From Tessaracoccus flavus (lineage in GTDB: Bacteria > Actinomycetota > Actinomycetes > Propionibacteriales > Propionibacteriaceae): DNA of 64,000 nucleotides. Location: contig NZ_CP019605.1 of the NCBI RefSeq assembly GCF_001997295.1, positions 1,674,001 through 1,738,000 on the forward strand, given 5' to 3'. The notes under the pieces are model-generated. The model did not search any database and was not told where the DNA came from. It saw only the letters and a program-made list of their open reading frames with translations. How positions within the stretch are numbered: the stretch's first letter is position 1; each line of letters begins with the position of its first letter. Positions 1 through 64,000 of the stretch are shown in pieces. The translations under genes and the position numbers were made by a program.

Positions 1-55
1 AGGTGGGCTACAGTTGGCCGCCGAAGTGATGATGGGGTGCGAAGGAGGAGAGGAC

Positions 56-340
56 ATGGTCGAGGAACCCCAGGCGATGGCGTCGGTGTTGGCCGAGCTG
101 GAGGCGCTGCTGCGGCCAACGGAACCCCGGTGGGCCCATGCCATGGCTCGCTACCGTGCCCGGCTGGAGGGAGGGGAACCGGTGTCCGATGTGGCGCGCG
201 ATGTGGTGACGCTCTACTCCGCGGGCATGGGTGGTTGGAACGATGTCGTCCTGCAGGACGCGCGAGGAGTCCTCACCGAGCAGCGGGAGTTCCACCGGCT
301 CCGCACGGAGCTCTTCCACGTGGCCAGGGACGCGACCTGA
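56..340 (+). CDS. small hypothetical protein (DUF6966-like)
   Basis: A 94-residue soluble protein with no signal peptide or membrane segment. I chose the ATG at 56 because a strong AGGAGGAG ribosome site lies just upstream; the frame is also open to a TTG at 14. The stretch LYSAGMGGWNDVVLQD resembles small proteins of the DUF6966 type, often seen next to polymorphic-toxin immunity genes; this match is from memory. It is followed after 2 nt by another small gene and then by an immunity-like fragment, so the three look like one short operon. Function is unknown. Confidence 0.6.
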   Translation: MVEEPQAMASVLAELEALLRPTEPRWAHAMARYRARLEGGEPVSDVARDVVTLYSAGMGGWNDVVLQDARGVLTEQREFHRLRTELFHVARDAT

Positions 341-342
341 CG

Positions 343-771
343 GTGGTGCACCACGAGGACGGTTCGGTCCTGACGCCGGGCCGCTGGCCCTGGCCGAAGG
401 ACACGCTGGCCTTCGGGTGGCTGGACCCGAGGCACCCCTTCCGGGAGGGCCCGTGCCCGTCGGAGGTGAGGCGCGGGCTCGAGGAGGCCGCCCGCAGCCC
501 CATCGATCGCACCCGGGGCTTCCACACCTGCGCCTTCTGCCCCCGCCCGGCGCCCGAGGAGGTCGGCCCGTGGTCGCCCGATTTCCACCCCACCGAGTAC
601 GCGGCGCAGCGGGGAGACACGCTCCACCTCGGCAGTGCCAGCATCGAGGTGATGGCGGGCGGGCGACGCTGGGTGGCGCCGAACCTGGTGCTGCACTACG
701 TCTCCGAGCACGGCTATCTTCCGCCTGCCGAGGTCGTCGCAGCCCTGGGGGAACCGGGAAGACGGCCATGA
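343..771 (+). CDS. hypothetical protein, immunity-island type
   Basis: A 142-residue protein starting at GTG 343 (a second GTG follows at 346), 2 nt after the previous gene. It has a Cys pair in HTCAFC and a C-terminal stretch APNLVLHYVSEHGYLPP, typical of short uncharacterised actinobacterial proteins found with Rhs/YD-repeat toxin loci (recalled, not searched). No signal peptide or membrane helix is visible. Its stop overlaps the next start as ATGA at 768–771, indicating translational coupling. The biochemical role is unknown; an immunity or toxin-neutralising role is only suggested by context. Confidence 0.6.
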   Translation: MVHHEDGSVLTPGRWPWPKDTLAFGWLDPRHPFREGPCPSEVRRGLEEAARSPIDRTRGFHTCAFCPRPAPEEVGPWSPDFHPTEYAAQRGDTLHLGSASIEVMAGGRRWVAPNLVLHYVSEHGYLPPAEVVAALGEPGRRP

Positions 772-940
772 ACGATGTGATCTTGCAGGATGCCTTCGAC
801 GTAGCCCGGCGCCACCTGGCCGATGCGGTCCAGCCCGTCCACCGCCACGAGATCGTGATCGCCTCGTGCACCGAGTACCCGACCGCGTGGGTCTTCGGCT
901 ACAACACGCGCGCGTCCCTGACCGGCGATTTCACGGCCGG
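768..940 (+). pseudogene. truncated Imm35/YrhB-like immunity gene
   Basis: The frame opens at an ATG coupled to the previous stop. It encodes about 57 residues resembling the N-terminal half of the Imm35/YrhB immunity fold, including the segment WVFGYNTRASLTGDF, which matches the usual aromatic-rich WVFFYN…TGDF core. After about position 935 the frame runs into unrelated Arg/Ser-rich sequence just before the peptidase gene, so the C-terminal half is missing. I read this as a 3'-truncated gene. The alternative is a diverged but functional short protein, since the frame stays open to 1061. Confidence 0.5.
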
Positions 941-1057
941 TCCGTCGAGCAGCAACTCCCGCCGCAGGCTTGACCCGCGCGGCAGGATGGGCCGCATGAG
1001 TCGACGACGCCCCGAGCCCCGTTCCACGACCTGCAGCACTTCATCGCGTACCCGCGC

Positions 1058-3151
1058 GTGAACGGGCTGGCGCTGAGTCCCGACGGGCGGCGGCTGGCCA
1101 CGATCGTGGCGACCCTGGACGCGAAGAAGACCCGCTATGCGAACGCGGTCTGGGAGCACGACCCGGCCGGCGAGGCGCCCGCGCGCCGGATCACCCGCTC
1201 GGCGAAGGGCGAGTCGGGTGCGGCCTACGACGCCGCGGGCAACCTGTACTTCATCTCGGCCCGGCCCGACCCGGACGCCGACGGCGACGACCCGGTCGCC
1301 GCCCTGTGGATGGTCCCGGCGGCGGGCGGCGAGGCCCGGCTGGTGGTCTCACGCCCGGGCGGCATCTCCTCGGTGCACACCGGCCGCGACGGCGGCGTGT
1401 TCGTGGTGGCCCCGTTGATGCCGGTGGCCGAGCACGCCGACGACCCCGAGAAGGCCGACGCCGAGGCGCGCAAGCAGCGCAAGGAGAAGAAGGTCGCCGC
1501 GATCCTGCACACCGACGCGGCCGTGCGCTACTGGGACGCCGACCTGGGCCCCGACGCCCCCCACCTGTTCGCGGTCGAGGACGCCCCCGCCACCGAACCC
1601 GAGCCCACGGACGCCGAGAAGGCGGAGCAGGGAGACGCGTCCGACGCCGCGGCCGCACCCGACCCGGACCTGCCGGGCACCGTCGACGCGGCGCCGCGCC
1701 AGCGGCTGCGCCTGCTCACCCGGGGGCTGGGCGCCCACCTGAGCACCCACGGCCTGCACGTGGCCCCCGACGGGTCGTTCGTGCTGGCGGGCCGCACGAT
1801 CCCCGTGGCCCTGGGGGATCGGCTGACGGCGATCGTCAAGGTCGACTTGGCGTCCGGCACGACGACGGACCTGGTCGAGGGCGTCACCGGCACCGACTAC
1901 GGCCCCGGCCCGGTCAGCCCCGACGGCACCCGCGCGCTGGTGGTGTACGGCCGCACCGGCACCGCCACCACGGCCCCGAGCCGCGAGCTGGGCCTGCTCG
2001 ACATCGCCTCGGGCATCGTCAGCCCGATCGCCGACGCGTTCGACCAGTGGGCGAGCCCGATCGCCTGGGACCCCGCCGGCGACGCCGTGCTGCTGCAGGC
2101 CGACCAGGACGGCCGCGGGCCGCTGTTCCGGCTCGACGTCGCCTCGGGTGAGGCCATCCAGCTCACCCACGACGACGCCGCCTACTCCGCCGCGACCGTC
2201 GCCCCGGACGGCACCGTGTACGGCGCCCGCTCGAGCTACGCCTACCCGGGCGAGGTCGTCCGCATCGACGGCGACTCCGTCACCCGTCTGCCCAACCCGG
2301 TCGAGCGCCCCGAGCTGCCCGGCACGCTGGTCGAGGTCGAGACGACCTCAGCCGACGGCGTCCGGATTCGTGGGTGGCTGGCGCTGCCCCACGGCGCGTC
2401 GCCCGAGAAGCCGGCACCGCTGCTGCTGTGGATCCACGGCGGCCCGCTCAGCTCGTGGAACGCCTGGTCCTGGCGCTGGACGCCGTGGGCGATGGTCGCT
2501 CAGGGCTACGCCGTCCTGCTGCCCGACCCGGCGCTGAGCACGGGGTACGGACAGGACTTCATCCAGCGCGGCTGGGGCTCCTGGGGCGACGCGCCCTACA
2601 CCGACCTCATGGCGATCACCGACGCGGTCGAGGCCCGCGACGACATCGACGGCGACAGGACCATCGCGATGGGCGGCAGCTTCGGCGGCTACATGGCCAA
2701 CTGGATCGCCGGCCACACCGACCGGTTCGCCGCCATCGTCACCCACGCCAGTCTGTGGGCGCTCGACCAGTTCGGCCCCACCACCGACGCCCCCTACTAC
2801 TGGGCGCGCGAGATGGGCGGGCTGATGGACGGCCACTCACCGCACGAGAGCGTCGGCGAGATCCGCACCCCGATGCTCGTCATCCACGGCGACAAGGACT
2901 ATCGCGTCCCGATCGGCGAGGGCCTGCGCCTGTGGTGGGAGCTGCTCAGCAAGTCGGGGCTCCCGGCCGACGAGAAGGGCCAGAGCCCGCACCGGTTCCT
3001 GTACTTCCCCGACGAGAACCACTGGATCCTCCAGCCCCAGCACGCGCTGGTCTGGTACGAGGTCGTGCTCGGGTTCATCGGCGAGCACGTCCACGGCCGG
3101 ACGCCCACGCTGCCGGCCACGCTGGGGCTCAGGGACGCAGCAACGCCTTGA
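1058..3151 (+). CDS. S9 family (prolyl oligopeptidase/acylaminoacyl peptidase) serine peptidase
   Basis: About 697 residues: an N-terminal beta-propeller with repeated SPDG-type blades (about residues 1–430), then an alpha/beta-hydrolase domain. The nucleophile elbow GGSFGGYM, the acid in HGDKDYRVP and the His in DENHW form the expected Ser-Asp-His triad, and HGGPLSSWN is the oxyanion-side motif. It probably cleaves short peptides in the cytosol, as no signal peptide is visible. The GTG at 1058 is the first usable start, yet in-frame codons at 1022–1057 read FHDLQHFIAYPR, which looks like conserved family N-terminus. No ATG/GTG/TTG lies between the stop at 971 and 1058 in this frame, while an ATG at 996 is out of frame. 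The 3' end overlaps the convergent dehydrogenase gene by 23 nt. Confidence 0.9.
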   Translation: MNGLALSPDGRRLATIVATLDAKKTRYANAVWEHDPAGEAPARRITRSAKGESGAAYDAAGNLYFISARPDPDADGDDPVAALWMVPAAGGEARLVVSRPGGISSVHTGRDGGVFVVAPLMPVAEHADDPEKADAEARKQRKEKKVAAILHTDAAVRYWDADLGPDAPHLFAVEDAPATEPEPTDAEKAEQGDASDAAAAPDPDLPGTVDAAPRQRLRLLTRGLGAHLSTHGLHVAPDGSFVLAGRTIPVALGDRLTAIVKVDLASGTTTDLVEGVTGTDYGPGPVSPDGTRALVVYGRTGTATTAPSRELGLLDIASGIVSPIADAFDQWASPIAWDPAGDAVLLQADQDGRGPLFRLDVASGEAIQLTHDDAAYSAATVAPDGTVYGARSSYAYPGEVVRIDGDSVTRLPNPVERPELPGTLVEVETTSADGVRIRGWLALPHGASPEKPAPLLLWIHGGPLSSWNAWSWRWTPWAMVAQGYAVLLPDPALSTGYGQDFIQRGWGSWGDAPYTDLMAITDAVEARDDIDGDRTIAMGGSFGGYMANWIAGHTDRFAAIVTHASLWALDQFGPTTDAPYYWAREMGGLMDGHSPHESVGEIRTPMLVIHGDKDYRVPIGEGLRLWWELLSKSGLPADEKGQSPHRFLYFPDENHWILQPQHALVWYEVVLGFIGEHVHGRTPTLPATLGLRDAATP

Positions 3152-4145
3152 TGGCCCGGCGCTCGTCCATGGCGCGGTAGCCCTCGGCGGCGTCCTCGAG
3201 CCCCAGGGTGAGGTCGAAGACCAGGCCGGGGTTGATCCGCCCCGACCACACCCGCTCCATCAGGTCGGGCAGGTAGGTGCGGACGGTCGCCATGCCGCCG
3301 CGGACGCCCACGTTGCGGGAGAACATCCGCCCGATCGGCAGCTCGACCCCGTGCGGGACGCCGACGAAGCCGACCATCGCCCCGGGCCGGGCACAGGCGA
3401 TCGCCTGGTTCATGGCGTCGCCCGTGCCGACGCACTCCAGCACGGCGTCCGCGCCGACGCCGGCGGTGAGCTCCCTGATGCGGGCCACGCCCTCATCCCC
3501 TCGCTCCTCGACGATGTCGGTGGCGCCGAATCGGCGGGCCACCTCCTGACGCGAGGCGTGCCGGCTCATCGCGATCACGCGGTCGGCGCCGAGCTGGGAG
3601 GCCGCGAGCACGCCGCACAGCCCGACGGCCCCGTCGCCGACGACGACAGCGGTCCCGCCCGGGCGGACGCCCGCCATCACGGCCGCGTGCCAGCCGGTCG
3701 CCATGACGTCGCTGAGCGTCAGCAGCGAGGGCACCAAGGCCTCGTCCGGCTGCCCCGGGGTGGCGACCAAGGTGCCGTCCGCGAGCGGGACGCGGAGCAG
3801 CTCGGCCTGGCAACCGTCGTACCACTGGTGCTGCACGCAGCCGTTGGGGAACCCGGCCCGGCAGTGGGCGCACGCGTTGCACGAGGCGTAGAAGCCGCCC
3901 ACGACAAAGTCGCCGACGCTGATGTCGCGCACGTCCTCCCCGACGGCTTCGACGACTCCGCAGTACTCGTGCCCCATCGGCTGGGGGTCGGTCGGGTCGT
4001 TGATGCCGCGGTAGCCCCACAGGTCCGAGCCGCACACGCAGGTGGCGGTCAGCCGGACAATTGCGTCCGTCGGCTGCTGGATGGTCGGGTCCGGACGGTC
4101 TTCGACCCGGACGTCGCCGGGCCCGTACATGATCACTCCGCGCAT
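3129..4145 (-). CDS. zinc-dependent alcohol dehydrogenase family protein
   Basis: A 338-residue medium-chain dehydrogenase/reductase. The catalytic-zinc Cys lies in TCVCGSD and the GHEYCGVV motif supplies the His-Glu pair. The four-Cys structural-zinc lobe CNACAHCRAGFPNGC is intact. The Rossmann motif VVVGDGAVGLCG is followed by a basic SRHASR segment, which hints at NADP(H) preference (inference). The substrate cannot be deduced. The gene is monocistronic, overlaps the 3' end of the S9 peptidase gene convergently, and its 5' end is 22 bp from the divergent uracil-DNA glycosylase gene, so the two share a very short promoter region. Confidence 0.9.
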   Translation of the reverse strand: MRGVIMYGPGDVRVEDRPDPTIQQPTDAIVRLTATCVCGSDLWGYRGINDPTDPQPMGHEYCGVVEAVGEDVRDISVGDFVVGGFYASCNACAHCRAGFPNGCVQHQWYDGCQAELLRVPLADGTLVATPGQPDEALVPSLLTLSDVMATGWHAAVMAGVRPGGTAVVVGDGAVGLCGVLAASQLGADRVIAMSRHASRQEVARRFGATDIVEERGDEGVARIRELTAGVGADAVLECVGTGDAMNQAIACARPGAMVGFVGVPHGVELPIGRMFSRNVGVRGGMATVRTYLPDLMERVWSGRINPGLVFDLTLGLEDAAEGYRAMDERRAIKALLRP

Positions 4146-4167
4146 GCACCCAGCCTAGGGTGTCGTC

Positions 4168-4998
4168 ATGGCGTCCGTCCTCCTGCCGCACCCGCTCACC
4201 GGGCGGCCGTTCGCTTCCCCCGTCGCTCCGGGCACGGGCTGGCCGGGCGACACCGCCGACGCGGGCACCCCGGTCGCCACCACGCCGGACGCCGTCGCCC
4301 GGCTCGCCGCCACCGCGTCTCGCGCCGAGCTGGACGCCGCCGTCACCCTCTGCCGCGCGTGCCCCCGCCTCGTGGGCTGGCGCGAGGACGTCGCCACGAC
4401 CAAGCGGGCCGCCTTCGCCGACCAGCCGTACTGGGGGCGTCCGGTGGCCAGCTTCGGCGACCCGGACGCCACCGCGCTGGTCGTCGGGTTGGCCCCCGCC
4501 GCGCACGGCGCCAACCGGACGGGGCGCATGTTCACCGGCGACCGCTCCGGCGACTGGCTGTACTCCGCCCTGCACCGGGCCGGGCTCGCCTCCCAGCCAT
4601 ACGCGACCCTCTCTGGCGACGGGCTGGAATTGACCGGGCTGCGGATCATCGCGCCCGTGCACTGCGCCCCGCCCGACAACAAGCCGACGACGCCCGAGAA
4701 GGCCACCTGCGCCCACTGGCTCGACCGCGACTTGCAGCTCTCGGGGACCACGGTCCGGGCGGTCATGGCGCTGGGCTCCATCGCGTGGGATGCCGTGCTC
4801 GGCTCGGCCCGCCGCCTGGCGTGGGGGGTGCCGCGTCCGAAACCCCGCTTCGGGCACGGCGCCGAGGCCACCCTGACAAGGCCGGACGGTGCTCCCGTCC
4901 GGCTGGTCGGCTGCTACCACGTGAGCCAGCAGAACACCTTCACCGGCCGCCTCACCGAGCCCATGCTGGACGCCGCGATCGGCCGCCTGAAGGCCTGA
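4168..4998 (+). CDS. udgB: type 5 uracil-DNA glycosylase (UdgB)
   Basis: A 276-residue Fe–S uracil-DNA glycosylase that removes uracil and related deaminated bases from DNA. The family A motif is [14 protein letters not shown] and the late motif [10 protein letters not shown] carries the active-site His. Family 5 lacks the catalytic Asp/Asn of other UDGs, and Ala fits here (GLAPA). Cluster-ligand Cys residues include CRACPRL near residue 65 and CAP/CAH further on. The start at ATG 4168 sits right after the divergent dehydrogenase start. Length and motifs are normal for UdgB. Confidence 0.9.
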
Positions 4999-5009
4999 GG
5001 TCGGACGCG

Positions 5010-5277
5010 GCAGTGCGGTACCTCAGCGCCCCCACGGCAGGACCACTCACGATCCCCTCGTTGAATGCGGGGAGGTCGTCGGGGTTCCGGCTGGTCAGGA
5101 GGTTTCCGTCACGGACGAACTCCTCGTCGACCCAGTCCGCGCCTGCATTCTTGAGGTCCGTTGAAATCGCGCCCGTCGACGTCATGCGCCGGCCGCGCAC
5201 GGCGTCGATCTCGACGAGGACCCACGCGCCGTGGCAGATGGGGGCGACTGGCTTTCCTGCCTCCATGAACGAGCGGA
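5010..5277 (-). pseudogene. 3' fragment of a DJ-1/PfpI-family gene
   Basis: Read on the minus strand, about 90 codons encode the C-terminal half of a DJ-1/PfpI (type 1 glutamine amidotransferase-like) protein. It includes the nucleophile-elbow remnant PVAPICHGAWVLVE and the terminal part LLTSRNPDDLPAFNEGI. The N-terminal half is missing: upstream of about 5278 the sequence switches abruptly to a fragment of an unrelated gene (next entry). The frame also runs on without a stop at the expected C-terminus. This is a truncated relic rather than a working gene. Confidence 0.7.
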
Positions 5278-5439
5278 CGAGGGGCACTCCACCTCCGGCC
5301 ACCAAGTCAACGCAGCCGCGTGATGCCTGGTCACGACGAGGTCGTCGCCGTACGCGCGGACCGCCTGCAACTTGCCGTCGAGGGTCTCCCCCGCCCCCAC
5401 TTTGCCCTAGACGCCCGGCAGCAGCCGCTCCACCTGTCC
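5278..5439 (-). pseudogene. 162-bp internal fragment of the DUF559/AbiEi-like gene found at 27.9–28.8 kb
   Basis: This block aligns without gaps to 28560–28721 with only a handful of mismatches. The encoded peptide DGKLQAVRAYGDDLVVTRHH is shared with the intact gene. It has no start and no continuation on either side, so it is a dispersed internal fragment. It sits exactly at the breakpoint of the PfpI relic, which points to recombination or gene decay at this junction. Confidence 0.85.
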
Positions 5440-5457
5440 CACGCCTTCCGCGTCCGG

Positions 5458-6063
5458 TCAACCCTCCTCGCGCCGTTGCCGCGCTCGCCGGGCGGCGCGG
5501 TGGGCCGCGACAGGACGCAGCAGCCAGCCCAGCAGCGCCGCGAAGGCACCCGCGGCCATGACGCGGAGCCCCACCATGTCCAGGGCCAGGCTCGCCCAGG
5601 CCATCGCCACGATGAGGCTGATCGACGTGATGAGGATGATGGCCAGCGGCAGGCCGGTGTACGCCGGGGGCTGCTCGCGCCGCTCCCGTTCCAGACGGGT
5701 GAGGCACTCGACCTCATACGGCGGAAGCGACCGCGAGGCCAACAACTCCTCCAGCCAGGCCACCTGCTCCCCGATGGGGGGACGAGCCATGCCCAGCACC
5801 TCCCCCGTGCGGCACGCCTCCCAGACGCCGGCGTCCACGAACACGGGCATGCCGGGAGCCCCGAGCGTGACCCCCCACGACAGGCGGTGCGACCAGATGC
5901 GCACCTCACCGATGTGCGTGCGGGCGCCGTACAGGCGGTCGCCCCAGCCGGGTGAGGTCATCTCCACCGGGTACCAGGCGTACCCGCGCTCGACCACCGC
6001 GCGGGCCAGGCGCTGCACCGGCTCGGGGGCACGGGACACACCTTCGGGGACGCCCGTGGTCAT
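5458..6063 (-). CDS. hypothetical membrane protein, possible Rhs-linked immunity protein
   Basis: A 201-residue protein. The first ~135 residues are soluble and Trp/Gly rich (MTSPGWGDRLYGARTHIG). Two hydrophobic segments follow near the C-terminus (around LPLAIILITSISLIVAMAW and VGLRVMAAGAFAALLGWLL), with an Arg-rich tail. I chose the ATG at 6063 because it overlaps the stop of the YD-repeat gene as ATGA, implying coupling. Position directly after a YD-repeat protein is where Rhs immunity genes lie; that role is inference. I do not recognise the family. Confidence 0.65.
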   Translation of the reverse strand: MTTGVPEGVSRAPEPVQRLARAVVERGYAWYPVEMTSPGWGDRLYGARTHIGEVRIWSHRLSWGVTLGAPGMPVFVDAGVWEACRTGEVLGMARPPIGEQVAWLEELLASRSLPPYEVECLTRLERERREQPPAYTGLPLAIILITSISLIVAMAWASLALDMVGLRVMAAGAFAALLGWLLRPVAAHRAARRARQRREEG

Positions 6064-6872
6064 CCCGCACTCCCGGCCGGGACGAGCAGGCGGCCCTGGG
6101 GCCCGGTGACCGAGGTGAGCCAGCCGAGGTCTCCCCAGGTGAACTCGATGCGCCCGTCGGGCCCGACCTCGCTGGTGCGGCGTCCGGCCCGGTCGTAGGT
6201 GTAGTGCGCGGCCACCCCGTCCGTCTCGCGCGTCGCCAGCTGCCCCGACGGCCCGTACGTGTGGGTGGTCGTCCGGCCCGCCGCGGTCTCGGCGACCAGG
6301 CGCCCCGCGGCGTCCCACGACCAGGTGTGCACGACATCGCCGCTGCGGGCGGCGACGAGCTGTCCTGCCGCGTCGTGGGTGCCCTCGGTGCGGACGCCGT
6401 CGCGCACGACCGCCGCCACCCGGCCGTCCTCGTCGCGTTCGACCGTGGTGCCGACCTCGGCGCCCGTCGCGGTGCCGGTGTGCGAGACGACCAGGTTGCC
6501 CGTGTAGGCCCACTGCTGGGTACCGGCGGAGCCGGTCGCGGCGAGGACCCGCCCGGCGGCGTCCCGGCTGAACTCGAGGCGACCCGCGCCGTCCGCCTCG
6601 ACCCAGGCCATCCGGCCCGCGGCGCCGACCATCTCGGCGGCGTCACCGCTGAGGGAGGCGGCGGTCGCGTCGAGCTTGGTGGCCACGGTCTCCAGCGCGT
6701 CGCCGACACGGGCGAGGTCGCCGGCGGTATCGGTGGAGGCCGGCTCGTCAGGCAGCGGCTCCGGCAGAGGCACCAGCGCCACGACGCCGACGGCGTAACC
6801 CCCGCTGACCCCCACGCCCGTCAGCAGCGCGGCGATGGTGTGCACGCCGGTCGTCTCAGCGGTGTTGGTCAT
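6060..6872 (-). CDS. chimeric protein: PtsI N-terminal ~85 residues fused to YD (Rhs) repeats
   Basis: A 270-residue reading frame starting at ATG 6872. Residues 1–~85 are a close copy of the N-terminus of the ptsI product encoded at 34.2–35.9 kb (shared GDLARVGDALETVA and LDATAASLSGDAAEM). From about residue 88 it becomes a YD/Rhs repeat protein (DAAGRVLAATGS, DAAGQLVAARSG, DAAGRLVAETAAG, YDRAGRRTSEVGPDG). It lacks the phosphorylatable His and the PEP-binding domain, so it cannot act as enzyme I. It also lacks a recognisable C-terminal toxin domain, ending soon after TWGDLGWLTSVTG. The fusion is in frame and the promoter side is also copied, so it may be expressed. The function, if any, is unknown. 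Confidence 0.75.
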   Translation of the reverse strand: MTNTAETTGVHTIAALLTGVGVSGGYAVGVVALVPLPEPLPDEPASTDTAGDLARVGDALETVATKLDATAASLSGDAAEMVGAAGRMAWVEADGAGRLEFSRDAAGRVLAATGSAGTQQWAYTGNLVVSHTGTATGAEVGTTVERDEDGRVAAVVRDGVRTEGTHDAAGQLVAARSGDVVHTWSWDAAGRLVAETAAGRTTTHTYGPSGQLATRETDGVAAHYTYDRAGRRTSEVGPDGRIEFTWGDLGWLTSVTGPQGRLLVPAGSAG

Positions 6873-6961
6873 CTTCCCGACTATAGCCACCGGTCGTCAC
6901 CCGCAAGCCGTGTCTTCGTCACTCGCGTTCGCCACGCCCGTCAACGAGCGATACTGGTTGC

Positions 6962-7390
6962 GTGAGTACCGCCTACTCGATCCGGACCGACCGCCTGATC
7001 CTGCGCCCCCTGCACGAGGCGGATGTCGACGTCGTCGTGGCGTACCGGAATCACCCCGACGTCAGCACTCTGCAGGATTGGGAGCTTCCGGTCACGCGGG
7101 ATCGCGTTGAGCGGCAGGTAGCCGAGACGTGGATGGACCTTGAAGCGCAGGGCGATGTGCTGGTGTTCAGCGGCATCCTCGAGCAACTGGACCAGCGGCC
7201 CGCGCCGGCGAGGCCCAACCGCCTGACCGCGCGGGAGCACGAGGTGTTGGAGTTGCTGCGCGAAGGTCTGCCGGACAAGCAGATCGCCACTCGGCTGCAG
7301 ATCTCGGTGAAGACCGTGGAGAAGCACGTGGGTTCGGTGCTGCGCAAGAACGGCGTGCACAGCCGAACCGAGCTTCTGGTGCAGGCCTGA
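6962..7390 (+). CDS. chimeric protein: GNAT N-terminus fused to LuxR-type HTH
   Basis: A 142-residue frame starting at GTG 6962. Residues 1–~60 match the N-terminus of the GNAT acetyltransferase at 35.98–36.56 kb (TDRLILRPL, WELPVTRDRVERQVAETW). After about 7145 the sequence changes to a LuxR/FixJ C-terminal DNA-binding domain (LTAREHEVLELLREGLPDKQ, ISVKTVEKHVGSVLRKNGV). The acetyl-CoA-binding core of GNAT is missing, so only the HTH could be functional. It is divergent from the PtsI–YD chimera and shares the copied promoter region. It could be a novel DNA-binding protein or two relics joined by recombination. Confidence 0.7.
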   Translation: MSTAYSIRTDRLILRPLHEADVDVVVAYRNHPDVSTLQDWELPVTRDRVERQVAETWMDLEAQGDVLVFSGILEQLDQRPAPARPNRLTAREHEVLELLREGLPDKQIATRLQISVKTVEKHVGSVLRKNGVHSRTELLVQA

Positions 7391-7399
7391 CCCCACCAA

Positions 7400-7544
7400 G
7401 ACCCCCATAAACCGGGTGGTCCTCCAGAAGATCGCGGAGAGCGGTCTGCGCATCGGAGCCGACGAGGGCGAATGTGGTGGTGAGATAGTCAATAAGTACG
7501 CCGCGCAGCCGCATGGCCTCGCGACCGGGAAGTAGCTCACTCAC
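7400..7544 (-). pseudogene. N-terminal fragment of a large SF2 (DUF1998-type) helicase
   Basis: The minus strand from ATG 7544 encodes about 47 residues beginning SELLPGREAMRLRGVLIDYL and containing TTTFALVGSDAQTALRDLLED. This resembles the start of very large (about 2000-residue) DEAD-box helicases with a C-terminal DUF1998 domain found in defence islands (recalled family, not searched). The similarity stops after HPVYG at the 3' end of the LuxR chimera, so more than 95% of the gene is gone. Confidence 0.5.
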
Positions 7545-7550
7545 TTGGCT

Positions 7551-7744
7551 GTCCTCCCCGGAGCGAGTCGCCCCCGCGGCGCCGACCTACCTCGGATCCC
7601 TCGTCGATAGCATCACGACTGGGACTGACACCACAGTAGCGTCCGTCCTTGCACAACGTCGCCGTCCACATCGGCTATGGCCTTCCAAGCCGGGCAGCCT
7701 CGCTGTGCTCGACCCGGCTCGCTGACCTGATCTGCATCGAGCCA
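7551..7744. other. short intergenic gap between two helicase relics
   Basis: No convincing reading frame, RNA gene or repeat is seen here. It separates the start of the DUF1998-helicase relic from the broken end of the SNF2 relic, so it may hold unrecognisable remnants of genes once lying between them. Confidence 0.4.
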
Positions 7745-8826
7745 CTACACCGCCACAAGCGTCGGGCCTAGCCAGGTGTCCACCAGCTCGTCGACGACGG
7801 CGTCCTCCTGCGGGGAGGCGTCGATGAGGCGGTTGTCGGGCTCGAGGCGCTCGGCCCAGTCGGCGCCCACCTCCTCGGCCACCTCGGCGCTGTGGCGGTG
7901 TCGTCGGATGGTGAGCTGGTCGACGCGCTTGGCGTCCAGGTCGCCGTCGGCCTTGACTGCGGTGGGGTCGAGGAGACGCACCAGCTCGGCGAACGATTCA
8001 CGTGATCCGTTGTGCGGGGTGGCGGACGCGAGGATGAGGGCGTCGGCCTGCGGCGCGAGGATGCTGGCCAGGCGGTTGTTGAGGGTGGCGGTGTTGGTGA
8101 CGTTGTGCGACTCGTCGATGACGACGGCGTCCCAGTGGTGGCGGCGCAGATCGTGGACGAAGCGCTCCTGCTTCAGCGTGTCGATGGAGATGATGACGCG
8201 GCGGAAGTAGGAGAACGGATTGCGGTTGGCGGGCAGCTTCTGCTTGACGCGGGCCACACCTTGGGAGTCGAGGCGCACGAACGGGATGGCGAAGCGGCTC
8301 CACATCTCGTGCTGCATCTGCTCCAGCACGTGTCGCGGGGTGACCACCAGGATCCGCTCCCCGCGGCCGCGGCGGATGAGCTCGGAGAGGATCATGCCGA
8401 TCTCGAGCGTCTTGCCGAGGCCGACGGCGTCGGCGAGCAGAATGCGGGGCCGCAGCGTCGCGGGGTCGAGGGCCTTCGCGACGGCCTTGTGCTGGTAGCC
8501 GAGCTGGCGGGCGAGCATGCGGGGCGAGACGGTGAGCGAATCGTCGCTGAGGGGGACGGCGGTCTTGCGGAGCGTGGACTCCACCCAGAGGCGGGAGCGG
8601 CGGTACTTGGGTGAGTCGTCGGCGCGGACTTCAGTGTCGCGGGGGTCGTTGAGCTTGATCCGGTCCAGCGAGGGTAGAAGACGGCGTCCTGGCCGCGGAC
8701 CAGATCCGAGAGACCCTGGGCGTTGAGGACCGGTCCGTCGGACGACTCGTCCACCGAGGTGATCAGCCAGTCCTCGTCACGCACCACGACGACGTTGCCG
8801 GGTGCGAAGGTATCGGTGCTACTCAT
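7745..8826 (-). pseudogene. broken SNF2-family (RapA/DrmD-like) helicase
   Basis: The minus-strand gene starts at ATG 8826 (SSTDTFAPGNVVVVRDEDW). A one-base deletion near 8672 shifts the frame: FYPRW should continue as FYP-SLDRIKLNDP. After the shift the N-terminal ATPase lobe is well preserved, with Walker A LLADAVGLGKTLEIG, motif II DESH and motif III SATPHNGS. The frame ends at 7745 with no C-terminal helicase lobe, so the gene is both frameshifted and 3'-truncated. Intact relatives are about 900–1000 residues and occur in DISARM-type defence loci (drmD) or as stand-alone RapA-like proteins. Lying beside a toxin–antitoxin pair and another helicase relic, this looks like a dead defence island. 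Confidence 0.75.
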
Positions 8827-8959
8827 CGTGTCGCAGCCTATCGGCTGGGATGGTCACGCTGCGTGAGGGCGATCAGAGTGTGCAACACCCGAGCAGGCAT
8901 GGCCGAGCCCCCACCCAGACTGTAGACCGAGTCCTAGCATTGCTATCAAGGAGGAAGCC

Positions 8960-9196
8960 ATGAGCAGTCTGACGATCCGCCAGTTGAACGAACACACCCA
9001 CGCCCGGTTGCGGGGTCGGGCGGCCAAGCATGGTCGATCGGTCGAGGCCGAGGTGCGCGCAATCCTAGATGCCGCCGTCGACCTTCCGGACGAGAACATC
9101 CTCCTCGCACTGCACACCGCCATCTCCGAGGTGGGGGGAGTCGAGCTGCAGGTGCCAGTCCGAGATGATCTTCCGCGCCCGGTCGACCTCTCGTGA
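8960..9196 (+). CDS. FitA/VapB-type ribbon-helix-helix antitoxin
   Basis: A 78-residue protein with an N-terminal RHH/Arc fold (SSLTIRQLNEHTHARLRGRA) followed by a helical VEAEVRAIL segment, typical of FitA-like antitoxins (plasmid-stability type) that neutralise PIN toxins and repress their own operon. An AAGGAGGAAG ribosome site precedes ATG 8960. Its stop overlaps the toxin's GTG start (GTGA at 9193–9196), the usual coupling for these modules. The C-terminal half (PVRDDLPRPVDL) would be the toxin-binding tail. Confidence 0.85.
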   Translation: MSSLTIRQLNEHTHARLRGRAAKHGRSVEAEVRAILDAAVDLPDENILLALHTAISEVGGVELQVPVRDDLPRPVDLS

Positions 9197-9621
9197 TCAT
9201 CGCCGACACGGACGTCGTCTCCGAGTTCATGAAGGACACCCCCGAGGCGAGCGTCATGGCGTGGGCGCGGGACTTGGCGGCGTCGGACCTCACCATCAGT
9301 GTGGTGACCGTCGAGGAGATCGTTCGTGGCCTTGGACGGCTCCCTGCCGGTCGTCGACGCAAGGACCTCGAGGCCCGATGGAACACACTTGTCAGTGCCT
9401 TTGCCGATGCGATCGCCGTGTACGACGTGACGGCGGCGAGAGCCACGGCCCGCCTCCTTGTCGACGGCCTCACCCAAGGGCGCACGATGTCCCTGGCCGA
9501 TGCGCAGATCGCCGGAATCTGCCTCGCTAACGGAGCCACCCTGGCCACGAGGAACGTCAAGGACTTCCCACATGTGTCGGATCTGACAGTTGTGAACCCC
9601 TTCGACGCCGATCATCTCTAG
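9193..9621 (+). CDS. PIN-domain ribonuclease toxin (FitB/VapC family)
   Basis: A 142-residue PIN-domain toxin expected to cleave RNA, often tRNA, in a Mg2+-dependent way. The acidic active-site residues are visible: the first Asp pair in IIADTDVVSEF, Glu in TVEEIVRGL, Asp in SLADAQIAGICLANG and a late Asp in TRNVKDF. GTG 9193 is chosen because it overlaps the antitoxin stop. Length and motif order match FitB rather than the shorter HEPN toxins. It forms a complete type II module with the upstream RHH gene, inside a region of decayed defence genes. Confidence 0.85.
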   Translation: MIIADTDVVSEFMKDTPEASVMAWARDLAASDLTISVVTVEEIVRGLGRLPAGRRRKDLEARWNTLVSAFADAIAVYDVTAARATARLLVDGLTQGRTMSLADAQIAGICLANGATLATRNVKDFPHVSDLTVVNPFDADHL

Positions 9622-9725
9622 CGCGTCGGCCGCGGGTCCGCACTCCCTTCGCCTCGCGGCGCTGTGCTCTCAGGCTGAAGCGGAAGTGGGAACGTTCGAC
9701 AACGGTGGGCGGGTCGAACTGGCAC

Positions 9726-10259
9726 TCAGGAGTTGTGCCAGCGCAGCGGAACGCCCGCACGCCGGTCCCCCGCAGCCGCCCAGGCGCCGGGCGCAAGGAT
9801 GACCGCCACCATAAAGGCGATGCCGCTGACCGCCTGCAGTGGGACCGCCCACGGCGAGTGGTCGCCGCCACTGATGAGGTATGTGTCGGCCAGCGCCATC
9901 CCCGGTCCGAAGCTGGCAACGGTATGGCCGAGCTCACCCAGCGCCAGCAGCGCCAGGTACAGAACCAGGACCATCCGAGGCTCAGGTTCCGGCCGCGCCC
10001 AGGTGCGAGCCAGCAACGCGCTCGCGACGATGGGCCCCACCGTCAGGATGGTCACCACCGACGGCACACCCATGGACTCCCCCGCGGCCTCGACGTCGGC
10101 GTAGATTTGGGCGAGGTCGGCACCTGGCGCGGCCGCGAGCGGGTTGAGCACCAGAATCTGGAAGGCAGCGAACACCGCGTAGGCGAAGACCGCAACGGTG
10201 CCAGCAACGGCGACGGTCCGGGCCCTCCGACGGAGGCTCGCTCTCACCGATCGGCCCAT
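9726..10259 (-). CDS. hypothetical four-helix membrane protein
   Basis: A 177-residue integral membrane protein. The start at ATG 10259 (MGRSVRASLRRRAR) gives a basic N-terminus followed by a first helix (TVAVAGTVAVFAYAVFAAF); the frame is open further upstream to 10376, but that part overlaps the cellulase terminator. Three more hydrophobic segments follow (VVTILTVGPIVASALL, VLYLALLALGELGHTVA, VSGIAFMVAVILAPGAW). No enzymatic motif is recognised. It stands alone downstream of the cellulase gene, separated by a strong terminator. Confidence 0.65.
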   Translation of the reverse strand: MGRSVRASLRRRARTVAVAGTVAVFAYAVFAAFQILVLNPLAAAPGADLAQIYADVEAAGESMGVPSVVTILTVGPIVASALLARTWARPEPEPRMVLVLYLALLALGELGHTVASFGPGMALADTYLISGGDHSPWAVPLQAVSGIAFMVAVILAPGAWAAAGDRRAGVPLRWHNS

Positions 10260-10358
10260 ATCCCAGTCTCCCCCGTTGTCCTCGATGTCATCGGCCGGAA
10301 GTATACGTTCGCGGCGCTGGACACCGGGGCGCCGGGCTCGCCGTCGGGCAAACACGAC

Positions 10359-10393
10359 GGAGGGGGCACCAGACATCGTCTGGCACCCCCTCC
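10359..10393 (-). terminator. intrinsic hairpin downstream of the GH6 gene
   Basis: A perfect 16-bp stem (GGAGGGGGCACCAGAC with its reverse complement) with a 3-nt loop lies 17 bp past the cellulase stop codon. It is a likely terminator for the minus-strand cellulase transcript, although no long T-run follows. Confidence 0.75.
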
Positions 10394-10409
10394 CTCGGTG
10401 GGCCCTGGA

Positions 10410-11960
10410 CTACTCGGAGGTGCAGGGCTTCCCGTCAACCCAGAACAGCCACGGCTCCGTTGCGCCGCCCTTGGCGGAGACCACGACCGACGGTGCACGT
10501 GAGGTGATGCTCACATCCACACCGTCCTGGGTCGAGGTGCCGCGGCTGACGTTGTTGATCCGTTGGTCGTCGCGCCACACGTACGAAAGCGTCCACTCAG
10601 GCGACGGAGAGGTCACGGTGACCTTCGCGGCGAACGCCTTGCCCTTGCCCTTGGCGTCCCACACCACGTGGCACTCCTGAGGCTTCAGCTCCGGGGAGGC
10701 GAACTCGATCAGCTCCCTGGCCTGCTCGACGAACCACTGCCCTGCGGGCGGGTCCTGCATACCGCGTTCCGGATCCAGCGGGCCCTCGGTGCCTCGGTAG
10801 CACTGGCCGTCGGACTCGCCCGGCACCTTGATCCACAGGAAGGCGTCCACGAGCGGGATGCCGGTCGTGGTCGTGGGACGGGCGCCGGCGCCGCGATCCG
10901 GCGGGTTGCACCAGTCCTCGTGGGTGCTGCCGTACTTGTTCTCGTGGTCCCACGGCCCGATGCCGTTGCGGCTCGTGTCGATCACGAAATGAGTCGACGG
11001 CTCCACGTTGCCCAGGATCAACGCGTAGCGCGAGTCGATGCCCGACGTGTTCAGCGCAGGGTCCGGGTTGTCGGCCGACCACTCGCCGTAGTTGGACATC
11101 GTGACGCCTTCCCAGTCAGTTGCCGGTCCGCCGTTCCAGTACTGGTCGCCGCAGTTGGCGAAGTCGCCCGGGGCCACCTCGGTGGCGTAGGCGATGCACG
11201 ATGAGATCCACGTGCCGTAGGCCACCTGGTTGGCGGTGAACTGGTAGTTGGACGCGTTGAGGAAGAACCCCGTCGCGTTCTGCACCCCGGCCTTCACGAG
11301 CCGGTCGGAGATCTCGCGGACGTTGAGCCAGGCCGACGACGTCCCGTCGAGGTACACGTCGGTGCCCTCCAGCGCCTCGAACGCGTCGACGGCGTAGTTG
11401 AGCTGCTCGAAGCGATCAGACGTCGCCGTCGTCGCGTCGAGTTCCGTAGGCTGGCACCACTCGACCTGGCCGTCGAGCGTCGTGTAATGAGGGATGACGC
11501 CAAGGCCGTCGGGCTCAAGGAGCACCGTGGCAGGTCGGTCGCCGATCCCGGCCGCGAACCCGTCGATCCAGGCCGTGTAGGCCTCGGTGTCGAGCGCACC
11601 TCCCGACGAGTACTGGGCGCAGTCGCGGAACGGGAGGTTGTACGCGACGAGCACGGGCATCTCGCCACGCGCCTCGGCGGCGGTGACCACCTCGTCGACG
11701 GCGATCCGCACCTCCTCCGGAGTGCCCTTCGTGAACCAGTCGGCCGACGGGATGCTTCCGAGGAGTTGCGCGTCGGCGCGAGCCTGACCGCTCAGCTTCT
11801 GGGCCGCCTCGAGCGTGGTGCTGTAGGGGTTGAGGTAGAGGTCCGAGCCGGCGAGCCCGTCGGTGGGACCGGAGGCCTGGGCGGGCAGGGCCAGAAGCGT
11901 TGCTGCCAACCCGCTGAGCGCAAGCGCTCTCCATCGGGATGAGGATGAAACAGATGACAT
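10410..11960 (-). CDS. secreted glycoside hydrolase family 6 cellulase with C-terminal CBM2-like domain
   Basis: A 516-residue exported beta-1,4-glucanase/cellobiohydrolase. A Sec signal peptide (ALALSGLAATLLALPAQA) comes first. The GH6 catalytic domain (about residues 35–410) carries both family signatures, VAYNLPFRDCAQYSSGG and VLLEPDGLGVI. A late C-terminal domain (about 425–516) begins and ends with Cys (ECHVVWD … GKPC) and has spaced Trp residues, like a bacterial cellulose-binding CBM2. There is no Pro/Thr linker, and the CBM is somewhat divergent. An AAGGGAG site precedes ATG 11960. Two GAGAGCGCTCTC palindromes upstream suggest LacI/CelR-type repression relieved by cello-oligosaccharides. 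Whether it acts as endo- or exo-glucanase cannot be decided here. Confidence 0.9.
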   Translation of the reverse strand: MSSVSSSSRWRALALSGLAATLLALPAQASGPTDGLAGSDLYLNPYSTTLEAAQKLSGQARADAQLLGSIPSADWFTKGTPEEVRIAVDEVVTAAEARGEMPVLVAYNLPFRDCAQYSSGGALDTEAYTAWIDGFAAGIGDRPATVLLEPDGLGVIPHYTTLDGQVEWCQPTELDATTATSDRFEQLNYAVDAFEALEGTDVYLDGTSSAWLNVREISDRLVKAGVQNATGFFLNASNYQFTANQVAYGTWISSCIAYATEVAPGDFANCGDQYWNGGPATDWEGVTMSNYGEWSADNPDPALNTSGIDSRYALILGNVEPSTHFVIDTSRNGIGPWDHENKYGSTHEDWCNPPDRGAGARPTTTTGIPLVDAFLWIKVPGESDGQCYRGTEGPLDPERGMQDPPAGQWFVEQARELIEFASPELKPQECHVVWDAKGKGKAFAAKVTVTSPSPEWTLSYVWRDDQRINNVSRGTSTQDGVDVSITSRAPSVVVSAKGGATEPWLFWVDGKPCTSE

Positions 11961-12016
11961 GTGACTCCCTTAGTCGTCATTGACTTCTGTGCAGTGAGCA
12001 CAGACACGTGCGGGCC

Positions 12017-12070
12017 TGAGAGCGCTCTCACGCTCCGCACAAGGCCTAGCCTTCCGTGAGAGCGCTCTCG
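12017..12070. promoter_or_regulatory. two LacI/CelR-like operators upstream of the GH6 gene
   Basis: TGAGAGCGCTCTCA at 12017–12030 is a perfect 14-bp palindrome, and TGAGAGCGCTCTCG at 12057–12070 is near-perfect. The centres are 40 bp apart, about four helical turns. They match the general form of actinobacterial CelR boxes (GGGAGCGCTCCC). They lie 57–110 bp upstream of the cellulase start, a good place for a repressor. No LacI gene is in the window. Confidence 0.75.
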
Positions 12071-12331
12071 TGTCAAGGGCGAACGACAAACCGGTCGCAC
12101 GCCACTGAACTGGCACGGGCTGTTTGACCCCCGGGCTTGACGTACGTTGGGTAGGCAAGGACTCCGGGTCGGTTCTCGATTTGCGCGTGAGGGGCTGAGG
12201 GTTGTCACTCGAGGTGCGGAGGCGGCGGCCTCGCACCTGATCTCAACGTGGTGGCGCTGTGTGGGCTGAACCGGAAGACCTACCTGCAGACAACGACGGA
12301 CGGGTCCCCCTGAAGACTTCGGACGTGACGG
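12071..12331. other. intergenic region with no supported gene
   Basis: Between the operators and the GNAT gene I see no convincing gene. A short plus-strand frame near 12250–12315 has the look of a gene end but cannot be assigned. Confidence 0.4.
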
Positions 12332-12790
12332 TCACGGATCGACGTGCGGCTGGCGGAAACCCCACACGTCGCGCAACCACCGCGGCACGAACTCATCCAA
12401 CGCCTTCTCCAACTCGCCGCCCGCCTCGTCGTCCACCACCCACCACGACGTGAGCACGTCGGTCCCCGGCGGGCAGTCGTCCTCCGGCGGATCGAGATAG
12501 ACGCAGCCAAGCAGCCGATCCTCCCCCTCTGGCAGAACCGCGTAATTGAACGTCTCCTTCGCGGCGATCTCCGCCTCGTGTCGCGCCAGATCAGCTTGGT
12601 CCTCCTCCCGAGTCATTGTCGCCAGCGGCCACCCCCAGGCCTCGCCGTACTTCTCCCACAGCCGCTCCCGCGAGCCCATGACCGCGGGATAGTCGATGTC
12701 GATGTCCGACTCACGAATCGGACGCAGGTGATGCCCGGTGGGTAGGTCCACCCGGGACGGCGGTTCGACTTCGGCGGGAATCCACGTCAT
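12332..12790 (-). CDS. GNAT-like N-acetyltransferase
   Basis: A 152-residue protein starting at ATG 12790 (MTWIPAEVEPPSRVDLPTGHH is the opening stretch, shown here in part). HHLRPIRESDID is a typical GNAT first strand, and NYAVLPEGEDRLLGCVYLDP a typical strand 3–4 with acetyl-CoA side. The substrate is unknown. The start region (about 40 codons) occurs a second time at 18.14–18.25 kb, just upstream of the second vWA gene, showing that the 5' end of this gene was part of the duplicated unit. It is divergent from vWA copy 1. Confidence 0.7.
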   Translation of the reverse strand: MTWIPAEVEPPSRVDLPTGHHLRPIRESDIDIDYPAVMGSRERLWEKYGEAWGWPLATMTREEDQADLARHEAEIAAKETFNYAVLPEGEDRLLGCVYLDPPEDDCPPGTDVLTSWWVVDDEAGGELEKALDEFVPRWLRDVWGFRQPHVDP

Positions 12791-12938
12791 GCCATATTCT
12801 CCCCCGGTGCCCGTCTCCGCGCTGCGCACACACGCAGAACGCCCGAGGACATGTGCACCCCAGCCCCTGCGGCCACGCGGGGAGGTCGCCTCGTCTAACG
12901 CCGTTGTTGACCTGGTTAGGGTGTATCAGGTCTGATGG

Positions 12939-12994
12939 TTGACAATCCGGCGCCGGCGTTTGCTAAAGTAAACACTACCTTTGCAAATGCAAAT
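12939..12994 (+). promoter_or_regulatory. promoter/operator region of vWA copy 1
   Basis: TTGACA at 12939–12944 is a good −35. It is followed by two AT-rich motifs unusual in this GC-rich DNA: TTTGCTAAAGTAAAC (12959–12973, imperfect palindrome) and TTTGCAAATGCAAAT (12980–12994, an inverted TTTGCA/TGCAAA). Equivalent motifs occur before vWA copy 2. They are candidate binding sites for the XRE protein of the same cassette (inference). Confidence 0.6.
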
Positions 12995-13019
12995 TAATTC
13001 CGACGAGAGGAGCGAGTGA

Positions 13020-15020
13020 ATGACTCGCCGCCACCTTCTGTCCGCCGCCGCGGCCCTCGCGCTCGCTGCCGCCAGCGTCGCGCCCGTTGCCGCCGATGAG
13101 TCGCTGGCCCCCGAGCAGACCAAGGTTGTGTTGGTGCTTGACGCGTCCGCATCGATGAACGAGCCCGATCCTTCCGGCGTCACCAAGCTCGAAGCCGCCA
13201 AGACCGCCCTCATCGGGGCGCTGGGATCGCTGCCTGAGGACGCCGACGTGGGTCTGCGCGTCTACGGGGCCACCGTCGACGGCCCCGGCCGGACCCCGGC
13301 GGAGTGCGCCGACTCTCAACTCGTCCACCCGATCGAACCCCTCGACGAGCAGGGCCTCACTGCCGCCATCCAGTCTTTCGATGCGGTCGGTGAGACCCCC
13401 ATCGCCTACTCGCTATTGGAGGCGGCCAAGGATCTGGGCCCCGACGGTAAGCGACACATCATCCTCGTCTCCGACGGCGAGGAGCGCTGCGTCCCCGACC
13501 CGTGCGTCGCGATCCAGGACATCAGCGACGCCGGGATCGGGCTGCAGATCGACACCGTCGGCTTCGGCGTCGGTGATGCGGCGCGCGAACAGTTGAAGTG
13601 CATCGCCGAAGCGGGGGCCGGCACCTACTACGACGCTGCCGACGCCGGAACGTTGACCACCACACTGACCACCCTCTCCACCCGCACAGCGCGCCCGTTC
13701 ACGGTGCAGGGCACCCCCGTCGAGGGCACACCCACGCCGGAAGCCGCCCCCCTCCTGGAGGTGGGGCAGTACGTGGACACCTCCGCCTCGTCCACCCAGG
13801 GCACGACGACCAAGTACTACCGCGTCCCACGCACCCAGCCCGGCTCCACGATCCGCGTGAGCATGATCGGCCGCCTGCCTACCGCCAAGGACGGGGTCAA
13901 CCGAGGACGGTGGGATTGGCGCCTATCGACGCCCGACGGTATCGAGTGTTCGAGCCGCTGGGCCCTGGCAGACGACAGGCAACGACTGGGTGTGATCGCC
14001 ACCGGCACCGTCGTCGCCGTGCAACTTGACCCGCGGGCTCAGCAGCCCACCAAGAGCGCGGAAGCCTGCGCCGAGGCCGAGGAGCTGATCTACGAGGTGA
14101 CACGCGCCAAGGCCAAGACCGCGGCGACCACCGATGTCGAGATCCGGGTCACAGAAGAGGCCCCGGCCGCCGATGCCGCCTCACTTCCCGATGGCGTCTC
14201 GTCCGTGCCCACGAGCAACGCCGACCAGCTGACCTCCCCAGCCTCGGGGACGCCTGTGAACGTCGTTGGCGGTGCAAGCTTCAACGACGCCCTGGCCGTC
14301 GAGCCCGGTACCTACGTGACGGACATCGTCCCCGGCGAACTGGTGCTGTTCAAGACCCACGTCGGCTGGGGGCAGGAGGCGATCCTCGCAGTCGACGGAC
14401 CGGACCCGACGTTCGCGCCGCTCCAGGGTCTGGGGCCCAACGACTGGATGAGCGTCGCCGGCAACGTCTATGCCCCCGACCTCAGCCAGATGGACTCCCT
14501 CGAAGCGCAGAACGCCGCGAGGTACCGCGTCATGGAGGGTGGTTTTGACCGCCAAGGCAGCCCCGACATTAACCAGGTTCCGCAGGTGAACTTCCGCAAC
14601 CGGTGGGATTCGCCCCGCATGTACTTCTCGAACAGCGACGGCTTCGCGATGGCAGGCGACTACTACTTCGCCGTCGGCCTCGGGGAACTCCGCGATGAGA
14701 AGCTCCGCGGCGTTCCTGTACCGATCACCTTCTCCATCGCAGTCACCGGCGAGGTGCAGGGAGCGCCGGAGTATGTCGAGGCCGACGCTGAGCCACGTCC
14801 CTCCCCCACCGACGAGCCGACCCCCAGCTCGGAGCCCACGCCGGAGCCGACGGAGGCGGCCACGGCGACTGAGATCCCCGCCGATCCGACCGACGATGGC
14901 ACCGACGAGCCTGCCGCAGAGGCAGAGCCCTCTGGCTCGGCGCTGCCGCTCATCGGCGGGGCGCTGCTCGTCGTCGGAGCCGTGGGCGCCGGGGTCTACG
15001 CCGTCATGCGCCGTCGTTAG
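13020..15020 (+). CDS. secreted membrane-anchored von Willebrand A-domain protein, copy 1
   Basis: A 666-residue exported protein. Signal peptide (LLSAAAALALAAASVAPVAA), then a vWA domain (about residues 35–225) with an intact metal-ion-dependent adhesion site: DASASMNE (DxSxS), the Thr of VGETPIA and the Asp of LVSDGEER. A Cys pair RCVPDPCV may form a disulfide. The middle ~370 residues form an unrecognised beta-rich region duplicated in copy 2. A Pro/Glu/Thr-rich stalk (SPTDEPTPSSEPTPEP) leads to a C-terminal membrane helix (ALPLIGGALLVVGAVGAGVY) and an Arg-rich stop-transfer tail. The MIDAS domain therefore faces outside. Its 3' end overlaps the convergent kinase gene by 4 nt. The ligand is unknown. 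Confidence 0.85.
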   Translation: MTRRHLLSAAAALALAAASVAPVAADESLAPEQTKVVLVLDASASMNEPDPSGVTKLEAAKTALIGALGSLPEDADVGLRVYGATVDGPGRTPAECADSQLVHPIEPLDEQGLTAAIQSFDAVGETPIAYSLLEAAKDLGPDGKRHIILVSDGEERCVPDPCVAIQDISDAGIGLQIDTVGFGVGDAAREQLKCIAEAGAGTYYDAADAGTLTTTLTTLSTRTARPFTVQGTPVEGTPTPEAAPLLEVGQYVDTSASSTQGTTTKYYRVPRTQPGSTIRVSMIGRLPTAKDGVNRGRWDWRLSTPDGIECSSRWALADDRQRLGVIATGTVVAVQLDPRAQQPTKSAEACAEAEELIYEVTRAKAKTAATTDVEIRVTEEAPAADAASLPDGVSSVPTSNADQLTSPASGTPVNVVGGASFNDALAVEPGTYVTDIVPGELVLFKTHVGWGQEAILAVDGPDPTFAPLQGLGPNDWMSVAGNVYAPDLSQMDSLEAQNAARYRVMEGGFDRQGSPDINQVPQVNFRNRWDSPRMYFSNSDGFAMAGDYYFAVGLGELRDEKLRGVPVPITFSIAVTGEVQGAPEYVEADAEPRPSPTDEPTPSSEPTPEPTEAATATEIPADPTDDGTDEPAAEAEPSGSALPLIGGALLVVGAVGAGVYAVMRRR

Positions 15021-15970
15021 AGCAGCAGCAGAAGGATCCCGACGATCATCAGGGCTCCGAAGGATCCGAAGACAACGAGATCACGGCTGTTCAGCCGACG
15101 GTCTGCCCCGTCTGCGTCCGATTCGGATTGGTGGAGCCGCTCCGCTTCGTCGGTGTGCTCCGGCGCGAAGTGGTCGAACACCTCCACCTCACCGGCAGCG
15201 CCGTCGTGCCAGGCGAGCTCCGGCGCCTCAAGCCGCGCGAGGGCGTCGGGAAGCGACATCCTCCGCTGGGGGTCAGGCTCGGTCAGCGCCACGAGGGTGT
15301 CCCACAGCGAGCTCGGCACACCGTTGGGGGCGGCCCCCCGTGCCACGTCCTGGGGCCGCACACCGGTCAGCAGGTGGAGACCGACGCTGCCCAACGAGTA
15401 CGCGTCCGAGGCCGGGGCCGGATCCCCGAGAGCGGCCAACTCGGGCGCGAGATAGCCGGGGGTGCCCGTCACCAGACCGGTCTCGGTGAAGCGGGGGCCG
15501 TCGAGCTCGACGGCGATCCCGAAGTCCGACAGATAGGCGTGCGGCCGTCCCGCGCCGGTGGCGTCGAGGAGGATGTTGGCAGGTTTGACGTCGCGGTGGA
15601 CCAGGCGCCCGTCGTGGACGGCGATCAGCGCGGAGGCGATCTGGCGCAGGATCTCGGCGACGAAGAGTGGTGGGAGGGCGCCGTAGTCGCCCACCAGGGT
15701 GGCCAGCGAGCCGCCGGCGACGATTGGCATCGTGAAGAGCACCCGATCGTCCTCACCCGCCCAGCCGAGGGGCATAAGGACGTGCGGGTGGTGGATCCGA
15801 AGGCTCTGCTCACGCACGAACCTCAGCAGCGACGTGCTGTGCGACTGGCGCAGGATCTTGGCGGCGACCACACGGTTCCGCTTGAGGTCCTCGACCCGCC
15901 ATACGGTGCCCATACCCCCCTCGCCGATGGGCTCGAGGAGGAGATAGCGACCGGCGAACAGCTCAGCCAT
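15017..15970 (-). CDS. tail-anchored Ser/Thr protein kinase (Hanks type), copy 1
   Basis: A 317-residue kinase with all key motifs: P-loop GEGGMGTVWR, Lys in VVAAKIL, catalytic loop HRDVKPANILLD, Mg-binding DFG in SDFGIAVE and GTPGYLAPE. After the kinase domain (about 8–260) an acidic linker leads to one membrane helix (GALMIVGILLLLL) that ends the protein. It therefore has no extracellular sensor, unlike PknB-type kinases, and is a tail-anchored cytosolic kinase. The start overlaps the XRE gene end by 8 nt, so the two are coupled, and the 3' end overlaps the vWA gene convergently. A role relaying a signal between the vWA protein and the regulator is inference. Confidence 0.9.
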   Translation of the reverse strand: MAELFAGRYLLLEPIGEGGMGTVWRVEDLKRNRVVAAKILRQSHSTSLLRFVREQSLRIHHPHVLMPLGWAGEDDRVLFTMPIVAGGSLATLVGDYGALPPLFVAEILRQIASALIAVHDGRLVHRDVKPANILLDATGAGRPHAYLSDFGIAVELDGPRFTETGLVTGTPGYLAPELAALGDPAPASDAYSLGSVGLHLLTGVRPQDVARGAAPNGVPSSLWDTLVALTEPDPQRRMSLPDALARLEAPELAWHDGAAGEVEVFDHFAPEHTDEAERLHQSESDADGADRRLNSRDLVVFGSFGALMIVGILLLLL

Positions 15971-16412
15971 GGCTGGAGGGGCCAGCCGCCAGCCGCAGTA
16001 GGGCCGCCAGTTCTGGAGCCGTCGTCTGCTGCGCCAGCCGTTGCAATTCCTCCGACGGCGCGGCCGCGCGCAGGGCGTGGACTGCGCCGGCGTCGCGCAT
16101 CGTCGACATGGTGGGTTGCTCGTCGTGGATCGCGGCCAGCCGTGCCTCCCTCTCCTCCGAGGAGAGTGCTGGGCCGACGGCCAGATCGGCCAGGGACTGA
16201 AGGCGTGCGAGCACCGCCGGATTACCGATCTTCACCCGTCGAGCGCTGACCAGCTGCGACAGCATCGGCGCGGAGAGCCCGATGACCTCGGCGAGGCGCC
16301 CCTGAGTGAGACCCAGTGCCGACGTGATGCGTCCGACGATGTCGGCAATCGGCTCGCCGTAGAGCTCTCGCTGCGTCTGGCGGTTGGCAGCCTCAGTCTC
16401 GGGGGTGCTCAT
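15963..16412 (-). CDS. XRE-family HTH regulator, copy 1
   Basis: A 149-residue protein with a helix-turn-helix in residues ~22–70 (TSALGLTQGRLAEVIGLSAP, MLSQLVSARR) and a helical C-terminal half rich in Ala/Glu (TTAPELAALLRLAAG). It is the first gene of a two-gene operon with the kinase, overlapping it by 8 nt. The C-terminal half has several Ser/Thr and could be a kinase substrate (inference). It may bind the AT-rich palindromes before the vWA genes. Confidence 0.85.
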   Translation of the reverse strand: MSTPETEAANRQTQRELYGEPIADIVGRITSALGLTQGRLAEVIGLSAPMLSQLVSARRVKIGNPAVLARLQSLADLAVGPALSSEEREARLAAIHDEQPTMSTMRDAGAVHALRAAAPSEELQRLAQQTTAPELAALLRLAAGPSSHG

Positions 16413-16500
16413 CGAGCCTCCTCTACGTTTGTGGCACGGCCAGGAGCGCTTTCCGCTTCCCGAGAGGCCCGTGCGCTACACAATATCCCTGCGATCCTGC

Positions 16501-16666
16501 CATTCACTCAAGTTGCTGGTCACCACGCTGGCGAGCGCCGTGGCCCGGTTCTGGCCTGACACAGCCAGCAACGCCGTCGACCCAGGGTGGGTGCCCACCA
16601 GGATGGGCGGACCCTCAGCTCCGGACGACCTGCGCCTGGGACACCTCACACAGGAGTGGCTCGCCA
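16501..16666 (+). pseudogene. C-terminal fragment of a short-chain dehydrogenase
   Basis: An open plus-strand stretch encodes LLVTTLASAVARFWPD, SNAVDPGWVPTRMGG and GHLTQEWLA. This is the familiar C-terminal part of classical SDR oxidoreductases, where PGWVPT follows the catalytic YxxxK helix. No N-terminal Rossmann part or start codon precedes it. It is a relic lying between the two cassette units. Confidence 0.65.
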
Positions 16667-16728
16667 AGCGCGATCTGCTCGCCCGTCTGGGGCCCCGTCA
16701 CCGCCACTGTGGACGTAGGGTGACGGCC

Positions 16729-17317
16729 ATGGAACTGCAGGACTTCCTCGCCCACGTCCACCGCCGGGAGTTCATCGAGAGCGGCTCCGAACTCCACCGG
16801 CTCATTATTTAAGGCCTCGCAGGAGGCGATGCGGATCACGGCGGAACTCAACTCCCGCTATCACTCTCCCGACGAGGTGCGCGCGCTCCTGTCGCGGCTG
16901 ACCGGCCGCCCCGTCGATGAGTCGGTGACGGTGTTCCCGCCGCTCTACAGCGAGTTCGGCCGGAACCTCAAGCTGGGCAAACGCGTCTTCATCAACATGG
17001 GGTGCCGGTTCCAGGACACCGGCGGCATCACCATCGGCAACGACACCCTCATCGGGCATGGCTGCACCTTCACCACCCTCAACCACGCGATGGACCCAGA
17101 CCGACGCGGCGACATGGTCCCGGCACCCATCGTCGTGGGCCGCAAGGTGTGGTTCGGCGCGAACGTAACGGTGCTCCCGGGGGTGACGATCGGCGACGGC
17201 GCGGTGATCGGTGCTGGCTCCGTCGTCACCCGGGATGTGGAGCCGGACGTGATTGTCGCGGGCGTCCCGGCCAGGCCCATCCGCCCCACCGGATTCCACA
17301 GCATCTCCGCTCCCTGA
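16729..17317 (+). pseudogene. maltose/galactoside O-acetyltransferase, frameshifted near the N-terminus
   Basis: A left-handed beta-helix (hexapeptide) acetyltransferase of the Maa/LacA type. The body (from about 16808) holds INMGCRFQDTGGITIGND, IGHGCTFTTLNH with the catalytic His, and IGAGSVVTRDVEPDVIVAGVPA. The family N-terminus starts at ATG 16729 (MELQDFLAHVHRREFIESGS) but stops at TAA 16810 in another frame. One inserted or deleted base in the ATTATTTAA region would join LHRL to KASQEAMRITAE. A shorter protein could start at ATG 16829, losing about 30 residues. A sequencing error is possible. Confidence 0.75.
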
Positions 17318-17466
17318 GGGCCCGCACCTGAGGCGCGTAAGTCGGCGGCCTCGGACCTGATGCTGCGCCATCGACGATCGGCCTGCGTCCATCGTCATCG
17401 AGGCCGTCATCAGCAGGTTGCCGCAGTCGCTCAGGATCGCCGGGTCGCCACCGACCGTGTGCCCGT

Positions 17467-18129
17467 CTACTCGTCGCTGGGCAGCGCCAGTGGCCCGGTG
17501 CACACGAGCGCACGGCCGGGGCTGTCCATGGTGATCTCGTCGTTGTATGCCGTGGGGCCGGGGGACGGCGCGACCTGGACGCACACCTCCACCTGGGTCG
17601 GGGCCGTGGTGAGCGGCTGCTCGTCATGGACCATCGCCTCGCTCACGTCGGGGAGGTCACCGCGCAGCGGGAGCGGCACGGACATCTCACCGTTCAGGTG
17701 CCCGCCCCGGTCGACCAGCGCGGCGGGGGCCCGCCAAGGCGCGTAGAGCAACGTGCCGGGGGTGGTGCTGAAAACCTGCTTCGACAGACGTGCCGCGTCG
17801 GGGGAGGCCTGCGAGACCCAGACCGACTCCGGCTCCCGCGGGGCAGTGCTGCTGCCGGACTGGTCGTGGCCCCGCTCGGTGAGGACCAGCAGCGGAGCCT
17901 CACCGTCGTTGGTGACGGTGTAGGACACCCGCAGCCCCCGCTCGTCGCGGGACACCGACGCCTCGATGCTGGCCCGGACGGACGCCGGCTCGGTGGTCAC
18001 TGCAGACTCCTGCGTGGACGGGGTGGTCACGGTCGTGGGCTCGGAGGGGGAGGTACCCAGGCTCGTCCCACTGCAGGCCGACAGCGCCAGGCACAGCCCG
18101 GCGGCGGCGACCGACCACCCTCTCCTCAT
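17467..18129 (-). CDS. hypothetical lipoprotein
   Basis: A 220-residue lipoprotein: signal peptide with lipobox LALSAC, then a Thr/Ser-rich linker and a beta-rich domain (VSYTVTNDGEAPLLVL, VEVCVQVAPSPGPTAYND). Two Cys residues in the mature part may pair. I do not recognise the family. It lies between the two cassette units, and its start is next to the GNAT relic at 18.14–18.25 kb. Confidence 0.65.
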   Translation of the reverse strand: MRRGWSVAAAGLCLALSACSGTSLGTSPSEPTTVTTPSTQESAVTTEPASVRASIEASVSRDERGLRVSYTVTNDGEAPLLVLTERGHDQSGSSTAPREPESVWVSQASPDAARLSKQVFSTTPGTLLYAPWRAPAALVDRGGHLNGEMSVPLPLRGDLPDVSEAMVHDEQPLTTAPTQVEVCVQVAPSPGPTAYNDEITMDSPGRALVCTGPLALPSDE

Positions 18130-18139
18130 ACGCCCGACC

Positions 18140-18254
18140 CTAACCGACCTCCACCGTCGATGTCGACGTCCGACGCACGGATAGGACGCAGGTGATGCCC
18201 CGTGGGCAGGTCCACCCGGGACGGAGGAAGGAATTCGTCAGGAATCCACGTCAT
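18140..18254 (-). pseudogene. 5' fragment of the GNAT gene (copy from 12.7 kb)
   Basis: From ATG 18254 the minus strand encodes MTWIPDEFLPPSRVDL and then TGHHLRPIRASDVDID, nearly the same as the start of the GNAT gene at 12332–12790. The similarity ends after about 36 codons at the junction with the lipoprotein gene. This marks the left end of the second duplicated unit. Confidence 0.85.
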
Positions 18255-18326
18255 GCCACATTGTGCCCCCTCCGGGGCATCGTCGCGGCGGCTAGGGTAT
18301 ACGGGGTTCGCGCGGCTGGTCCAGCC

Positions 18327-18366
18327 TTGACGTTTACTAAAGCAAACTCTATATTTGCATTTGCAC
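18327..18366 (+). promoter_or_regulatory. promoter/operator region of vWA copy 2
   Basis: TTGACG (18327–18332), a 17-bp spacer and TATATT (18350–18355) form a good sigma-70-type promoter. The palindrome-like GTTTACTAAAGCAAAC (18332–18347) fills the spacer and TTTGCATTTGCA (18354–18365) overlaps the −10. Both motifs also precede copy 1, so a repressor site is likely. Confidence 0.65.
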
Positions 18367-18393
18367 ACACATCCGACAGGAAGGGACGAGACG

Positions 18394-20397
18394 ATGCCTC
18401 GCCTCCGACACCTCACCGCCGCCACCCCCGCGCTCGCTATCGCAGCCGCGGGTGCCCTCCCCAGTGTGGCCGACGAAACCGCGTTACCCGAGCAGACCAA
18501 GGTCGTCCTGGTGCTCGACGCTTCCGCGTCGATGAACGAGCCCGACCCTTCCGGAGTGACAAAGCTGGAGGCGGCCAAGACCGCCCTCATCGGGGCCCTG
18601 GGATCGCTGCCTGAGGACGCCGACGTGGGCCTGCGCGTCTACGGGGCCACCGTCGACGGCCCCGGCCGGACCCCGGCGGAGTGCGCCGACTCCCAGCTCG
18701 TCCACCCGATCGAGCCCCTCGACGAGCAGGGCCTCACTACGGCCATCCGGTCCTTCAACGCTGTCGGCGAGACCCCCATCGCCTTCGCGCTGCAGGAGGC
18801 CGCCACGGACCTCGGAACTGAGGGGAAGCGGCACATCATCCTCGTCTCCGACGGCGAGGAGCGCTGCGTGCCCGACCCGTGCGTCGCTGTGCAGGACATC
18901 ATCGACGCCGGGATCGGGCTGCAGATCGACACCGTCGGCTTCGGCGTGGGCGGCGTGGCCCGCGAGCAGTTGACGTGCATCGCTGAGGCGGGCGGAGGAA
19001 CGTACTACGACGCCGCGGACGCAGGGACGTTGACCACCACCTTGAGCACGCTTTCGACGCGCACGGCCCGCCCTTTCACCATCCAGGGAACCCCCGTTGA
19101 GGGCAGCCCCACCCCAGAGGGTGCGCCGCTCCTCGAGGTGGGGCAGTACGTCGACGTCGCCGCCTCGTCCACTCAGGGCATGACGACCAAGTACTACCGG
19201 GTCCCGCGCACGCAGCCCGGCTCCACCATCCGGGTGAGCATGGTGGGCCGCATGCCCGCCGCACCCGACGGGATGAACCGAGGACGGTGGGATTGGCGGC
19301 TCTCGACGCCGGACGGCCTCGAGTGCTCGAGCCGGTGGGCACTCGCCAGTGACACGCAGCGACAGGGAGTGATCGCCGCCGGGACCGTCATGGCCGTGCA
19401 ACTGGATCCCCGCGCCCAGCAGCCCGATGCCCGCGCACAAGCCTGCGCCGAGGCCGACGAACTGGTCTACGAGGTGAAGCGTGGCAACGCCAGAACCGCG
19501 GTGACCACCGACGTGGAGATCCGGGTCATGGAGGAGGCTCCCGCAGCCGATGCCGAGTCGCTTCCCGACGGCGTCGCCTCGGTGCCGCGGGACAACTCCG
19601 ACCAGTTGACCTCCCCGGCCTCGGGGGCGCCGGTGAGCGTCGTCGGCGGGGCCAGCTTCAACGATGCCTTGGCGATCGAGCCGGGCACCTACGTCACCGA
19701 TTTGGTGCCGGGAGAAGTGGTCCTCTTCAAGACGCGTGTCGACTGGGGGCAGGAGGCCATCTTCGCGATCGACGGGCCGGACCCGGCGTTCGCACCGTTG
19801 CAGGGCTTGCACAGCCTGGACTGGCTGAACGTTCCCGGAAACGTCTACGCCCCCGACTTCAGCCAGATGGACTCCCAGGAACTGCTGCGCGCGGGGATGT
19901 ACCGCATGGTCAACGGCCGGCTCGAGCTCACGAGCCGCCCCGACATCAACCAGGTTCCCCAGGTCAACTTCCGCAACCGGTGGGATTCGCCGCGGATGTA
20001 CTTCCGGAACAGCAATGGCTTCTCGATGGCCGGTGACTACTACTTCGCCGTCGGCCTTGGCGAGCTCCGCGATGGAGAGCTCCGAGGCGTTCCGGTGCCG
20101 ATCAGGTTCTCGATCGCGGTCACGGGGGACGTGCAAGGGGTCCCGGAGTACGCGGAGGCCGACGTCGAGCCGAGTCCCTCCCCTGCCGCGGAGCCGACGC
20201 CCAACCCCGAGCCGACACAAGAAACGACGGAGTCAGCCACGGCGACGGAAACCCCGTCCGAGGCGGGCGACGATGCCACCGAGGGGTCCACCACTGACGC
20301 AGAGCCCTCCGGTTCCGCGCTGCCGCTCGTGGGAGGAGCGCTGCTCGCCGTCGGCGCAGTGGGGGCCGGTGTCTACGCCGTCCTGCGTCGACGCTAG
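18394..20397 (+). CDS. secreted membrane-anchored von Willebrand A-domain protein, copy 2
   Basis: A 667-residue paralogue of the protein at 13020–15020 with the same architecture: signal peptide (ending before ADETALPEQ), vWA domain with MIDAS DASASMNE, GETPIAF and LVSDGEER, the long unrecognised middle region, a Pro/Glu/Thr stalk (PSPAAEPTPNPEPTQE), one C-terminal membrane helix and an Arg tail. ATG 18394 is chosen for the AGGAAGGGA site before it and the signal peptide after it; the frame is also open upstream to an ATG at 18355. Substitutions are spread over the whole protein, more than in the kinase. It overlaps the convergent kinase gene by 4 nt. Confidence 0.85.
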   Translation: MPRLRHLTAATPALAIAAAGALPSVADETALPEQTKVVLVLDASASMNEPDPSGVTKLEAAKTALIGALGSLPEDADVGLRVYGATVDGPGRTPAECADSQLVHPIEPLDEQGLTTAIRSFNAVGETPIAFALQEAATDLGTEGKRHIILVSDGEERCVPDPCVAVQDIIDAGIGLQIDTVGFGVGGVAREQLTCIAEAGGGTYYDAADAGTLTTTLSTLSTRTARPFTIQGTPVEGSPTPEGAPLLEVGQYVDVAASSTQGMTTKYYRVPRTQPGSTIRVSMVGRMPAAPDGMNRGRWDWRLSTPDGLECSSRWALASDTQRQGVIAAGTVMAVQLDPRAQQPDARAQACAEADELVYEVKRGNARTAVTTDVEIRVMEEAPAADAESLPDGVASVPRDNSDQLTSPASGAPVSVVGGASFNDALAIEPGTYVTDLVPGEVVLFKTRVDWGQEAIFAIDGPDPAFAPLQGLHSLDWLNVPGNVYAPDFSQMDSQELLRAGMYRMVNGRLELTSRPDINQVPQVNFRNRWDSPRMYFRNSNGFSMAGDYYFAVGLGELRDGELRGVPVPIRFSIAVTGDVQGVPEYAEADVEPSPSPAAEPTPNPEPTQETTESATATETPSEAGDDATEGSTTDAEPSGSALPLVGGALLAVGAVGAGVYAVLRRR

Positions 20398-21353
20398 AGA
20401 AGCAGCAGGACGATTCCGAGGATCATCAGTAGCCCGAAGAAGCCGAAGACGAGGAGGTCCCGGGTGCTCAGGCGGCGGCCCGCCGCGTCCCCTGGTTCCG
20501 GCGCAAGCTGGGCACCCGCCCCCGGCTCGGCCGCAGGTTCGGGCACGAAGTGGTCGAACACCTCCACCTCCCCGGCGGCGTCGTCGTGCCAGGCGAGTTC
20601 CGGCGCGGCAAGCCGGGCGAGAGCGTCGGGCAACGTCAACCTGCGCTGAGGGTCAGGCTCGGTCAGCGCCACGAGGGTGTCCCACAGCGCGTCCGGTACA
20701 CCGATGGGCGCGGACCCCTGGCGGGGCACGTCCTGGGGCCGCACCCCGGTCAGCAGGTGGAGACCGACGCTGCCCAACGAGTACGCGTCCGAGGCCGGGG
20801 CCGGATCCCCGAGAGCGGCCAACTCGGGCGCGAGATAGCCGGGGGTGCCCGTCACCAGGCCGGTCTCGGTGAAGCGGGGGCCGTCGAGCTCGACGGCGAT
20901 CCCGAAGTCGGTGAGGTAGGCGTACGGGCGCCCAGCGCCGGTGGCGTCGAGGAGGATGTTGGCAGGTTTGACGTCGCGGTGGACCAGGCGCCCGTCGTGG
21001 ACGGCGATCAGCGCGGAGGCGATCTGGCGCAGGATCTCGGCGACGAAGAGTGGTGGGAGGGCGCCGTAGTCGCCCACCAGGGTGGCCAGCGAGCCGCCGG
21101 CGACGATTGGCATCGTGAAGAGCACCCGATCGTCCTCACCCGCCCAGCCGAGGGGCATAAGGACGTGCGGGTGGTGGATCCGAAGGCTCTGCTCACGCAC
21201 GAACCTCAGCAGCGACGTGCTGTGCGACTGGCGCAGGATCTTGGCGGCGACCACACGGTTCTGCTTGAGGTCCTCGACCCGCCATACGGTGCCCATACCC
21301 CCCTCGCCGATGGGCTCGAGGAGGAGATAGCGACCGGCGAACAGCTCAGCCAT
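20394..21353 (-). CDS. tail-anchored Ser/Thr protein kinase (Hanks type), copy 2
   Basis: A 319-residue paralogue of the kinase at 15017–15970. The catalytic domain is almost identical (GEGGMGTVWR, HRDVKPANILLD, TDFGIAVE, GTPGYLAPE). Differences cluster in the region after the activation segment and in the linker (EPAAEPGAGAQLAPEPGD) before the terminal membrane helix (LLMILGIVLLLL). It is the second gene after its XRE regulator, overlapping by 8 nt. The concentration of changes in the linker and membrane segment suggests each kinase is matched to its own vWA partner (inference). Confidence 0.9.
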   Translation of the reverse strand: MAELFAGRYLLLEPIGEGGMGTVWRVEDLKQNRVVAAKILRQSHSTSLLRFVREQSLRIHHPHVLMPLGWAGEDDRVLFTMPIVAGGSLATLVGDYGALPPLFVAEILRQIASALIAVHDGRLVHRDVKPANILLDATGAGRPYAYLTDFGIAVELDGPRFTETGLVTGTPGYLAPELAALGDPAPASDAYSLGSVGLHLLTGVRPQDVPRQGSAPIGVPDALWDTLVALTEPDPQRRLTLPDALARLAAPELAWHDDAAGEVEVFDHFVPEPAAEPGAGAQLAPEPGDAAGRRLSTRDLLVFGFFGLLMILGIVLLLL

Positions 21354-21810
21354 GGCTGGAGGGGCCAGCCGCCAGCCGCAGTAGGGCCGCCAGTTCTGGA
21401 GCCGTCGTCTGCTGCGCCAGCCGTTGCAATTCCTCCGACGGCGCGGCCGCGCGCAGGGCGTGGACTGCGCCGGCGTCGCGCATCGTCGACATGGTGGGTT
21501 GCTCGTCGTGGATCGCGGCCAGCCGTGCCTCCCTCTCCTCCAAGGAGAGGGCCGGGCCGACGGCCAGATCGGCCAGGGACTGAAGGCGTGCGAGCACCGC
21601 CGGATTACCGATCTTCACCCGGCGAGCGCTGACCAGCTGCGACAGCATCGGCGCGGAGAGCCCGATGACCTCGGCGAGGCGCCCCTGAGTGAGACCCAGT
21701 GCCGACGTGATGCGTCCGACGATGTCGGCAATCGGCTCGCCGTAGAGCTCTCGCTGCGTCTGGCGGTTGATGTTGTCGGGCGTCTCCGCGGCTGGGCTGG
21801 TGGCATTCAC
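21346..21810 (-). CDS. XRE-family HTH regulator, copy 2
   Basis: A 154-residue copy of the regulator at 15963–16412. From NRQTQRELYGEPIADIVG onward the two differ at only about one residue (SLEERE against SSEERE), so the HTH recognition helix is the same and both proteins should bind the same sites. Only the first ~15 residues differ. It leads the operon with kinase copy 2. Confidence 0.85.
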   Translation of the reverse strand: MNATSPAAETPDNINRQTQRELYGEPIADIVGRITSALGLTQGRLAEVIGLSAPMLSQLVSARRVKIGNPAVLARLQSLADLAVGPALSLEEREARLAAIHDEQPTMSTMRDAGAVHALRAAAPSEELQRLAQQTTAPELAALLRLAAGPSSHG

Positions 21811-21898
21811 GCGTCGAGCGTATTCGACCTTGGATGCCGAAGCGCTGTATCACGCCAGGTCTCGGTCGTCCCGTCGGCGACGTCGTCGACGTTCGCTG

Positions 21899-22336
21899 TC
21901 AGCCGGCGCGACCTTTCGGCCGACCGTCGGGTCTGAGCGGTCCGAACAGGCGCTCTCGCTCGCTCAGTAACCAGTGCGGGGTAAGGAGCCGGGTGAGCCT
22001 AGCCGGACGGTTGAAGGCCAGCGACAGCATCGCAACCAGCAGCCCCGCCATGGCGACCAGCGCCAACCAGTGCACGGGCCCCAGACCTCGATCGGGGCTC
22101 TCGACGAGAACCATCACCGCGATCGGGAGGGCCAGCAGCGACAGCCAGAGCCCTCCGGCCAGGCGGTGACCCTCCGGGTCCAGAATCATTCTGAGGCGAA
22201 GGCGGGCCCATCGCCCGGCATAGGCCAGGATTCCGACGACGAAGAAGCCGACCATCCCGGCGCCCACCAACGCGGTAGCCGCAATCACGCCCCAGTCGAT
22301 GTCACTGTCCACACCCAGTCCCTTCGGTCGTGGCAC
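21899..22336 (-). CDS. hypothetical membrane protein
   Basis: A 145-residue protein with about four hydrophobic segments (WGVIAATALVGAGMVGFFVV, GLWLSLLALPIAVMVLV, WLALVAMAGLLVAMLSLAF) and a basic C-terminus. GTG 22336 is chosen because an AGGTGAAGAG site lies just upstream. No known family is recognised. It sits downstream of the ynfA-like gene on the same strand. Confidence 0.6.
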   Translation of the reverse strand: MPRPKGLGVDSDIDWGVIAATALVGAGMVGFFVVGILAYAGRWARLRLRMILDPEGHRLAGGLWLSLLALPIAVMVLVESPDRGLGPVHWLALVAMAGLLVAMLSLAFNRPARLTRLLTPHWLLSERERLFGPLRPDGRPKGRAG

Positions 22337-22396
22337 TCTTCACCTGCGAGCACCCCACCGTACCTGGGGTGCGGCCGACGCCCGGCGCGTCGGTTC

Positions 22397-22732
22397 TCAC
22401 AGGGCGCGGGGCGAATACATGATGACCGCCACCCCGACCAGACAGATCAGCGCGCCGACGACGTCGTAGCGGTCCGGCCGGAAGCCGTCCATCACCATCC
22501 CCCACAGGAGCGAGCCCGCGACGAAGACCCCACCGTAGGCGGCGAGGATGCGGCCAAAGTTGGCGTCGGGCTGGAGCGTGGCGACGAACCCGTAGAGCCC
22601 CAGCGCCACCACTCCGCCGGCCACCCAGAGCAGGCCCCGGTGTTCGCGGACGCCCTGCCAGATGAGCCACGCGCCGCCGATTTCGGTCAGGGCAGCGGCC
22701 ACGAACAAGATGATCGACTTCACCACGGTCAT
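22397..22732 (-). CDS. YnfA family (UPF0060) small membrane protein
   Basis: A 111-residue protein with four membrane helices and the family hallmarks [31 protein letters not shown] and [13 protein letters not shown]. YnfA proteins are related to small-multidrug-resistance transporters; the substrate in this organism is unknown. Length and motif order are normal. Confidence 0.9.
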
Positions 22733-22756
22733 GCGCCCATGGTGTCAGCCATGGCC

Positions 22757-23092
22757 TCAGGCGCGGAAGCGGTCCACCACGCCGGGCGGAGGCGGGCTGA
22801 ACGTGAAGATGCCCTCCACCGGCTCGCCGCGGCGCCAGGCGTCGACGGTCGACTTGCCCTTCCATAGGGCGAGGGCGAGCGCGACAGGCACCCCGAGGAG
22901 GAGCCACGGGCTGATGTCCCACTGGATCGACGGAATCGCCACCACGCCGGCCGCGCACGCGACGTAACCGATCCAGTCGGTCAGCCGGAGCCCGAACGCT
23001 CGAACGATGAGCACTCGCAGCACGAGCGCAAGCACAATAACGAGCGCCACCCCGAAGACGAGCTGAAGAATCTCCATGACACCGGGTCCCAT
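22757..23092 (-). CDS. hypothetical two/three-helix membrane protein
   Basis: A 111-residue protein with hydrophobic segments (LVFGVALVIVLALVLRVLIV, WIGYVACAAGVVAIPSI, LLLGVPVALALALW) and a Pro-rich C-terminus (FSPPPPGVVDRF). ATG 23092 overlaps the stop of the upstream secreted-protein gene as TGATG; an internal ATG at 23077 (MEIL) is an alternative start. The overlap suggests translation with that gene. Function is unknown. Confidence 0.55.
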   Translation of the reverse strand: MGPGVMEILQLVFGVALVIVLALVLRVLIVRAFGLRLTDWIGYVACAAGVVAIPSIQWDISPWLLLGVPVALALALWKGKSTVDAWRRGEPVEGIFTFSPPPPGVVDRFRA

Positions 23093-24408
23093 CAGTAGTT
23101 TCGCCCGGTCACCAGGCTAACGCAGCTGTCCAGACTGGTGACCGAGGCGATGGTGCTGGCGCCGTACACGATGAAGTCTCGGGCCGCCTTGATTCGTCCG
23201 CCCCGCGCGATGATGATCTGGGTAGCTCTCGTCGATCCGTACTGCTGGTAAATTCCTGCGATCAAGCGCAGATTGAGCCCAAGGTTGCCGAGGCGCTGGT
23301 CGTTGTTGGAGCCAAGCTTCATCCAAGCCTGGTAGGCGCGGTTGAGGGCGGTGCCGGGCTTGGCTGCGCGAAGTAGCTTGAACAGCTTCACCGTGATCTG
23401 CGCGATCTTGGCTGCGACGACGACCGTGCCCGCCACGCTCGCGATGCATGCCGCGGCCTTGCGGAAGTACCACCAGAAGGTCGGGTCCGCGGTCACCGGG
23501 AACGCCGTCGTGGCGGTGACGTCGACCACTTGCGTCAGGGTCGCCCCGTCAAGCTCGTAGCGAGTCCCGACGGGCTCGCCGTTGGCGTCGACGGCCCAGG
23601 CCGGCGCGATGGTAGCTACGGCTCGCTCCTCCTCCACCGTGTAGGTCTTGAGGTCGGGCAGCGCAGACAGGGCGGCCTCCTGGGCAGCGGTCAGTTCGCC
23701 CGTGGTTTCGTCGAAGCTGTCGCCCAGGATCAGGCTCGCACGCCGCTCGAGGTCAGCCAGGCTCGCCTCGTCGATCCTCTCGATCTCCACTGGTGCCACG
23801 ATGTCGATGGACCCGTCCTCCGTCTCAACCAGGTGACCGCCCTCGGGCAGCACCAGGTCAAACTCGATGGTTGACGGGGCCGTCTCGTCGGCGAGCACCG
23901 CCACTAGTTGCATGCCCGTCTCAGTGGCTCGCGCCACGACGTCGGTGCTGGGAGCGACCTCCTCCCACACCATGGCATCGTCGACGGCGCTTGCCTCGGA
24001 GGTGTCGCCACGCACCTCGATGCCGACGGCGGGCAGCTCAGCGTGCGTCGCTTCAGCGACCCCATCGCGGTTGAGCACGGTGGTGGTGCCGGCGGTCGTC
24101 GACACGCTCAGCCCCTCGTCGGTCTCCTGCATCGGCAGGGCCCCGACGGCCGAGGCGGCGTCCACCAGCGCAACGACATTGGCTGGTTCGTCATCGCGGA
24201 CGACGTCGAGCGCCGCGTCGGTTATTCCGTGCTTGTCGGCGGAGATTCCCACGACGGGTGTCGTCGTTGCGCCGGACACCTCCACAACCAGCGGGCCGGG
24301 GGCCGTCTCCTCAGCATGGGCAGCCGTCACGCCACCCGAACAGAGCAGTCCGAGGACCACGCCTGCCACTACTACCCTGACAGCACCACGTGCGCCTACA
24401 ACATCCAC
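23092..24408 (-). CDS. hypothetical secreted protein
   Basis: A 438-residue protein. GTG 24408, preceded by an AAGGGGG site, gives a clean signal peptide (VVVAGVVLGLLCSGGVTAAHA). The frame is open to an upstream start at 24576, but that part overlaps the leuD terminator. The mature part has an N-terminal beta-rich, Asp/Glu/Thr-rich region (about 30–300) and a C-terminal hydrophobic segment (CIASVAGTVVVAAKI) followed by a basic helical region. Its end (YQQYGSTRATQIIIARGG, ASTIASVTSLDSC) resembles actinobacterial secreted proteins of unknown role found near toxin-like loci (weak recall). No enzyme motif is seen. Confidence 0.6.
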   Translation of the reverse strand: MDVVGARGAVRVVVAGVVLGLLCSGGVTAAHAEETAPGPLVVEVSGATTTPVVGISADKHGITDAALDVVRDDEPANVVALVDAASAVGALPMQETDEGLSVSTTAGTTTVLNRDGVAEATHAELPAVGIEVRGDTSEASAVDDAMVWEEVAPSTDVVARATETGMQLVAVLADETAPSTIEFDLVLPEGGHLVETEDGSIDIVAPVEIERIDEASLADLERRASLILGDSFDETTGELTAAQEAALSALPDLKTYTVEEERAVATIAPAWAVDANGEPVGTRYELDGATLTQVVDVTATTAFPVTADPTFWWYFRKAAACIASVAGTVVVAAKIAQITVKLFKLLRAAKPGTALNRAYQAWMKLGSNNDQRLGNLGLNLRLIAGIYQQYGSTRATQIIIARGGRIKAARDFIVYGASTIASVTSLDSCVSLVTGRNY

Positions 24409-24542
24409 TATGTCAATCCCCCTTGTCGGACACCTCCCGACAGTCGGCCGAGGCGATGTGGCGCATACGCTATTGAGCGGTTGGATCACCCCAGCCGGAG
24501 ATCCGGCAACGTCGGTACTTTGGTTGATTCTGACAATGACGA

Positions 24543-24578
24543 AAGTGAGGGGCCGCCCCATCGGGCAGCCCCTCACTT
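24543..24578 (-). terminator. intrinsic terminator after leuD
   Basis: AAGTGAGGGGC…GCCCCTCACTT forms a long stem with one internal mismatch and a short loop, 16 bp beyond the leuD stop. Symmetric A/T ends allow it to work in either direction. Confidence 0.8.
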
Positions 24579-24593
24579 CTGTGTTTGCTAGCG

Positions 24594-25199
24594 TCAGCCG
24601 GCCGTCTTGGCGGGCAGCGTCTTCGGCTTGAACGACGGACGGCTCGCCTCATAGGTCGAGATGGCCTCGTCCTGCTGGAGGGTGAGCGAGATGTCGTCGA
24701 GCCCGTTGAGGAGGCGGTGCTTGGTGTAGTCGTCGATGTCGAAGCTCACCTGCAGGTCACCGCGCGTGATGGTCTGCGACTCGAGATCCACCGTCGTCTC
24801 GACGTTCGGGTCGGCCTCGATGGCCTGCCACAGCAGGTCGCGGTCGGCCTCGGAGACCAGCGCCACCAGCAGGCCGGCCTTGCCGGAGTTGGAGCGGAAG
24901 ATATCGCCGAAGCGGGTGCCGATGACGGCCTTGAAGCCGTAGTTCTGCAGCGCCCACACGGCGTGCTCACGCGACGAGCCGGTGCCGAAGTCGGGGCCGG
25001 GGATCAGGATGGTGCCCTGCGTGAACGGCTCGCGGTTGAGCACGAACTCCGGGTCGTTGCGCCAAGCCGCGAACAGCCCGTCCTCGAACCCGGTGCGGGT
25101 GATCCGCTTGAGGTAGACCGCCGGGATGATCTGGTCGGTGTCGACGTTGGAGCGCTCGAGCGGGACGGCGATCCCGGTGTGACGGACGAAGGGTTCCAT
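24594..25199 (-). CDS. leuD: 3-isopropylmalate dehydratase small subunit
   Basis: A 201-residue small subunit of isopropylmalate isomerase, acting with LeuC in the second step of leucine synthesis. It shows the aconitase swivel domain: [17 protein letters not shown] near the N-terminus, [17 protein letters not shown] in the middle, and [12 protein letters not shown]. It follows leuC after 3 nt in the same operon and is followed by a strong hairpin. Length and motifs are normal. Confidence 0.97.
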
Positions 25200-25202
25200 G
25201 GC

Positions 25203-26609
25203 TCAGGCTCCAATCAGGTCGGCGGGGGCGGCCAGGTGGCCGACGATGGCGGTGGCGGCGGCGACCGCCGGGGAGACGAGGTGCGTGCGCCCGCCCTTGC
25301 CCTGGCGGCCCTCGAAGTTGCGGTTCGACGTCGACGCGGCACGTTCGCCCGGCGCGAGCTGGTCGGGGTTCATGCCGAGGCACATCGAGCACCCGGCCGC
25401 GCGCCACTCGGCGCCGAAGTCGAGGAACACCTGATCCAGGCCCTCGGTCTCGGCCTGCAGCCGGACGCGCGCCGAGCCGGGCACCACGAGCATGCGCACG
25501 CCGTCGGCGATGCGCTGGCCCTGCAGCACGGAGGCCGCCAGGCGAAGGTCCTCGATGCGGCCGTTGGTGCACGAGCCGAGGAAGACGGTGTCCACCTTGA
25601 TGTCGCGCATCGGCGTGCCGGGCACCAGGTCCATGTACTCGAGGGCGCGGCGGGCCGTGGCCTGCTCGACCTCGGAGTCGAAGTCTTCCGGCGCGGGGAC
25701 CGCCGCACCCAGCGGCACGCCGTGGCCGGGGTTGGTGCCCCAGGTGACGAAGGGGGTGAGTTGGGTGGCGTCGATGTCCACCTCGACGTCGAACGTCGCG
25801 TCGTCGTCGGTCTTCAGCGTCCGCCAGTACTCGACGGCGGCGTCCCAATCCTCACCCTCGGGCGCGTGCGGGCGGCCCTTGAGGTAGGCGAACGTCGTCT
25901 CGTCGGGGGCGATCATGCCGGCCTTGGCGCCCCACTCGATCGACATGTTGCAGATCGTCATGCGGCCCTCCATGGAGAGCTGCTCGATGGTGGTGCCTCG
26001 GTACTCGACGATGTGGCCCTGGCCGCCGCCGGTGCCCACCTTCGCGATGAGCGCAAGCACGACGTCCTTGGCGGTGACGCCGTCGGGCAGATCGCCGTTG
26101 ATGTTGACGGCCATGGTCTTCGGCTTGGCCTGGTTGAGCGTCTGGGTGGCGAGCACGTGCTCGACCTCGGAGGTGCCGATGCCGAACGCCAGCGCGCCGA
26201 ACGCGCCGTGCGTGGAGGTGTGGGAGTCGCCGCAGACGATCGTCATGCCGGGCTGCGTGACGCCCAGTTGGGGGCCGATGATGTGGACGACACCCTGGTC
26301 GCGATCACCCAGCGAGTGGATGCGGATGCCGAAGTCCTTCGCGTTCTGGCGCAGGGTGTCGACCTGCTTCCGCGAGACGGGGTCGGCGATCGGGGCGAGG
26401 ATGTTGAGCGTGGGGGTGTTGTGGTCCTCCGTCGCCAGCGTCAGCTCGGGGCGACGCACCTGGCGGCCGGCGAGCCGCAGCCCCTCGAACGCCTGCGGGC
26501 TGGTGACCTCGTGCACGAGGTGCAGGTCGATGTAGAGCAGGTCGGGCTCCCCCTCGACGGAGCGCACGACATGCGCGTCCCAGACCTTCTCGCTCAGGGT
26601 CTTCCCCAT
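25203..26609 (-). CDS. leuC: 3-isopropylmalate dehydratase large subunit
   Basis: A 468-residue [4Fe–4S] dehydratase subunit. Cluster-ligating Cys residues lie in [14 protein letters not shown] and in [31 protein letters not shown] is the conserved substrate/cluster motif. The ATG at 26609 starts [13 protein letters not shown]. The divergent IclR-type regulator gene lies 107 bp upstream, with a palindromic operator in between. It forms an operon with leuD. Confidence 0.97.
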
Positions 26610-26687
26610 GGGTCCTCACTTCTTTCAAAGCATCGTGTTCGTAGGGCTCAAGTATGGCGACGGCGGCCGTCGGTCAGAGTTTGCATG

Positions 26688-26700
26688 TCCACATAGTGGA
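26688..26700. promoter_or_regulatory. palindromic operator in the leuC/IclR intergenic region
   Basis: TCCACATAGTGGA is a 13-bp palindrome (TCCAC-ATA-GTGGA) lying 17 bp before the regulator start. IclR-family leucine regulators (NdgR/LtbR) bind such short palindromes between their own gene and leuCD. The assignment to this regulator is inference from position. Confidence 0.65.
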
Positions 26701-26716
26701 TTGATAATCTCACCAT

Positions 26717-27442
26717 ATGGACGACTCAAGTGGTGTTGGAGTACTCGACAAAGCAGCGGCGGTGCTGTCCGCCCTGGAACGCAATCCGCTCACCCTCGCG
26801 GGCCTCGTAACGGCCACCGGACTGGCGCGGCCGACGGCCCACCGGCTCGCGGTCGCCCTCGAGCACCACCGGTACGTGGGACGCGACCTGCAGGGCAGGT
26901 TCGTGCTGGGCCCCCGACTCATCGAGCTGGCCGAATCCGCGGGCGAGGACCCGCTGCTCGCGACCGCCGGCCCGATCCTCAACCGACTCCGCGACATCAC
27001 CGGCGAATCGGTGCAGCTGTTCCGCCGCCAGGGCGATACTCGCATCTGCGTGGCCTCCGTCGAGCGCCCAACAGGTCTCCGCGACAGCGTCCAGGTGGGC
27101 GCACAGCTGTCGATGACGGCCGGGTCGGCCGCACAGGTGCTGCTGGCCTGGGAGGAGCCGGACAAGCTGGAGAAACTGCTGGAGTCGGCGTCGTTCACGA
27201 TGTCGACGCTCAACACGGTCCGACGTCGCGGCTGGGCCCAGTCGGTCGCGGAACGTGAGGCGGGCGTCGCGTCGGTGTCGGCCCCCGTGCTGGCGCCGTC
27301 GGGCAAGCTGATCGCGGCAGTGTCGGTGTCGGGCCCGATCGAGCGTCTGACTCGATCCCCCGGCCGCCTGCACGCCCCCGCCGTCCTCGCCGCGGCCGAG
27401 CGGTTGAGCGAGGTGCTGCGTCGCAGCGGCGCCCCTGAGTGA
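26717..27442 (+). CDS. ndgR: IclR-family regulator of leucine biosynthesis (NdgR/LtbR-like)
   Basis: A 241-residue regulator: an N-terminal winged HTH (LDKAAAVLSALERN, LVTATGLARPTAHRLAVALE) and a C-terminal IclR effector domain (MTAGSAAQVLLAWEEPD, VSAPVLAPSGKLIAAVSVSG). Divergence from leuCD is the hallmark of NdgR in streptomycetes and LtbR in corynebacteria, which control leuCD in response to amino-acid supply. The symbol rests on that synteny. A rho-independent terminator follows. Confidence 0.88.
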   Translation: MDDSSGVGVLDKAAAVLSALERNPLTLAGLVTATGLARPTAHRLAVALEHHRYVGRDLQGRFVLGPRLIELAESAGEDPLLATAGPILNRLRDITGESVQLFRRQGDTRICVASVERPTGLRDSVQVGAQLSMTAGSAAQVLLAWEEPDKLEKLLESASFTMSTLNTVRRRGWAQSVAEREAGVASVSAPVLAPSGKLIAAVSVSGPIERLTRSPGRLHAPAVLAAAERLSEVLRRSGAPE

Positions 27443-27456
27443 CTCCGGAAACGAAG

Positions 27457-27485
27457 AAACCCCCGGCCGTGTGGCTGGGGGTTTT
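27457..27485 (+). terminator. intrinsic terminator after the IclR gene
   Basis: AAACCCCCGGCC–loop–GGCTGGGGGTTTT is a classic GC-rich stem with a T-run, 14 bp past the stop. Symmetric A/T tails mean it may also end transcription from the tRNA side. Confidence 0.85.
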
Positions 27486-27491
27486 CTCGTC

Positions 27492-27567
27492 TGGTAGCCC
27501 CGACGGGATTCGAACCCGCGCTACCGCCTTGAGAGGGCGGCGTACTAGGCCGCTATACAACGGGGCC
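27492..27567 (-). tRNA. tRNA-Glu (anticodon CUC)
   Basis: Read on the minus strand this 76-nt gene begins GGCCCCG and ends CGGGGCTACCA, so CCA is encoded. The anticodon stem CCGCC/GGCGG closes the loop CTCTCAA, giving anticodon CUC (reads GAG). The T-arm has GGGTTCGAATCCC. Confidence 0.95.
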
Positions 27568-27622
27568 CTAGAGCGTTGGAGAGCTTAACAGCTTTCCTGC
27601 GTGGACGACTAATCGTCTTCCG

Positions 27623-27694
27623 CAGGGGTACCAGGACTCGAACCTGAACTAACGGAACCAGAAACCGTCGGGCTGCCAATTACCCCATACCCCT
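27623..27694 (-). tRNA. tRNA-Gln (anticodon CUG)
   Basis: A 72-nt minus-strand tRNA: acceptor AGGGGTA pairs perfectly with TACCCCT, discriminator G, no encoded CCA. The loop TTCTGGT gives anticodon CUG (reads CAG). The last anticodon-stem pair appears to be a T·T mismatch. It lies 55 bp upstream of tRNA-Glu on the same strand, so the two are probably co-transcribed. Confidence 0.92.
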
Positions 27695-27808
27695 CTGATG
27701 ACCGGCGCACCGGGCACGTCGCAGAACATTACACCACCGCCCCCGACCCCCACAAACCGGCCTCCCCCTGTCCCGGCGGGCTGGTGGGGGGTGGAGAGAG
27801 GGGCGGAC

Positions 27809-27888
27809 TTGAGCAAATGAGATGGGTCGCGGTAAGCAAACGCTGTTATCCCGGCGTGTCGCAGCGTTGACCCATCTCACTTGCTCAA
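27809..27888. repeat. 80-bp inverted-repeat element, copy A
   Basis: Outer arms TTGAGCAAATGAGATGGGTC and its near-perfect reverse complement enclose 40 bp, including a nested AACGCTG/CAGCGTT pair and the conserved core CCGGCGTGTCGC. The same 80-bp length occurs at 28878–28957 and 55254–55333. This copy lies just past the 3' end of the DUF559 gene. Confidence 0.9.
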
Positions 27889-27935
27889 CTCCCACCCCGA
27901 CGGACGCCCCACAGAGCGTCACCTGGTCCTGGTGC

Positions 27936-28817
27936 TCAGCCAGGTCCCAGCGGAGGTAGTCCGAGTTGTTGACGGCGGGTCGCGAGCAGACCGGGGAGCA
28001 CCTTCCCAATGTCCGACGCGGTCTCCGCCGTGAAGTGCACCATGAGCCAGCCGACGGCGGCGAGGTCCGCGTCGCGTGCCCGCCCCCGCTCGAACGCGTC
28101 CCGGGAGGAAGGGAACTCAAACCCGTCCAGTTCGACGCCCACCTTCTCCTCCAAGAACGCTGCGTCGATGTAGTAATGCGTCTGGCCGACGTCAACGCGA
28201 TGATTGGACCTCCACCCCGTCAACCCGGCTTCGCGAAGGTGGCGGTGCGCCTCCCGCTCAAGGTGCGACCACGGCGCAGACGCCGTCTCGGCCAGGATCT
28301 CGCGACGCCGACGGTTGCCCCGCCGCCGTGGAGTCAACGCCATGGCCTTCTGCAGTTGCTCCACCGTCACCGCACGCCGTCGGAGAGCGAGGTACACGAC
28401 GTCGGCGTCGAACTCGGGAATGAGGTCTAAGACGGTGAGAGCCGGCGCCGTCAGCCAACACCCCTGGTGCTTCGTCAACAGCGGCGGCGGAATCAGCCGC
28501 TGCTCTACCACAAGGTCATAGCCGGGCTCGACGGCTCGGGGGCAGGCCAGCCTCCACGTCGAGGGGCACTCCACCTCCGGCCACCAAGTCAACGCAGCCG
28601 CGTGATGCCTGGTCACGACGAGGTCGTCGCCGTACGCGCGGACCGCCTGCAACTTGCCGTCGAGGGTGTCCGCCGCCCCCACCTTGCCGTAGACGCCCGG
28701 CAGCAGCCGCTCCAACTGTCCTCGGTGCGCATAGGAGTTCAGCGCCCGGGCCTTCCACCTTGTCGCACGTGCCGCCATAACCCCGTCGCGAGTCATCTCA
28801 TGAATGAACGGATCCAT
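27936..28817 (-). CDS. AbiEi-like N-domain protein with C-terminal DUF559 (Vsr-like nuclease fold)
   Basis: A 293-residue protein. The N-terminal ~90 residues look like the AbiEi-type winged helix of 'type IV antitoxin-like' proteins (LLPGVYGKVGAADTL, AVRAYGDDLVVTRHHAA). The C-terminal ~100 residues resemble DUF559, a Vsr/restriction-endonuclease-like fold, with YYIDAAFLEEKVGVELDGFEF supplying the D-x(n)-E-x-D style core. Such proteins are widespread in actinobacteria and unassigned. The gene is bracketed by two copies of the 80-bp palindromic element, and a 162-bp piece of it occurs at 5278–5439, both hinting at mobility. Confidence 0.8.
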   Translation of the reverse strand: MDPFIHEMTRDGVMAARATRWKARALNSYAHRGQLERLLPGVYGKVGAADTLDGKLQAVRAYGDDLVVTRHHAAALTWWPEVECPSTWRLACPRAVEPGYDLVVEQRLIPPPLLTKHQGCWLTAPALTVLDLIPEFDADVVYLALRRRAVTVEQLQKAMALTPRRRGNRRRREILAETASAPWSHLEREAHRHLREAGLTGWRSNHRVDVGQTHYYIDAAFLEEKVGVELDGFEFPSSRDAFERGRARDADLAAVGWLMVHFTAETASDIGKVLPGLLATRRQQLGLPPLGPG

Positions 28818-28877
28818 GCCCGCACTGTCGGCGGTGACCCCCTCGATATCGCGTCCGAGGGTCTTGCTGTGGATAAC

Positions 28878-28957
28878 TTGAGCAAGTGAGATGGGTCAAC
28901 GAAATCAAACGCTGTTACACCGGCGTGTCGCGATGTTGACCCATCTCATTTGCTCAA
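28878..28957. repeat. 80-bp inverted-repeat element, copy B
   Basis: Same architecture as the copy at 27809–27888, with arms TTGAGCAAGTGAGATGGGTC and the matching reverse complement. It lies 60 bp before the start of the DUF559 gene and 30 bp beyond the CPBP protease stop. Copies A and B thus flank the DUF559 gene on both sides. Confidence 0.9.
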
Positions 28958-28987
28958 CCAAACCCCCTCGGCCCCAGCCGACGAGGG

Positions 28988-29914
28988 CTAGGGGGTGGCG
29001 GCGGCCATGCGGAGGCGTCGGGCGAGGAGGATGGCGAGCAGCGCGACCGTCAGGAAGCCGAGGATGTCCCACCCGGCGTCGGCCCAGGAGAGCGCCGTGA
29101 TCGCACGGAGTTCGGCCACCGAGGTGGTGAACATCGCGTATGCGTAGGCCGCAATGTTGTTGACCACATGCGCTGCGATCCCCGCCTCGAGGCCCCCCGT
29201 CACGACGACGAGGGCGCCGGCGATCAGACCGAACGCGAGCCGGTGCGCGAACAGGGCCGGGTTCTGCACGCCGTGGAGCAGCGCGAACAGCACCGCAGAG
29301 CCGACGACGCCCACCCACGTGCGGCCGCTGGCAGATCCGATCGCCTGCAGCAGGTAGCCGCGGAAGAAGACCTCCTCGGCGGCCGTCTGCAGCGGGGACG
29401 TGACGGCCACCACCAGGAGGAACGTCAGCCAGCCGTCCTGCCCGCCGTGGAAGACCGGGGCTCCCTTCGCGAGGAACGACAGCCACAGCACGCCGTTGAG
29501 CGCCAGCGCAGCCACCACCAGCATGATCGCCAGGTAGCGCCACCGGAGGCCGGGCTGCACCGAGAACAGCCAGCGCGGACGCACCCCGTGGATGTAGCGC
29601 ACGATGAGGATCGACACCGGGATGAGGAGCGCCAGGGCTAAGTGGCCAGCCGCCGGACCCTCGGCCAATTCGTAGGCGCCCGCCTGCTGGCGGTAAGCCG
29701 CGTAGTCCCCTCCCCCGCGCACCAGATGCGCCACGCGCAGCACCAGCTCGGAGAACAACGGCACCAGCAGCGCGAAGGCGCTGAACGCGACGAGGATGCC
29801 GAACACCGCCTGGAACGGCGACGACCCGCGCAGCCGGAGCGCGAGCGGGTACGTCAGGCCCGACGGCGGATCGCTCGGGGCACCCGTCGCGATCAGCTGC
29901 GGCTCTTGGCTCAC
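28988..29914 (-). CDS. CPBP-family intramembrane metalloprotease
   Basis: A 308-residue polytopic membrane protein of the CPBP/Abi (type II CAAX prenyl endopeptidase-like) family. The conserved motifs are AAEEVFFRGYLLQ (Glu-Glu and Arg), FALLHGVQN (His) and AAHVVNNIAAYAYA (His/Asn), which line the intramembrane metal site. Around eight hydrophobic segments are visible. The substrate is unknown; relatives process prenylated peptides or bacteriocins. Its start overlaps the stop of the upstream fumarylacetoacetate-hydrolase gene by 4 nt. Confidence 0.9.
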   Translation of the reverse strand: MSQEPQLIATGAPSDPPSGLTYPLALRLRGSSPFQAVFGILVAFSAFALLVPLFSELVLRVAHLVRGGGDYAAYRQQAGAYELAEGPAAGHLALALLIPVSILIVRYIHGVRPRWLFSVQPGLRWRYLAIMLVVAALALNGVLWLSFLAKGAPVFHGGQDGWLTFLLVVAVTSPLQTAAEEVFFRGYLLQAIGSASGRTWVGVVGSAVLFALLHGVQNPALFAHRLAFGLIAGALVVVTGGLEAGIAAHVVNNIAAYAYAMFTTSVAELRAITALSWADAGWDILGFLTVALLAILLARRLRMAAATP

Positions 29915-30714
29915 GCCTTGTCGACGGGGTTGCTCAACGTGCCCAGCCCGTCGATGTCGATGTTGACCTCGTCACCCGGGCGGATCAGGCCGACGCCCTC
30001 CGGGGTGCCGGTGAGGATGAGGTCGCCCGGAAGCAGGGTGGTGAACGCCGAGATGTAAGAGACGAGCTCCGCGACCCCGCGGATCATGTGCGAGGTGTTG
30101 GAGTCCTGCTTGAGTTCGCCGTTGACGTGGCTCTGCAGCGACAGGCGGCCCGCCTCGTCGGGGGTCAGGTGCGTGTTGATCCACGGCCCGATGGGGCAGA
30201 ACGTGTCGGCGCCCTTCGCGCGGGCCCACTGGCCGTCGGACTGCTGCCAGTTGCGGCAGGTGACGTCGTTGGCGATGGTGTAGCCGAAGATGACGTCGGC
30301 AGCACGCTCGACCGGCACCTCCTTGCAGATGCGGCCGATGACGATGGCCAGCTCGCCCTCGAAGTGCACCTCGTCGGCGCCGTCGGGGAGAAGGATGGTG
30401 TCGGTCGGACCGATGACCGACGTGTTGGGCTTGAAGAACAGCAGCGGCTCGGCGGGCACCTCGTTGCCGAGCTCGGCGGCGTGCGCGGCGTAGTTACGCC
30501 CGACGCCGACCACCTTCGAGCGCGGGATCACCGGCGCGAGGAGACGCACGTCGTCGAGGTCGTGGCGCTCCCCGGTGTAGTTGACGGCGACGCCGGCCAG
30601 CGGGTCGCTCGTCAGCGCCGCGATGGTGTCGGGATGCTCCCCGCCGTCGACGGCGAGTTCAATGATTCCGTACGTGGGGTCCTGGCCAGCCTTGGCGAAT
30701 CGAGCAATGCGCAT
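29911..30714 (-). CDS. fumarylacetoacetate hydrolase family protein
   Basis: A 267-residue FAH-fold enzyme: residues 1–~60 form the small N-terminal domain and the rest the catalytic beta-barrel. KVVGVGRNYAAHAAE, LFFKPNTSVIGP and EVHFEGELAIVIG hold the metal-ligand Glu residues, and GDLILTGTPEGVG is the C-terminal signature. Members act as acylpyruvases, oxaloacetate decarboxylases or hydratases; which applies cannot be told from sequence. It is co-transcribed with the CPBP protease. Confidence 0.9.
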   Translation of the reverse strand: MRIARFAKAGQDPTYGIIELAVDGGEHPDTIAALTSDPLAGVAVNYTGERHDLDDVRLLAPVIPRSKVVGVGRNYAAHAAELGNEVPAEPLLFFKPNTSVIGPTDTILLPDGADEVHFEGELAIVIGRICKEVPVERAADVIFGYTIANDVTCRNWQQSDGQWARAKGADTFCPIGPWINTHLTPDEAGRLSLQSHVNGELKQDSNTSHMIRGVAELVSYISAFTTLLPGDLILTGTPEGVGLIRPGDEVNIDIDGLGTLSNPVDKA

Positions 30715-30817
30715 GGCCCAAGACTAGTGGCCGACGGCGTGGCCACGCACCGCGATGGAACCCTCCGTCTGCCTGTGCCGATCGGGCGTGATGTGGGCAG
30801 GGCGAGCGGTTGGGTTA

Positions 30818-30871
30818 CGAGCCCTTCGATACGCGGTCGCTCGTTCCTCGCGGCCGCTACTCAGGGAAACG
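30818..30871. repeat. TTCGATACGC-type intergenic repeat, single copy
   Basis: An approximately 54-bp motif (CCCTTCGATACGC, CTCGTTCCTCGCGG, CTACTCAGGGAAACG). The same motif starts the tandem array at 31100. The two copies bracket the palindromic element at 30880–31064, in direct orientation. Related sequences are common between genes in actinobacteria (recalled). Confidence 0.8.
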
Positions 30872-30879
30872 TGCGCCCG

Positions 30880-31064
30880 AACGCCAACGAGAAAGTGGAC
30901 AAAGCCAACCGATAGCCGGAAACGCCAACCGACAAGGCCTTTCGCCGATAAGAGTCATCGACGCCCGTGAGGTATCAGGGGCGTCGATGATTCTCGTAGG
31001 CGTCGCGGGATGCCGGTTGGCGTTTCCGCCTGGCAGTTGGCGATTGGGGCTACCGGTTGGCGTT
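30880..31064. repeat. phased 9-mer palindromic element, copy 1
   Basis: Left arm: AACGCCAAC-type 9-mers at 30880, 30901 and 30921. Centre: a hairpin TCATCGACGCCC…GGGCGTCGATGA. Right arm: GTTGGCG-type 9-mers at 31016, 31036 and 31056, exactly 20 bp apart. The last left and first right 9-mers are 95 bp apart, the same as in the copies near 36.8 and 56.8 kb. No gene overlaps it. Confidence 0.85.
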
Positions 31065-31099
31065 TCGGACGACGTGGGCCTAGTCAGTGGACTCCTCAC

Positions 31100-31352
31100 G
31101 AGCCCTTCGATACGCGCTCGCTCGTTCCTCGCGGGCGCTACTCAGGGAAACGTCAGAACCACGCCGTCGCTCGTTCCTCGCGGGCGCTACTCAGGGAAAC
31201 GCCCGGACCACGCCGTCGCTCGTTCCTCGCGGGCGCTACTCAGGGAAACGTCAGAACCACGCCGTCGCTCGTTCCTCGCGGGCGCTACTCAGGGAAACGT
31301 CAGAACCACGCCGTCGGTCGCTCCTCGCGGCCGCTACCCAGGGAAACGTCAG
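31100..31352. repeat. tandem array of five 49-bp repeats
   Basis: The core CTCGTTCCTCGCGGGCGCTA begins at 31121, 31170, 31219 and 31268, and a degenerate copy at 31317: a strict 49-bp period. Each unit ends CTCAGGGAAACG followed by a CAGAACCACGCCGT-type linker. The array lies immediately past the cimA stop and could form alternative hairpins. Confidence 0.9.
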
Positions 31353-31360
31353 AGGTCGGG

Positions 31361-32938
31361 CTAGAGGACGTGGGTGATGAGGCCGTAGGCCAGCGAGTCC
31401 ATCAGGGCCTCCCAGGAGGCCTCGATGACGTTGGTGCCCACGCCGACGGTCGTCCACGTGAACTCCTTGTAGGACGTGTCGATGAGCGTGCGGACGGAGG
31501 CGTCGGTGCCGTGGCCCTCGTCGAGGATGCGCACGCGGTAGTCGGTGAGCTCGAACTCCCCCACCTCCGGGAACGGCACCTTCAGCGCGTCGCGCAGGGC
31601 GCCGTCGAGCGCGTTGACCGGGCCGTTGCCCTCGCCTACCACCATGTGGCGCTCGCCCTTCGCGGTCAGCTTGACCGTGGCTTCGGAGATGTTGATGCCG
31701 TCGCGCTCCTCGGTGAAGACCCGCCACGAGTGCACCTCGAACGGCAGCTCCAGCACGCCCAGCTGATCGCGCAGCAGCATCTCGAAGCTCGCGTCGGCCG
31801 ACTCGTAGGAGTAGCCCTCCATCTCGCGCGCCTTGACGGTCTCGGTGATGCGGGCGGCCAGCTCGCGGTCGCCGAGGTCGAAGCCCAGCTGCTCGCCCTT
31901 GATCTGGATGTTCGCGCGCCCGGCCATGTCGGAGATGAGCATCCGCATGTCATTGCCCACCAGGGAGGGGTCGATGTGCTGGTAAAGGTTCTCGTCCACC
32001 TTGATCGCAGACGCGTGCAGCCCGGCCTTGTGCGCGAAGCTCGACGCCCCCACGTACGGCTGGCGACCGAGCAGCGGCTGGTGCGCCACCAGCGCGATCG
32101 CATGCGCGACGCGGGTGAGGTCGGCCAGCTGGTCGGCCGGCAGGATGTCCCAGCCGTACTTCAGCTGCAGGTTGGGGATGAGCGCGGAGAGGTCGGCGTT
32201 GCCGGTGCGCTCCCCGTAGCCGTTGAACGTCCCCTGCACGTGCATGACGCCGGCCTCGACGGCGGCCAGGGTGTTGGCCACCGCGCAGGCCGTGTCGTTG
32301 TGGCAGTGGATGCCGAGGTTCGCGCCGGTGGCGGCGGCCGCCTCGACCACCTCACCCATCCAGCTCGGCAGCATGCCGCCGTTGGTGTCGCAGAGGACAA
32401 CCACCTCGGCGCCGGCGTCGTGGGCGGTCTGCACCACCTGGATGGCGTACTCCGGGTTGGCGCGGTAGCCGTCGAAGAAGTGCTCGCAGTCGACGAACAC
32501 GTGGCGGCCCTGGCTCTTGAGGTACTGCACGGTGTCGGTGATCATCTCGAGGTTCTCCTCGAGCGTGGTGCGCAGCGCACGGTGCACATGCTCGTCGTGG
32601 CTCTTGGCGACGATGCAGATGTACTCGGTGTCGGCGTCGACCAGCGCGCGGGTCAGAGCATCCTCCGACGCCTTCGCGCCCGCCTTGCGTGTGGCGCCGA
32701 ACGCGACCAGCTTGGACCGCTTCAGCCCCAGCTCCTTCGCCTTGACGAAGAACTCGGTGTCGTTCGGGTTGGCGCCCGGCCAGCCGCCCTCGATGAAGGT
32801 GACGCCCAGCTCGTCGAGGTAGCACGCAATCTTGAGCTTGTCGGCCACGGACAGGTGCAGACCCTCCTGCTGCGCGCCGTCGCGCAGGGAGGTGTCGAAG
32901 ACGTGGAACTCGGCGGGGCGCGTTGGGAGCGTCGGCAT
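31361..32938 (-). CDS. cimA: (R)-citramalate synthase
   Basis: A 525-residue enzyme of the DRE-TIM metallolyase family, condensing acetyl-CoA with pyruvate to citramalate, an entry to isoleucine synthesis by-passing threonine. FDTSLRDGAQQEG is the metal/substrate signature, GIHCHNDTACA supplies the His ligands, and a C-terminal ~150-residue regulatory LeuA-dimer-type domain follows (EQLGFDLGDRELAARI, RVRILDEGHGTDASVRTLID). Overall length and the HVFVDCEHFFDGY motif fit CimA rather than LeuA. Start at ATG 32938. The 49-bp repeat array begins right after its stop. Confidence 0.92.
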   Translation of the reverse strand: MPTLPTRPAEFHVFDTSLRDGAQQEGLHLSVADKLKIACYLDELGVTFIEGGWPGANPNDTEFFVKAKELGLKRSKLVAFGATRKAGAKASEDALTRALVDADTEYICIVAKSHDEHVHRALRTTLEENLEMITDTVQYLKSQGRHVFVDCEHFFDGYRANPEYAIQVVQTAHDAGAEVVVLCDTNGGMLPSWMGEVVEAAAATGANLGIHCHNDTACAVANTLAAVEAGVMHVQGTFNGYGERTGNADLSALIPNLQLKYGWDILPADQLADLTRVAHAIALVAHQPLLGRQPYVGASSFAHKAGLHASAIKVDENLYQHIDPSLVGNDMRMLISDMAGRANIQIKGEQLGFDLGDRELAARITETVKAREMEGYSYESADASFEMLLRDQLGVLELPFEVHSWRVFTEERDGINISEATVKLTAKGERHMVVGEGNGPVNALDGALRDALKVPFPEVGEFELTDYRVRILDEGHGTDASVRTLIDTSYKEFTWTTVGVGTNVIEASWEALMDSLAYGLITHVL

Positions 32939-33103
32939 TGAGATCTCCAGACGGGTGGGGGGGCGGTCTCGCCCGAACAATACCCCGGGCCGACCCTCCC
33001 GCCGCCGGCTGTTTATCAGGCGGTTGCCAACCGCGTCTCATCCCCTGGACCGCGGCACGGACACCGGGGCAGCCGCGACCGTCGCTCCCGTAGGGTGCAG
33101 CGC

Positions 33104-34156
33104 ATGACTTCCAGCAACATTGCGGTGATCGGCGGCGACGGGATCGGCCCCGAGGTGACCGCCGAGGCGCTCAAGGCGCTGACGGCCGTCGCAGGCGCCG
33201 ACGCCTTCAACTTCGTCCACTACGACCTCGGCGCCGAGCGCTGGCAGCGCACCGGCGAGGTGCTGCCCGACTCGGTCCTCGATGAGCTGAAGGGCGTCGA
33301 CGCGATCGTGCTGGGCGCCGTCGGCGCCGCCCCCGGCTCCAAGGCGATCCCGAGCGGGCTATTGGAGCGCGGGCTCCTGCTGAAGCTCCGCTTCGCGTTC
33401 GATCACGCGGTCAACCTGCGCCCCTCGAAGCTCTACCCCGGCGTGCCCACTCCCCTGGCCCCGCGCATCGTCGACGGCAAGACCGTCGACTTCGTCGTCG
33501 TCCGGGAGGGCACCGAGGGCCTCTACTGCGGCAACGGCGGCGCCGTGCGCGTCGGCACCCCGCACGAACTCGCCACCGAGGTGTCGGTCAACACCGCCTA
33601 CGGCGTCGAACGCGTCGTCCGCGACGCCTACCGCCGCGCCCAGGCGCGCCGCGGCCACCTCACGCTACTGCACAAGCACAACGTGCTGGTCAACGCCGGC
33701 AGCCTGTGGAACCGCATCTTCACCGAGGTCGGTCAGGAGTTCCCCGACGTCGAGCAGAAGTACCTGCACATCGACGCCGCGATGATCGCGCTGGTCGTCG
33801 ACCCCAGCCAGTTCGACGTCATCGTCACCGACAACCTGTTCGGCGACATCGTCACCGACCTCGCGGCAGCAGTGACAGGCGGCATCGGCCTGGCCGCGTC
33901 GGCCAACATCAACCCGACCGGTGAGTACCCGTCGATGTTCGAGCCCGTCCACGGCTCGGCCCCCGACATCGCTGGCCAGGGCATCGCCGACCCCACCGCC
34001 GCCATCTCCTCGATGGCGCTGCTGCTCGACCACCTCGGCAAGCCCGAGCTCGCCAAGCGGATCGACGACGCGGTGACCGCCGACATCGAAGCCCGCGGCT
34101 CCGAGAAGCTCGGCACTGTGGAGATCGGCGACAGGATCGCCGCCCGGCTCGCCTGA
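33104..34156 (+). CDS. leuB: 3-isopropylmalate dehydrogenase
   Basis: A 350-residue beta-decarboxylating dehydrogenase for the third step of leucine synthesis; in the citramalate route the same enzyme oxidises methylmalate, consistent with divergence from cim[20 protein letters not shown] opens the protein and [20 protein letters not shown] holds the metal-binding Asp residues. [13 protein letters not shown] [15 protein letters not shown] lies in the middle. The ATG at 33104 is chosen over the in-frame ATG at 33095. Family alternatives (tartrate dehydrogenase) are less likely by context. Confidence 0.92.
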
Positions 34157-34179
34157 ACCGGGATCTCCCGACAGGAGGG

Positions 34180-35880
34180 TCAGAGAAGCTCCGTCAGCTC
34201 CCCTGAGGCGAGGGCGTGCGCGGCTTCCCGTGCCTCGTCCGGGGAGTCGGCGGCCCGAGCGGCCTCGGCCATCCGCCGGCAGTCAGCTGCCGTGTGGAGG
34301 GAGAGGGCGTAGCGGACCATGGGCACCCGTTGGGGGGCCATGGAGAGACTCGCCACACCGAGGCCCGCGAGGACCAGCGCCATGAGCGGATCGCCGGCGG
34401 ATTCCCCGCAGACCCCGACGGGTTTCCCGGCGACGCGCCCGCCCTCACAGGCGACGGCGACCATGTCCAGCACGGCCGGTTGCCACGGGTCGAGCAGGTC
34501 GGACAGCTCCCCCACCATGCGGTCGGCGGCCATCGTGTACTGCGCAAGGTCGTTCGTGCCCAGGCTGGCGAAGTCGGTCACCTTAAGGATGTGCTGCGCG
34601 CGCAGCGCGGACGACGGCACCTCCATCATCACGCCCGCCGTGGGCAGTCCGGCGTCGTGGGCGCGACGGGTGAACCAGGCCGCTTCACTCGTGGTGGCCA
34701 CCATCGGGGCCATCACCTTCACGTCCGCGCCGGTCTCGGCGGCGGCGAGAGCCAAGGCCGCCAGTTGGTCGTCGAGCAGGTCCTCGCGCTCCCGCATCAG
34801 CCGCAGGCCCCGACGCCCCAACGCCGGGTTCGGCTCCGGCCCGAGGTCGGCGAACGCCAGCGGCTTGTCGGCGCCCGCGTCCAGGGTGCGCACCGTGACG
34901 GGACGCTCCCCGAACGGCGCGAGGATCCGGACGTACTCGGCCGCCTGCTGCTCCACGGTGGGGGCGGTGCTGGCCGACAGGTGGAGGAACTCGGTGCGGA
35001 ACAGCCCGACGCCCTCGACGTCGGTCGCGCCGGCCAGTTCAGCGTCTGCGACGTTGCCGATATTGGCCAGCAGCATGACGGGGTGACCGTCGCTGGTCTG
35101 GCCCGGCCCCGTCAGCGTGGCGACCCGCTCCCGCGCGCGGGCCTTCTCGGCCCTGACCGCGAGCCAGGCGTCGTCGGGGTCGACGACCAGTTCTCCGCTA
35201 TCGCCGTCGATGCCGACGCGTGTCCCGTCGGTGAGCGACAGGGCACCCTGGGCCTGCACGATCGCGGGGATCCCCCGCTGCGACGCCAGGATCGCGGTGT
35301 GGCTGGTCCGCCCCCCGGCCTCGGTGACGATGCCCACCACCAGCGCGGGATCCATCATGGCGGTGTCGGCCGGGGCCAGGTCGTGGGCGATGACCACGCT
35401 AGGTTCGGTGAGCTCCGGCACCCCGGGCATCGGGCGGTCGAGCAGCACCGCCTCGGCGCGACGCCCCACATCCAGCAGGTCCGTGACCCGTTCCGCGAAG
35501 TAGCCCCCCAGCTCCTCGAACTGGGCGGCGTAGCCCTCCACCGCGGCGTGCAGCGCATGCGCTGGGCCCTGACTGCGCAGGTTCTCCTCGACGGCGTCGA
35601 GCAGACCCGGGTCGCGGGCGATGGCCGCTGCGGCGCCCAGCATCTCGGCGGCGTCACCGCTGAGGGAGGCTGCGGTGGCGTCGAGCTTGGCCGCCACCGT
35701 CTCCAGCGCGTCCCCGACCCGGGCGAGGTCGCCGGCGGGATCGGCCGAGGCCGCCTCGTCGGGCAGCGGTTCCGGCAGGGAGACCACGGCCACGACGCCC
35801 ACCGCGGACCCGCCGCTGACGCCCACGCCCGTCAGTGGGGCGACGACGTGCGCGCCGGGCATCTCAACGCTGTTGGTCAT
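34180..35880 (-). CDS. ptsI: phosphoenolpyruvate–protein phosphotransferase (PTS enzyme I)
   Basis: A 566-residue enzyme I that takes phosphate from PEP and passes it to HPr. The active-site His lies in GGRTSHTAILA; the PEP-binding barrel shows GLFRTEFLHL, RTLDAGADKPLAF and the C-terminal Cys in VGVCGESAGDP. ATG 35880 is chosen as it begins an enzyme I-like GVGVSGGSAVG segment. No HPr gene is adjacent. The first ~85 codons, the divergent promoter region and the start of the neighbouring GNAT gene recur at 6.6–7.1 kb as parts of two chimeric genes. Confidence 0.95.
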   Translation of the reverse strand: MTNSVEMPGAHVVAPLTGVGVSGGSAVGVVAVVSLPEPLPDEAASADPAGDLARVGDALETVAAKLDATAASLSGDAAEMLGAAAAIARDPGLLDAVEENLRSQGPAHALHAAVEGYAAQFEELGGYFAERVTDLLDVGRRAEAVLLDRPMPGVPELTEPSVVIAHDLAPADTAMMDPALVVGIVTEAGGRTSHTAILASQRGIPAIVQAQGALSLTDGTRVGIDGDSGELVVDPDDAWLAVRAEKARARERVATLTGPGQTSDGHPVMLLANIGNVADAELAGATDVEGVGLFRTEFLHLSASTAPTVEQQAAEYVRILAPFGERPVTVRTLDAGADKPLAFADLGPEPNPALGRRGLRLMREREDLLDDQLAALALAAAETGADVKVMAPMVATTSEAAWFTRRAHDAGLPTAGVMMEVPSSALRAQHILKVTDFASLGTNDLAQYTMAADRMVGELSDLLDPWQPAVLDMVAVACEGGRVAGKPVGVCGESAGDPLMALVLAGLGVASLSMAPQRVPMVRYALSLHTAADCRRMAEAARAADSPDEAREAAHALASGELTELL

Positions 35881-35974
35881 CTTCCCGAGTGTAACCACCG
35901 GCTGTGACCCGCGGGCCGCAGCGTGGTTCCGACGACAGGCGTTCAAACGAAGATCCGCGAGCGATACTGACTGT

Positions 35975-36562
35975 GTGGACACCGCCTACCCCATCCGCAC
36001 CGACCGCCTGCTCCTGCGACCCCTGCGCACTGAGGACGTGGACGTCATCGTGGCCTACCGCAACCACCCCGCCGTCAGCGCGCTGCAGGATTGGGAGCTG
36101 CCCGTCACGCGGGATCGCGTGGAGCGACAGGTGGCCGAGACGTGGGTGGACTTGGAGCCCGGGGATTCACGCAACATCGGCATCGAATTCGACGGCGAGC
36201 TCATCGGCGACGTCTACGTCGGTCTCGACGAGCACAACCGGCCAGGTGAGGATGGGGTCGCGGAGATCGGCTTCACCCTCCGGCCCGAGTACCAGGGGAA
36301 GGGCTGCGCCACCGAGGCCGCCGCAGCGGTGGTGGACGACCTCGTATCGCGGCTCGGCTGCCACCGCATCGTCGCGCAGCTCTCGCCGCAGAACGACGCG
36401 TCGAAGCGGGTGCTGGAGCGGCTGGGCATGCGGCCAGAGTCGCTGGCGCCGAAGTCGTACTGGTGGCGCGGGCAGTGGGACGACAACCTCGTCTACGCCA
36501 TGAGCGCCGACGACTGGCTGGACCGCGGTGCTCAGCGCCGTCTTCCGACCGATTCACCCTGA
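35975..36562 (+). CDS. RimJ/RimL-type GNAT acetyltransferase
   Basis: A 195-residue GNAT enzyme. TDRLLLRPLRTEDVD is the first strand, EIGFTLRPEYQGKGCATEAA the acetyl-CoA pyrophosphate-binding motif A, and HRIVAQLSPQNDASKRVLER the following strand-helix typical of RimJ/RimL. GTG 35975 is chosen to match the GTG start of its truncated copy at 6962. The gene is divergent from ptsI. The substrate (small molecule or protein N-terminus) is unknown. Confidence 0.9.
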   Translation: MDTAYPIRTDRLLLRPLRTEDVDVIVAYRNHPAVSALQDWELPVTRDRVERQVAETWVDLEPGDSRNIGIEFDGELIGDVYVGLDEHNRPGEDGVAEIGFTLRPEYQGKGCATEAAAAVVDDLVSRLGCHRIVAQLSPQNDASKRVLERLGMRPESLAPKSYWWRGQWDDNLVYAMSADDWLDRGAQRRLPTDSP

Positions 36563-36699
36563 GAAAACGTATCGCGACCGTCATGTAGGGGCTGGCACAT
36601 CGTTTCTTCAGGATGAACAAACGGCCCGGCCATCCGCGCCGGACATGGCGGGCCATTCGACGCGCCACCGTGGGTCAGGGAAGGCTGTTTCCCAGGTGA

Positions 36700-36970
36700 G
36701 GGGGTCGGGGTGAGCCCCGAAACGCCAACGCAGAGACCGAAACGCCAACGTGGATCGGAACTCGCCGACGATAACCGTCGACGCCCCTGATATCTCGGGG
36801 GCGTCGATGGGTTCCGGGGGCGTGTGGTTGTGGTCGTTGGCGTTCCGGTGAAACCGTTGGCGTTCCGGTGAAACCGTTGGCGTTGCGGTGGAACCGTTGG
36901 CGTTGCGGTCTCTGCGTTGGCGTTCCGGTGAAACCGTCGGCTCAAGGCTGACCTCCAGGTGAGGGAACGT
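36700..36970. repeat. phased 9-mer palindromic element, copy 2
   Basis: AACGCCAAC at 36721 and 36741; central hairpin TCGACGCCCC…GGGGCGTCGA (36778–36807); GTTGGCGTT at 36836, 36856, 36876, 36896 and 36916, all exactly 20 bp apart, plus a decayed copy at 36936. Both ends carry a CCAGGTGAGGG motif. It sits between the convergent GNAT and ilvC genes. No coding potential is supported. Confidence 0.9.
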
Positions 36971-36983
36971 GGAGGAGACCAAA

Positions 36984-37013
36984 GCGCCCCCACCGATTAC
37001 TCGGTGGGGGCGC
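36984..37013. terminator. intrinsic terminator after ilvC
   Basis: GCGCCCCCACCGA–TTAC–TCGGTGGGGGCGC is a perfect 13-bp stem with a 4-nt loop, 15 bp past the ilvC stop. On the minus strand it is followed by TTTGG. Confidence 0.85.
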
Positions 37014-37028
37014 CTCTCAACGCTTGGA

Positions 37029-38069
<1,041 letters not shown>

Positions 38070-38081
38070 CTAGTTGGGTTT

Positions 38082-38585
38082 CTACTTGGACTTCTCGGCC
38101 AGGACCTTGGCGCCGCGCCCCAGCGCGACCTGCCCCGACTGAACGAGTTCGATGACGCCGTGGGGCGTGAGCATCTCCAGCAGCGCCGTCAGCTTCTCCT
38201 GGCTGCCGGTGGCCTCGATGGTGATGGTGTCGGCCGACACGTCGACGGCCTTCCCGCGGAACAGGCTGACCACGTCGATGACCTGGCTGCGGGTGCCGAC
38301 GTCGGCACGCACCTTGACCAGCATCATCTCCCGCAGCACCGCGCTGGGGCCGAGCTCCAGCACCTTGCGCACCTCGATGAGCTTGTTGAGCTGCTTGACG
38401 ATCTGCTCGAGCGCGGCGTCGTCCTCCACCTGAGCCACGACTGTCATGCGCGACACCTGGTCGCGCTCCGTGGGGCCGACGGCGAGGCTCTGGATGTTGA
38501 ATCCGCGCCGCGAGAACAGCGCCGCGATGCGGGTCAGGACGCCTGGCTTGTTGGAGACCAGGATCGACAGGGTGTGGGTGTTCAC
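38082..38585 (-). CDS. ilvN: acetolactate synthase regulatory (small) subunit
   Basis: A 167-residue regulatory subunit. The N-terminal ACT domain ([35 protein letters not shown]) binds valine for feedback inhibition and the C-terminal ALS_ss_C domain follows. GTG 38585 overlaps the ilvB stop (GTGA), so the subunits are translationally coupled. Confidence 0.95.
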
Positions 38586-40324
38586 AGCACTTCCTCTTCC
38601 CATTCGGGGGCCATGTTGCGGGCCACGATGATCTCGTCGTTGCTGACGCCGGCGGGCACCATCGGCCACACCATCGCGTCCTTGTGCACGACGAACTCGA
38701 CGACGACCGGGCGGTCGTTGATCTCGAGCGCCTGCTGGATGGCAGCCTCCATCTCCACCTCGTTGGTGGCGCGGAGCCCGACGCAGCCCATGGCTTCAGC
38801 GAGCATCGGGAAGTTGGGCAGCGACTCGGTCATGAGATCGGTGTTGGAGTAGCGGCCCTCGTAGAAGAGGGACTGCCACTGGCGCACCATGCCCAGCGCG
38901 TGGTTGTTGATGACTGCGATCTTGATCGGGATGTTGTTGATCGCACAGGTGACCAGCTCCTGGTTGGTCATCTGGAAGCAGCCGTCGCCGTCGATGCCCC
39001 AGACCGTGGCATCCGGGTTGGCGACCTTCGCCCCCATCGCGGCCGGCACGCAGAACCCCATGGTCCCGGCGCCGCCGGAGTTGAGCCACACGTTCGGGTG
39101 CTCGTGCGGCAGGAAGTGCGCGGCCCACATCTGGTGCTGACCCACCCCGGTGACGTAGATCGAGTCGCTGGGGCTCAGCTGCCCGATCCGCTGGACCACC
39201 TCCTGGGGCGACAGGCGACCGTCGGGCGCCTCCTCCCAGCGCGGCTGGTACCGAGCCTTCATCGACGTCAACTGCCTGCGCCAGGCGTCTGCCTCGGGAG
39301 CCGGGTAGGCCTCGATGGCCTCATTCAGCTGCCGCAGCGTCTCCTTGACGTCACCGACGATCGGGATGTCGACCGGCTTGTTCTTGCCGATCTCGGCCGG
39401 GTCGATGTCGGCGTGGATGATCTTGGCGCCGGTGGCGAAGCTGTCGAGCTTTCCGGTGACGCGGTCGTCGAAGCGCGTGCCGAGAGCGATAAGCAGGTCC
39501 GACTTCTGCAGGGCGCCGACGGCGGCGACGGTGCCGTGCATGCCGGGCATGCCCATGTTCAGCTCGTGGCTGTCGGGGAAGACTCCGCGCGCCATCAGCG
39601 TCGTGACGACGGGGATGTGGGTCTTCTCGACGAACTCGGCGAGCTCGGCCGACGCGCGGGCGCTCATCACGCCGCCGCCGACGTAGAGCACCGGGCGCTT
39701 GGACTCGGAGATCATCTTGGCCGCGGCCCGGATCTGCCGCGAGTGCGGGCGGATCGTCGGCTTGTAGCCGGGCAGGTCGAGCTCGGTCGGCCAGATGAAC
39801 GGCGCGGTGGCGACGAGGGCGTCTTTCGCGATGTCGACGAGCACCGGACCCGGGCGACCCGTGCCGGCGATGTGGAACGCCTCTTGGATCGCCAGCGGGA
39901 TGTCGCGCACGTCCTTGATGAGGAAGCTGTGCTTCGTGATCGGCATCGTGATGCCCCGGATGTCAGCCTCCTGGAACGCGTCGGTGCCGATCGCGTGGCT
40001 GTTGACCTGGCCGGTGATCGCCACGAGCGGCGTGGAGTCCATGTAGGCGTTGGCGATGGGGGTCACGAGGTTGGTCGCCCCCGGGCCGGACGTCGCGATG
40101 CAGACGCCGACGCGGCCAGAGCTCATCGCGTAGCCCTCAGCGGCGTGGCCCGCGCCCTGCTCGTGGCGCACCAGGATGTGGCGGATCTTCGAGTCGTAGA
40201 GCGGGTCGTAGGCAGGCAGAATCGCGCCGCCGGGGATCCCGAACGCTACATCGACACCCATCCGTTCGAGCGACTCGACGAGTGCCTGGGCTCCCGTCAT
40301 GACCTGACCGTCTTTGTCTGTCAT
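38582..40324 (-). CDS. ilvB: acetolactate synthase catalytic (large) subunit
   Basis: A 580-residue thiamine-diphosphate enzyme making acetolactate and acetohydroxybutyrate. The catalytic Glu lies in [13 protein letters not shown], the FAD domain is in the middle ([15 protein letters not shown]), and the TPP/Mg motif [16 protein letters not shown] lies near the C-terminus. ATG 40324 is chosen for the GGAAGGGAG site just upstream. It leads ilvBNC and is preceded by a leader peptide and terminator-like structure, implying attenuation by branched-chain amino acids. Confidence 0.97.
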
Positions 40325-40364
40325 GGCCCACTCCCTTCCGTAGATGCTGGCCCCTGATTCCAAG

Positions 40365-40400
40365 AAAAAACCCCCGCTGCCCGATGGGGCACACGAGGGA
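40365..40400 (-). promoter_or_regulatory. ilv attenuator (terminator-like hairpin with T-run)
   Basis: On the minus strand a G/C-rich hairpin (around GCCCCATCGGGCAGCGGGGG) is followed directly by six T residues, 40 bp before the ilvB start and about 30 bp after the leader-peptide stop. This is where a transcriptional attenuator is expected. Confidence 0.7.
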
Positions 40401-40428
40401 GCGCTTCGGAGAAAATTACCGAAAGCGC

Positions 40429-40458
40429 TTAGGGAATTACGAGCTGGCTGCTGGGCAT
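40429..40458 (-). CDS. ilvBNC leader peptide
   Basis: A 9-residue frame, MPSSQLVIP, with adjacent Leu-Val-Ile codons (CTC GTA ATT) followed by TAA. It lies between the ilvB promoter side and an attenuator-like hairpin. Ribosome stalling at these codons when charged branched-chain tRNAs are scarce would favour an antiterminator. Start context is weak (AAGGTTG). Leader peptides of this size are known before ilvBNC in actinobacteria. Confidence 0.7.
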
Positions 40459-40521
40459 GGGTCAACCTTCGCCGTTGACGCGCCCGCTGTCAAGCAACGC
40501 GCAACCGCGTTCCGACATATA

Positions 40522-40558
40522 AGACGGCGGGCCGGGTGTTATACCCGGCCCGCCGTCT
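40522..40558. terminator. perfect GC-rich hairpin
   Basis: AGACGGCGGGCCGGGT–GTTAT–ACCCGGCCCGCCGTCT is a perfect 16-bp stem, 13 bp beyond the stop of the membrane-protein gene. It should insulate that gene from ilvB. Confidence 0.8.
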
Positions 40559-40571
40559 GGTGACGTCTGCG

Positions 40572-41069
40572 TCAGTGGCGCACAGCCGCGCCGTCGGCCA
40601 CGTACTCGCGGTTGCGGATCGTGGTCAGTGCCCAGCCGATGAGGCCGAGGATCAGACCCAGGCCCATGACGAGCGCCGACACGCCGTAGGCGATGACGGA
40701 GCTGAACAGCGACGAACGAAGGAAGGAGGCGTTCATCATCGTCGCGCGCTGAGCCTGGTACTCCTCCGCCTTGGCCTCGTCGCCAGCCTCGCGTGCTTCG
40801 TTAGCCAGCGTGCCAAGCGTGGCGTACGTTTCGCCGCCGGAACCTTCAAGTGCGTGCACGTTGATGATGTCCGCCTGGGCGTAGGCGCTCAGCGGGCCGC
40901 CGACCTTCTCGCCGGCGTAGGCGCCGCCCATGAACTCCGAGTCGCCGGGAACCGTGATGTTCTCGGCCTTGAGCTGCGAGGTGACGACACCCCACGTGAT
41001 GGCGCCGGCCACGATCATGATGAGCCCGGCGATGATCGACACGATGCCGACGATTTTGGTGGCCTTCAT
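40572..41069 (-). CDS. hypothetical two-helix membrane protein (LigA-like annotation group)
   Basis: A 165-residue protein with an N-terminal membrane helix (IVGIVSIIAGLIMIVAGAIT), an outside loop of ~85 residues containing DSEFMGGAYAGEKVGGPLSA, and a C-terminal helix (VSALVMGLGLILGLIGWAL). ATG 41069 with an AAGGGTCC site upstream gives the best N-terminus. This group is sometimes labelled 'aromatic ring-opening dioxygenase LigA', which nothing in the sequence supports. An imperfect palindrome AGGGTTAGG–TATT–CCTACCCT near 41130 could be an operator. Confidence 0.75.
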   Translation of the reverse strand: MKATKIVGIVSIIAGLIMIVAGAITWGVVTSQLKAENITVPGDSEFMGGAYAGEKVGGPLSAYAQADIINVHALEGSGGETYATLGTLANEAREAGDEAKAEEYQAQRATMMNASFLRSSLFSSVIAYGVSALVMGLGLILGLIGWALTTIRNREYVADGAAVRH

Positions 41070-41187
41070 TAGAGGACCCTTTCCGTTTGCGTAGGACGCG
41101 TCCACGTCCTCTTGGGATACCACACTAGGGTTAGGTATTCCTACCCTTACCAGGGGGTGGTATTACCCTCTACGACAGCGTGTCATA

Positions 41188-41580
41188 TTATGCGCGGATT
41201 TTCTCCCGCACGTCGTCCAGATCCGCAATGACCTCGGCCTTCATGTTGCCGACTCCGGGGTTGCTCGCCCAACGCGGCAGCACATGCACGTGGGCGTGGA
41301 ACACTTCCTGCCCCGACGCGGCACCCGCGTTCGACACGACGTTGCAGGCATCCGCGCCTAACTTGTCGATCAACAGCCGACCCACCCGCGCGACTGCGGG
41401 CGCGATCTCGGCGAGCACGTCGTCGTCGGCGAGGACATCGGCGATGTGGCGCTTGGGGACGACGAGAGTGTGGCCCTCCTGCCAGGGCGAGATGTCGAGG
41501 AACGCGAACGCCACCTCATCCTCGTAGACCTTCTTCGACGGTATCTCCCCCGCGGCGATCTTGCAGAACAGACAGTCCAT
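41188..41580 (-). CDS. HIT family (histidine triad) nucleotide hydrolase
   Basis: A 130-residue HIT protein. Zinc-site Cys pair in CLFCKIAAG at the N-terminus, and the catalytic triad HAHVHVLPRW. Hint-like enzymes hydrolyse AMP/GMP-linked substrates. It follows hisF by 8 bp on the same strand. Confidence 0.93.
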   Translation of the reverse strand: MDCLFCKIAAGEIPSKKVYEDEVAFAFLDISPWQEGHTLVVPKRHIADVLADDDVLAEIAPAVARVGRLLIDKLGADACNVVSNAGAASGQEVFHAHVHVLPRWASNPGVGNMKAEVIADLDDVREKIRA

Positions 41581-41588
41581 GGCTCCTC

Positions 41589-42350
41589 CTAGCGGACCTC
41601 GAAACCTGCGGTGCGCAGGCCGTCCTTGACTTCAGCGACGGTGAGGCTCTGGTAGTGGAAGACGCTCGCCGCAAGCACCGCGTCGGCGCCAGCCCTGGCC
41701 GCCTCGACGAAGTGCTCGACGGTGCCCGCCCCGCCCGAGGCGATGAGGGGCACGTCCACCACCTGCCGCACTGCGGTCAGCATCTCGATGTCGAAGCCAT
41801 CGGTGGTGCCGTCGGCGTCCATCGAGTTGAGGAGGATCTCCCCGACCCCGCGGTCGCAGGCCTCGCGTGCCCACTCGATCGCGTCGACGCCGGCCGACCG
41901 GCGGCCGCCGTGCGTCGTGACGCCGAACCCCGACGGCATACCGGGCTCGCGACGGGCGTCGACCGACAGTACGAGCACCTGGTTGCCGAAGACCCGGGCG
42001 ATCTCGTCGATGACGCCCGGCCGGGCCAGCGCGCCGGTGTTGATGCCCACTTTGTCGGCCCCGGCCCGGAGCAGCAGGTCGACGTCGGAGACCTCGCGCA
42101 CCCCACCGCCGACGGTCAACGGGATGAAGACGGTCTCGGCGCAGCGCGCGACCATCTCGCGCGTGGTGGCGCGTCCGTCGGAGGAGGCGGAGATGTCGAG
42201 GAACGTCAGTTCGTCGGCGCCGTCGGCGGAGTACTTGGCGGCCAGCTCGACGGGGTCCCCGGCGTCGCGGAGGTTCGTGAAGTTGACGCCCTTGACCACC
42301 CTGCCGTCGTGGACGTCCAGGCAGGGGATCACTCTCAACGCAACGGCCAT
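41589..42350 (-). CDS. hisF: imidazole glycerol phosphate synthase cyclase subunit
   Basis: A 253-residue TIM barrel working with HisH in histidine synthesis. The first strand [19 protein letters not shown] holds the catalytic Asp, [20 protein letters not shown] and [19 protein letters not shown] [15 protein letters not shown] the second Asp and phosphate loops, and [16 protein letters not shown] the last. No other his genes are in the window. Confidence 0.96.
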
Positions 42351-42368
42351 GCGTGCCAGGCTATCTGG

Positions 42369-45122
42369 TCAGTCCTCGGTCAGGTCCGCTGCGACCACCC
42401 CGCGGCGCATCGAGTCGGCCACCTGATGGCAGGTCCGGCGCAGGTCGCCGGGGCCGACCGCTGTGGCGAGCTGGCCAGCAAGGTCCACTACCTGGCGCAC
42501 CCAGCGCACGAAGTCGCCCGCCGACATGTCGCTGGTCGCCAGCACCTTGGACAGCTCCTGACCGCTGGCCCACCGCCACGCGGCCTCGGCGAAGCCGATA
42601 TCGGGCTCGCGGCCCCGGTCGCGTTTGTGGGCGCGCTCCAGCTGGCCCACCTCGCGCCAGATCGCCCGCAGCTCGGACTGGGCGCGCTCCGACGCCGGGT
42701 CGGGCATGCGGGGCGGGATCGCGCCACGCGTCGGGCGCGACTCGTAGAGCAGCGTCGAGAGGACAGCCGCCAGCTGCGGCGGGGTGAGGCCCGCGAAGAC
42801 GTCGCGGCGGACGCATTCTGCGGCCACGAGATCCAGCTCGTTGTAGATGCGGCGCAGCATCCGGCCGGCGTCGGTCAGTTCGTCGCCGTCGAGGTAGCCG
42901 AGGTCCTCGAGGACCGCCAGCACGCGGTCGAACTGCACGGCCAGCGAGTTGGCGCGCCCCGTCACCTGCTCCTCGGTGCGCCGTGCCTCCCGCTCCAGCC
43001 TGATGACCCGCGCCGCCTCCACGGCGTGCAGCTCGCGGTCCGGGCACTGGTGGCAGGGATGGGCCGTGAGTTCCGCGCGGAGCGCCTTGATCTCCCGCGC
43101 GACGGACTCGTCGGTGACCTCCTCGGTGTCGGGAACCTCGGGATCGACCTGGTCGAGCTTGTTCGACATGGCGCTAAGCAGGGACCTGCGGTCACGCCGG
43201 TCGCGGACGGAGAAGTCCCGCGGCACCCGGACGCGTCCCACAGGCTTGAGTGGCTCGCGGAGGTCGTAGGGCTGCAGCTTCAAGACGGTGTGATCGCCCG
43301 AGATGATCTGCGCCCACGGCTCGCCCCCGCGGTGGGTCTTCTGCCCCACGTTCAGCACGACCGACCAGCCCTGCCGCGGTACGAAGACGATGTCTCCCGC
43401 CATGAGCTCGGTCAGGCTGCGCCCAAGCGACTCCTGACGCTGCGCCTTGCGCGCCTTCGACGTCTCGGCCTCGAGTCTGGAGACCTCGTCGCGGAGGCGG
43501 GCGTACTCCATGAAGTCGCCCAGGTGGCACTCGACCGCCTCACTGGCGGCGGCCAGATCAGCCTGCAGTTGCCGTCCGACGCGGGAGGCGGTGACCACCG
43601 ACTTGTCGGTCTGGAACTGCGCGAACGACTGGTTGAGCAGCTCACGTGCGCGGTCCCGGCCGAGCGTGGCCATGAGGTTGACGGCCATGTTGTACGTGGG
43701 CGCGAAGCTCGAGCGCAACGGGTAGGTGCGCCGCGACGCCAGACCGGCGACCGCCCGCGGATCCATGCCCGACTGCCACAGCACGACGGCGTGGCCCTCG
43801 ACGTCGATGCCGCGGCGGCCCGCGCGCCCCGTCAGCTGGGTGTACTCCCCCGGCGTGATGTCGACGTGGCTCTCGCCGTTGTACTTGACGAGCTTCTCGA
43901 TGACGACGGTGCGGGCGGGCATGTTGATGCCGAGCGCCAGTGTTTCGGTGGCGAAGACCAGTTTGAGCGCGCCGGTGGAGAACCCCTCCTCGACAATCGC
44001 CTTGAACGCGGGCAGCTGCCCGGCGTGGTGGGCTGCGACCCCCGCCATCAACGCATCGCGGAAGTCCTCGAACTTCAGCGCTGCGAGGTCGGCCTGGCTG
44101 AGGCCGAGCACGTGGCGATCGGCGATGTCGCCGAGAAGGGCGGCCTCCGCGCGGTTGGTCAGCGTGATGCCGGCCTCGTATACCTGCCGCACGGCGGCGT
44201 CGCAGCCGACGCGGGAGAAGATGAAGCAGATCGCGGGGAGCAGCTCGGCACGGTCGAGCACGACAGCCACCTCGCCGCGGCTGGTGGGGCGGGTCTTGAA
44301 GCGTCCGTGCGCCGCGTCGCCGTACTGGCCCGAACCCTGCCCGTGGTGCTGCTTGCCGCGCCCCGACCGGCCCCGCGGTCGACGGGCGTCGTCGCGCACG
44401 CGGGTGGCCTCGCCCTTGCTGACGCGCAGCAGTTCTTTGTTGACCTTCGCGGCGCGCTCGGCGGGCATCTCCTGCGCGGTCGGCGCCACACCCTCAAACA
44501 GGTCGATGAGCTTGCGACCGACCAGGACGTGCTGGAACAGCGGCACCGGGCGACGCTCGGAGACCACGACGGAGAACTCCCCGCGGACGGCGCGGAGCCA
44601 GTCGCCGAAGTCCTCGACGTTGCTCACCGTCGCGGAGAGGGCGACGATCTGCACGGACTCGGCCAGCCCCAGGATGACTTCTTCCCACACGGGGCCCCTG
44701 AACCGGTCGGCCAGGTAGTGCACCTCGTCCATGACGACGAAACCGAGGTTGCCCAGCGTGGGCGACCCGGCGTAGATCATGTTGCGCAGCACCTCGGTGG
44801 TCATGACGACGATCTGCGCCTCGGAGTTGACCGATACGTCACCGGTCAGCAGGCCGACGCGTTCGGGTCCGTAGCGCTCGACGAGGTCGTGATACTTCTG
44901 ATTCGACAGCGCCTTGATCGGCGTGGTGTAGAAGCACTTGCGGTGCTGCTCGACGGCGAGGTAGACGGCGAACTCCCCCACCACCGTCTTGCCGGCTCCG
45001 GTCGGCGCGGCGACGAGCACCCCGCGGCCCTCGGCCAGCTCGTGGCACCCGTTGAGCTGATACTCGTCGAGTCCGAAGGGGTAGAGCTTGGCGAACTCCA
45101 GCACAGCGTCGTCGGTAGTCAC
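42369..45122 (-). CDS. helY: DEAD/DEAH helicase of the Mtr4/Ski2-like HelY type
   Basis: A 917-residue RNA/DNA helicase. Motif I AAPTGAGKTVVGEFA, motif II MDEVHYLAD, motif III SATVSN, motif V ETLALGINMPARTVV and motif VI QLTGRAGRRGIDVEG are all intact. A C-terminal DSHCT-like domain (about residues 730–917) ends the protein. In actinobacteria helY lies near tatAC and pafBC, as here. It probably unwinds structured RNA in turnover; the exact role is unproven. Confidence 0.93.
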   Translation of the reverse strand: MTTDDAVLEFAKLYPFGLDEYQLNGCHELAEGRGVLVAAPTGAGKTVVGEFAVYLAVEQHRKCFYTTPIKALSNQKYHDLVERYGPERVGLLTGDVSVNSEAQIVVMTTEVLRNMIYAGSPTLGNLGFVVMDEVHYLADRFRGPVWEEVILGLAESVQIVALSATVSNVEDFGDWLRAVRGEFSVVVSERRPVPLFQHVLVGRKLIDLFEGVAPTAQEMPAERAAKVNKELLRVSKGEATRVRDDARRPRGRSGRGKQHHGQGSGQYGDAAHGRFKTRPTSRGEVAVVLDRAELLPAICFIFSRVGCDAAVRQVYEAGITLTNRAEAALLGDIADRHVLGLSQADLAALKFEDFRDALMAGVAAHHAGQLPAFKAIVEEGFSTGALKLVFATETLALGINMPARTVVIEKLVKYNGESHVDITPGEYTQLTGRAGRRGIDVEGHAVVLWQSGMDPRAVAGLASRRTYPLRSSFAPTYNMAVNLMATLGRDRARELLNQSFAQFQTDKSVVTASRVGRQLQADLAAASEAVECHLGDFMEYARLRDEVSRLEAETSKARKAQRQESLGRSLTELMAGDIVFVPRQGWSVVLNVGQKTHRGGEPWAQIISGDHTVLKLQPYDLREPLKPVGRVRVPRDFSVRDRRDRRSLLSAMSNKLDQVDPEVPDTEEVTDESVAREIKALRAELTAHPCHQCPDRELHAVEAARVIRLEREARRTEEQVTGRANSLAVQFDRVLAVLEDLGYLDGDELTDAGRMLRRIYNELDLVAAECVRRDVFAGLTPPQLAAVLSTLLYESRPTRGAIPPRMPDPASERAQSELRAIWREVGQLERAHKRDRGREPDIGFAEAAWRWASGQELSKVLATSDMSAGDFVRWVRQVVDLAGQLATAVGPGDLRRTCHQVADSMRRGVVAADLTED

Positions 45123-45156
45123 CCAGCCAAACTAGCAGGATGGGGGTAATGAGAGG

Positions 45157-46071
45157 TCAGGAGACGATGACGCGCAGCGCGCTCGGGGCGCACTCGACGG
45201 TGACGGGGACGTCGCCGATCTCCTCGCCGTCGCCCATCGCGAAGAGACCGTCTCCGTCCACCTCGACGCGGGCGGCACGGAAGCGCTCGACCGCGGAGTC
45301 TTTGACGAAGCTCCCCGTGTAGGTCAGCGGGAGGAGGCGCATCAACTTGCCGCGCGAGGCCTCGTGGATGATCGTCACGTCGAGCAGCCCGTCGCTGGGG
45401 TCCGCGTCCGGGGAGATCTGCATGCCCCCACCGAAGACGCCGGTGTTGCAGACGGCTACCAGCATGGCGTCCAGCTCACGCGGCTCTCCGTCGATGGTGA
45501 GCCGGTAGTGGATCGGAGAGAAGTTGGCCAGCTCGCGCAGCGCGATGTAGCCGTAGCTGAGCGGCCCGAACCGGAGCTTGATGTCGTTGGTGGCCCGGTT
45601 CACGCGGGCGTCGTACCCGCTGGAGACGACGGCGCCGACGTAGCGCTCGCCCGCCCCGTTCGAGACGTGGGACAGGTCCACGACCCTGGTGCGGCCCTGC
45701 ACCAGCGCCTCCACGGCCTCCTTGATGGAGGACGGGACGCCGACGCCGCGGGCGAAGTCGTTGCCCGTCCCGGCCGGGATGATGCCCAGCGTCGCGTCGG
45801 TGTTCGCGCAGGCGTTGAGTCCGAGGTGCGCCATCCCGTCGCCGCCCATGACGACGACGATGTCACCCGCCGTGGCCTCGAGTGCGGCGGTGCGGGTCAG
45901 ATCCCGCGCCTGCTCGAACGAGTCGGAGGTGACGACGTGCAGTTGCGAGGCGGGCAGGCCCTCGCGGAGGCGTCGCGCGACCTTGCCGAGGACACGGCCC
46001 GCGCGACCGCCGCCGGACTGTTCGTTACAGACGACCGTGACGAGCCGCCGCTTCGCGACGTTGTAGGTCAC
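45157..46071 (-). CDS. diacylglycerol/lipid kinase family protein
   Basis: A 304-residue DAGK-catalytic-domain lipid kinase. VVCNEQSGGGRAG is the start of the nucleotide fold, VVVMGGDGMAHLGLNA is the GGDG nucleotide-binding motif (Met in the usual Thr place) and IIPAGTGNDFARGVG follows. GTG 46071 overlaps the tatC stop (GTGA). Likely a cytosolic, membrane-associated kinase of diacylglycerol or a related lipid. Confidence 0.9.
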   Translation of the reverse strand: MTYNVAKRRLVTVVCNEQSGGGRAGRVLGKVARRLREGLPASQLHVVTSDSFEQARDLTRTAALEATAGDIVVVMGGDGMAHLGLNACANTDATLGIIPAGTGNDFARGVGVPSSIKEAVEALVQGRTRVVDLSHVSNGAGERYVGAVVSSGYDARVNRATNDIKLRFGPLSYGYIALRELANFSPIHYRLTIDGEPRELDAMLVAVCNTGVFGGGMQISPDADPSDGLLDVTIIHEASRGKLMRLLPLTYTGSFVKDSAVERFRAARVEVDGDGLFAMGDGEEIGDVPVTVECAPSALRVIVS

Positions 46072-46940
46072 TTGCCGTCGTCGAGATCGATGGCGAACTC
46101 GGCGACGAACTGCTCGTCGATGCCGCGCTTCTTGTCCCAGACGCGACAGATCACTTCGGCGATGAGGAACATGCCCGACACCGGCACGGCGAGCGCCAGC
46201 ATGGAGAACGGGTCGGTGGTGGGGGTGGCGACGGCGGCCAGGACCACGCTGCCGAAGATCACGCCCTTGCGCCAACGCTTGAGCATGTAGCCCCGCACGA
46301 CGCCCGCCATGTTGAGGGCGACGACGATCACAGGGAGGATGAAGCTCAGCCCGAAGACCAGGATGATCTTGATCTCCATGCTGAGGAACTCGGCCATGTC
46401 CTGCATGTTGGTGATGCCCATATCCTGTGGCGTGAAGCTCAACAGGACCTCGATGCCCTTGGGCCACACGTAGTAGCCCAGCGCGCATCCCGCAAGGAAC
46501 AACGGCGTCGCGGCACCGATGAACGCCAGTGCGTACTTCTTCTCCTTGGCCACCAGCCCGGGGGCGACGAAGGCCCACAGCTGGTAGAGCCACACCGGCA
46601 CTGACAGCATCACGCCCGCAACGAGGCACAGCACCACCGCGAACGTGAACGAGCTTGTCACGCCGTTGTTGACGACCATGAGGTTCGCGTCGGGGCGGGC
46701 CGCCTCAAGGGCGGTTCTCGCCCGCATCCAGGGCGCCATGATGATGCTGACGAGCTGGCGGTAGAAGAGGATCGAAAAGATGGCGGACAGGAAGATCGCC
46801 CCCGCGGCGATCGTGACCCGGTAGCGCAGTTCGCGCAGATGGTCGTACAGCGACATCGTGCCGCCCGGCCCGCCCTGGGGTGGGCGCAGCCACTCAAGCC
46901 GGCGGCGCTTGGTCGTCGGCTCGGTGGATGCGGTGGTCAT
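46068..46940 (-). CDS. tatC: twin-arginine translocase subunit TatC
   Basis: A 290-residue six-helix membrane protein, core of the receptor for twin-arginine signal peptides. MSLYDHLRELRYRVTIAA is the conserved N-terminal motif with the Glu of the receptor site. The segment SVPVWLYQLWAFVAPGL is diagnostic. It follows tatA after 5 bp and overlaps the lipid kinase gene. Confidence 0.96.
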   Translation of the reverse strand: MTTASTEPTTKRRRLEWLRPPQGGPGGTMSLYDHLRELRYRVTIAAGAIFLSAIFSILFYRQLVSIIMAPWMRARTALEAARPDANLMVVNNGVTSSFTFAVVLCLVAGVMLSVPVWLYQLWAFVAPGLVAKEKKYALAFIGAATPLFLAGCALGYYVWPKGIEVLLSFTPQDMGITNMQDMAEFLSMEIKIILVFGLSFILPVIVVALNMAGVVRGYMLKRWRKGVIFGSVVLAAVATPTTDPFSMLALAVPVSGMFLIAEVICRVWDKKRGIDEQFVAEFAIDLDDGK

Positions 46941-46945
46941 GGAAC

Positions 46946-47251
46946 TCAGGCCTCGGGGTGACGCTCAGTGTGCGGCTGCTGGGCGGGGCGCTCAGCGGGA
47001 CGGTCGTACTCGGGATCCACGGGGCGCTCGACGGGGCGCTGGCGGATCTCCGGCTGGACGATCTCGGCGTCGACAACCTCGTCGGCGGGCTTGGAGCCGT
47101 CGATGGGGTGCTTGACTTCTTCCTTGAACTCGCGGATCGAGCGGCCGACGCCCTTACCGAGACCGGCCAGACGCGAGCCGCCGAAGAGCAGCAGCGCAAC
47201 GACGAGAATGATGACCCATTCCCAGCCGCCTGCGAACAACAGAGTTGGCAT
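46946..47251 (-). CDS. tatA: twin-arginine translocase subunit TatA
   Basis: A 101-residue pore-forming subunit: short N-terminal helix (GWEWVIILVVALLLFGGSRL), amphipathic helix with the FG/GxxL hinge (LAGLGKGVGRSIREFKEEV) and a charged Pro/Arg-rich tail. ATG 47251 (MPTLLFAGG) is preferred to the upstream in-frame start because it gives the standard N-terminus. Confidence 0.94.
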   Translation of the reverse strand: MPTLLFAGGWEWVIILVVALLLFGGSRLAGLGKGVGRSIREFKEEVKHPIDGSKPADEVVDAEIVQPEIRQRPVERPVDPEYDRPAERPAQQPHTERHPEA

Positions 47252-47304
47252 CGGGTTCGTACCTTTCGTTGGCAGCGGCATGGTGCCGCTGGCAGATTCC
47301 TAGT

Positions 47305-47490
47305 TTAGTCGCGCAGGTGCGCGGGCAGTTGGACCTGCCCCACGAGATGGGCAATCTCCTGGCCCCGCCCGGCCACCACGTTGATCTCGTGCCTGAGATC
47401 CGTGACCTTGTGGGCGATCTGCAGGCCGTAGACGACCAGAGCGACCAGCCCCGCGAGCGCGAGACCACCGACCACTGCAACCCATATCAC
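47305..47490 (-). CDS. small single-pass membrane protein
   Basis: A 61-residue protein with an N-terminal membrane helix (VAVVGGLALAGLVALVVYGL) and a basic/helical tail (DLRHEINVVAGRGQEIAHL). Its position between pafC and tatA is shared by short unnamed proteins in related genomes (recalled). Spacing of 10 bp from pafC fits an operon. Confidence 0.65.
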   Translation of the reverse strand: MIWVAVVGGLALAGLVALVVYGLQIAHKVTDLRHEINVVAGRGQEIAHLVGQVQLPAHLRD

Positions 47491-47500
47491 GTCGGCTAGG

Positions 47501-48439
47501 TTACCCCACGCCGTTGGAGGGTTCGTACAGGGCGAGCGCCGCGGCTGCGCGCCTCCGCACCACGGCGGCGATCTCCGGATCGCCCACCTCGACCACGTCG
47601 TCGCCCAGTCTCAGCACGAGGCCTGCCGCCCACGCCTGGGACGCGAGCGGGAACGTCACGCGGAGGCCCTCCTCCACGTCCTCGACCGCGAGCGTCGGGT
47701 AATACTCCGCGATCCATCGGGCGGCTGGTTTGACGGTGAGGGTGAGGCGCGCCTCCGATTCGCCGAACCAGGCCGACGGCGGTTCGCCCCTCTCCGAGAC
47801 CCGATCGTCCACCACCTCGACGCTTTCGATGCGGTCCAACCGGTACGAGCGCCAGGCGTCGCGCGGTCGGCTCCACGCGTCGAGGTAGGTGAAGCCATCC
47901 ACGAGGCGCAGCCGGGCGGGTTCGACGATCGCCTGGCTCGTGCCGGGCCGGCCGGGCGTGCGGTACGTCAGCTCAACGGCGGAGTGCGCGTTGATGGCCG
48001 CGGTCAGCGCGGCGCGTTGCTGCGGGTCCGTGGCGGCGACGGTGACGCTGAGCCGGGTGCCCTCGTCCCCGAACGCGTCGGTGAGCTTGGCAAGGGCAGA
48101 CGACGCGGCGTCGGTCTCGCCGGCGATGTCGGCCACGAGCTGGAGCGCGGTGATGAGGCTTGCCGCTTCCGCGGGTCGCAGCCGCAGCGGCCGGGACAGC
48201 ACGTCCGCGTTGCGGAAGAAGATGTGGCCGTCCTCGCGGACTCCCTCGATGTCGACGTCGAAGAGGTCGTCGTACATGCCTCCGGGGAGACCGCAGAACT
48301 GCAGGACTTCGAGGTCGCGGATCACCTGGCGCGGGGTGGTGCCGAAGACCTCCGCCACCTTCGCCGTCGTCACGCCCTGGTTGGCCGACAGGTACGGCAC
48401 CATCCTCAACAGCCGGGCGAGCTGCTCCTTCGATCTCAC
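47501..48439 (-). CDS. pafC: WYL-domain transcriptional regulator PafC
   Basis: A 312-residue regulator with an N-terminal winged HTH (LARLLRMVPYLSANQGVTTA) and a WYL domain (RLRLVDGFTYLDAWSRPRDA). PafB–PafC jointly activate the RecA-independent DNA-damage response of actinobacteria. GTG 48439 overlaps the pafB stop (GTGA). Confidence 0.92.
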   Translation of the reverse strand: MRSKEQLARLLRMVPYLSANQGVTTAKVAEVFGTTPRQVIRDLEVLQFCGLPGGMYDDLFDVDIEGVREDGHIFFRNADVLSRPLRLRPAEAASLITALQLVADIAGETDAASSALAKLTDAFGDEGTRLSVTVAATDPQQRAALTAAINAHSAVELTYRTPGRPGTSQAIVEPARLRLVDGFTYLDAWSRPRDAWRSYRLDRIESVEVVDDRVSERGEPPSAWFGESEARLTLTVKPAARWIAEYYPTLAVEDVEEGLRVTFPLASQAWAAGLVLRLGDDVVEVGDPEIAAVVRRRAAAALALYEPSNGVG

Positions 48440-49374
48440 TGGGCGGCCCTCCGCAACCGTTCGATGAGCACATCGCGCGCTTCGCTGGGCGCCAGCAGGA
48501 TCGCGTCGGGTCCCGCTCCCGCCACCTCGTCGATCGCGGCCTCGAGGCTGAGCGCGGGCACCTCGTAGGCACGGAACTGGTCCGGGAGGGAGTGAGGCCA
48601 GGCGACCGGCGTGGCCTGTCGCCACTCCGCCGCAACGTCGTCGTGCAGCGCCACGGTGACCACCGCGTGGGTGGGCTCGTCGCGGGTGACCGTGAGGCTC
48701 TTGGCTTCCGGCGGGATCGAGTAGGCGCCGGCCCTCCCGATGGTCTCGGCGGGGGCGGTGAACCGGGCGAGCTTGAATCGTCGGTCCTCACCTCGGTCGA
48801 CGTCGAAGCCGATGACGTACCAACGTCCGCGACGCTGCACCATCGTCCAGGGTTGGAGTCGCCGCCTCTGGCCGGCGTAGCCGAACTGGATCTGGGTGCG
48901 GTTGAGCACCGCCTCGTACACGACGTCGAAGTCGGGCTCGCGCACCTCGACCTGGGGCCTGACCGACGGGATGAGCGCCGGGTCGGGGCTGGCACCGGCG
49001 GCGCGCAGCGCCTCGAACGCCTGGGCGGTGTGTTCGGCGGCCACCGATGACTGCCAGGCCTGGCCCGCCAAACCGAGCGCGCCCAGCTCGGCGGTGGTGA
49101 ACTCGATCGGCGGCAGCTCGAACTCGGAGCGGTTGACCCGGTAGCCGTCGTCCTCGTCGGAGTCGGGATCGTTCGAGCCGGTTTCGATGACGATGCCGGA
49201 CGCGCGGAGCTCCTCCTTGTCGCGCTCGAACTGGCGCTCGAAGGCGGCGTCCGACGGCGCCATCCGGTACCCCTCGACGAGCTCGCGGAGCTCCTGCCTG
49301 GTGAGGTAGCGGCGCGTGCTGAGCAGGGCGATGAGCAGGTTGACCAACCGCTCCGACTTTCTGGCCGACATCAC
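48436..49374 (-). CDS. pafB: WYL-domain transcriptional regulator PafB
   Basis: A 312-residue partner of PafC: N-terminal winged HTH (RLVNLLIALLSTRRYLTRQE) and WYL domain with VQRRGRWYVIGFDVDRGED. A GGAGGTGGGTG site precedes the ATG. The Pup proteasome genes usually found upstream are not in this window; here the neighbour is the divergent gluQ gene. Confidence 0.92.
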   Translation of the reverse strand: MMSARKSERLVNLLIALLSTRRYLTRQELRELVEGYRMAPSDAAFERQFERDKEELRASGIVIETGSNDPDSDEDDGYRVNRSEFELPPIEFTTAELGALGLAGQAWQSSVAAEHTAQAFEALRAAGASPDPALIPSVRPQVEVREPDFDVVYEAVLNRTQIQFGYAGQRRRLQPWTMVQRRGRWYVIGFDVDRGEDRRFKLARFTAPAETIGRAGAYSIPPEAKSLTVTRDEPTHAVVTVALHDDVAAEWRQATPVAWPHSLPDQFRAYEVPALSLEAAIDEVAGAGPDAILLAPSEARDVLIERLRRAAQ

Positions 49375-49412
49375 CCACCTCCTTAGCGCTGCCCAGCGTA
49401 TCGCCTGGCAGC

Positions 49413-50324
49413 ATGGCTGCCATGCATGTCGACCGGTACGCCCCGAGCCCCACCTCGGACCTGCACCTCGGCAACCTGCGCACCGCCCTGGCGGGTTGGC
49501 TGCTGGCCCGGCACGCCGGTGGCGAATGGCTGATGCGGGTCGAAGACCTCGACCGCGCCCGCGTCCGGGCAGCGGGCGACGCCGAGCGACGCCAGCTCGA
49601 CGACCTGTCCTCGCTCGGGCTGCACTGGGATGGGCCCGTCGCCCGCCAGTCAGAGCGCCTCGAGCTCTACGCCGACGCGGTGGCGCGTCTGGACACCTAT
49701 GAGTGTTTCTGCACCCGTCGCGAGATCGCCGAGGCCTCGTCGGCCCCCCACGACGGCTACCGCGCCTACCCTGGCACCTGCCGGCGCCTGTCGGATCGGC
49801 AACGCTCCGAGCTGCGCGGGAGTCGCCGCCCAGCGATCCGGGTGCACGCGGGTGGCGCCACGTTCGCCGTCGAGGACGCGACGGCCGGCCGGGTGGAGGG
49901 CGTCGTCGACGACTTCGTGCTCGTGCGCGGCGACGGGGAGTTCGCCTACAACCTCGCGGTCGTCGTCGATGACATCGACATGGGGGTGACCCACATCACG
50001 CGCGGCGATGACCTCTTGAGCTCGGCGCCCCGGCAGGCATGGTTGACGGCCCAGCTCGGGGGGTCGCGGGCGCGGTACGCGCATGTCGGACTGGTGCTGG
50101 GCCCGGACGGCCGACGGCTGGCCAAGCGCGACGGCGCCGTCACGCTCCGCGACCTGCCTGACCTTTCGCCGGGCGACGTGCTCGCGACCCTCTCGGAATC
50201 GCTGGGCCTGGGCCCGTGCCGGACAACCTATGAGGCGCTCGCCGCCATGCCCGGCGACGGACGCTTCTACGCCTCAGCGACGTGGACCGACGGCACTCTC
50301 ACGTCCCCACGTCGCCCTGAGTAA
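49413..50324 (+). CDS. gluQ: glutamyl-Q tRNA(Asp) synthetase
   Basis: A 303-residue truncated GluRS paralogue that activates Glu and attaches it to queuosine in tRNA-Asp. The class I HIGH-like motif is YAPSPTSDLHLGNLRTAL and the KMSKS-like motif is RRLAKRDGAVT. The anticodon-binding domain of GluRS is absent. The zinc-like cluster CFCTRREI…YPGTCRRL is present. Its stop codon lies within the first unit of a 44-bp tandem repeat, so the last residues (SPRRPE) derive from repeat sequence. Confidence 0.93.
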   Translation: MAAMHVDRYAPSPTSDLHLGNLRTALAGWLLARHAGGEWLMRVEDLDRARVRAAGDAERRQLDDLSSLGLHWDGPVARQSERLELYADAVARLDTYECFCTRREIAEASSAPHDGYRAYPGTCRRLSDRQRSELRGSRRPAIRVHAGGATFAVEDATAGRVEGVVDDFVLVRGDGEFAYNLAVVVDDIDMGVTHITRGDDLLSSAPRQAWLTAQLGGSRARYAHVGLVLGPDGRRLAKRDGAVTLRDLPDLSPGDVLATLSESLGLGPCRTTYEALAAMPGDGRFYASATWTDGTLTSPRRPE

Positions 50325-50545
50325 CGGCCTTCATGTAGGAACGGCACCCCCAACGTCGCCCTGAGTAACGGCCTTCATGTAGGAACGGCACCCCCAACGT
50401 CGCCCTGAGTAACGGCCGTGAGGAACGAACGGCCGTGTATCGAAGGGCCCCCGACATGACCGCCCAACCCAAGTCGGCGCAGCCTCACGACAAGCCCTTC
50501 GATACGGGAGCTCGTCCCTCGCTCCCTACTCAGGGCGACGTAGAC
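50310..50545. repeat. 44-bp tandem repeats with an inverted TTCGATACG partner
   Basis: CGTCGCCCTGAGTAACGGCC begins at 50310, 50354 and 50398 (44-bp period). An inverted partner follows: GTATCGAAGGGC near 50437 pairs with GCCCTTCGATAC near 50496, and TACTCAGGGCGACG at the far end is the reverse complement of the unit start. The region could fold into a large hairpin and separates convergent gluQ and the FKBP gene. Confidence 0.85.
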
Positions 50546-50579
50546 GGCTCTCCCCTCGCCTGTTGGCGACGGGAACGGG

Positions 50580-51635
50580 TCAGGAGGCCGGGGGGTTCTG
50601 GACGTCCAGGAGGTCGATGACGTAGACCAGGGTCTGGCCCGCCTCGAGCGCGGGGGTCGCCTCGGGGCGACCGTCGGGGAAGGCCAGCGCCGGCGGGACG
50701 ACGAGCAGTACGCGGGAGCCGGCGGTCTGGCCGACCAGGCCCTGCTGCCACCCCTGGATGAGCTGGCTCAGCTGGCCCGCCTGGGGACGCCAGGCGTCCT
50801 CGAGGAGCTCGCCGCCATCGTAGACCCAGCTGCGGTAGCGCACCTGGATGGTCGATTCGGCGGTGACCGCGGCGCCGGTGCCCTTGATGAGGGGCTGCGC
50901 CTGAAGCTCGGTGGGCGCGGCGACGCCGGCCGGGATCTGGATGCTCGGGCCGTCGTCGGCCATGGTCACGGTCGGGAGGCCCTCAACCGGCGGCACTTCC
51001 TCGCCCGTGGCCTCTTCGAAGTTCGCCGAGATGATGTCGACGACGAAGAGCAGCGAGTCGCCGGGCTCGATCCGACCGTCACCGGTGCCGTCGGGGTAGC
51101 CGTCCTCGGCGGGCATGCCGATGAGCACGCGGGAGCCGACCTGCTGTCCGCTCAGGCCCTTCTGGAACCCGGGGATCACCTGATCGAGCGGGAAGACGGC
51201 GGGCTGGCCGCCCTCGTAGGAGCCGTCGAACACCTCGCCAGTGCGCCCGTTGACGCCGAGGTAGTTGATCGTGACCGTGGAGGTGTCGGTGAGCGTCTGC
51301 TCGGAGGTGCCGGGCGTCAGCACCTCGGTGGTGGTCTCGCTGATGGCCCAGGGCGCCGGGACGGTGATCTCCGGCACGTCACCCTCGCTCACCTCGATGG
51401 CGCTGAGGTCGTCCGACGGCGTCACGCTGACGGTCGGGCTCGCCTCGGCGCTCGGGCTGACGCTTTCGCTGGGGCTGGCGCTCGCACTCGGGCTGCCGCT
51501 CACGCTCGCGCTCGCGGTCGCGGTGGGCGTGGTGGTCTCCGGCGTCGCCTCGTTATCGCCTCCGCCGCAGGCGGTCAGGGTGATGAGGGCGGCGGCAGCG
51601 GTGGCCAGGGCAACACGGCTCAGGGAAAAAGTCAC
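50580..51635 (-). CDS. lipoprotein with two FKBP-type peptidyl-prolyl isomerase domains
   Basis: A 351-residue extracytoplasmic lipoprotein: signal peptide with lipobox LTAC, a long Ser/Ala/Pro/Thr linker, then two FKBP domains. Domain 1 shows VTINYLGVNGRTGEVFDGSY and GLSGQQVGSRVLIGMPAEDG; domain 2 shows VRYRSWVYDGG and GLVGQTAGSRVLLVVPPALA. It should assist folding of exported proteins. GTG 51635 is chosen for the signal peptide; an ATG lies upstream in frame −36 nt. Confidence 0.92.
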   Translation of the reverse strand: MTFSLSRVALATAAAALITLTACGGGDNEATPETTTPTATASASVSGSPSASASPSESVSPSAEASPTVSVTPSDDLSAIEVSEGDVPEITVPAPWAISETTTEVLTPGTSEQTLTDTSTVTINYLGVNGRTGEVFDGSYEGGQPAVFPLDQVIPGFQKGLSGQQVGSRVLIGMPAEDGYPDGTGDGRIEPGDSLLFVVDIISANFEEATGEEVPPVEGLPTVTMADDGPSIQIPAGVAAPTELQAQPLIKGTGAAVTAESTIQVRYRSWVYDGGELLEDAWRPQAGQLSQLIQGWQQGLVGQTAGSRVLLVVPPALAFPDGRPEATPALEAGQTLVYVIDLLDVQNPPAS

Positions 51636-51667
51636 TCGTGCATGGTAGCCCACCTGGCCAACGGCCC

Positions 51668-52408
51668 TCACATGCCGACAAGGTCGAGGAGCGCTCCCAG
51701 CTCGTCGCGCGTGAGCTCCCTCGTCTCCCCCACCGGCAGGTTGCCGAGCCGAATGGGGCCGATCATAGTGCGGGAGAGCCGATCCACCGGATGCCCGACG
51801 GCGTCGAACATGCGCCGAACCACCCGGTTGCGCCCCTCATGGAGCGTGACGGCCAGCAGGGTGCGGTCCTGGGCGCGGGACACGAGCTTGACGTTGTCGG
51901 GCTGGACCTTGCCGTCCTCGAGCGTGACGCCCTTCTCCAGGCGCCGGATCGTCTTGTTGTCCATCGCCCCGGCGGCCTGCACGTGGTAGGTCTTCGGCAC
52001 CTCGTAACGCGGATGCGAGAGTCTGTTGGCGAACTCCCCATCGTTGGTGAGCACGATGAGGCCTTCGGTGTCGGTGTCGAGCCGCCCGACGTGGAACAGC
52101 CGTTCCTTCGTCCGCGGCAGGTAGTCCGTCAGCGTGGGTCGGCCTTCGGGGTCGTCCATCGTGGAGACGACGCCGCGCGGCTTGTTGAGGACGAGGTACT
52201 GGTGCCGCCTCGGCGGCGGGATGCGGGCACCGTCGACGCGGATGTGGTCGGTCTCCGGGTTGACTCGCCGACCCTGCTCGGTGACCACCTTGCCGTTGAC
52301 CTCGACCCTGCCCTCGTCGATCAGCATCTCGCTGGCGCGGCGCGACGCGATGCCGGCCGCGGCCAGCACCTTCTGCAGCCGGACGCCCTCGGTGGGTTCC
52401 TCAGTCAT
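51668..52408 (-). CDS. rluB: 23S rRNA pseudouridine synthase (RluB/RsuA family)
   Basis: A 246-residue enzyme with an N-terminal S4 RNA-binding domain (RLQKVLAAAGIASRRASEML) and the catalytic signature VGRLDTDTEGLIVLTNDG holding the nucleophilic Asp. It lies right after scpB (8-nt overlap), the standard actinobacterial parA–scpA–scpB–rluB order. Confidence 0.94.
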   Translation of the reverse strand: MTEEPTEGVRLQKVLAAAGIASRRASEMLIDEGRVEVNGKVVTEQGRRVNPETDHIRVDGARIPPPRRHQYLVLNKPRGVVSTMDDPEGRPTLTDYLPRTKERLFHVGRLDTDTEGLIVLTNDGEFANRLSHPRYEVPKTYHVQAAGAMDNKTIRRLEKGVTLEDGKVQPDNVKLVSRAQDRTLLAVTLHEGRNRVVRRMFDAVGHPVDRLSRTMIGPIRLGNLPVGETRELTRDELGALLDLVGM

Positions 52409-52997
52409 CGTTCTCCTTCGGCTGGGCCTCCGCGGCTGCGGCGGTGGATTCCGCCGCGAGCTGGCCCAGCTCGGCTTCCAAGGCTACGGCGTCAGGCAGG
52501 AGCGGGGCCAGATCGGGCAGCTCGCGCAGTGAGTTGAGCCCGAGTTTCTGCAGGAACAGCGCCGTCGTGCCGAACGTCATGGCCCCGGTGACAGGGTCCT
52601 CGCCCGCCTCCTGGATGAGCCCGCGCACCAGCAGTGTTTTAACCACGCCGTCGACGTTGACGCCCCGCACTGCGGCGATCCGCCCCCGGGAGACGGGCTG
52701 CAGGTACGCCACCACGGCGAGGGTCTCGAGAGCGGCCTGGGTGAGCCGGGCCCGCTGATCCGAGACCAGCCAGCCCTCGATGACGTCGGCCACCGACGGG
52801 TCGGTGGCGAAGCGCCAGCCCCCCGCGATCCGCCGCAGCCGGAGCCCGCGCTCGTGCTCGTCGTAGAATCCCGCGATCGCCTCGAGCTCGGCCTCGACCT
52901 CCGCCGAGGGTGCCGACAGGGCGGCCGCCAGCTCGTCCGTCGGTACCGGATCGGTGGCCATCAACAGCATCGCCTCCAGGGCGGCGGTGAGACTCAT
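52401..52997 (-). CDS. scpB: segregation and condensation protein B
   Basis: A 198-residue kleisin-interacting winged-helix protein of the Smc–ScpAB condensin. The double winged helix is visible (LTAALEAMLLMATDPVPTDE, ALETLAVVAYLQPVSRGRIA, VNVDGVVKTLLVRGLIQEAG). It overlaps scpA and rluB by a few bases. Confidence 0.95.
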   Translation of the reverse strand: MSLTAALEAMLLMATDPVPTDELAAALSAPSAEVEAELEAIAGFYDEHERGLRLRRIAGGWRFATDPSVADVIEGWLVSDQRARLTQAALETLAVVAYLQPVSRGRIAAVRGVNVDGVVKTLLVRGLIQEAGEDPVTGAMTFGTTALFLQKLGLNSLRELPDLAPLLPDAVALEAELGQLAAESTAAAAEAQPKENDD

Positions 52998-53821
52998 GCT
53001 TGCTCCAACTCTGCTTGGGGACCGTAGTCGTCGGTGACCTCGACGGCTGCGTCGTCGCCGGCCGTCCAGCGGACCGTCAGCTCCGCGAGCGGCGCCATCT
53101 GGTCGAGGCCGACCTGGGACGCGCGGAACAGTTCGAGGATCGCCAGGAACCGCACCACCACGGTCATCCGGTCGGCCCCGGCGATGAGTGAGCGGAACGT
53201 GACCGAGCCGTCGCGGCGCAGGCGGTCGGCGATGAGGTTGACCTGTTCGGTGAGGCTGACGGCGCCGCCGTGCAGGTGGCCGAGGTCGACGACGGGCGCG
53301 GGGCGCGGGGTCATCGCGCCGGCGGCGAGCCGGGCGAGATCATCCGGCGTGATCGGCAGCTCCACCTCGGGCATGACCGATCGGAACTGCTCCTCCAGCC
53401 CGCCCGGCCGCCAGTGGGTGGTGTCCGCGGCCTGCATGGTCTCGGCGATCCACTCAGCGAGCTTCTTGAAAGCGCGGTACTGGAGCAGCCGCGCGAAGAG
53501 GAGGTCCCGGGCCTCCAGCGCCGCGATGTCCTCCGGGTCGGTCACCTCGCCACCGGGCAGAAGACGCGCCGCTTTGAGGTCCAGCAGCGTGGCGGCGACG
53601 ACGAGGAACGCGCTGGTCTTCTCCAGATCCCAGATCTCACCGCCGAGCCGGACGAACGCGATGAACTCGTCGGTCACCTGGCTGAGCGCCACTTCCGTGA
53701 CGTCGAGCTCGCGCTTCGAGATCAGCTGCAGCAGCAGGTCGAAGGGCCCCTCGAAGTTGCTGAGGTGCACCTCGAAGCCTGCGACACCGTCGTGCCGATC
53801 GGAGGCTCGGGGCCGGCTCAC
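52994..53821 (-). CDS. scpA: segregation and condensation protein A
   Basis: A 275-residue kleisin linking Smc heads. FEVHLSNFEGPFDLLLQLIS is the conserved N-terminus and a winged helix ends the protein (RMTVVVRFLAILELFRASQV). GTG 53821 overlaps the stop of the upstream RHH gene (GTGA). The C-terminus overlaps scpB. Confidence 0.95.
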   Translation of the reverse strand: MSRPRASDRHDGVAGFEVHLSNFEGPFDLLLQLISKRELDVTEVALSQVTDEFIAFVRLGGEIWDLEKTSAFLVVAATLLDLKAARLLPGGEVTDPEDIAALEARDLLFARLLQYRAFKKLAEWIAETMQAADTTHWRPGGLEEQFRSVMPEVELPITPDDLARLAAGAMTPRPAPVVDLGHLHGGAVSLTEQVNLIADRLRRDGSVTFRSLIAGADRMTVVVRFLAILELFRASQVGLDQMAPLAELTVRWTAGDDAAVEVTDDYGPQAELEQA

Positions 53822-54189
53822 TGCTGCCGCAGCTCGCTCACCAGGTGACTGTCGGCCCCGTTGGCGGCCAGATCGGCGATCGCTCTGGCCACGGCCATGC
53901 GCACGATGCGGCCCCGGTCGACCCGGATGCCATGGGTGCGCCGCAGCTCGAGGTTGGCGTCCTCGAGGGCGTTGAGCTCGTCCTCGCTGAAGTACACGGT
54001 GATCTTGTGATCGTGCTTGACGCGGCCCGTGGCCCCGCCCGCCGGGGTCTCCGCCTCCGCACGCTTCGGCTCGGACTTCGGTGGTGGCGGTTCCGCGGGC
54101 TGCGGGGCGACCGGATCCGGGGCGCCCTTGGTGGGACGGAAGAGTTCCGAAGCTCCGGGCAGCGTCGCCCGCTTGTTCACTGCTGGCAT
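53818..54189 (-). CDS. ribbon-helix-helix-like protein between parA and scpA
   Basis: A 123-residue protein: a Pro/Lys-rich disordered N-terminal half (PQPAEPPPPKSEPKRAEAE) and a C-terminal CopG/RHH-like domain (HKITVYFSEDELNALEDAN, RVDRGRIVRMAVARAIADLA). It overlaps both parA (13 nt) and scpA (4 nt), so it is locked into the segregation operon. A ParA-partner or DNA-binding role is inference. Confidence 0.75.
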   Translation of the reverse strand: MPAVNKRATLPGASELFRPTKGAPDPVAPQPAEPPPPKSEPKRAEAETPAGGATGRVKHDHKITVYFSEDELNALEDANLELRRTHGIRVDRGRIVRMAVARAIADLAANGADSHLVSELRQQ

Positions 54190-55097
54190 CGCAGGAGCAC
54201 CTCACGGGCCAGCTGGCGGTAGGCGTCCGCCCCGGGCGACGCGGAGGCGTAGGTGGTGATCGGCTCGCCCGCCACCGTCGTCTCGGGGAACTTGATCGTG
54301 CGGCGGATCACCGTGTGGAAGACGTCGTCGCCGAACGCCTGGACGACCCGCTCGAGCACCTCTCGGGCGTGGAGGGTGCGCGCGTCGTACATCGTGCCGA
54401 GGATGCCCAGCACCTGCAGCTCCGGGTTCAGGCGGTCCTGCACCTTGGAGATCGTGTCGGTGAGCAGCGCGATGCCTCGGAGCGCGAAGAACTCGCACTC
54501 CAGCGGCATGATGACGTAGTCGCTGGCCGTCAGGGCGTTGATCGTCAGGAGTCCGAGGCTGGGCGCGCAGTCGATGAGGATGAAATCGTAGTCGCCGCGG
54601 AGCTTGCTCAGGACGCGGTGCAACGTCTGCTCACGCGCCACCTCGCTGACGAGTTGGACTTCGGCCGCGGAGAGGTCGATGTTGCTGGGGAGGATGTCGA
54701 GGCCGTCGACCGTCGACTCGGTGATGACGTCGTGCGGCGTGTACTCCCTGCTCAACAGGAGGTTGTAGATCGACCGGTCGAGCTTGTGCGGGTTGACGCC
54801 GAGGCCGACGGACAGCGATCCCTGCGGGTCGAAGTCCACCAGCAGGACCTTGCGCCCGGTTTCGGCGAGCGCGGCGCCGAGGTTGATCGTCGTGGTGGTC
54901 TTCCCGACGCCGCCCTTCTGGTTGCACATCGACACGATGACCGCGCGGCGCTTACCGGGGCCGGGTGGCTGGGGCTCGGGAAACTCGGGCAGCGGGCGCC
55001 CGGTGGGGCCGATCACGCCCGTGTCGACCAGCGTCGACGACGGCGGAGCGTCTGGTACGGCGAACTCCGGCTCGTCGAACAGGCCATTCTCAGCCAC
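54177..55097 (-). CDS. parA: ParA-family ATPase
   Basis: A 306-residue Walker-type chromosome-partition ATPase with deviant Walker A motif NQKGGVGKTTTTINLG, Walker A' VLLVDFDPQGSLSVGLG and Walker B FILIDCAPSLGLLT. GTG 55097 is chosen because a GAGGAGG site lies just upstream; the frame is open further up into a relic gene. This is the second ParA type found upstream of scpAB in actinobacteria, not the origin-proximal parAB. Confidence 0.93.
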   Translation of the reverse strand: MAENGLFDEPEFAVPDAPPSSTLVDTGVIGPTGRPLPEFPEPQPPGPGKRRAVIVSMCNQKGGVGKTTTTINLGAALAETGRKVLLVDFDPQGSLSVGLGVNPHKLDRSIYNLLLSREYTPHDVITESTVDGLDILPSNIDLSAAEVQLVSEVAREQTLHRVLSKLRGDYDFILIDCAPSLGLLTINALTASDYVIMPLECEFFALRGIALLTDTISKVQDRLNPELQVLGILGTMYDARTLHAREVLERVVQAFGDDVFHTVIRRTIKFPETTVAGEPITTYASASPGADAYRQLAREVLLRCQQ

Positions 55098-55133
55098 CAG
55101 TGCCTCCTCGTCTCGGTCGTGGACCACCCTAGT

Positions 55134-55265
55134 ATGCCGTGCCACCCCGGCCACCGGTTCGGGCCGGATTGCCAGCTGTGTGGGCCCCACCGAGATGAGG
55201 AGCAAGCGGCCTTCGCCGCGGCGCAACGTGCGCCCGCGGCTGGCGGACCGCAGTTGAGCAAATGA
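55134..55265 (+). CDS. possible small Cys/His-rich protein
   Basis: A 43-codon frame encoding CHPGHRFGPDCQLCGPHRDE, with a zinc-ribbon-like spacing of two Cys and several His. No clear ribosome site precedes ATG 55134, and the stop lies within the 80-bp repeat element. It is divergent from parA. It may be real, or a chance frame. Confidence 0.35.
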   Translation: MPCHPGHRFGPDCQLCGPHRDEEQAAFAAAQRAPAAGGPQLSK

Positions 55266-55333
55266 GATGGGTCGCTGAATCGCAACACTGTTACACCGGC
55301 GTGTCGCAGCGTTGACCCATCTCACTTGCTCAA
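55254..55333. repeat. 80-bp inverted-repeat element, copy C
   Basis: Third copy of the element at 27809–27888, again exactly 80 bp, with arms TTGAGCAAATGAGATGGGTC and its reverse complement and the core CTGTTACACCGGCGTGTCGC. It lies between the parA start region and the cyclase relic. Confidence 0.9.
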
Positions 55334-55369
55334 ATTCCTCCCCCAGCCGACCCGAAGCGGACAAGCTGC

Positions 55370-55814
55370 GGGCCGGGGGGCGCGGGTCAGCGCTCGACGA
55401 GGGCGAGCACGCGGACGGGGAAACCGAGCCGCCGACGATCGGCAGCGGGCCGGCGATGATCATCGCCCCCGTGGGGGGCAGCTTGTCGACGTTCTGGAGC
55501 TGGGTCAGCCCGTACTTGCCGGCGCCGTGCATGAGCGCGTGGCACGGGTGCATCGGATCCATCGCGAACGCCTGGCCGGCGTCGGTGCCGACAGTCTCGA
55601 CGCCGATACAGATGATCGGAGCTTCCTCCGCAAGCCAGCGGGCGGTCTCGACCGTCATGCCCGGGGTGTGCGCGCCGCTCTCGTCAGCGTTGAGGATCTC
55701 CTCCTGGCTGTGGCTGTGGCGGGCCCAGCCCGTGCGGTAGATGAGCCAGCCGCCCTCGGGCAGCGGTCCGTGCTCCTCTTCCCGCGCCTTGATGTGCTGG
55801 CGAAGGATCGTCAT
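55370..55814 (-). pseudogene. cyclase-family (kynurenine formamidase-like) protein, truncated and frameshifted
   Basis: On the minus strand, about 145 codons match the C-terminal part of the cyclase/kynurenine-formamidase-like family (GGWLIYRTGWARHS, GVETVGTDAGQA, KYGLTQLQNVDKLPPTGAMI). The N-terminal half with metal ligands is missing; the preserved part begins at 55814 next to an oppositely oriented relic. Near 55420 one base is lost: GGSVSPSACS should read GGS-G-SPVRVLALVER and stop. A decayed gene. Confidence 0.75.
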
Positions 55815-55825
55815 GGGGTTCTCCT

Positions 55826-56065
55826 TTGGTTGCGCCAGAAACGGTGGACGTCAACTCGATCCTGTTGGCCGGGCGCGCCGACCTCTGCGCGGTGGGCCGG
55901 ACGCACCTGTACAACCCGCATTGGACGCTCCACGCGGCCGCAGAGCAGGAGTACCGGGGCGACGACGTCCACGCCGCGAGGTGGCCGATGCAGTACCGCG
56001 CCGGTCGCCGGAAGCCTCCGACGGCACGCACGGACGCCATCCGCCCGCGTCTCTCCCTTCCGTGA
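55826..56065 (+). pseudogene. C-terminal fragment of salicylyl-CoA 5-hydroxylase/oxidoreductase
   Basis: About 75 codons encode [37 protein letters not shown] and [13 protein letters not shown], the C-terminus of the Old-Yellow-Enzyme-like half of bifunctional salicylyl-CoA (or aminobenzoyl-CoA) hydroxylase/oxidoreductase fusions (family recalled, not searched). The rest of the ~770-residue gene is missing. It precedes an acyl-CoA thioesterase gene, as in intact aromatic-CoA clusters. Confidence 0.65.
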
Positions 56066-56095
56066 GGAAGTGGTCGAGCTGCCGACGCATCTACG

Positions 56096-56557
56096 ATGGA
56101 CGCCATGACAGAGCTTCCCCGTCGGGATCCAGAGAGCGGCCTGCCGTTCGCTGAGGTGACCAGGCGCATCGAGTGGAGCGACACCGACGCGTCTGGTCAC
56201 CACCACAACTCGGTGGTGTGGCGGTTCGTCGAGTCGTGCGAGGCCCAGCTCTTCCGCGAGCTGGGTTACCTGGAGTCGTACTTCAACGGCGCGCCCCGCG
56301 TCCACCAGACCGTCGACTACGAGAACAAGCTGTACTTCGGCCAGAACACCACCACCAAGGTGGGCCTCACGAAGGTCGGCAACTCGTCGCTGTCGTTCTG
56401 GTTCGAGCTGTGGGGAGAGGAGCAGGGAGACCGCCCGCGCCGCCGTGCCGCGTCGGGACGGTTCGTCACGGTCCACGTCGCCCAGGGCACCGAGACCGCC
56501 ATCCCCTGGCCCGACGACCTCCGCCAGGCGCTCCTCGGCACCGCCACCTCCGACTGA
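56096..56557 (+). CDS. 4HBT-type acyl-CoA thioesterase
   Basis: A 153-residue hotdog-fold thioesterase. RRIEWSDTDASGHHHNSVVW is the 4-hydroxybenzoyl-CoA thioesterase signature with the catalytic Asp (…WSDTDASGH…). ATG 56096 or 56105 could be the start. It is the only apparently intact gene of a decayed aromatic-CoA cluster; in such clusters it hydrolyses gentisyl- or related aryl-CoA (inference). Confidence 0.85.
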   Translation: MDAMTELPRRDPESGLPFAEVTRRIEWSDTDASGHHHNSVVWRFVESCEAQLFRELGYLESYFNGAPRVHQTVDYENKLYFGQNTTTKVGLTKVGNSSLSFWFELWGEEQGDRPRRRAASGRFVTVHVAQGTETAIPWPDDLRQALLGTATSD

Positions 56558-56739
56558 CCCCACCGTCTCCCTCACCTGGAAGTGGGGCTCCTCTTCACCC
56601 ACTCTGAAGGGATCCGGTTGGTGACACGCGCGACCACAGTTATCGTACGTGTCCCTGAATGGCACCTCTCGTGACGTGACGCCTTCCCCCGCTCCCTACT
56701 CAGCCTCCCCTCCATTCCGGCACCTTGGGCAAAGGAAGG

Positions 56740-57071
56740 CTGGCTCCCAGGTGAGGGGGCTGGGGTGCCGCAACGCCAACGAAGAGACTGAAACGCCAAC
56801 GAAGATTGGTACTCGCCGACGAAACCCATCGATGCCCCTGATATTTCGGGGGCGTCCATGGTTTCGGGGGGCGTGTGGTTGTGGCCGTTGGCGTTCCCGC
56901 GAAACCGTTGGCGTTGCGGTCGCTGCGTTGGCGTACGGGTCGCCCCGTTGGCGTTCCTGCGAAACCGTTGGCGTTTCGGTGAAACCACTGGCGTCGGGGG
57001 CGTTCCCGGGCACTGCGAACAAGCCGCGAGCCTCTTACGTGCGCGGCGGCTCGGGGCTGACTTCCCGGTGA
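56740..57071. repeat. phased 9-mer palindromic element, copy 3
   Basis: AACGCCAAC at 56772 and 56792; central TGCCCCTGATATTTCGGGGGCG hairpin region; GTTGGCGTT-type 9-mers at 56887, 56907, 56927, 56947 and 56967 and a decayed one at 56987, all 20 bp apart. The gap between the last left and first right 9-mer is 95 bp, as in the other copies. The flank GAAGGCTGGCTCCCAGGTGA matches copy 2. It separates convergent thioesterase and xerD genes. Confidence 0.9.
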
Positions 57072-57082
57072 GGGAAGCGTTC

Positions 57083-57991
57083 CTAGCGGGCGCGCGGGTG
57101 CGCGGCGGCGTGCACCTCGCGCAGGTGGTCGATGGTCACCAGCGTGTAGATCTGCGTGGTGGCCACCGACGCATGGCCGAGCAGTTCCTGCACCACGCGG
57201 AGATCGGCGCCCCCGTCGAGGAGATGGGTGGCGAACGAGTGGCGCAGGGAATGGGGCGACACCTCCCGGTCCACACCAGCGTCTGCCGCAGCGCGCTGGA
57301 TGACCGCCCACGCGGACTGACGCGACAACCGCCGGCCGCGCTGGTTGAGGAGCAGCCCGGGGTCATGCTTGGAGGCGGACGCTGCCAGCACTGGCCGGGA
57401 GCGCACCAGGTAGGCCTCCAGGGCGTCGGCGGCGTACGACCCGAGCGGCACGGCGCGCTCCTTGCCTCCCTTGCCCAGCAGCCGCAGCCCGGCGTCCGGC
57501 TCAGCCAGGGCCGTGGTGACGTCGTCGACGTCCAGCCCGCACACCTCCGACACGCGGGCGCCGGTCCCGTAGAGCAGTTCGAGGAGCGCGGCGTCGCGCA
57601 GGCCGACGACGTCGGTGCGGTCCGGGGCCTCCATGATGCGGGTCACCTCGTCGACGGTCAGCGCCTTCGGCAGCCGCTGCTCCTGCTTCGGCGGCGACAC
57701 CTCGGCCGCAGGGTTGCCGGGAGCGAGGCCTTCCTCCGCCGCGAACTGGTGGAAGTTGCGCACGCTCACGACCTGCCGCGCCACCGACGAGCGCGCCTGG
57801 GCGACCGACAGCTCTCGCACGAACTCGCTCACCTCGACGGCGGTGACCTCCCCCACCTCCTCCACACCCCTGGCGCGGAGAAACGCGACGTAGCGGGCGA
57901 GGTCCCTGCGGTAGGCGGCGACAGTGTTGGCCGCCAGGCCGCGCTCGGCCCTGATGTGGTTGAGGTAGTCTCCGACCGCGTCATCGATCAC
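57083..57991 (-). CDS. xerD: site-specific tyrosine recombinase XerD
   Basis: A 302-residue tyrosine recombinase resolving chromosome dimers at dif with XerC. The N-terminal SAM-like core-binding domain is followed by the catalytic residues: Arg in GTGARVSEVCGL, HSLRHSFATHLLDGGADLR, LLGHASVATTQIYT with the Tyr nucleophile. GTG 57991 overlaps the NUDIX stop (GTGA). Position after pyrG–NUDIX is the conserved actinobacterial site for xerD, so this is chromosomal rather than phage. Confidence 0.94.
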   Translation of the reverse strand: MIDDAVGDYLNHIRAERGLAANTVAAYRRDLARYVAFLRARGVEEVGEVTAVEVSEFVRELSVAQARSSVARQVVSVRNFHQFAAEEGLAPGNPAAEVSPPKQEQRLPKALTVDEVTRIMEAPDRTDVVGLRDAALLELLYGTGARVSEVCGLDVDDVTTALAEPDAGLRLLGKGGKERAVPLGSYAADALEAYLVRSRPVLAASASKHDPGLLLNQRGRRLSRQSAWAVIQRAAADAGVDREVSPHSLRHSFATHLLDGGADLRVVQELLGHASVATTQIYTLVTIDHLREVHAAAHPRAR

Positions 57992-58608
57992 CGGCGGATC
58001 GGCCAATCGGCCGTCGCCGGGCGCAGACTGTCGAGCCGGCCGTGGACGCGCGCCACCTCCAGGGCGAGGATGCCCGACACGAGGCTCGGGTTCTGCACCG
58101 CGCCGTCGAGCACGGCGTCGACGAGCTGGGCGCGCGGCACCCAGGACCACGACATGTGCGCCTCCTCGTCCTCCAGCACGAAGCCTTCGGGACGCGCCGC
58201 GGGAGCGATGTCCCGGGCCAGGTAGATCCGCAGCGACTCCTCGCAGGCGCCCGGGGTGGTGCAGGTGTCGACGAGCACGTCCCAGCGCTCCGCCATCAGC
58301 TCCACCTCCTCGGCGAGTTCCCGCTGCGCGGCCAGGCACCAGTCCTCCCCGTCGTTGTCGAGCAGGCCAGCCGGGAGTTCGACGAGTTCCATCCGGACGG
58401 GGTGGCGGTACTGCCGCAGCACGGCAACCTCGTCGGTGTCCTCACGCCAGGCGACGACGGCAACTGCCCCTGGGTGCGTGAGGTACTGCCGGGTCATCAC
58501 CTCCCCCGACGGAGTCTCCACCTCCTCGTCGACGAAGGCGGAGATGCGTCCTTCCCCCAGCACCGTCCGCGATCGGACGGGCCAGCTCATCAGTTCATCG
58601 CCCCTCAT
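57988..58608 (-). CDS. NUDIX hydrolase (ADP-ribose pyrophosphatase-like)
   Basis: A 206-residue NUDIX enzyme. The Nudix box runs from [10 protein letters not shown] to [10 protein letters not shown], with the REXXEE core intact. [21 protein letters not shown] and LVELPAGLL are typical of ADP-ribose pyrophosphatases. It is coupled to pyrG upstream and xerD downstream. Confidence 0.93.
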
Positions 58609-60238
58609 CGCGCTCCTTCCGTTCGACGGCTGCCCCGATCAGTCCGGCGAACAGCGGGTGCGGCCGGGTGGGCCGCGACTTCAGCTCGGGGTGCGCCTGC
58701 GTACCCACATAGTAGGGGTGGACGGCGGCCGGGAGCTCGACGAACTCGACCAGCGCCCCGTCCGGCGAGGTGCCGGAGATGACCAGCCCGGCGTCCTCGA
58801 GCCGCTCCCGGTAGGCACTGGACACCTCGTAGCGGTGCCGGTGTCGCTCCGACACGGACGAGGACGCATAGAGGCTTCTCACGATGGAGCCCTCCCTCAG
58901 CCGTGCCGGATAGGAGCCGAGCCGCATCGACCCACCGAGGTCTCCCCCACCGTCGACGATCGATGCCTGTTCGGCCATCGTGGCGACGACGGGGTGTGGG
59001 GTGGCGGCATCGAACTCGGTTGAGGAGGCGCCCTCGAGTCCGGCCAGGTTGCGGGCGGCCTCGATCACCATGCACTGCAGCCCCAGGCAGAGCCCCAGCG
59101 TCGGGATGCCGTGCTCACGTGCGTACCGGAGCGCACCCAGCTTGCCCTCGATGCCTCGCACCCCGAAGCCTCCGGGAACGCAGACGGCGTCCACGTCGCC
59201 CAGCAGCGCCGCCGCCTCCTCCGGCTCCTCGCAGCCGTCCGACGCCACCCATCGGAGCGAAACCTTCGCCCGGTGGGCGAACCCGCCGGCCCGGAGGGCC
59301 TCGGTGACCGACAGATAGGCATCAGGCAGGTCGACGTACTTGCCGACGAGCGCCACCGTCACCTCCTGCTCGGGCCGCTCGACGCGTTCCAGCACCTCAG
59401 ACCAGCTGGTCCAGTCGACGTCGCGGAAGCTGAGTCCCAGCCTGCGGATGAGGTAGGCGTCGAGCCCCTCGGAGTGCAGCACCCGCGGGATCGCGTAGAT
59501 GCTCGCCGCGTCCGGGCAGGAGATCACGGCCTCGTCGTCGACGTCGCACATGAGGGCGATCTTGCGCTTCAGCGGCTCGGGAATGTCCCGGCTGGCGCGG
59601 CACACGATCGCGTCGGGTTGGATGCCCACCTGCCGCAACGCCGCCACGGAGTGCTGGGTGGGCTTGGTCTTCAGCTCCCCGGACGGACCGAGATAGGGAA
59701 CCAGCGAAACGTGCAGGAAGAACGCGTTGTCGCGTCCGATCTCGTGGCGGACCTGGCGCGCGGCCTCGAGGAACGGCAGCGATTCGATGTCGCCGACGGT
59801 GCCGCCGATCTCGTGGATCACGACGTCGACGCCGTCGCCGACCGCCATCATCCGGTCGCGGATCTCGCCGGTGATGTGTGGGATCACCTGCACCGTGTCG
59901 CCGAGGTAGTCGCCCCGCCGCTCGCGCGCGATGACCGACGAGTACACCTGCCCGGTGGTGACGTTGGCGGCGGCGTTGAGGTCGACGTCGAGGAAGCGTT
60001 CGTAGTGGCCGATATCGAGATCGGTCTCCGCGCCGTCCTCGGTGACGAACACCTCACCGTGCTGGAACGGATTCATCGTGCCGGGATCCACATTGAGATA
60101 GGGATCCAACTTCTGCATGGTCACCCGCAGTCCGCGCGCGACGAGGAGGTTGCCGAGGCTGGAGGCCGTCAGTCCCTTGCCGAGCGACGACACGACGCCG
60201 CCGGTGACAAAAATGTGCCTGGTTGTCTGGTTGCTCAC
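58595..60238 (-). CDS. pyrG: CTP synthase
   Basis: A 547-residue amidotransferase making CTP from UTP, ATP and glutamine. Synthetase domain: [20 protein letters not shown] and MDPYLNVD-like [20 protein letters not shown]. Glutaminase domain: nucleophile Cys in [11 protein letters not shown] and the His-Glu pair in [19 protein letters not shown] 60238 is standard. The 3' end overlaps the NUDIX gene by 14 nt. Confidence 0.97.
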
Positions 60239-60353
60239 GGATCTCCAGACTACGGCGCAACGCGGCCTCGTTCGCCGCCACGCCGCTGCCGATACAGGAC
60301 CGTAACGAAACTGACCCTCGCGCGATGTGCACTCGGTGCTCTAATGTCCGTCC

Positions 60354-61703
60354 ATGAAGAGCCGATCACTCTCGCTTCTGGCCGCGGGCACTCTCGCCGT
60401 GTCCACGCTCATCGCCACCCCGTCCATCGCGCACGCCGACATCGCCGTCGACCGGCAGGACGCCGCTTCGGTCCGTGCCGCCACCCAGGAGGTCTCCCGA
60501 ATGACCGCCCTGCCTGCCAACTGGACGGGCTCCACCCGCACCTGCGCTCCCGGCACCACGTCCTCGGCGCACCGGGCCGCCACCCTCAGCACGATCAACC
60601 TCATGCGCTCGTTCGTCGGTCAGGAACCCGTGGTCGAGGACCCCCAGTGGAGCGCCAAGGCCGCCCAGGCCGCGCTCATGATGGCCGCCGCGGACCGTCT
60701 CAGCCACTACCCGGACTCGACCTGGCCCTGTTACACCCCGGACGGGGCCGAGGCCGCGGCCCGCTCCAACCTCGCCTACTTCAACGACGGGATGGGTGGG
60801 GGACGGACCGGAGCGTCGTCGATCCTGCAGTACATGGACGATCAGGGCGCGCAGAACCGGGCCGTCGGGCACCGGATGTGGCTCCTCGACCCACGCGCCA
60901 CCCAGATGGGGTGGGCGGACACGACCACCACCAACGCCACGTGGGTGGTGGGCGAGTTCACCGGCAGCAGTCCGCGCACGGGCGACCGCTGGGTCACCTG
61001 GCCGTCGGAGGGATTCTTCCCTCATCAACTGCTGCCGACGAGTAGGCGCTGGTCGTTCAGCTCCCGCGAAACGATCGACGAACTCTCCGCCGCGACCATC
61101 TCGGTCCGTGGCCCCGACGGCCCAATCGCCGTCACCGAGGTGTTTCGCACCAGCGAACTCCTCGTGTGGGAGATGCCCACCCTTCCGGTCCCGACCGGAA
61201 GCGGATCGGCCGTCTACACGGTCACGATCAGCGGCATCCGTCGCATCGTGGGCGAACCGCCGGTCTCCCACTCCTACCAGGTCAAGGTGATCGACGGGAT
61301 GTGGGTGGACGTCTACACGACGCCGGGTACGCACCACGTCGGGGGCCGCGACTGGCGCACCACCTGCTCGAAGTACTCGTCGACGGTGGAACGCTGCCGC
61401 GCGGAGATCCGCGCCACCGTGGTCACCTACGCCAACGGCCGGTTCACCTCGACGACAGGCTGGGCGTTCAACAACCTCAGCTACAAGCCGAGCAGTCGCG
61501 CGCAATGGGCCACCAACCCTCTGGCCATCAGGGGCGAGCACATCATCGACGGCCGGAGGTGGCGCACCCGCTGCGACGACGAGTGGACAGGGCGCGGTGC
61601 CTGCCGCTCGGAGATCTGGGCGACCGTGCCGGTCCTCGAAGACGGGCGCTGGACGCTCGGTCAGAAGTTCGTCTTCAACAACGTGGTCTACTTCTCCGAC
61701 TGA
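60354..61703 (+). CDS. secreted CAP-domain protein with two C-terminal repeats
   Basis: A 449-residue exported protein: signal peptide (LAAGTLAVSTLIATPSIAHA), a CAP/SCP-like domain (about 45–250) with SAKAAQAALMMAAADRLSHY and NRAVGHRMWLLDPRATQMGW, and two ~60-residue C-terminal repeats, each with two Cys and a WRT/FNN pattern (RDWRTTCSKYSS … WAFNNLSY; RRWRTRCDDEWT … FVFNNVVYF). CAP proteins are secreted lipid- or peptide-binding or protease-like proteins; the repeats may bind the cell wall (inference). Confidence 0.85.
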   Translation: MKSRSLSLLAAGTLAVSTLIATPSIAHADIAVDRQDAASVRAATQEVSRMTALPANWTGSTRTCAPGTTSSAHRAATLSTINLMRSFVGQEPVVEDPQWSAKAAQAALMMAAADRLSHYPDSTWPCYTPDGAEAAARSNLAYFNDGMGGGRTGASSILQYMDDQGAQNRAVGHRMWLLDPRATQMGWADTTTTNATWVVGEFTGSSPRTGDRWVTWPSEGFFPHQLLPTSRRWSFSSRETIDELSAATISVRGPDGPIAVTEVFRTSELLVWEMPTLPVPTGSGSAVYTVTISGIRRIVGEPPVSHSYQVKVIDGMWVDVYTTPGTHHVGGRDWRTTCSKYSSTVERCRAEIRATVVTYANGRFTSTTGWAFNNLSYKPSSRAQWATNPLAIRGEHIIDGRRWRTRCDDEWTGRGACRSEIWATVPVLEDGRWTLGQKFVFNNVVYFSD

Positions 61704-63370
61704 CGCGCTGCACTTCCCAGTAGCTCGACGGCGTGGTCGAGGCCCGCCGTCGAGCCGCTGGAGCCGCTCATCATCCGGGCGAGTTCGGCTGGTCGCTCCT
61801 CGGCCGACAGCAGCGCGACGTCAGAGGTGGTGACCTGACCCGTCGACGACTTCGCGACGACGAAATGAGCGTCGGCGAACGCCGCTACCTGGGCGAGGTG
61901 CGTCACCACGATGACCTGGCTGCGCGTCGCGAGCCGCTGCAGACGGCGGCCGATCTCCAGCCCGACGGCGCCTCCGACGCCGGCGTCGACCTCGTCGAAG
62001 ACGAACGTATGACCCTCCTCCGCGTCGGCGAGCACGACCTCGAGCGCCAGCCGCACGCGGGACAGCTCACCGCCGGACGCGACCCTGCCCAGCGGTGCCG
62101 GCGTCGAGCCCGGGTTGGCCGAGAACAGCAGTTCGATCCGGTCGGCGCCGTGGGGGCCGAGGTCGGCATCGGAGATATCGAAGCGGAGCCGGGCGTGCGG
62201 CATGGCCAGCGCGCTCAGCTCGCGCGTGACCTGCTCCTCCAGGGTCGCGGCGGCCTCGCGCCGACGGGCGGAGATCATGGCCGCGTCGGCCGCCAGTTGC
62301 TCGTCGAGCTCCTCGACACGACGGCGCAGCTCCCCGATCCGCTCGTCGCTGCCCACGAGTTCGACGAGCCGGGCGGCCGACTCCCGCGCCCACTGCAGCA
62401 CCTCGTCGACGCTGTGACCGTACTTCCTGGTGAGGCAGGCCAACTGCGACCGCCGCTGCCCCACGGCCTCGAGCCGAAGCGGGTCGGCCACAAGGTCGGC
62501 GACGTAACCCGCCACGTCGCCCGCGAGGTCCGCCGCGAGCATGCCCAGCTCCACCGCCCGGTCGGCCAACTGCTGGGCAGCCTCGTCCCGGCCAGCGAGC
62601 TGGGCGAGCGCCTTCCGTGACTCGCCGATCAGCGCCACCGCCGACGGCGCATCGAAGTTGTCCTCGGCCCCGCTCATCGCTTCCTGCGCGGCGGCCGCCA
62701 GGGCGCGCAGGTCGTCGAGGTCCACGAGTCGGGCCTGTTCCGCCGCCAGGGCCTCATCTTCGCCGGGTTGCGGGTCGACCCCCTCGATCTCGCTCAGGCC
62801 GAACCGGAGCATGTCCGCCTCACGGGCACGAGCCATGGACTCGTCCTCAAGGCGGGCGAGCTCCGCGGCCGCGGCCCGGCGCTCCGTGAAAGCGGCGCGG
62901 TAACGTTCAAGTTCGGCGGGTTGGGCGTAGGCGTCCAGCACCTCCCGCTGCCGTTCTGGGGAAGAGAGTCGGATCTGCTCCGACTGGCCGTGGATGGTGG
63001 CGATCTCCCCGATGACGTCCGCGAGCGCGGTGACGGGGACCCCCGCCCCGCCCAGCACGGCACGGGACCGGCCCTGGGCCGAGACCTGCCGCAGGGTGAC
63101 CAACTCGTCGCCGTCGATGTCCCCGCCGAGATCTCGCACGCGATCGGCGACGGGCGGCGGGACCAGCCAGCGCCCCTCGACCACAGCCTTCGGCTGCCCG
63201 TGGCGCACCACACCGGCGTCCCCGCGCGCCCCGAGAAGCTGCCCAAGCCCCGCCACGATCATGGTCTTGCCGGCGCCTGTCTCGCCCGTGAGCGCCGTGA
63301 GCCCCGGCCCCAGTTCGAGCGTGGCCTCCTCGACGACCCCGAAGCCGGTGAGCCTCAGTGACTCGAGCAT
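61688..63370 (-). CDS. recN: DNA repair protein RecN
   Basis: A 560-residue SMC-like ABC ATPase for double-strand-break repair. Walker A TALTGETGAGKTMIV, signature VASGGELSRVRLALE, Walker B TFVFDEVDAGVGGAVG, with a coiled-coil middle. ATG 63370 overlaps the nadK stop (TGATG). The 3' end overlaps the CAP-protein gene convergently. Confidence 0.96.
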   Translation of the reverse strand: MLESLRLTGFGVVEEATLELGPGLTALTGETGAGKTMIVAGLGQLLGARGDAGVVRHGQPKAVVEGRWLVPPPVADRVRDLGGDIDGDELVTLRQVSAQGRSRAVLGGAGVPVTALADVIGEIATIHGQSEQIRLSSPERQREVLDAYAQPAELERYRAAFTERRAAAAELARLEDESMARAREADMLRFGLSEIEGVDPQPGEDEALAAEQARLVDLDDLRALAAAAQEAMSGAEDNFDAPSAVALIGESRKALAQLAGRDEAAQQLADRAVELGMLAADLAGDVAGYVADLVADPLRLEAVGQRRSQLACLTRKYGHSVDEVLQWARESAARLVELVGSDERIGELRRRVEELDEQLAADAAMISARRREAAATLEEQVTRELSALAMPHARLRFDISDADLGPHGADRIELLFSANPGSTPAPLGRVASGGELSRVRLALEVVLADAEEGHTFVFDEVDAGVGGAVGLEIGRRLQRLATRSQVIVVTHLAQVAAFADAHFVVAKSSTGQVTTSDVALLSAEERPAELARMMSGSSGSTAGLDHAVELLGSAARQSEK

Positions 63371-64000
63371 CACTTCTCGCTTCGCTTGCGCCATCCCTCG
63401 ACGGGCAGCGCGAACTTCTTGACCAGGCGCGTGGTGAACGGCTGCTCGCTCAGGCGGGCGATCCGGGTCTGGTGATCATCCGAGGTGACGACGACGCGCT
63501 CCCCCGGCTGGAGTTCATGGCTGCGCCGGCCGTCGCACCACAGGATGCCGAGCGTGGGGGCGTAGTCCGGGGTGTCAAGTTCCACGGTCGAGCTGGGGCT
63601 GAGCACCATGGGTCGGTTGAACAGCGCGTGGGCGGCCAACGGAACCACCAGCATCGCCTGGACGTCGGGCCAGATGACCGGGCCGCCGGCGGAGAATCCG
63701 TAGGCCGTCGATCCCGTCGGCGTCGACACCAGCACCCCGTCGCAACCCCACCGCGACAGCGGCCGGCCATCGATACTGACCAGCACGTTGAGCATCCGCT
63801 CACGCGCGAGCTTCTCCATGGACACTTCGTTGACCGCGGGGGATGTCCAGGACACCGACCCATCCGCCGCGATCACCTTCACGCGTAGCGCCAGCCTCTC
63901 CTCGACGAGGTACTGGCGGCGCTCCACGACTGCGGGTAGGGCATGGATGTCGGAGGGCTCAAGCTCCGCGAGGAACCCGACGTGTCCCAGGTTGACGCCA
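63370..64000 (-). CDS. nadK: NAD kinase (5' end outside the window)
   Basis: About 210 codons of NAD kinase are present. Visible motifs include GHVGFLAELEPSD near the 5' edge, the nucleotide-binding STPTGSTAYGFSAGGP and the beta-rich C-terminal domain VVVTSDDHQTRIARLSE. The GGDGT motif and start lie beyond the right edge. It is followed by recN, the normal actinobacterial order. Confidence 0.93.
   Translation of the reverse strand, partial: GVNLGHVGFLAELEPSDIHALPAVVERRQYLVEERLALRVKVIAADGSVSWTSPAVNEVSMEKLARERMLNVLVSIDGRPLSRWGCDGVLVSTPTGSTAYGFSAGGPVIWPDVQAMLVVPLAAHALFNRPMVLSPSSTVELDTPDYAPTLGILWCDGRRSHELQPGERVVVTSDDHQTRIARLSEQPFTTRLVKKFALPVEGWRKRSEK

Follow-up and report, generated by a model that had tools for sequence, protein, structure and literature searches.

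Receptor kinases of the PASTA type (PknB/Stk1) carry their external PASTA part on the kinase chain. In mycobacteria, the gene of the kinase PknH adjoins that of its transcription-factor substrate EmbR, an FHA-containing activator, and the pair operates without a separate receptor chain. The TerY-P triad unites a vWA protein, a kinase and a PP2C, and the vWA protein of the archaeal Arn system, ArnB, is cytoplasmic. In that archaeal system, Hanks-type kinases are reported to phosphorylate the vWA protein, affecting the expression of surface structures (PMC6509490). We compared these systems with a locus of Tessaracoccus flavus at which genes for an exported vWA protein, a Hanks-type kinase and an XRE regulator occur together in two copies. 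The open-access literature searched yielded no description of such a vWA–kinase–XRE module.

Two copies of a vWA–kinase–XRE unit

The window, the whole 64,000-nt stretch of T. flavus DNA analyzed, contains a duplicated unit whose copies have the same three genes on the same strands in the ORF list (Table 1), as the first-pass annotation of this sequence had proposed. Its account of the gene boundaries was also borne out: in both units the convergent vWA and kinase genes overlap at their stops by 4 nt, and the XRE gene overlaps the kinase gene by 8 nt. The copies had been called adjacent; they are tandem, but strict adjacency does not hold because an acetyltransferase-like and a lipoprotein-like gene separate them. 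We placed the start of vWA2 at the ATG at 18394, downstream of an RBS-like stretch and the promoter, whereas the ORF list gives a TTG at 18355.

Table 1 Features of the duplicated locus (window coordinates)
Feature	Position	Strand	Details
GNAT-like acetyltransferase gene flanking unit 1	12332-12829	-	PF13302 20.5 bits, below cut-off of 25.4
Operator-like palindrome 1, vWA1 promoter	12959-12972		TTTGCTAAAGTAAA
Operator-like palindrome 2, vWA1 promoter	12980-12993		TTTGCAAATGCAAA; sole exact TTTGCN4GCAAA in the 3.2-Mb genome
vWA1	13020-15020	+	MIDAS vWA domain behind a signal peptide (by eye), then two jelly-roll regions, a Pro/Ser/Thr stalk and a TM helix at the C-terminus
Kinase 1, Hanks-type Ser/Thr kinase	15017-15970	-	PF00069 E=2.4e-33; TM 298-316 of 317
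Predicted gene-conversion tract (kinase catalytic half and XRE)	15588-16386		98-100% identical to ~20971-21769 in unit 2
XRE1, HTH regulator	15963-16412	-	HTH, linker and C-terminal part; ORF and profile scan
Hexapeptide acetyltransferase-like gene between units	16829-17317		ORF and profile scan
Lipoprotein-like gene between units	17467-18129		ORF and profile scan
Truncated copy of GNAT 5' end, edge of duplication	18156-18269	-	Matches 12692-12805 at 86%
Sigma-70-type promoter of vWA2	18327-18355	+	TTGACG-N17-TATATT
Operator-like palindrome 1, vWA2 promoter	18333-18346		Between -35 and -10
Operator-like palindrome 2, vWA2 promoter	18354-18367		Overlaps end of -10
vWA2	18394-20397	+	ORF, profile scan, alignment with vWA1
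Kinase 2	20394-21353	-	PF00069 E=1.3e-33; TM 300-318 of 319
XRE2	21346-21810	-	N-terminus and upstream DNA unlike XRE1: duplication edge

The two units are 85.5% identical in DNA over 3444 columns (12957-16386 versus 18331-21769). A second aligned block of 114 bp (12692-12805 versus 18156-18269, 86% identity) indicates that the 5' end of the GNAT-like gene was duplicated along with the unit. Protein identity between copies was 81% for vWA, 88% for the kinase and 99% for XRE (140 aligned residues). Of the four-fold sites, 149 of 345 differed in the vWA gene and 4 of 97 in XRE. The kinase genes differed at none of the 54 such sites in codons 1-90, at 5 of the 61 in the 90 codons after these, at 10 of the 51 in a further 80 codons and at 9 of the 18 that belong to the tail. 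Compared with the strain MC1679 proteins, vWA2 is closer to the vWA protein (89.6% amino acid identity) than vWA1 (81.5%); between XRE1 and the XRE of MC1679, 42 of 81 four-fold sites differ. This divergence pattern suggests that the vWA types are old and that XRE and the catalytic kinase half were homogenized recently; we attribute their near identity to gene conversion, alongside which the vWA genes and kinase tails diverged. Each kinase tail may be tuned to its own vWA partner, or the conversion tract may simply stop there.

The description of a secreted vWA protein with an intact MIDAS was upheld: profile scores exceeded cut-offs for both PF13519 (33.1 bits, cut-off 27) and PF00092 (29 bits, cut-off 23.8), a signal peptide was read by eye, and residues D41, S43, S45, T126 and D152, which we take to be the MIDAS positions (the DxSxS...T...D metal site), were invariant in 48 of 48 aligned sequences, including the two from the window. 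The proposed Pro-rich stalk and single membrane helix likewise correspond to a low-confidence, Pro/Ser/Thr-rich stretch of the structure model (595-647) and a C-terminal helix (644-665). The long ectodomain, at first called unrecognized, models as two jelly-roll regions, the second more tentatively. Structure modeling and fold search suggest a resemblance of the first to a collagen-binding/PPC-like domain. We modeled the ectodomain alone because a fold search with the whole model was filled by vWA domains. Its best Foldseek rows were the SIDT1/SIDT2 ectodomains, at low TM-scores, and we did not accept them as kin.

The kinase is of the Hanks type (PF00069, 116.1 bits versus a cut-off of 31.7), with HRD, DFG and APE motifs read by eye, and its membrane helix stops one residue short of the C-terminus, the extreme position originally reported. 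Tail anchoring of this kind was seen in 26 of the 37 kinases compared. The PASTA receptor kinase profile NF033483 scored 141.4 bits, below its cut-off of 450, and the chain ends at the membrane helix.

Palindromes at vWA and XRE promoters

Within positions 12700-22000, the vWA2 promoter is the sole promoter-like site, with 0.4 expected by chance. Each vWA promoter of the window bears a pair of 14-bp palindromes built as TTTGC-N4-GCAAA, one at -61 and one at -40 from the ATG, a spacing of 21 bp. Five sites with at most one mismatch occur in the window versus 0.20 expected, none of them before XRE1 or XRE2. Genome-wide, the single exact match is that of vWA1, and four of the ten sites with at most one mismatch belong to the two vWA promoters. 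The reversed pattern gives 17 such sites in the same genome, so one-mismatch sites away from the vWA promoters are background.

We then scanned other loci for TTYGC-N4-GCRAA with at most one mismatch in the 250 bp upstream of genes, omitting distant vWA-only families and any gene whose available upstream sequence was <60 bp. The consensus was broadened from TTTGC to TTYGC during the analysis, and the Streptomyces-type sites were found after that change; these counts, like those of co-occurrence below, ignore shared ancestry. A palindrome preceded 34 of 40 vWA-ectodomain genes in XRE loci (6 of 40 had none), compared to 0 of 12 in XRE-less genomes (p=9e-8) and 2 of 7 where XRE lay elsewhere in the genome (5 of 7 without). 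Six scrambled palindromes gave 4 hits in 240 trials on the same 40 promoters. Upstream of XRE genes the palindrome was found in 38 of 53 cases and upstream of kinase genes in 2 of 50. For ectodomain-only genes the counts were 0 of 13 within XRE loci and 1 of 5 where XRE lay elsewhere in the genome.

Further sets gave comparable counts. An exact site lay within 250 bp before XRE at 28 of 30 loci from the class sample, with fixed half-sites and variable spacers; ten of the 30 belong to genomes already in the 34/40 scan, and the genomes new to the count scored 20 of 20. In an additional vWA set, of which 10 of 18 repeat genomes already counted, the palindrome was present in 9 of 10 cases with XRE; the single hit among the 8 cases without XRE had one mismatch and lay at -195. 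Restricted to new genomes, the counts were 4 of 5 versus 1 of 3, and other vWA-only proteins in this set gave 0 of 11. TTYGC-N4-GCRAA is thus well supported as the predicted XRE binding site, as is the predicted control of vWA genes by XRE. The initial idea that XRE regulates both vWA genes of the window gains strong, if indirect, support from the conserved palindromes at both predicted promoters. The conserved operators also support DNA binding by XRE, whose HTH_3 score (17.7 bits) is below the Pfam curated cut-off of 23; a Streptomyces relative reaches 22.5 bits with HTH_31 (cut-off 27).

Exact TTYGC-N4-GCRAA sites number 11-29 per genome versus 3-7 for the reversed pattern (eight genomes); many have the form TTCGCC..GGCGAA, perhaps as coding background. 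We read the surroundings of 19 sites, chosen rather than exhaustive. Six of the 19 lie 22-46 bp ahead of a gene whose product, judged by eye, seems to be exported. These products are lipoprotein-like proteins related to one another and without a Pfam family (genomes G002, G003 and G037), a beta-helix protein (G017) and peptidoglycan-binding proteins (G037 and G017; PF01471, 62.4 and 49.4 bits). At the other 13, the site falls inside or downstream of a gene, or no target is evident. The strain of the window has 11 exact TTYGC sites, 10 of them outside the vWA promoters; of the two of these that were read, one falls within a gene (L194) and one has no gene start nearby (L195).

Distribution and the Streptomyces form

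To quantify co-occurrence, we used 96 genomes, including that of the window. XRE was found in 33 (32 after one weak match was dropped), the kinase in 41 at E<=1e-50, and a vWA match in 50 (39 after dropping 11 with weak vWA-domain matches alone). The kinase was present in 32 of 32 XRE genomes versus 9 of 64 XRE-less genomes (Fisher p=1e-17, uncorrected for ancestry), and a vWA or ectodomain protein in 30 of 32 versus 9 of 64 (p=1e-14, likewise uncorrected); in each of the two exceptions, a divergent ectodomain-only gene adjoins. A lack of conserved co-occurrence had been named beforehand as the finding that would speak against the proposal; the three genes do co-occur, and stand side by side in dozens of loci. 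Judged by these sequence comparisons, the vWA–kinase–XRE unit is a conserved actinobacterial module. Ectodomain-only proteins stand in for vWA proteins at some loci, which rules out the vWA domain as the constant sensor; the constant part is the ectodomain, with vWA optional.

The kinase gene is opposite in strand to the vWA or ectodomain gene at 46 of 47 loci with both, while gene order varies. Protein distances across 45 loci were correlated for every pair (vWA-kinase 0.70, vWA-XRE 0.67, kinase-XRE 0.86; 0 of 1000 permutations), which speaks for joint inheritance rather than contact. XRE occurred in 42 of 296 genomes of a class sample (7 of 115 genera) and in 12 of 396 genomes of a phylum sample (2 of 237 genera); the distribution is therefore narrow. 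Acyl-CoA carboxylase or dehydrogenase families lie near vWA loci without XRE (for example L054, L055, L061, L063, L065 and L073) and were taken as chromosomal context.

One large-genome genus accounts for 27 of the 42 XRE genomes of the class sample, with a single XRE copy each; among the best 120 of 1838 relatives of its XRE, those with a named source carry Streptomyces names. Five of the seven Streptomyces-type loci first taken (L135-L139) have XRE, kinase and a convergent ectodomain-only gene. Of the other two, one (L149) has vWA-ectodomain, ectodomain, kinase and XRE genes and one (L148) has XRE alone. Two loci added because the kinase seemed to be missing (L155 and L156) have XRE and neither kinase nor ectodomain gene within 19 kb. 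At loci of the Streptomyces type, it is XRE that has the site, and the ectodomain gene has none. Several neighbor families are common to five or six of the first seven loci. The surroundings of L136 include rhomboid, cyclophilin, DUF5324 and DUF3566 genes.

The tail of the L136 kinase matches that given for Streptomyces coelicolor SCO3860 in Table 1 of PMC3087755, where SCO3860 appears in the list of tail-anchored candidates. From gene order, SCO3859 would be the XRE and SCO3861 the ectodomain gene. Capture on ssg promoters brought out ten proteins, SCO3859 among them (PMC4457907). The passages of these two papers drawn on here do not describe the three-gene module, the operator or a regulon. 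Among 30 ssg-family loci from four Streptomyces-type genomes (ssgR not covered), we found four one-mismatch sites and no exact site, a count within the range of scrambled controls. We rejected the ssg promoters as SCO3859 operator targets; with no operator excess at these loci, the operator does not explain the capture of SCO3859.

Models of signaling and related systems

In our main reading, which we give roughly even odds (about 0.5), the unit would encode a two-chain receptor kinase and an XRE repressor of surface-protein genes, with the kinase acting on XRE in a feedback loop. The surface chain is predicted to place its vWA domain and two jelly-roll regions outside, on one TM helix and with next to nothing in the cytoplasm. 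For the kinase chain, a cytoplasmic Hanks domain and one TM helix with almost nothing outside are predicted. The two would act jointly as a receptor kinase, and contact between them through the membrane, as first suggested, would fit the anatomy of both chains. XRE would bind the TTYGC-N4-GCRAA palindromes and, given their position, probably cover the promoter and repress the surface-protein gene. Phosphorylation of XRE by the kinase, perhaps in the linker, might relieve or tune repression, making the surface protein both input and output of the loop. The window's two receptor variants, which have diverged, would feed one homogenized regulator and kinase core, a single core serving both being the simplest reading of the duplication. 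Several results count against the main reading: the vWA genes without a palindrome (6 of 40 in XRE loci, 5 of 7 with XRE elsewhere), the 11 of 37 kinases with an external segment, the position of the Streptomyces-type site at XRE and the lack of operator excess at ssg-family loci.

Phosphorylation of XRE would be in keeping with its being an HTH protein encoded together with a kinase, and with the linker rich in Ser/Thr that many relatives have. In 53 of 67 rows, among which some genomes count twice, at least 5 Ser/Thr fall in the best 12-residue stretch C-terminal to the HTH, a stretch chosen for its Ser/Thr content. We regard it as a candidate phosphorylation site, one for which the window's own XREs are poor, with just 3 Ser/Thr. 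Loci L131/L148 (G313), which lack both the kinase and the Thr cluster of the linker, gave the idea of the linker as a strict kinase marker; this fails, as two of four kinase-less XRE loci (L155 and L156) retain it.

These same loci bear on the view that XRE is a kinase-independent repressor, merely co-inherited with a kinase and ectodomain protein that form a receptor with other substrates. In the stretch read at four XRE loci (L148, L155, L156 and L157), kinase and ectodomain genes are both absent. L155 and L156 keep the linker and an exact operator, so XRE can function without an adjoining kinase; L148, with most linker Thr gone, still has a palindrome with one mismatch, and at L157 the linker cluster is gone and XRE is preceded by no site. 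Nine of the 96 genomes have the kinase without XRE and nine a vWA or ectodomain protein without XRE, which counts against strict coupling. Nonetheless, we consider this alternative unlikely: the kinase accompanies XRE in every one of the 32 genomes, the XRE-kinase distance correlation is the highest of the three pairs, and 18 of 25 same-strand XRE-kinase pairs overlap or are at most 35 nt apart (ORF starts uncurated).

Less probable still is that the vWA or ectodomain protein is output alone, an adhesin or wall-binding protein, while the kinase senses otherwise through its own TM helix. Operators on vWA genes, the exported nature of the other predicted targets and an external segment of their own in 11 of 37 kinases would all suit this. 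The ectodomain-only gene, however, adjoins kinase and XRE without any operator (0 of 13), and being a target cannot explain that adjacency.

A defense role, raised at the outset and taken here as anti-phage, is very improbable and was dropped: PADLOC support is limited to generic kinase profiles (PD-T4-6 and mad6, resting on the kinase domain), vWA and XRE of both units match 0 PADLOC families at E<=0.1, the 27 Streptomyces-type genomes have one XRE copy each with shared neighbor genes, and the other predicted targets are envelope proteins. A HipBA-like pair of XRE antitoxin and kinase toxin, suggested by the XRE/kinase gene overlap and very weak HipB/HigA profile matches, was rejected as scarcely credible, because the kinase is not HipA-like (its listed profile matches are Pkinase-type, with no HipA family among them); it belongs to the Hanks type (PF00069), has a membrane tail and goes with a receptor-like protein, and the window's operators are at the vWA promoters with none before XRE.

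Under the two-chain model with its XRE repressor, tail-anchored kinases that have no outside domain would gain both a candidate partner chain and a candidate substrate. It would also supply an exact DNA site, one conserved enough to predict more targets, namely exported lipoproteins, peptidoglycan-binding proteins and beta-helix proteins. We hold more tentatively, somewhat short of even odds, that this is a split receptor Ser/Thr kinase whose halves meet only via their two TM helices, and that the XRE repressor is phosphorylated, switching a surface and wall-binding regulon. If true, this would take in the widespread Streptomyces-type locus, and the placement of an equivalent locus in genetically tractable Streptomyces makes the proposal testable there.

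Among known systems, SCO3859-SCO3860 shares a DNA-binding protein and a tail-anchored Ser/Thr kinase whose tail matches that of L136, but in the Streptomyces type most ectodomain proteins are without vWA, and it is the XRE gene that has the operator. TerY-P also brings vWA and kinase genes together; the vWA protein here is exported, and the triad is not complete, with no PP2C among the ten window proteins scanned. Arn (ArnA FHA, ArnB vWA, kinases ArnC/ArnD) likewise pairs a vWA protein with Hanks-type kinases, but the one studied here has a signal peptide and TM helix and is exported, and no FHA match was found among the window proteins scanned. PknH-EmbR resembles the unit in having a kinase gene beside a transcription-factor gene, and differs in its FHA activator and lack of a receptor chain. 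PASTA kinases share the Hanks domain, membrane helix and external sensing part, which here is a separate protein of a different fold. What would be new, in a system otherwise like a receptor Ser/Thr kinase, is a receptor on a separate chain together with a dedicated repressor that has a defined site.

Separate genes and predicted control in trans

In the related genomes G002 (loci L049/L050) and G004 (L052/L053), the vWA protein kept with the kinase and XRE regulator is short, at about 310-324 aa, and an ectodomain-only gene lies at another genome site. The vWA and ectodomain halves can thus be encoded separately. At locus L039 of genome G037, operators (TTYGC-N4-GCRAA, the predicted XRE binding site) were found at a distant vWA-ectodomain gene and at one of the two adjoining ectodomain-only genes, yet the sole XRE found in G037 is at L040, away from these genes, and their control in trans is therefore predicted.

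Kinase and regulator variants

A short external segment follows the TM helix in the kinases of L072, L074-L076 and L078-L084, most of which share a CGWQEAG...ETxxDGxxVEC-like motif; this segment is possibly the kinase's own sensor. Two ORFs (L103 and L147) begin with a degenerate XRE-like HTH and continue, as judged by eye, into PLP threonine dehydratase-like sequence, and no operator was found at either locus.

Other repeats in the window

Self-comparison revealed several direct repeat copies, spaced about 49 bp apart, at 30831-31353, and three further duplicated pairs with 81-97% identity.

Features by position within the locus or window
Feature	Source	Position	Remark
Second, distant vWA-ectodomain gene with two ectodomain-only genes beside it	L039 (G037)	8272-13219	
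ORF with degenerate XRE-like HTH	L103 (G067)	7477-8925	adjoins kinase and ectodomain genes
ORF with degenerate XRE-like HTH	L147 (G298)	7817-9208	adjoins kinase and ectodomain genes
Duplicated stretch	window	6619-7152 and 35630-36164	self-comparison
Duplicated stretch	window	5278-5439 and 28560-28721	self-comparison
Duplicated stretch	window	36663-36935 and 56718-56986	self-comparison
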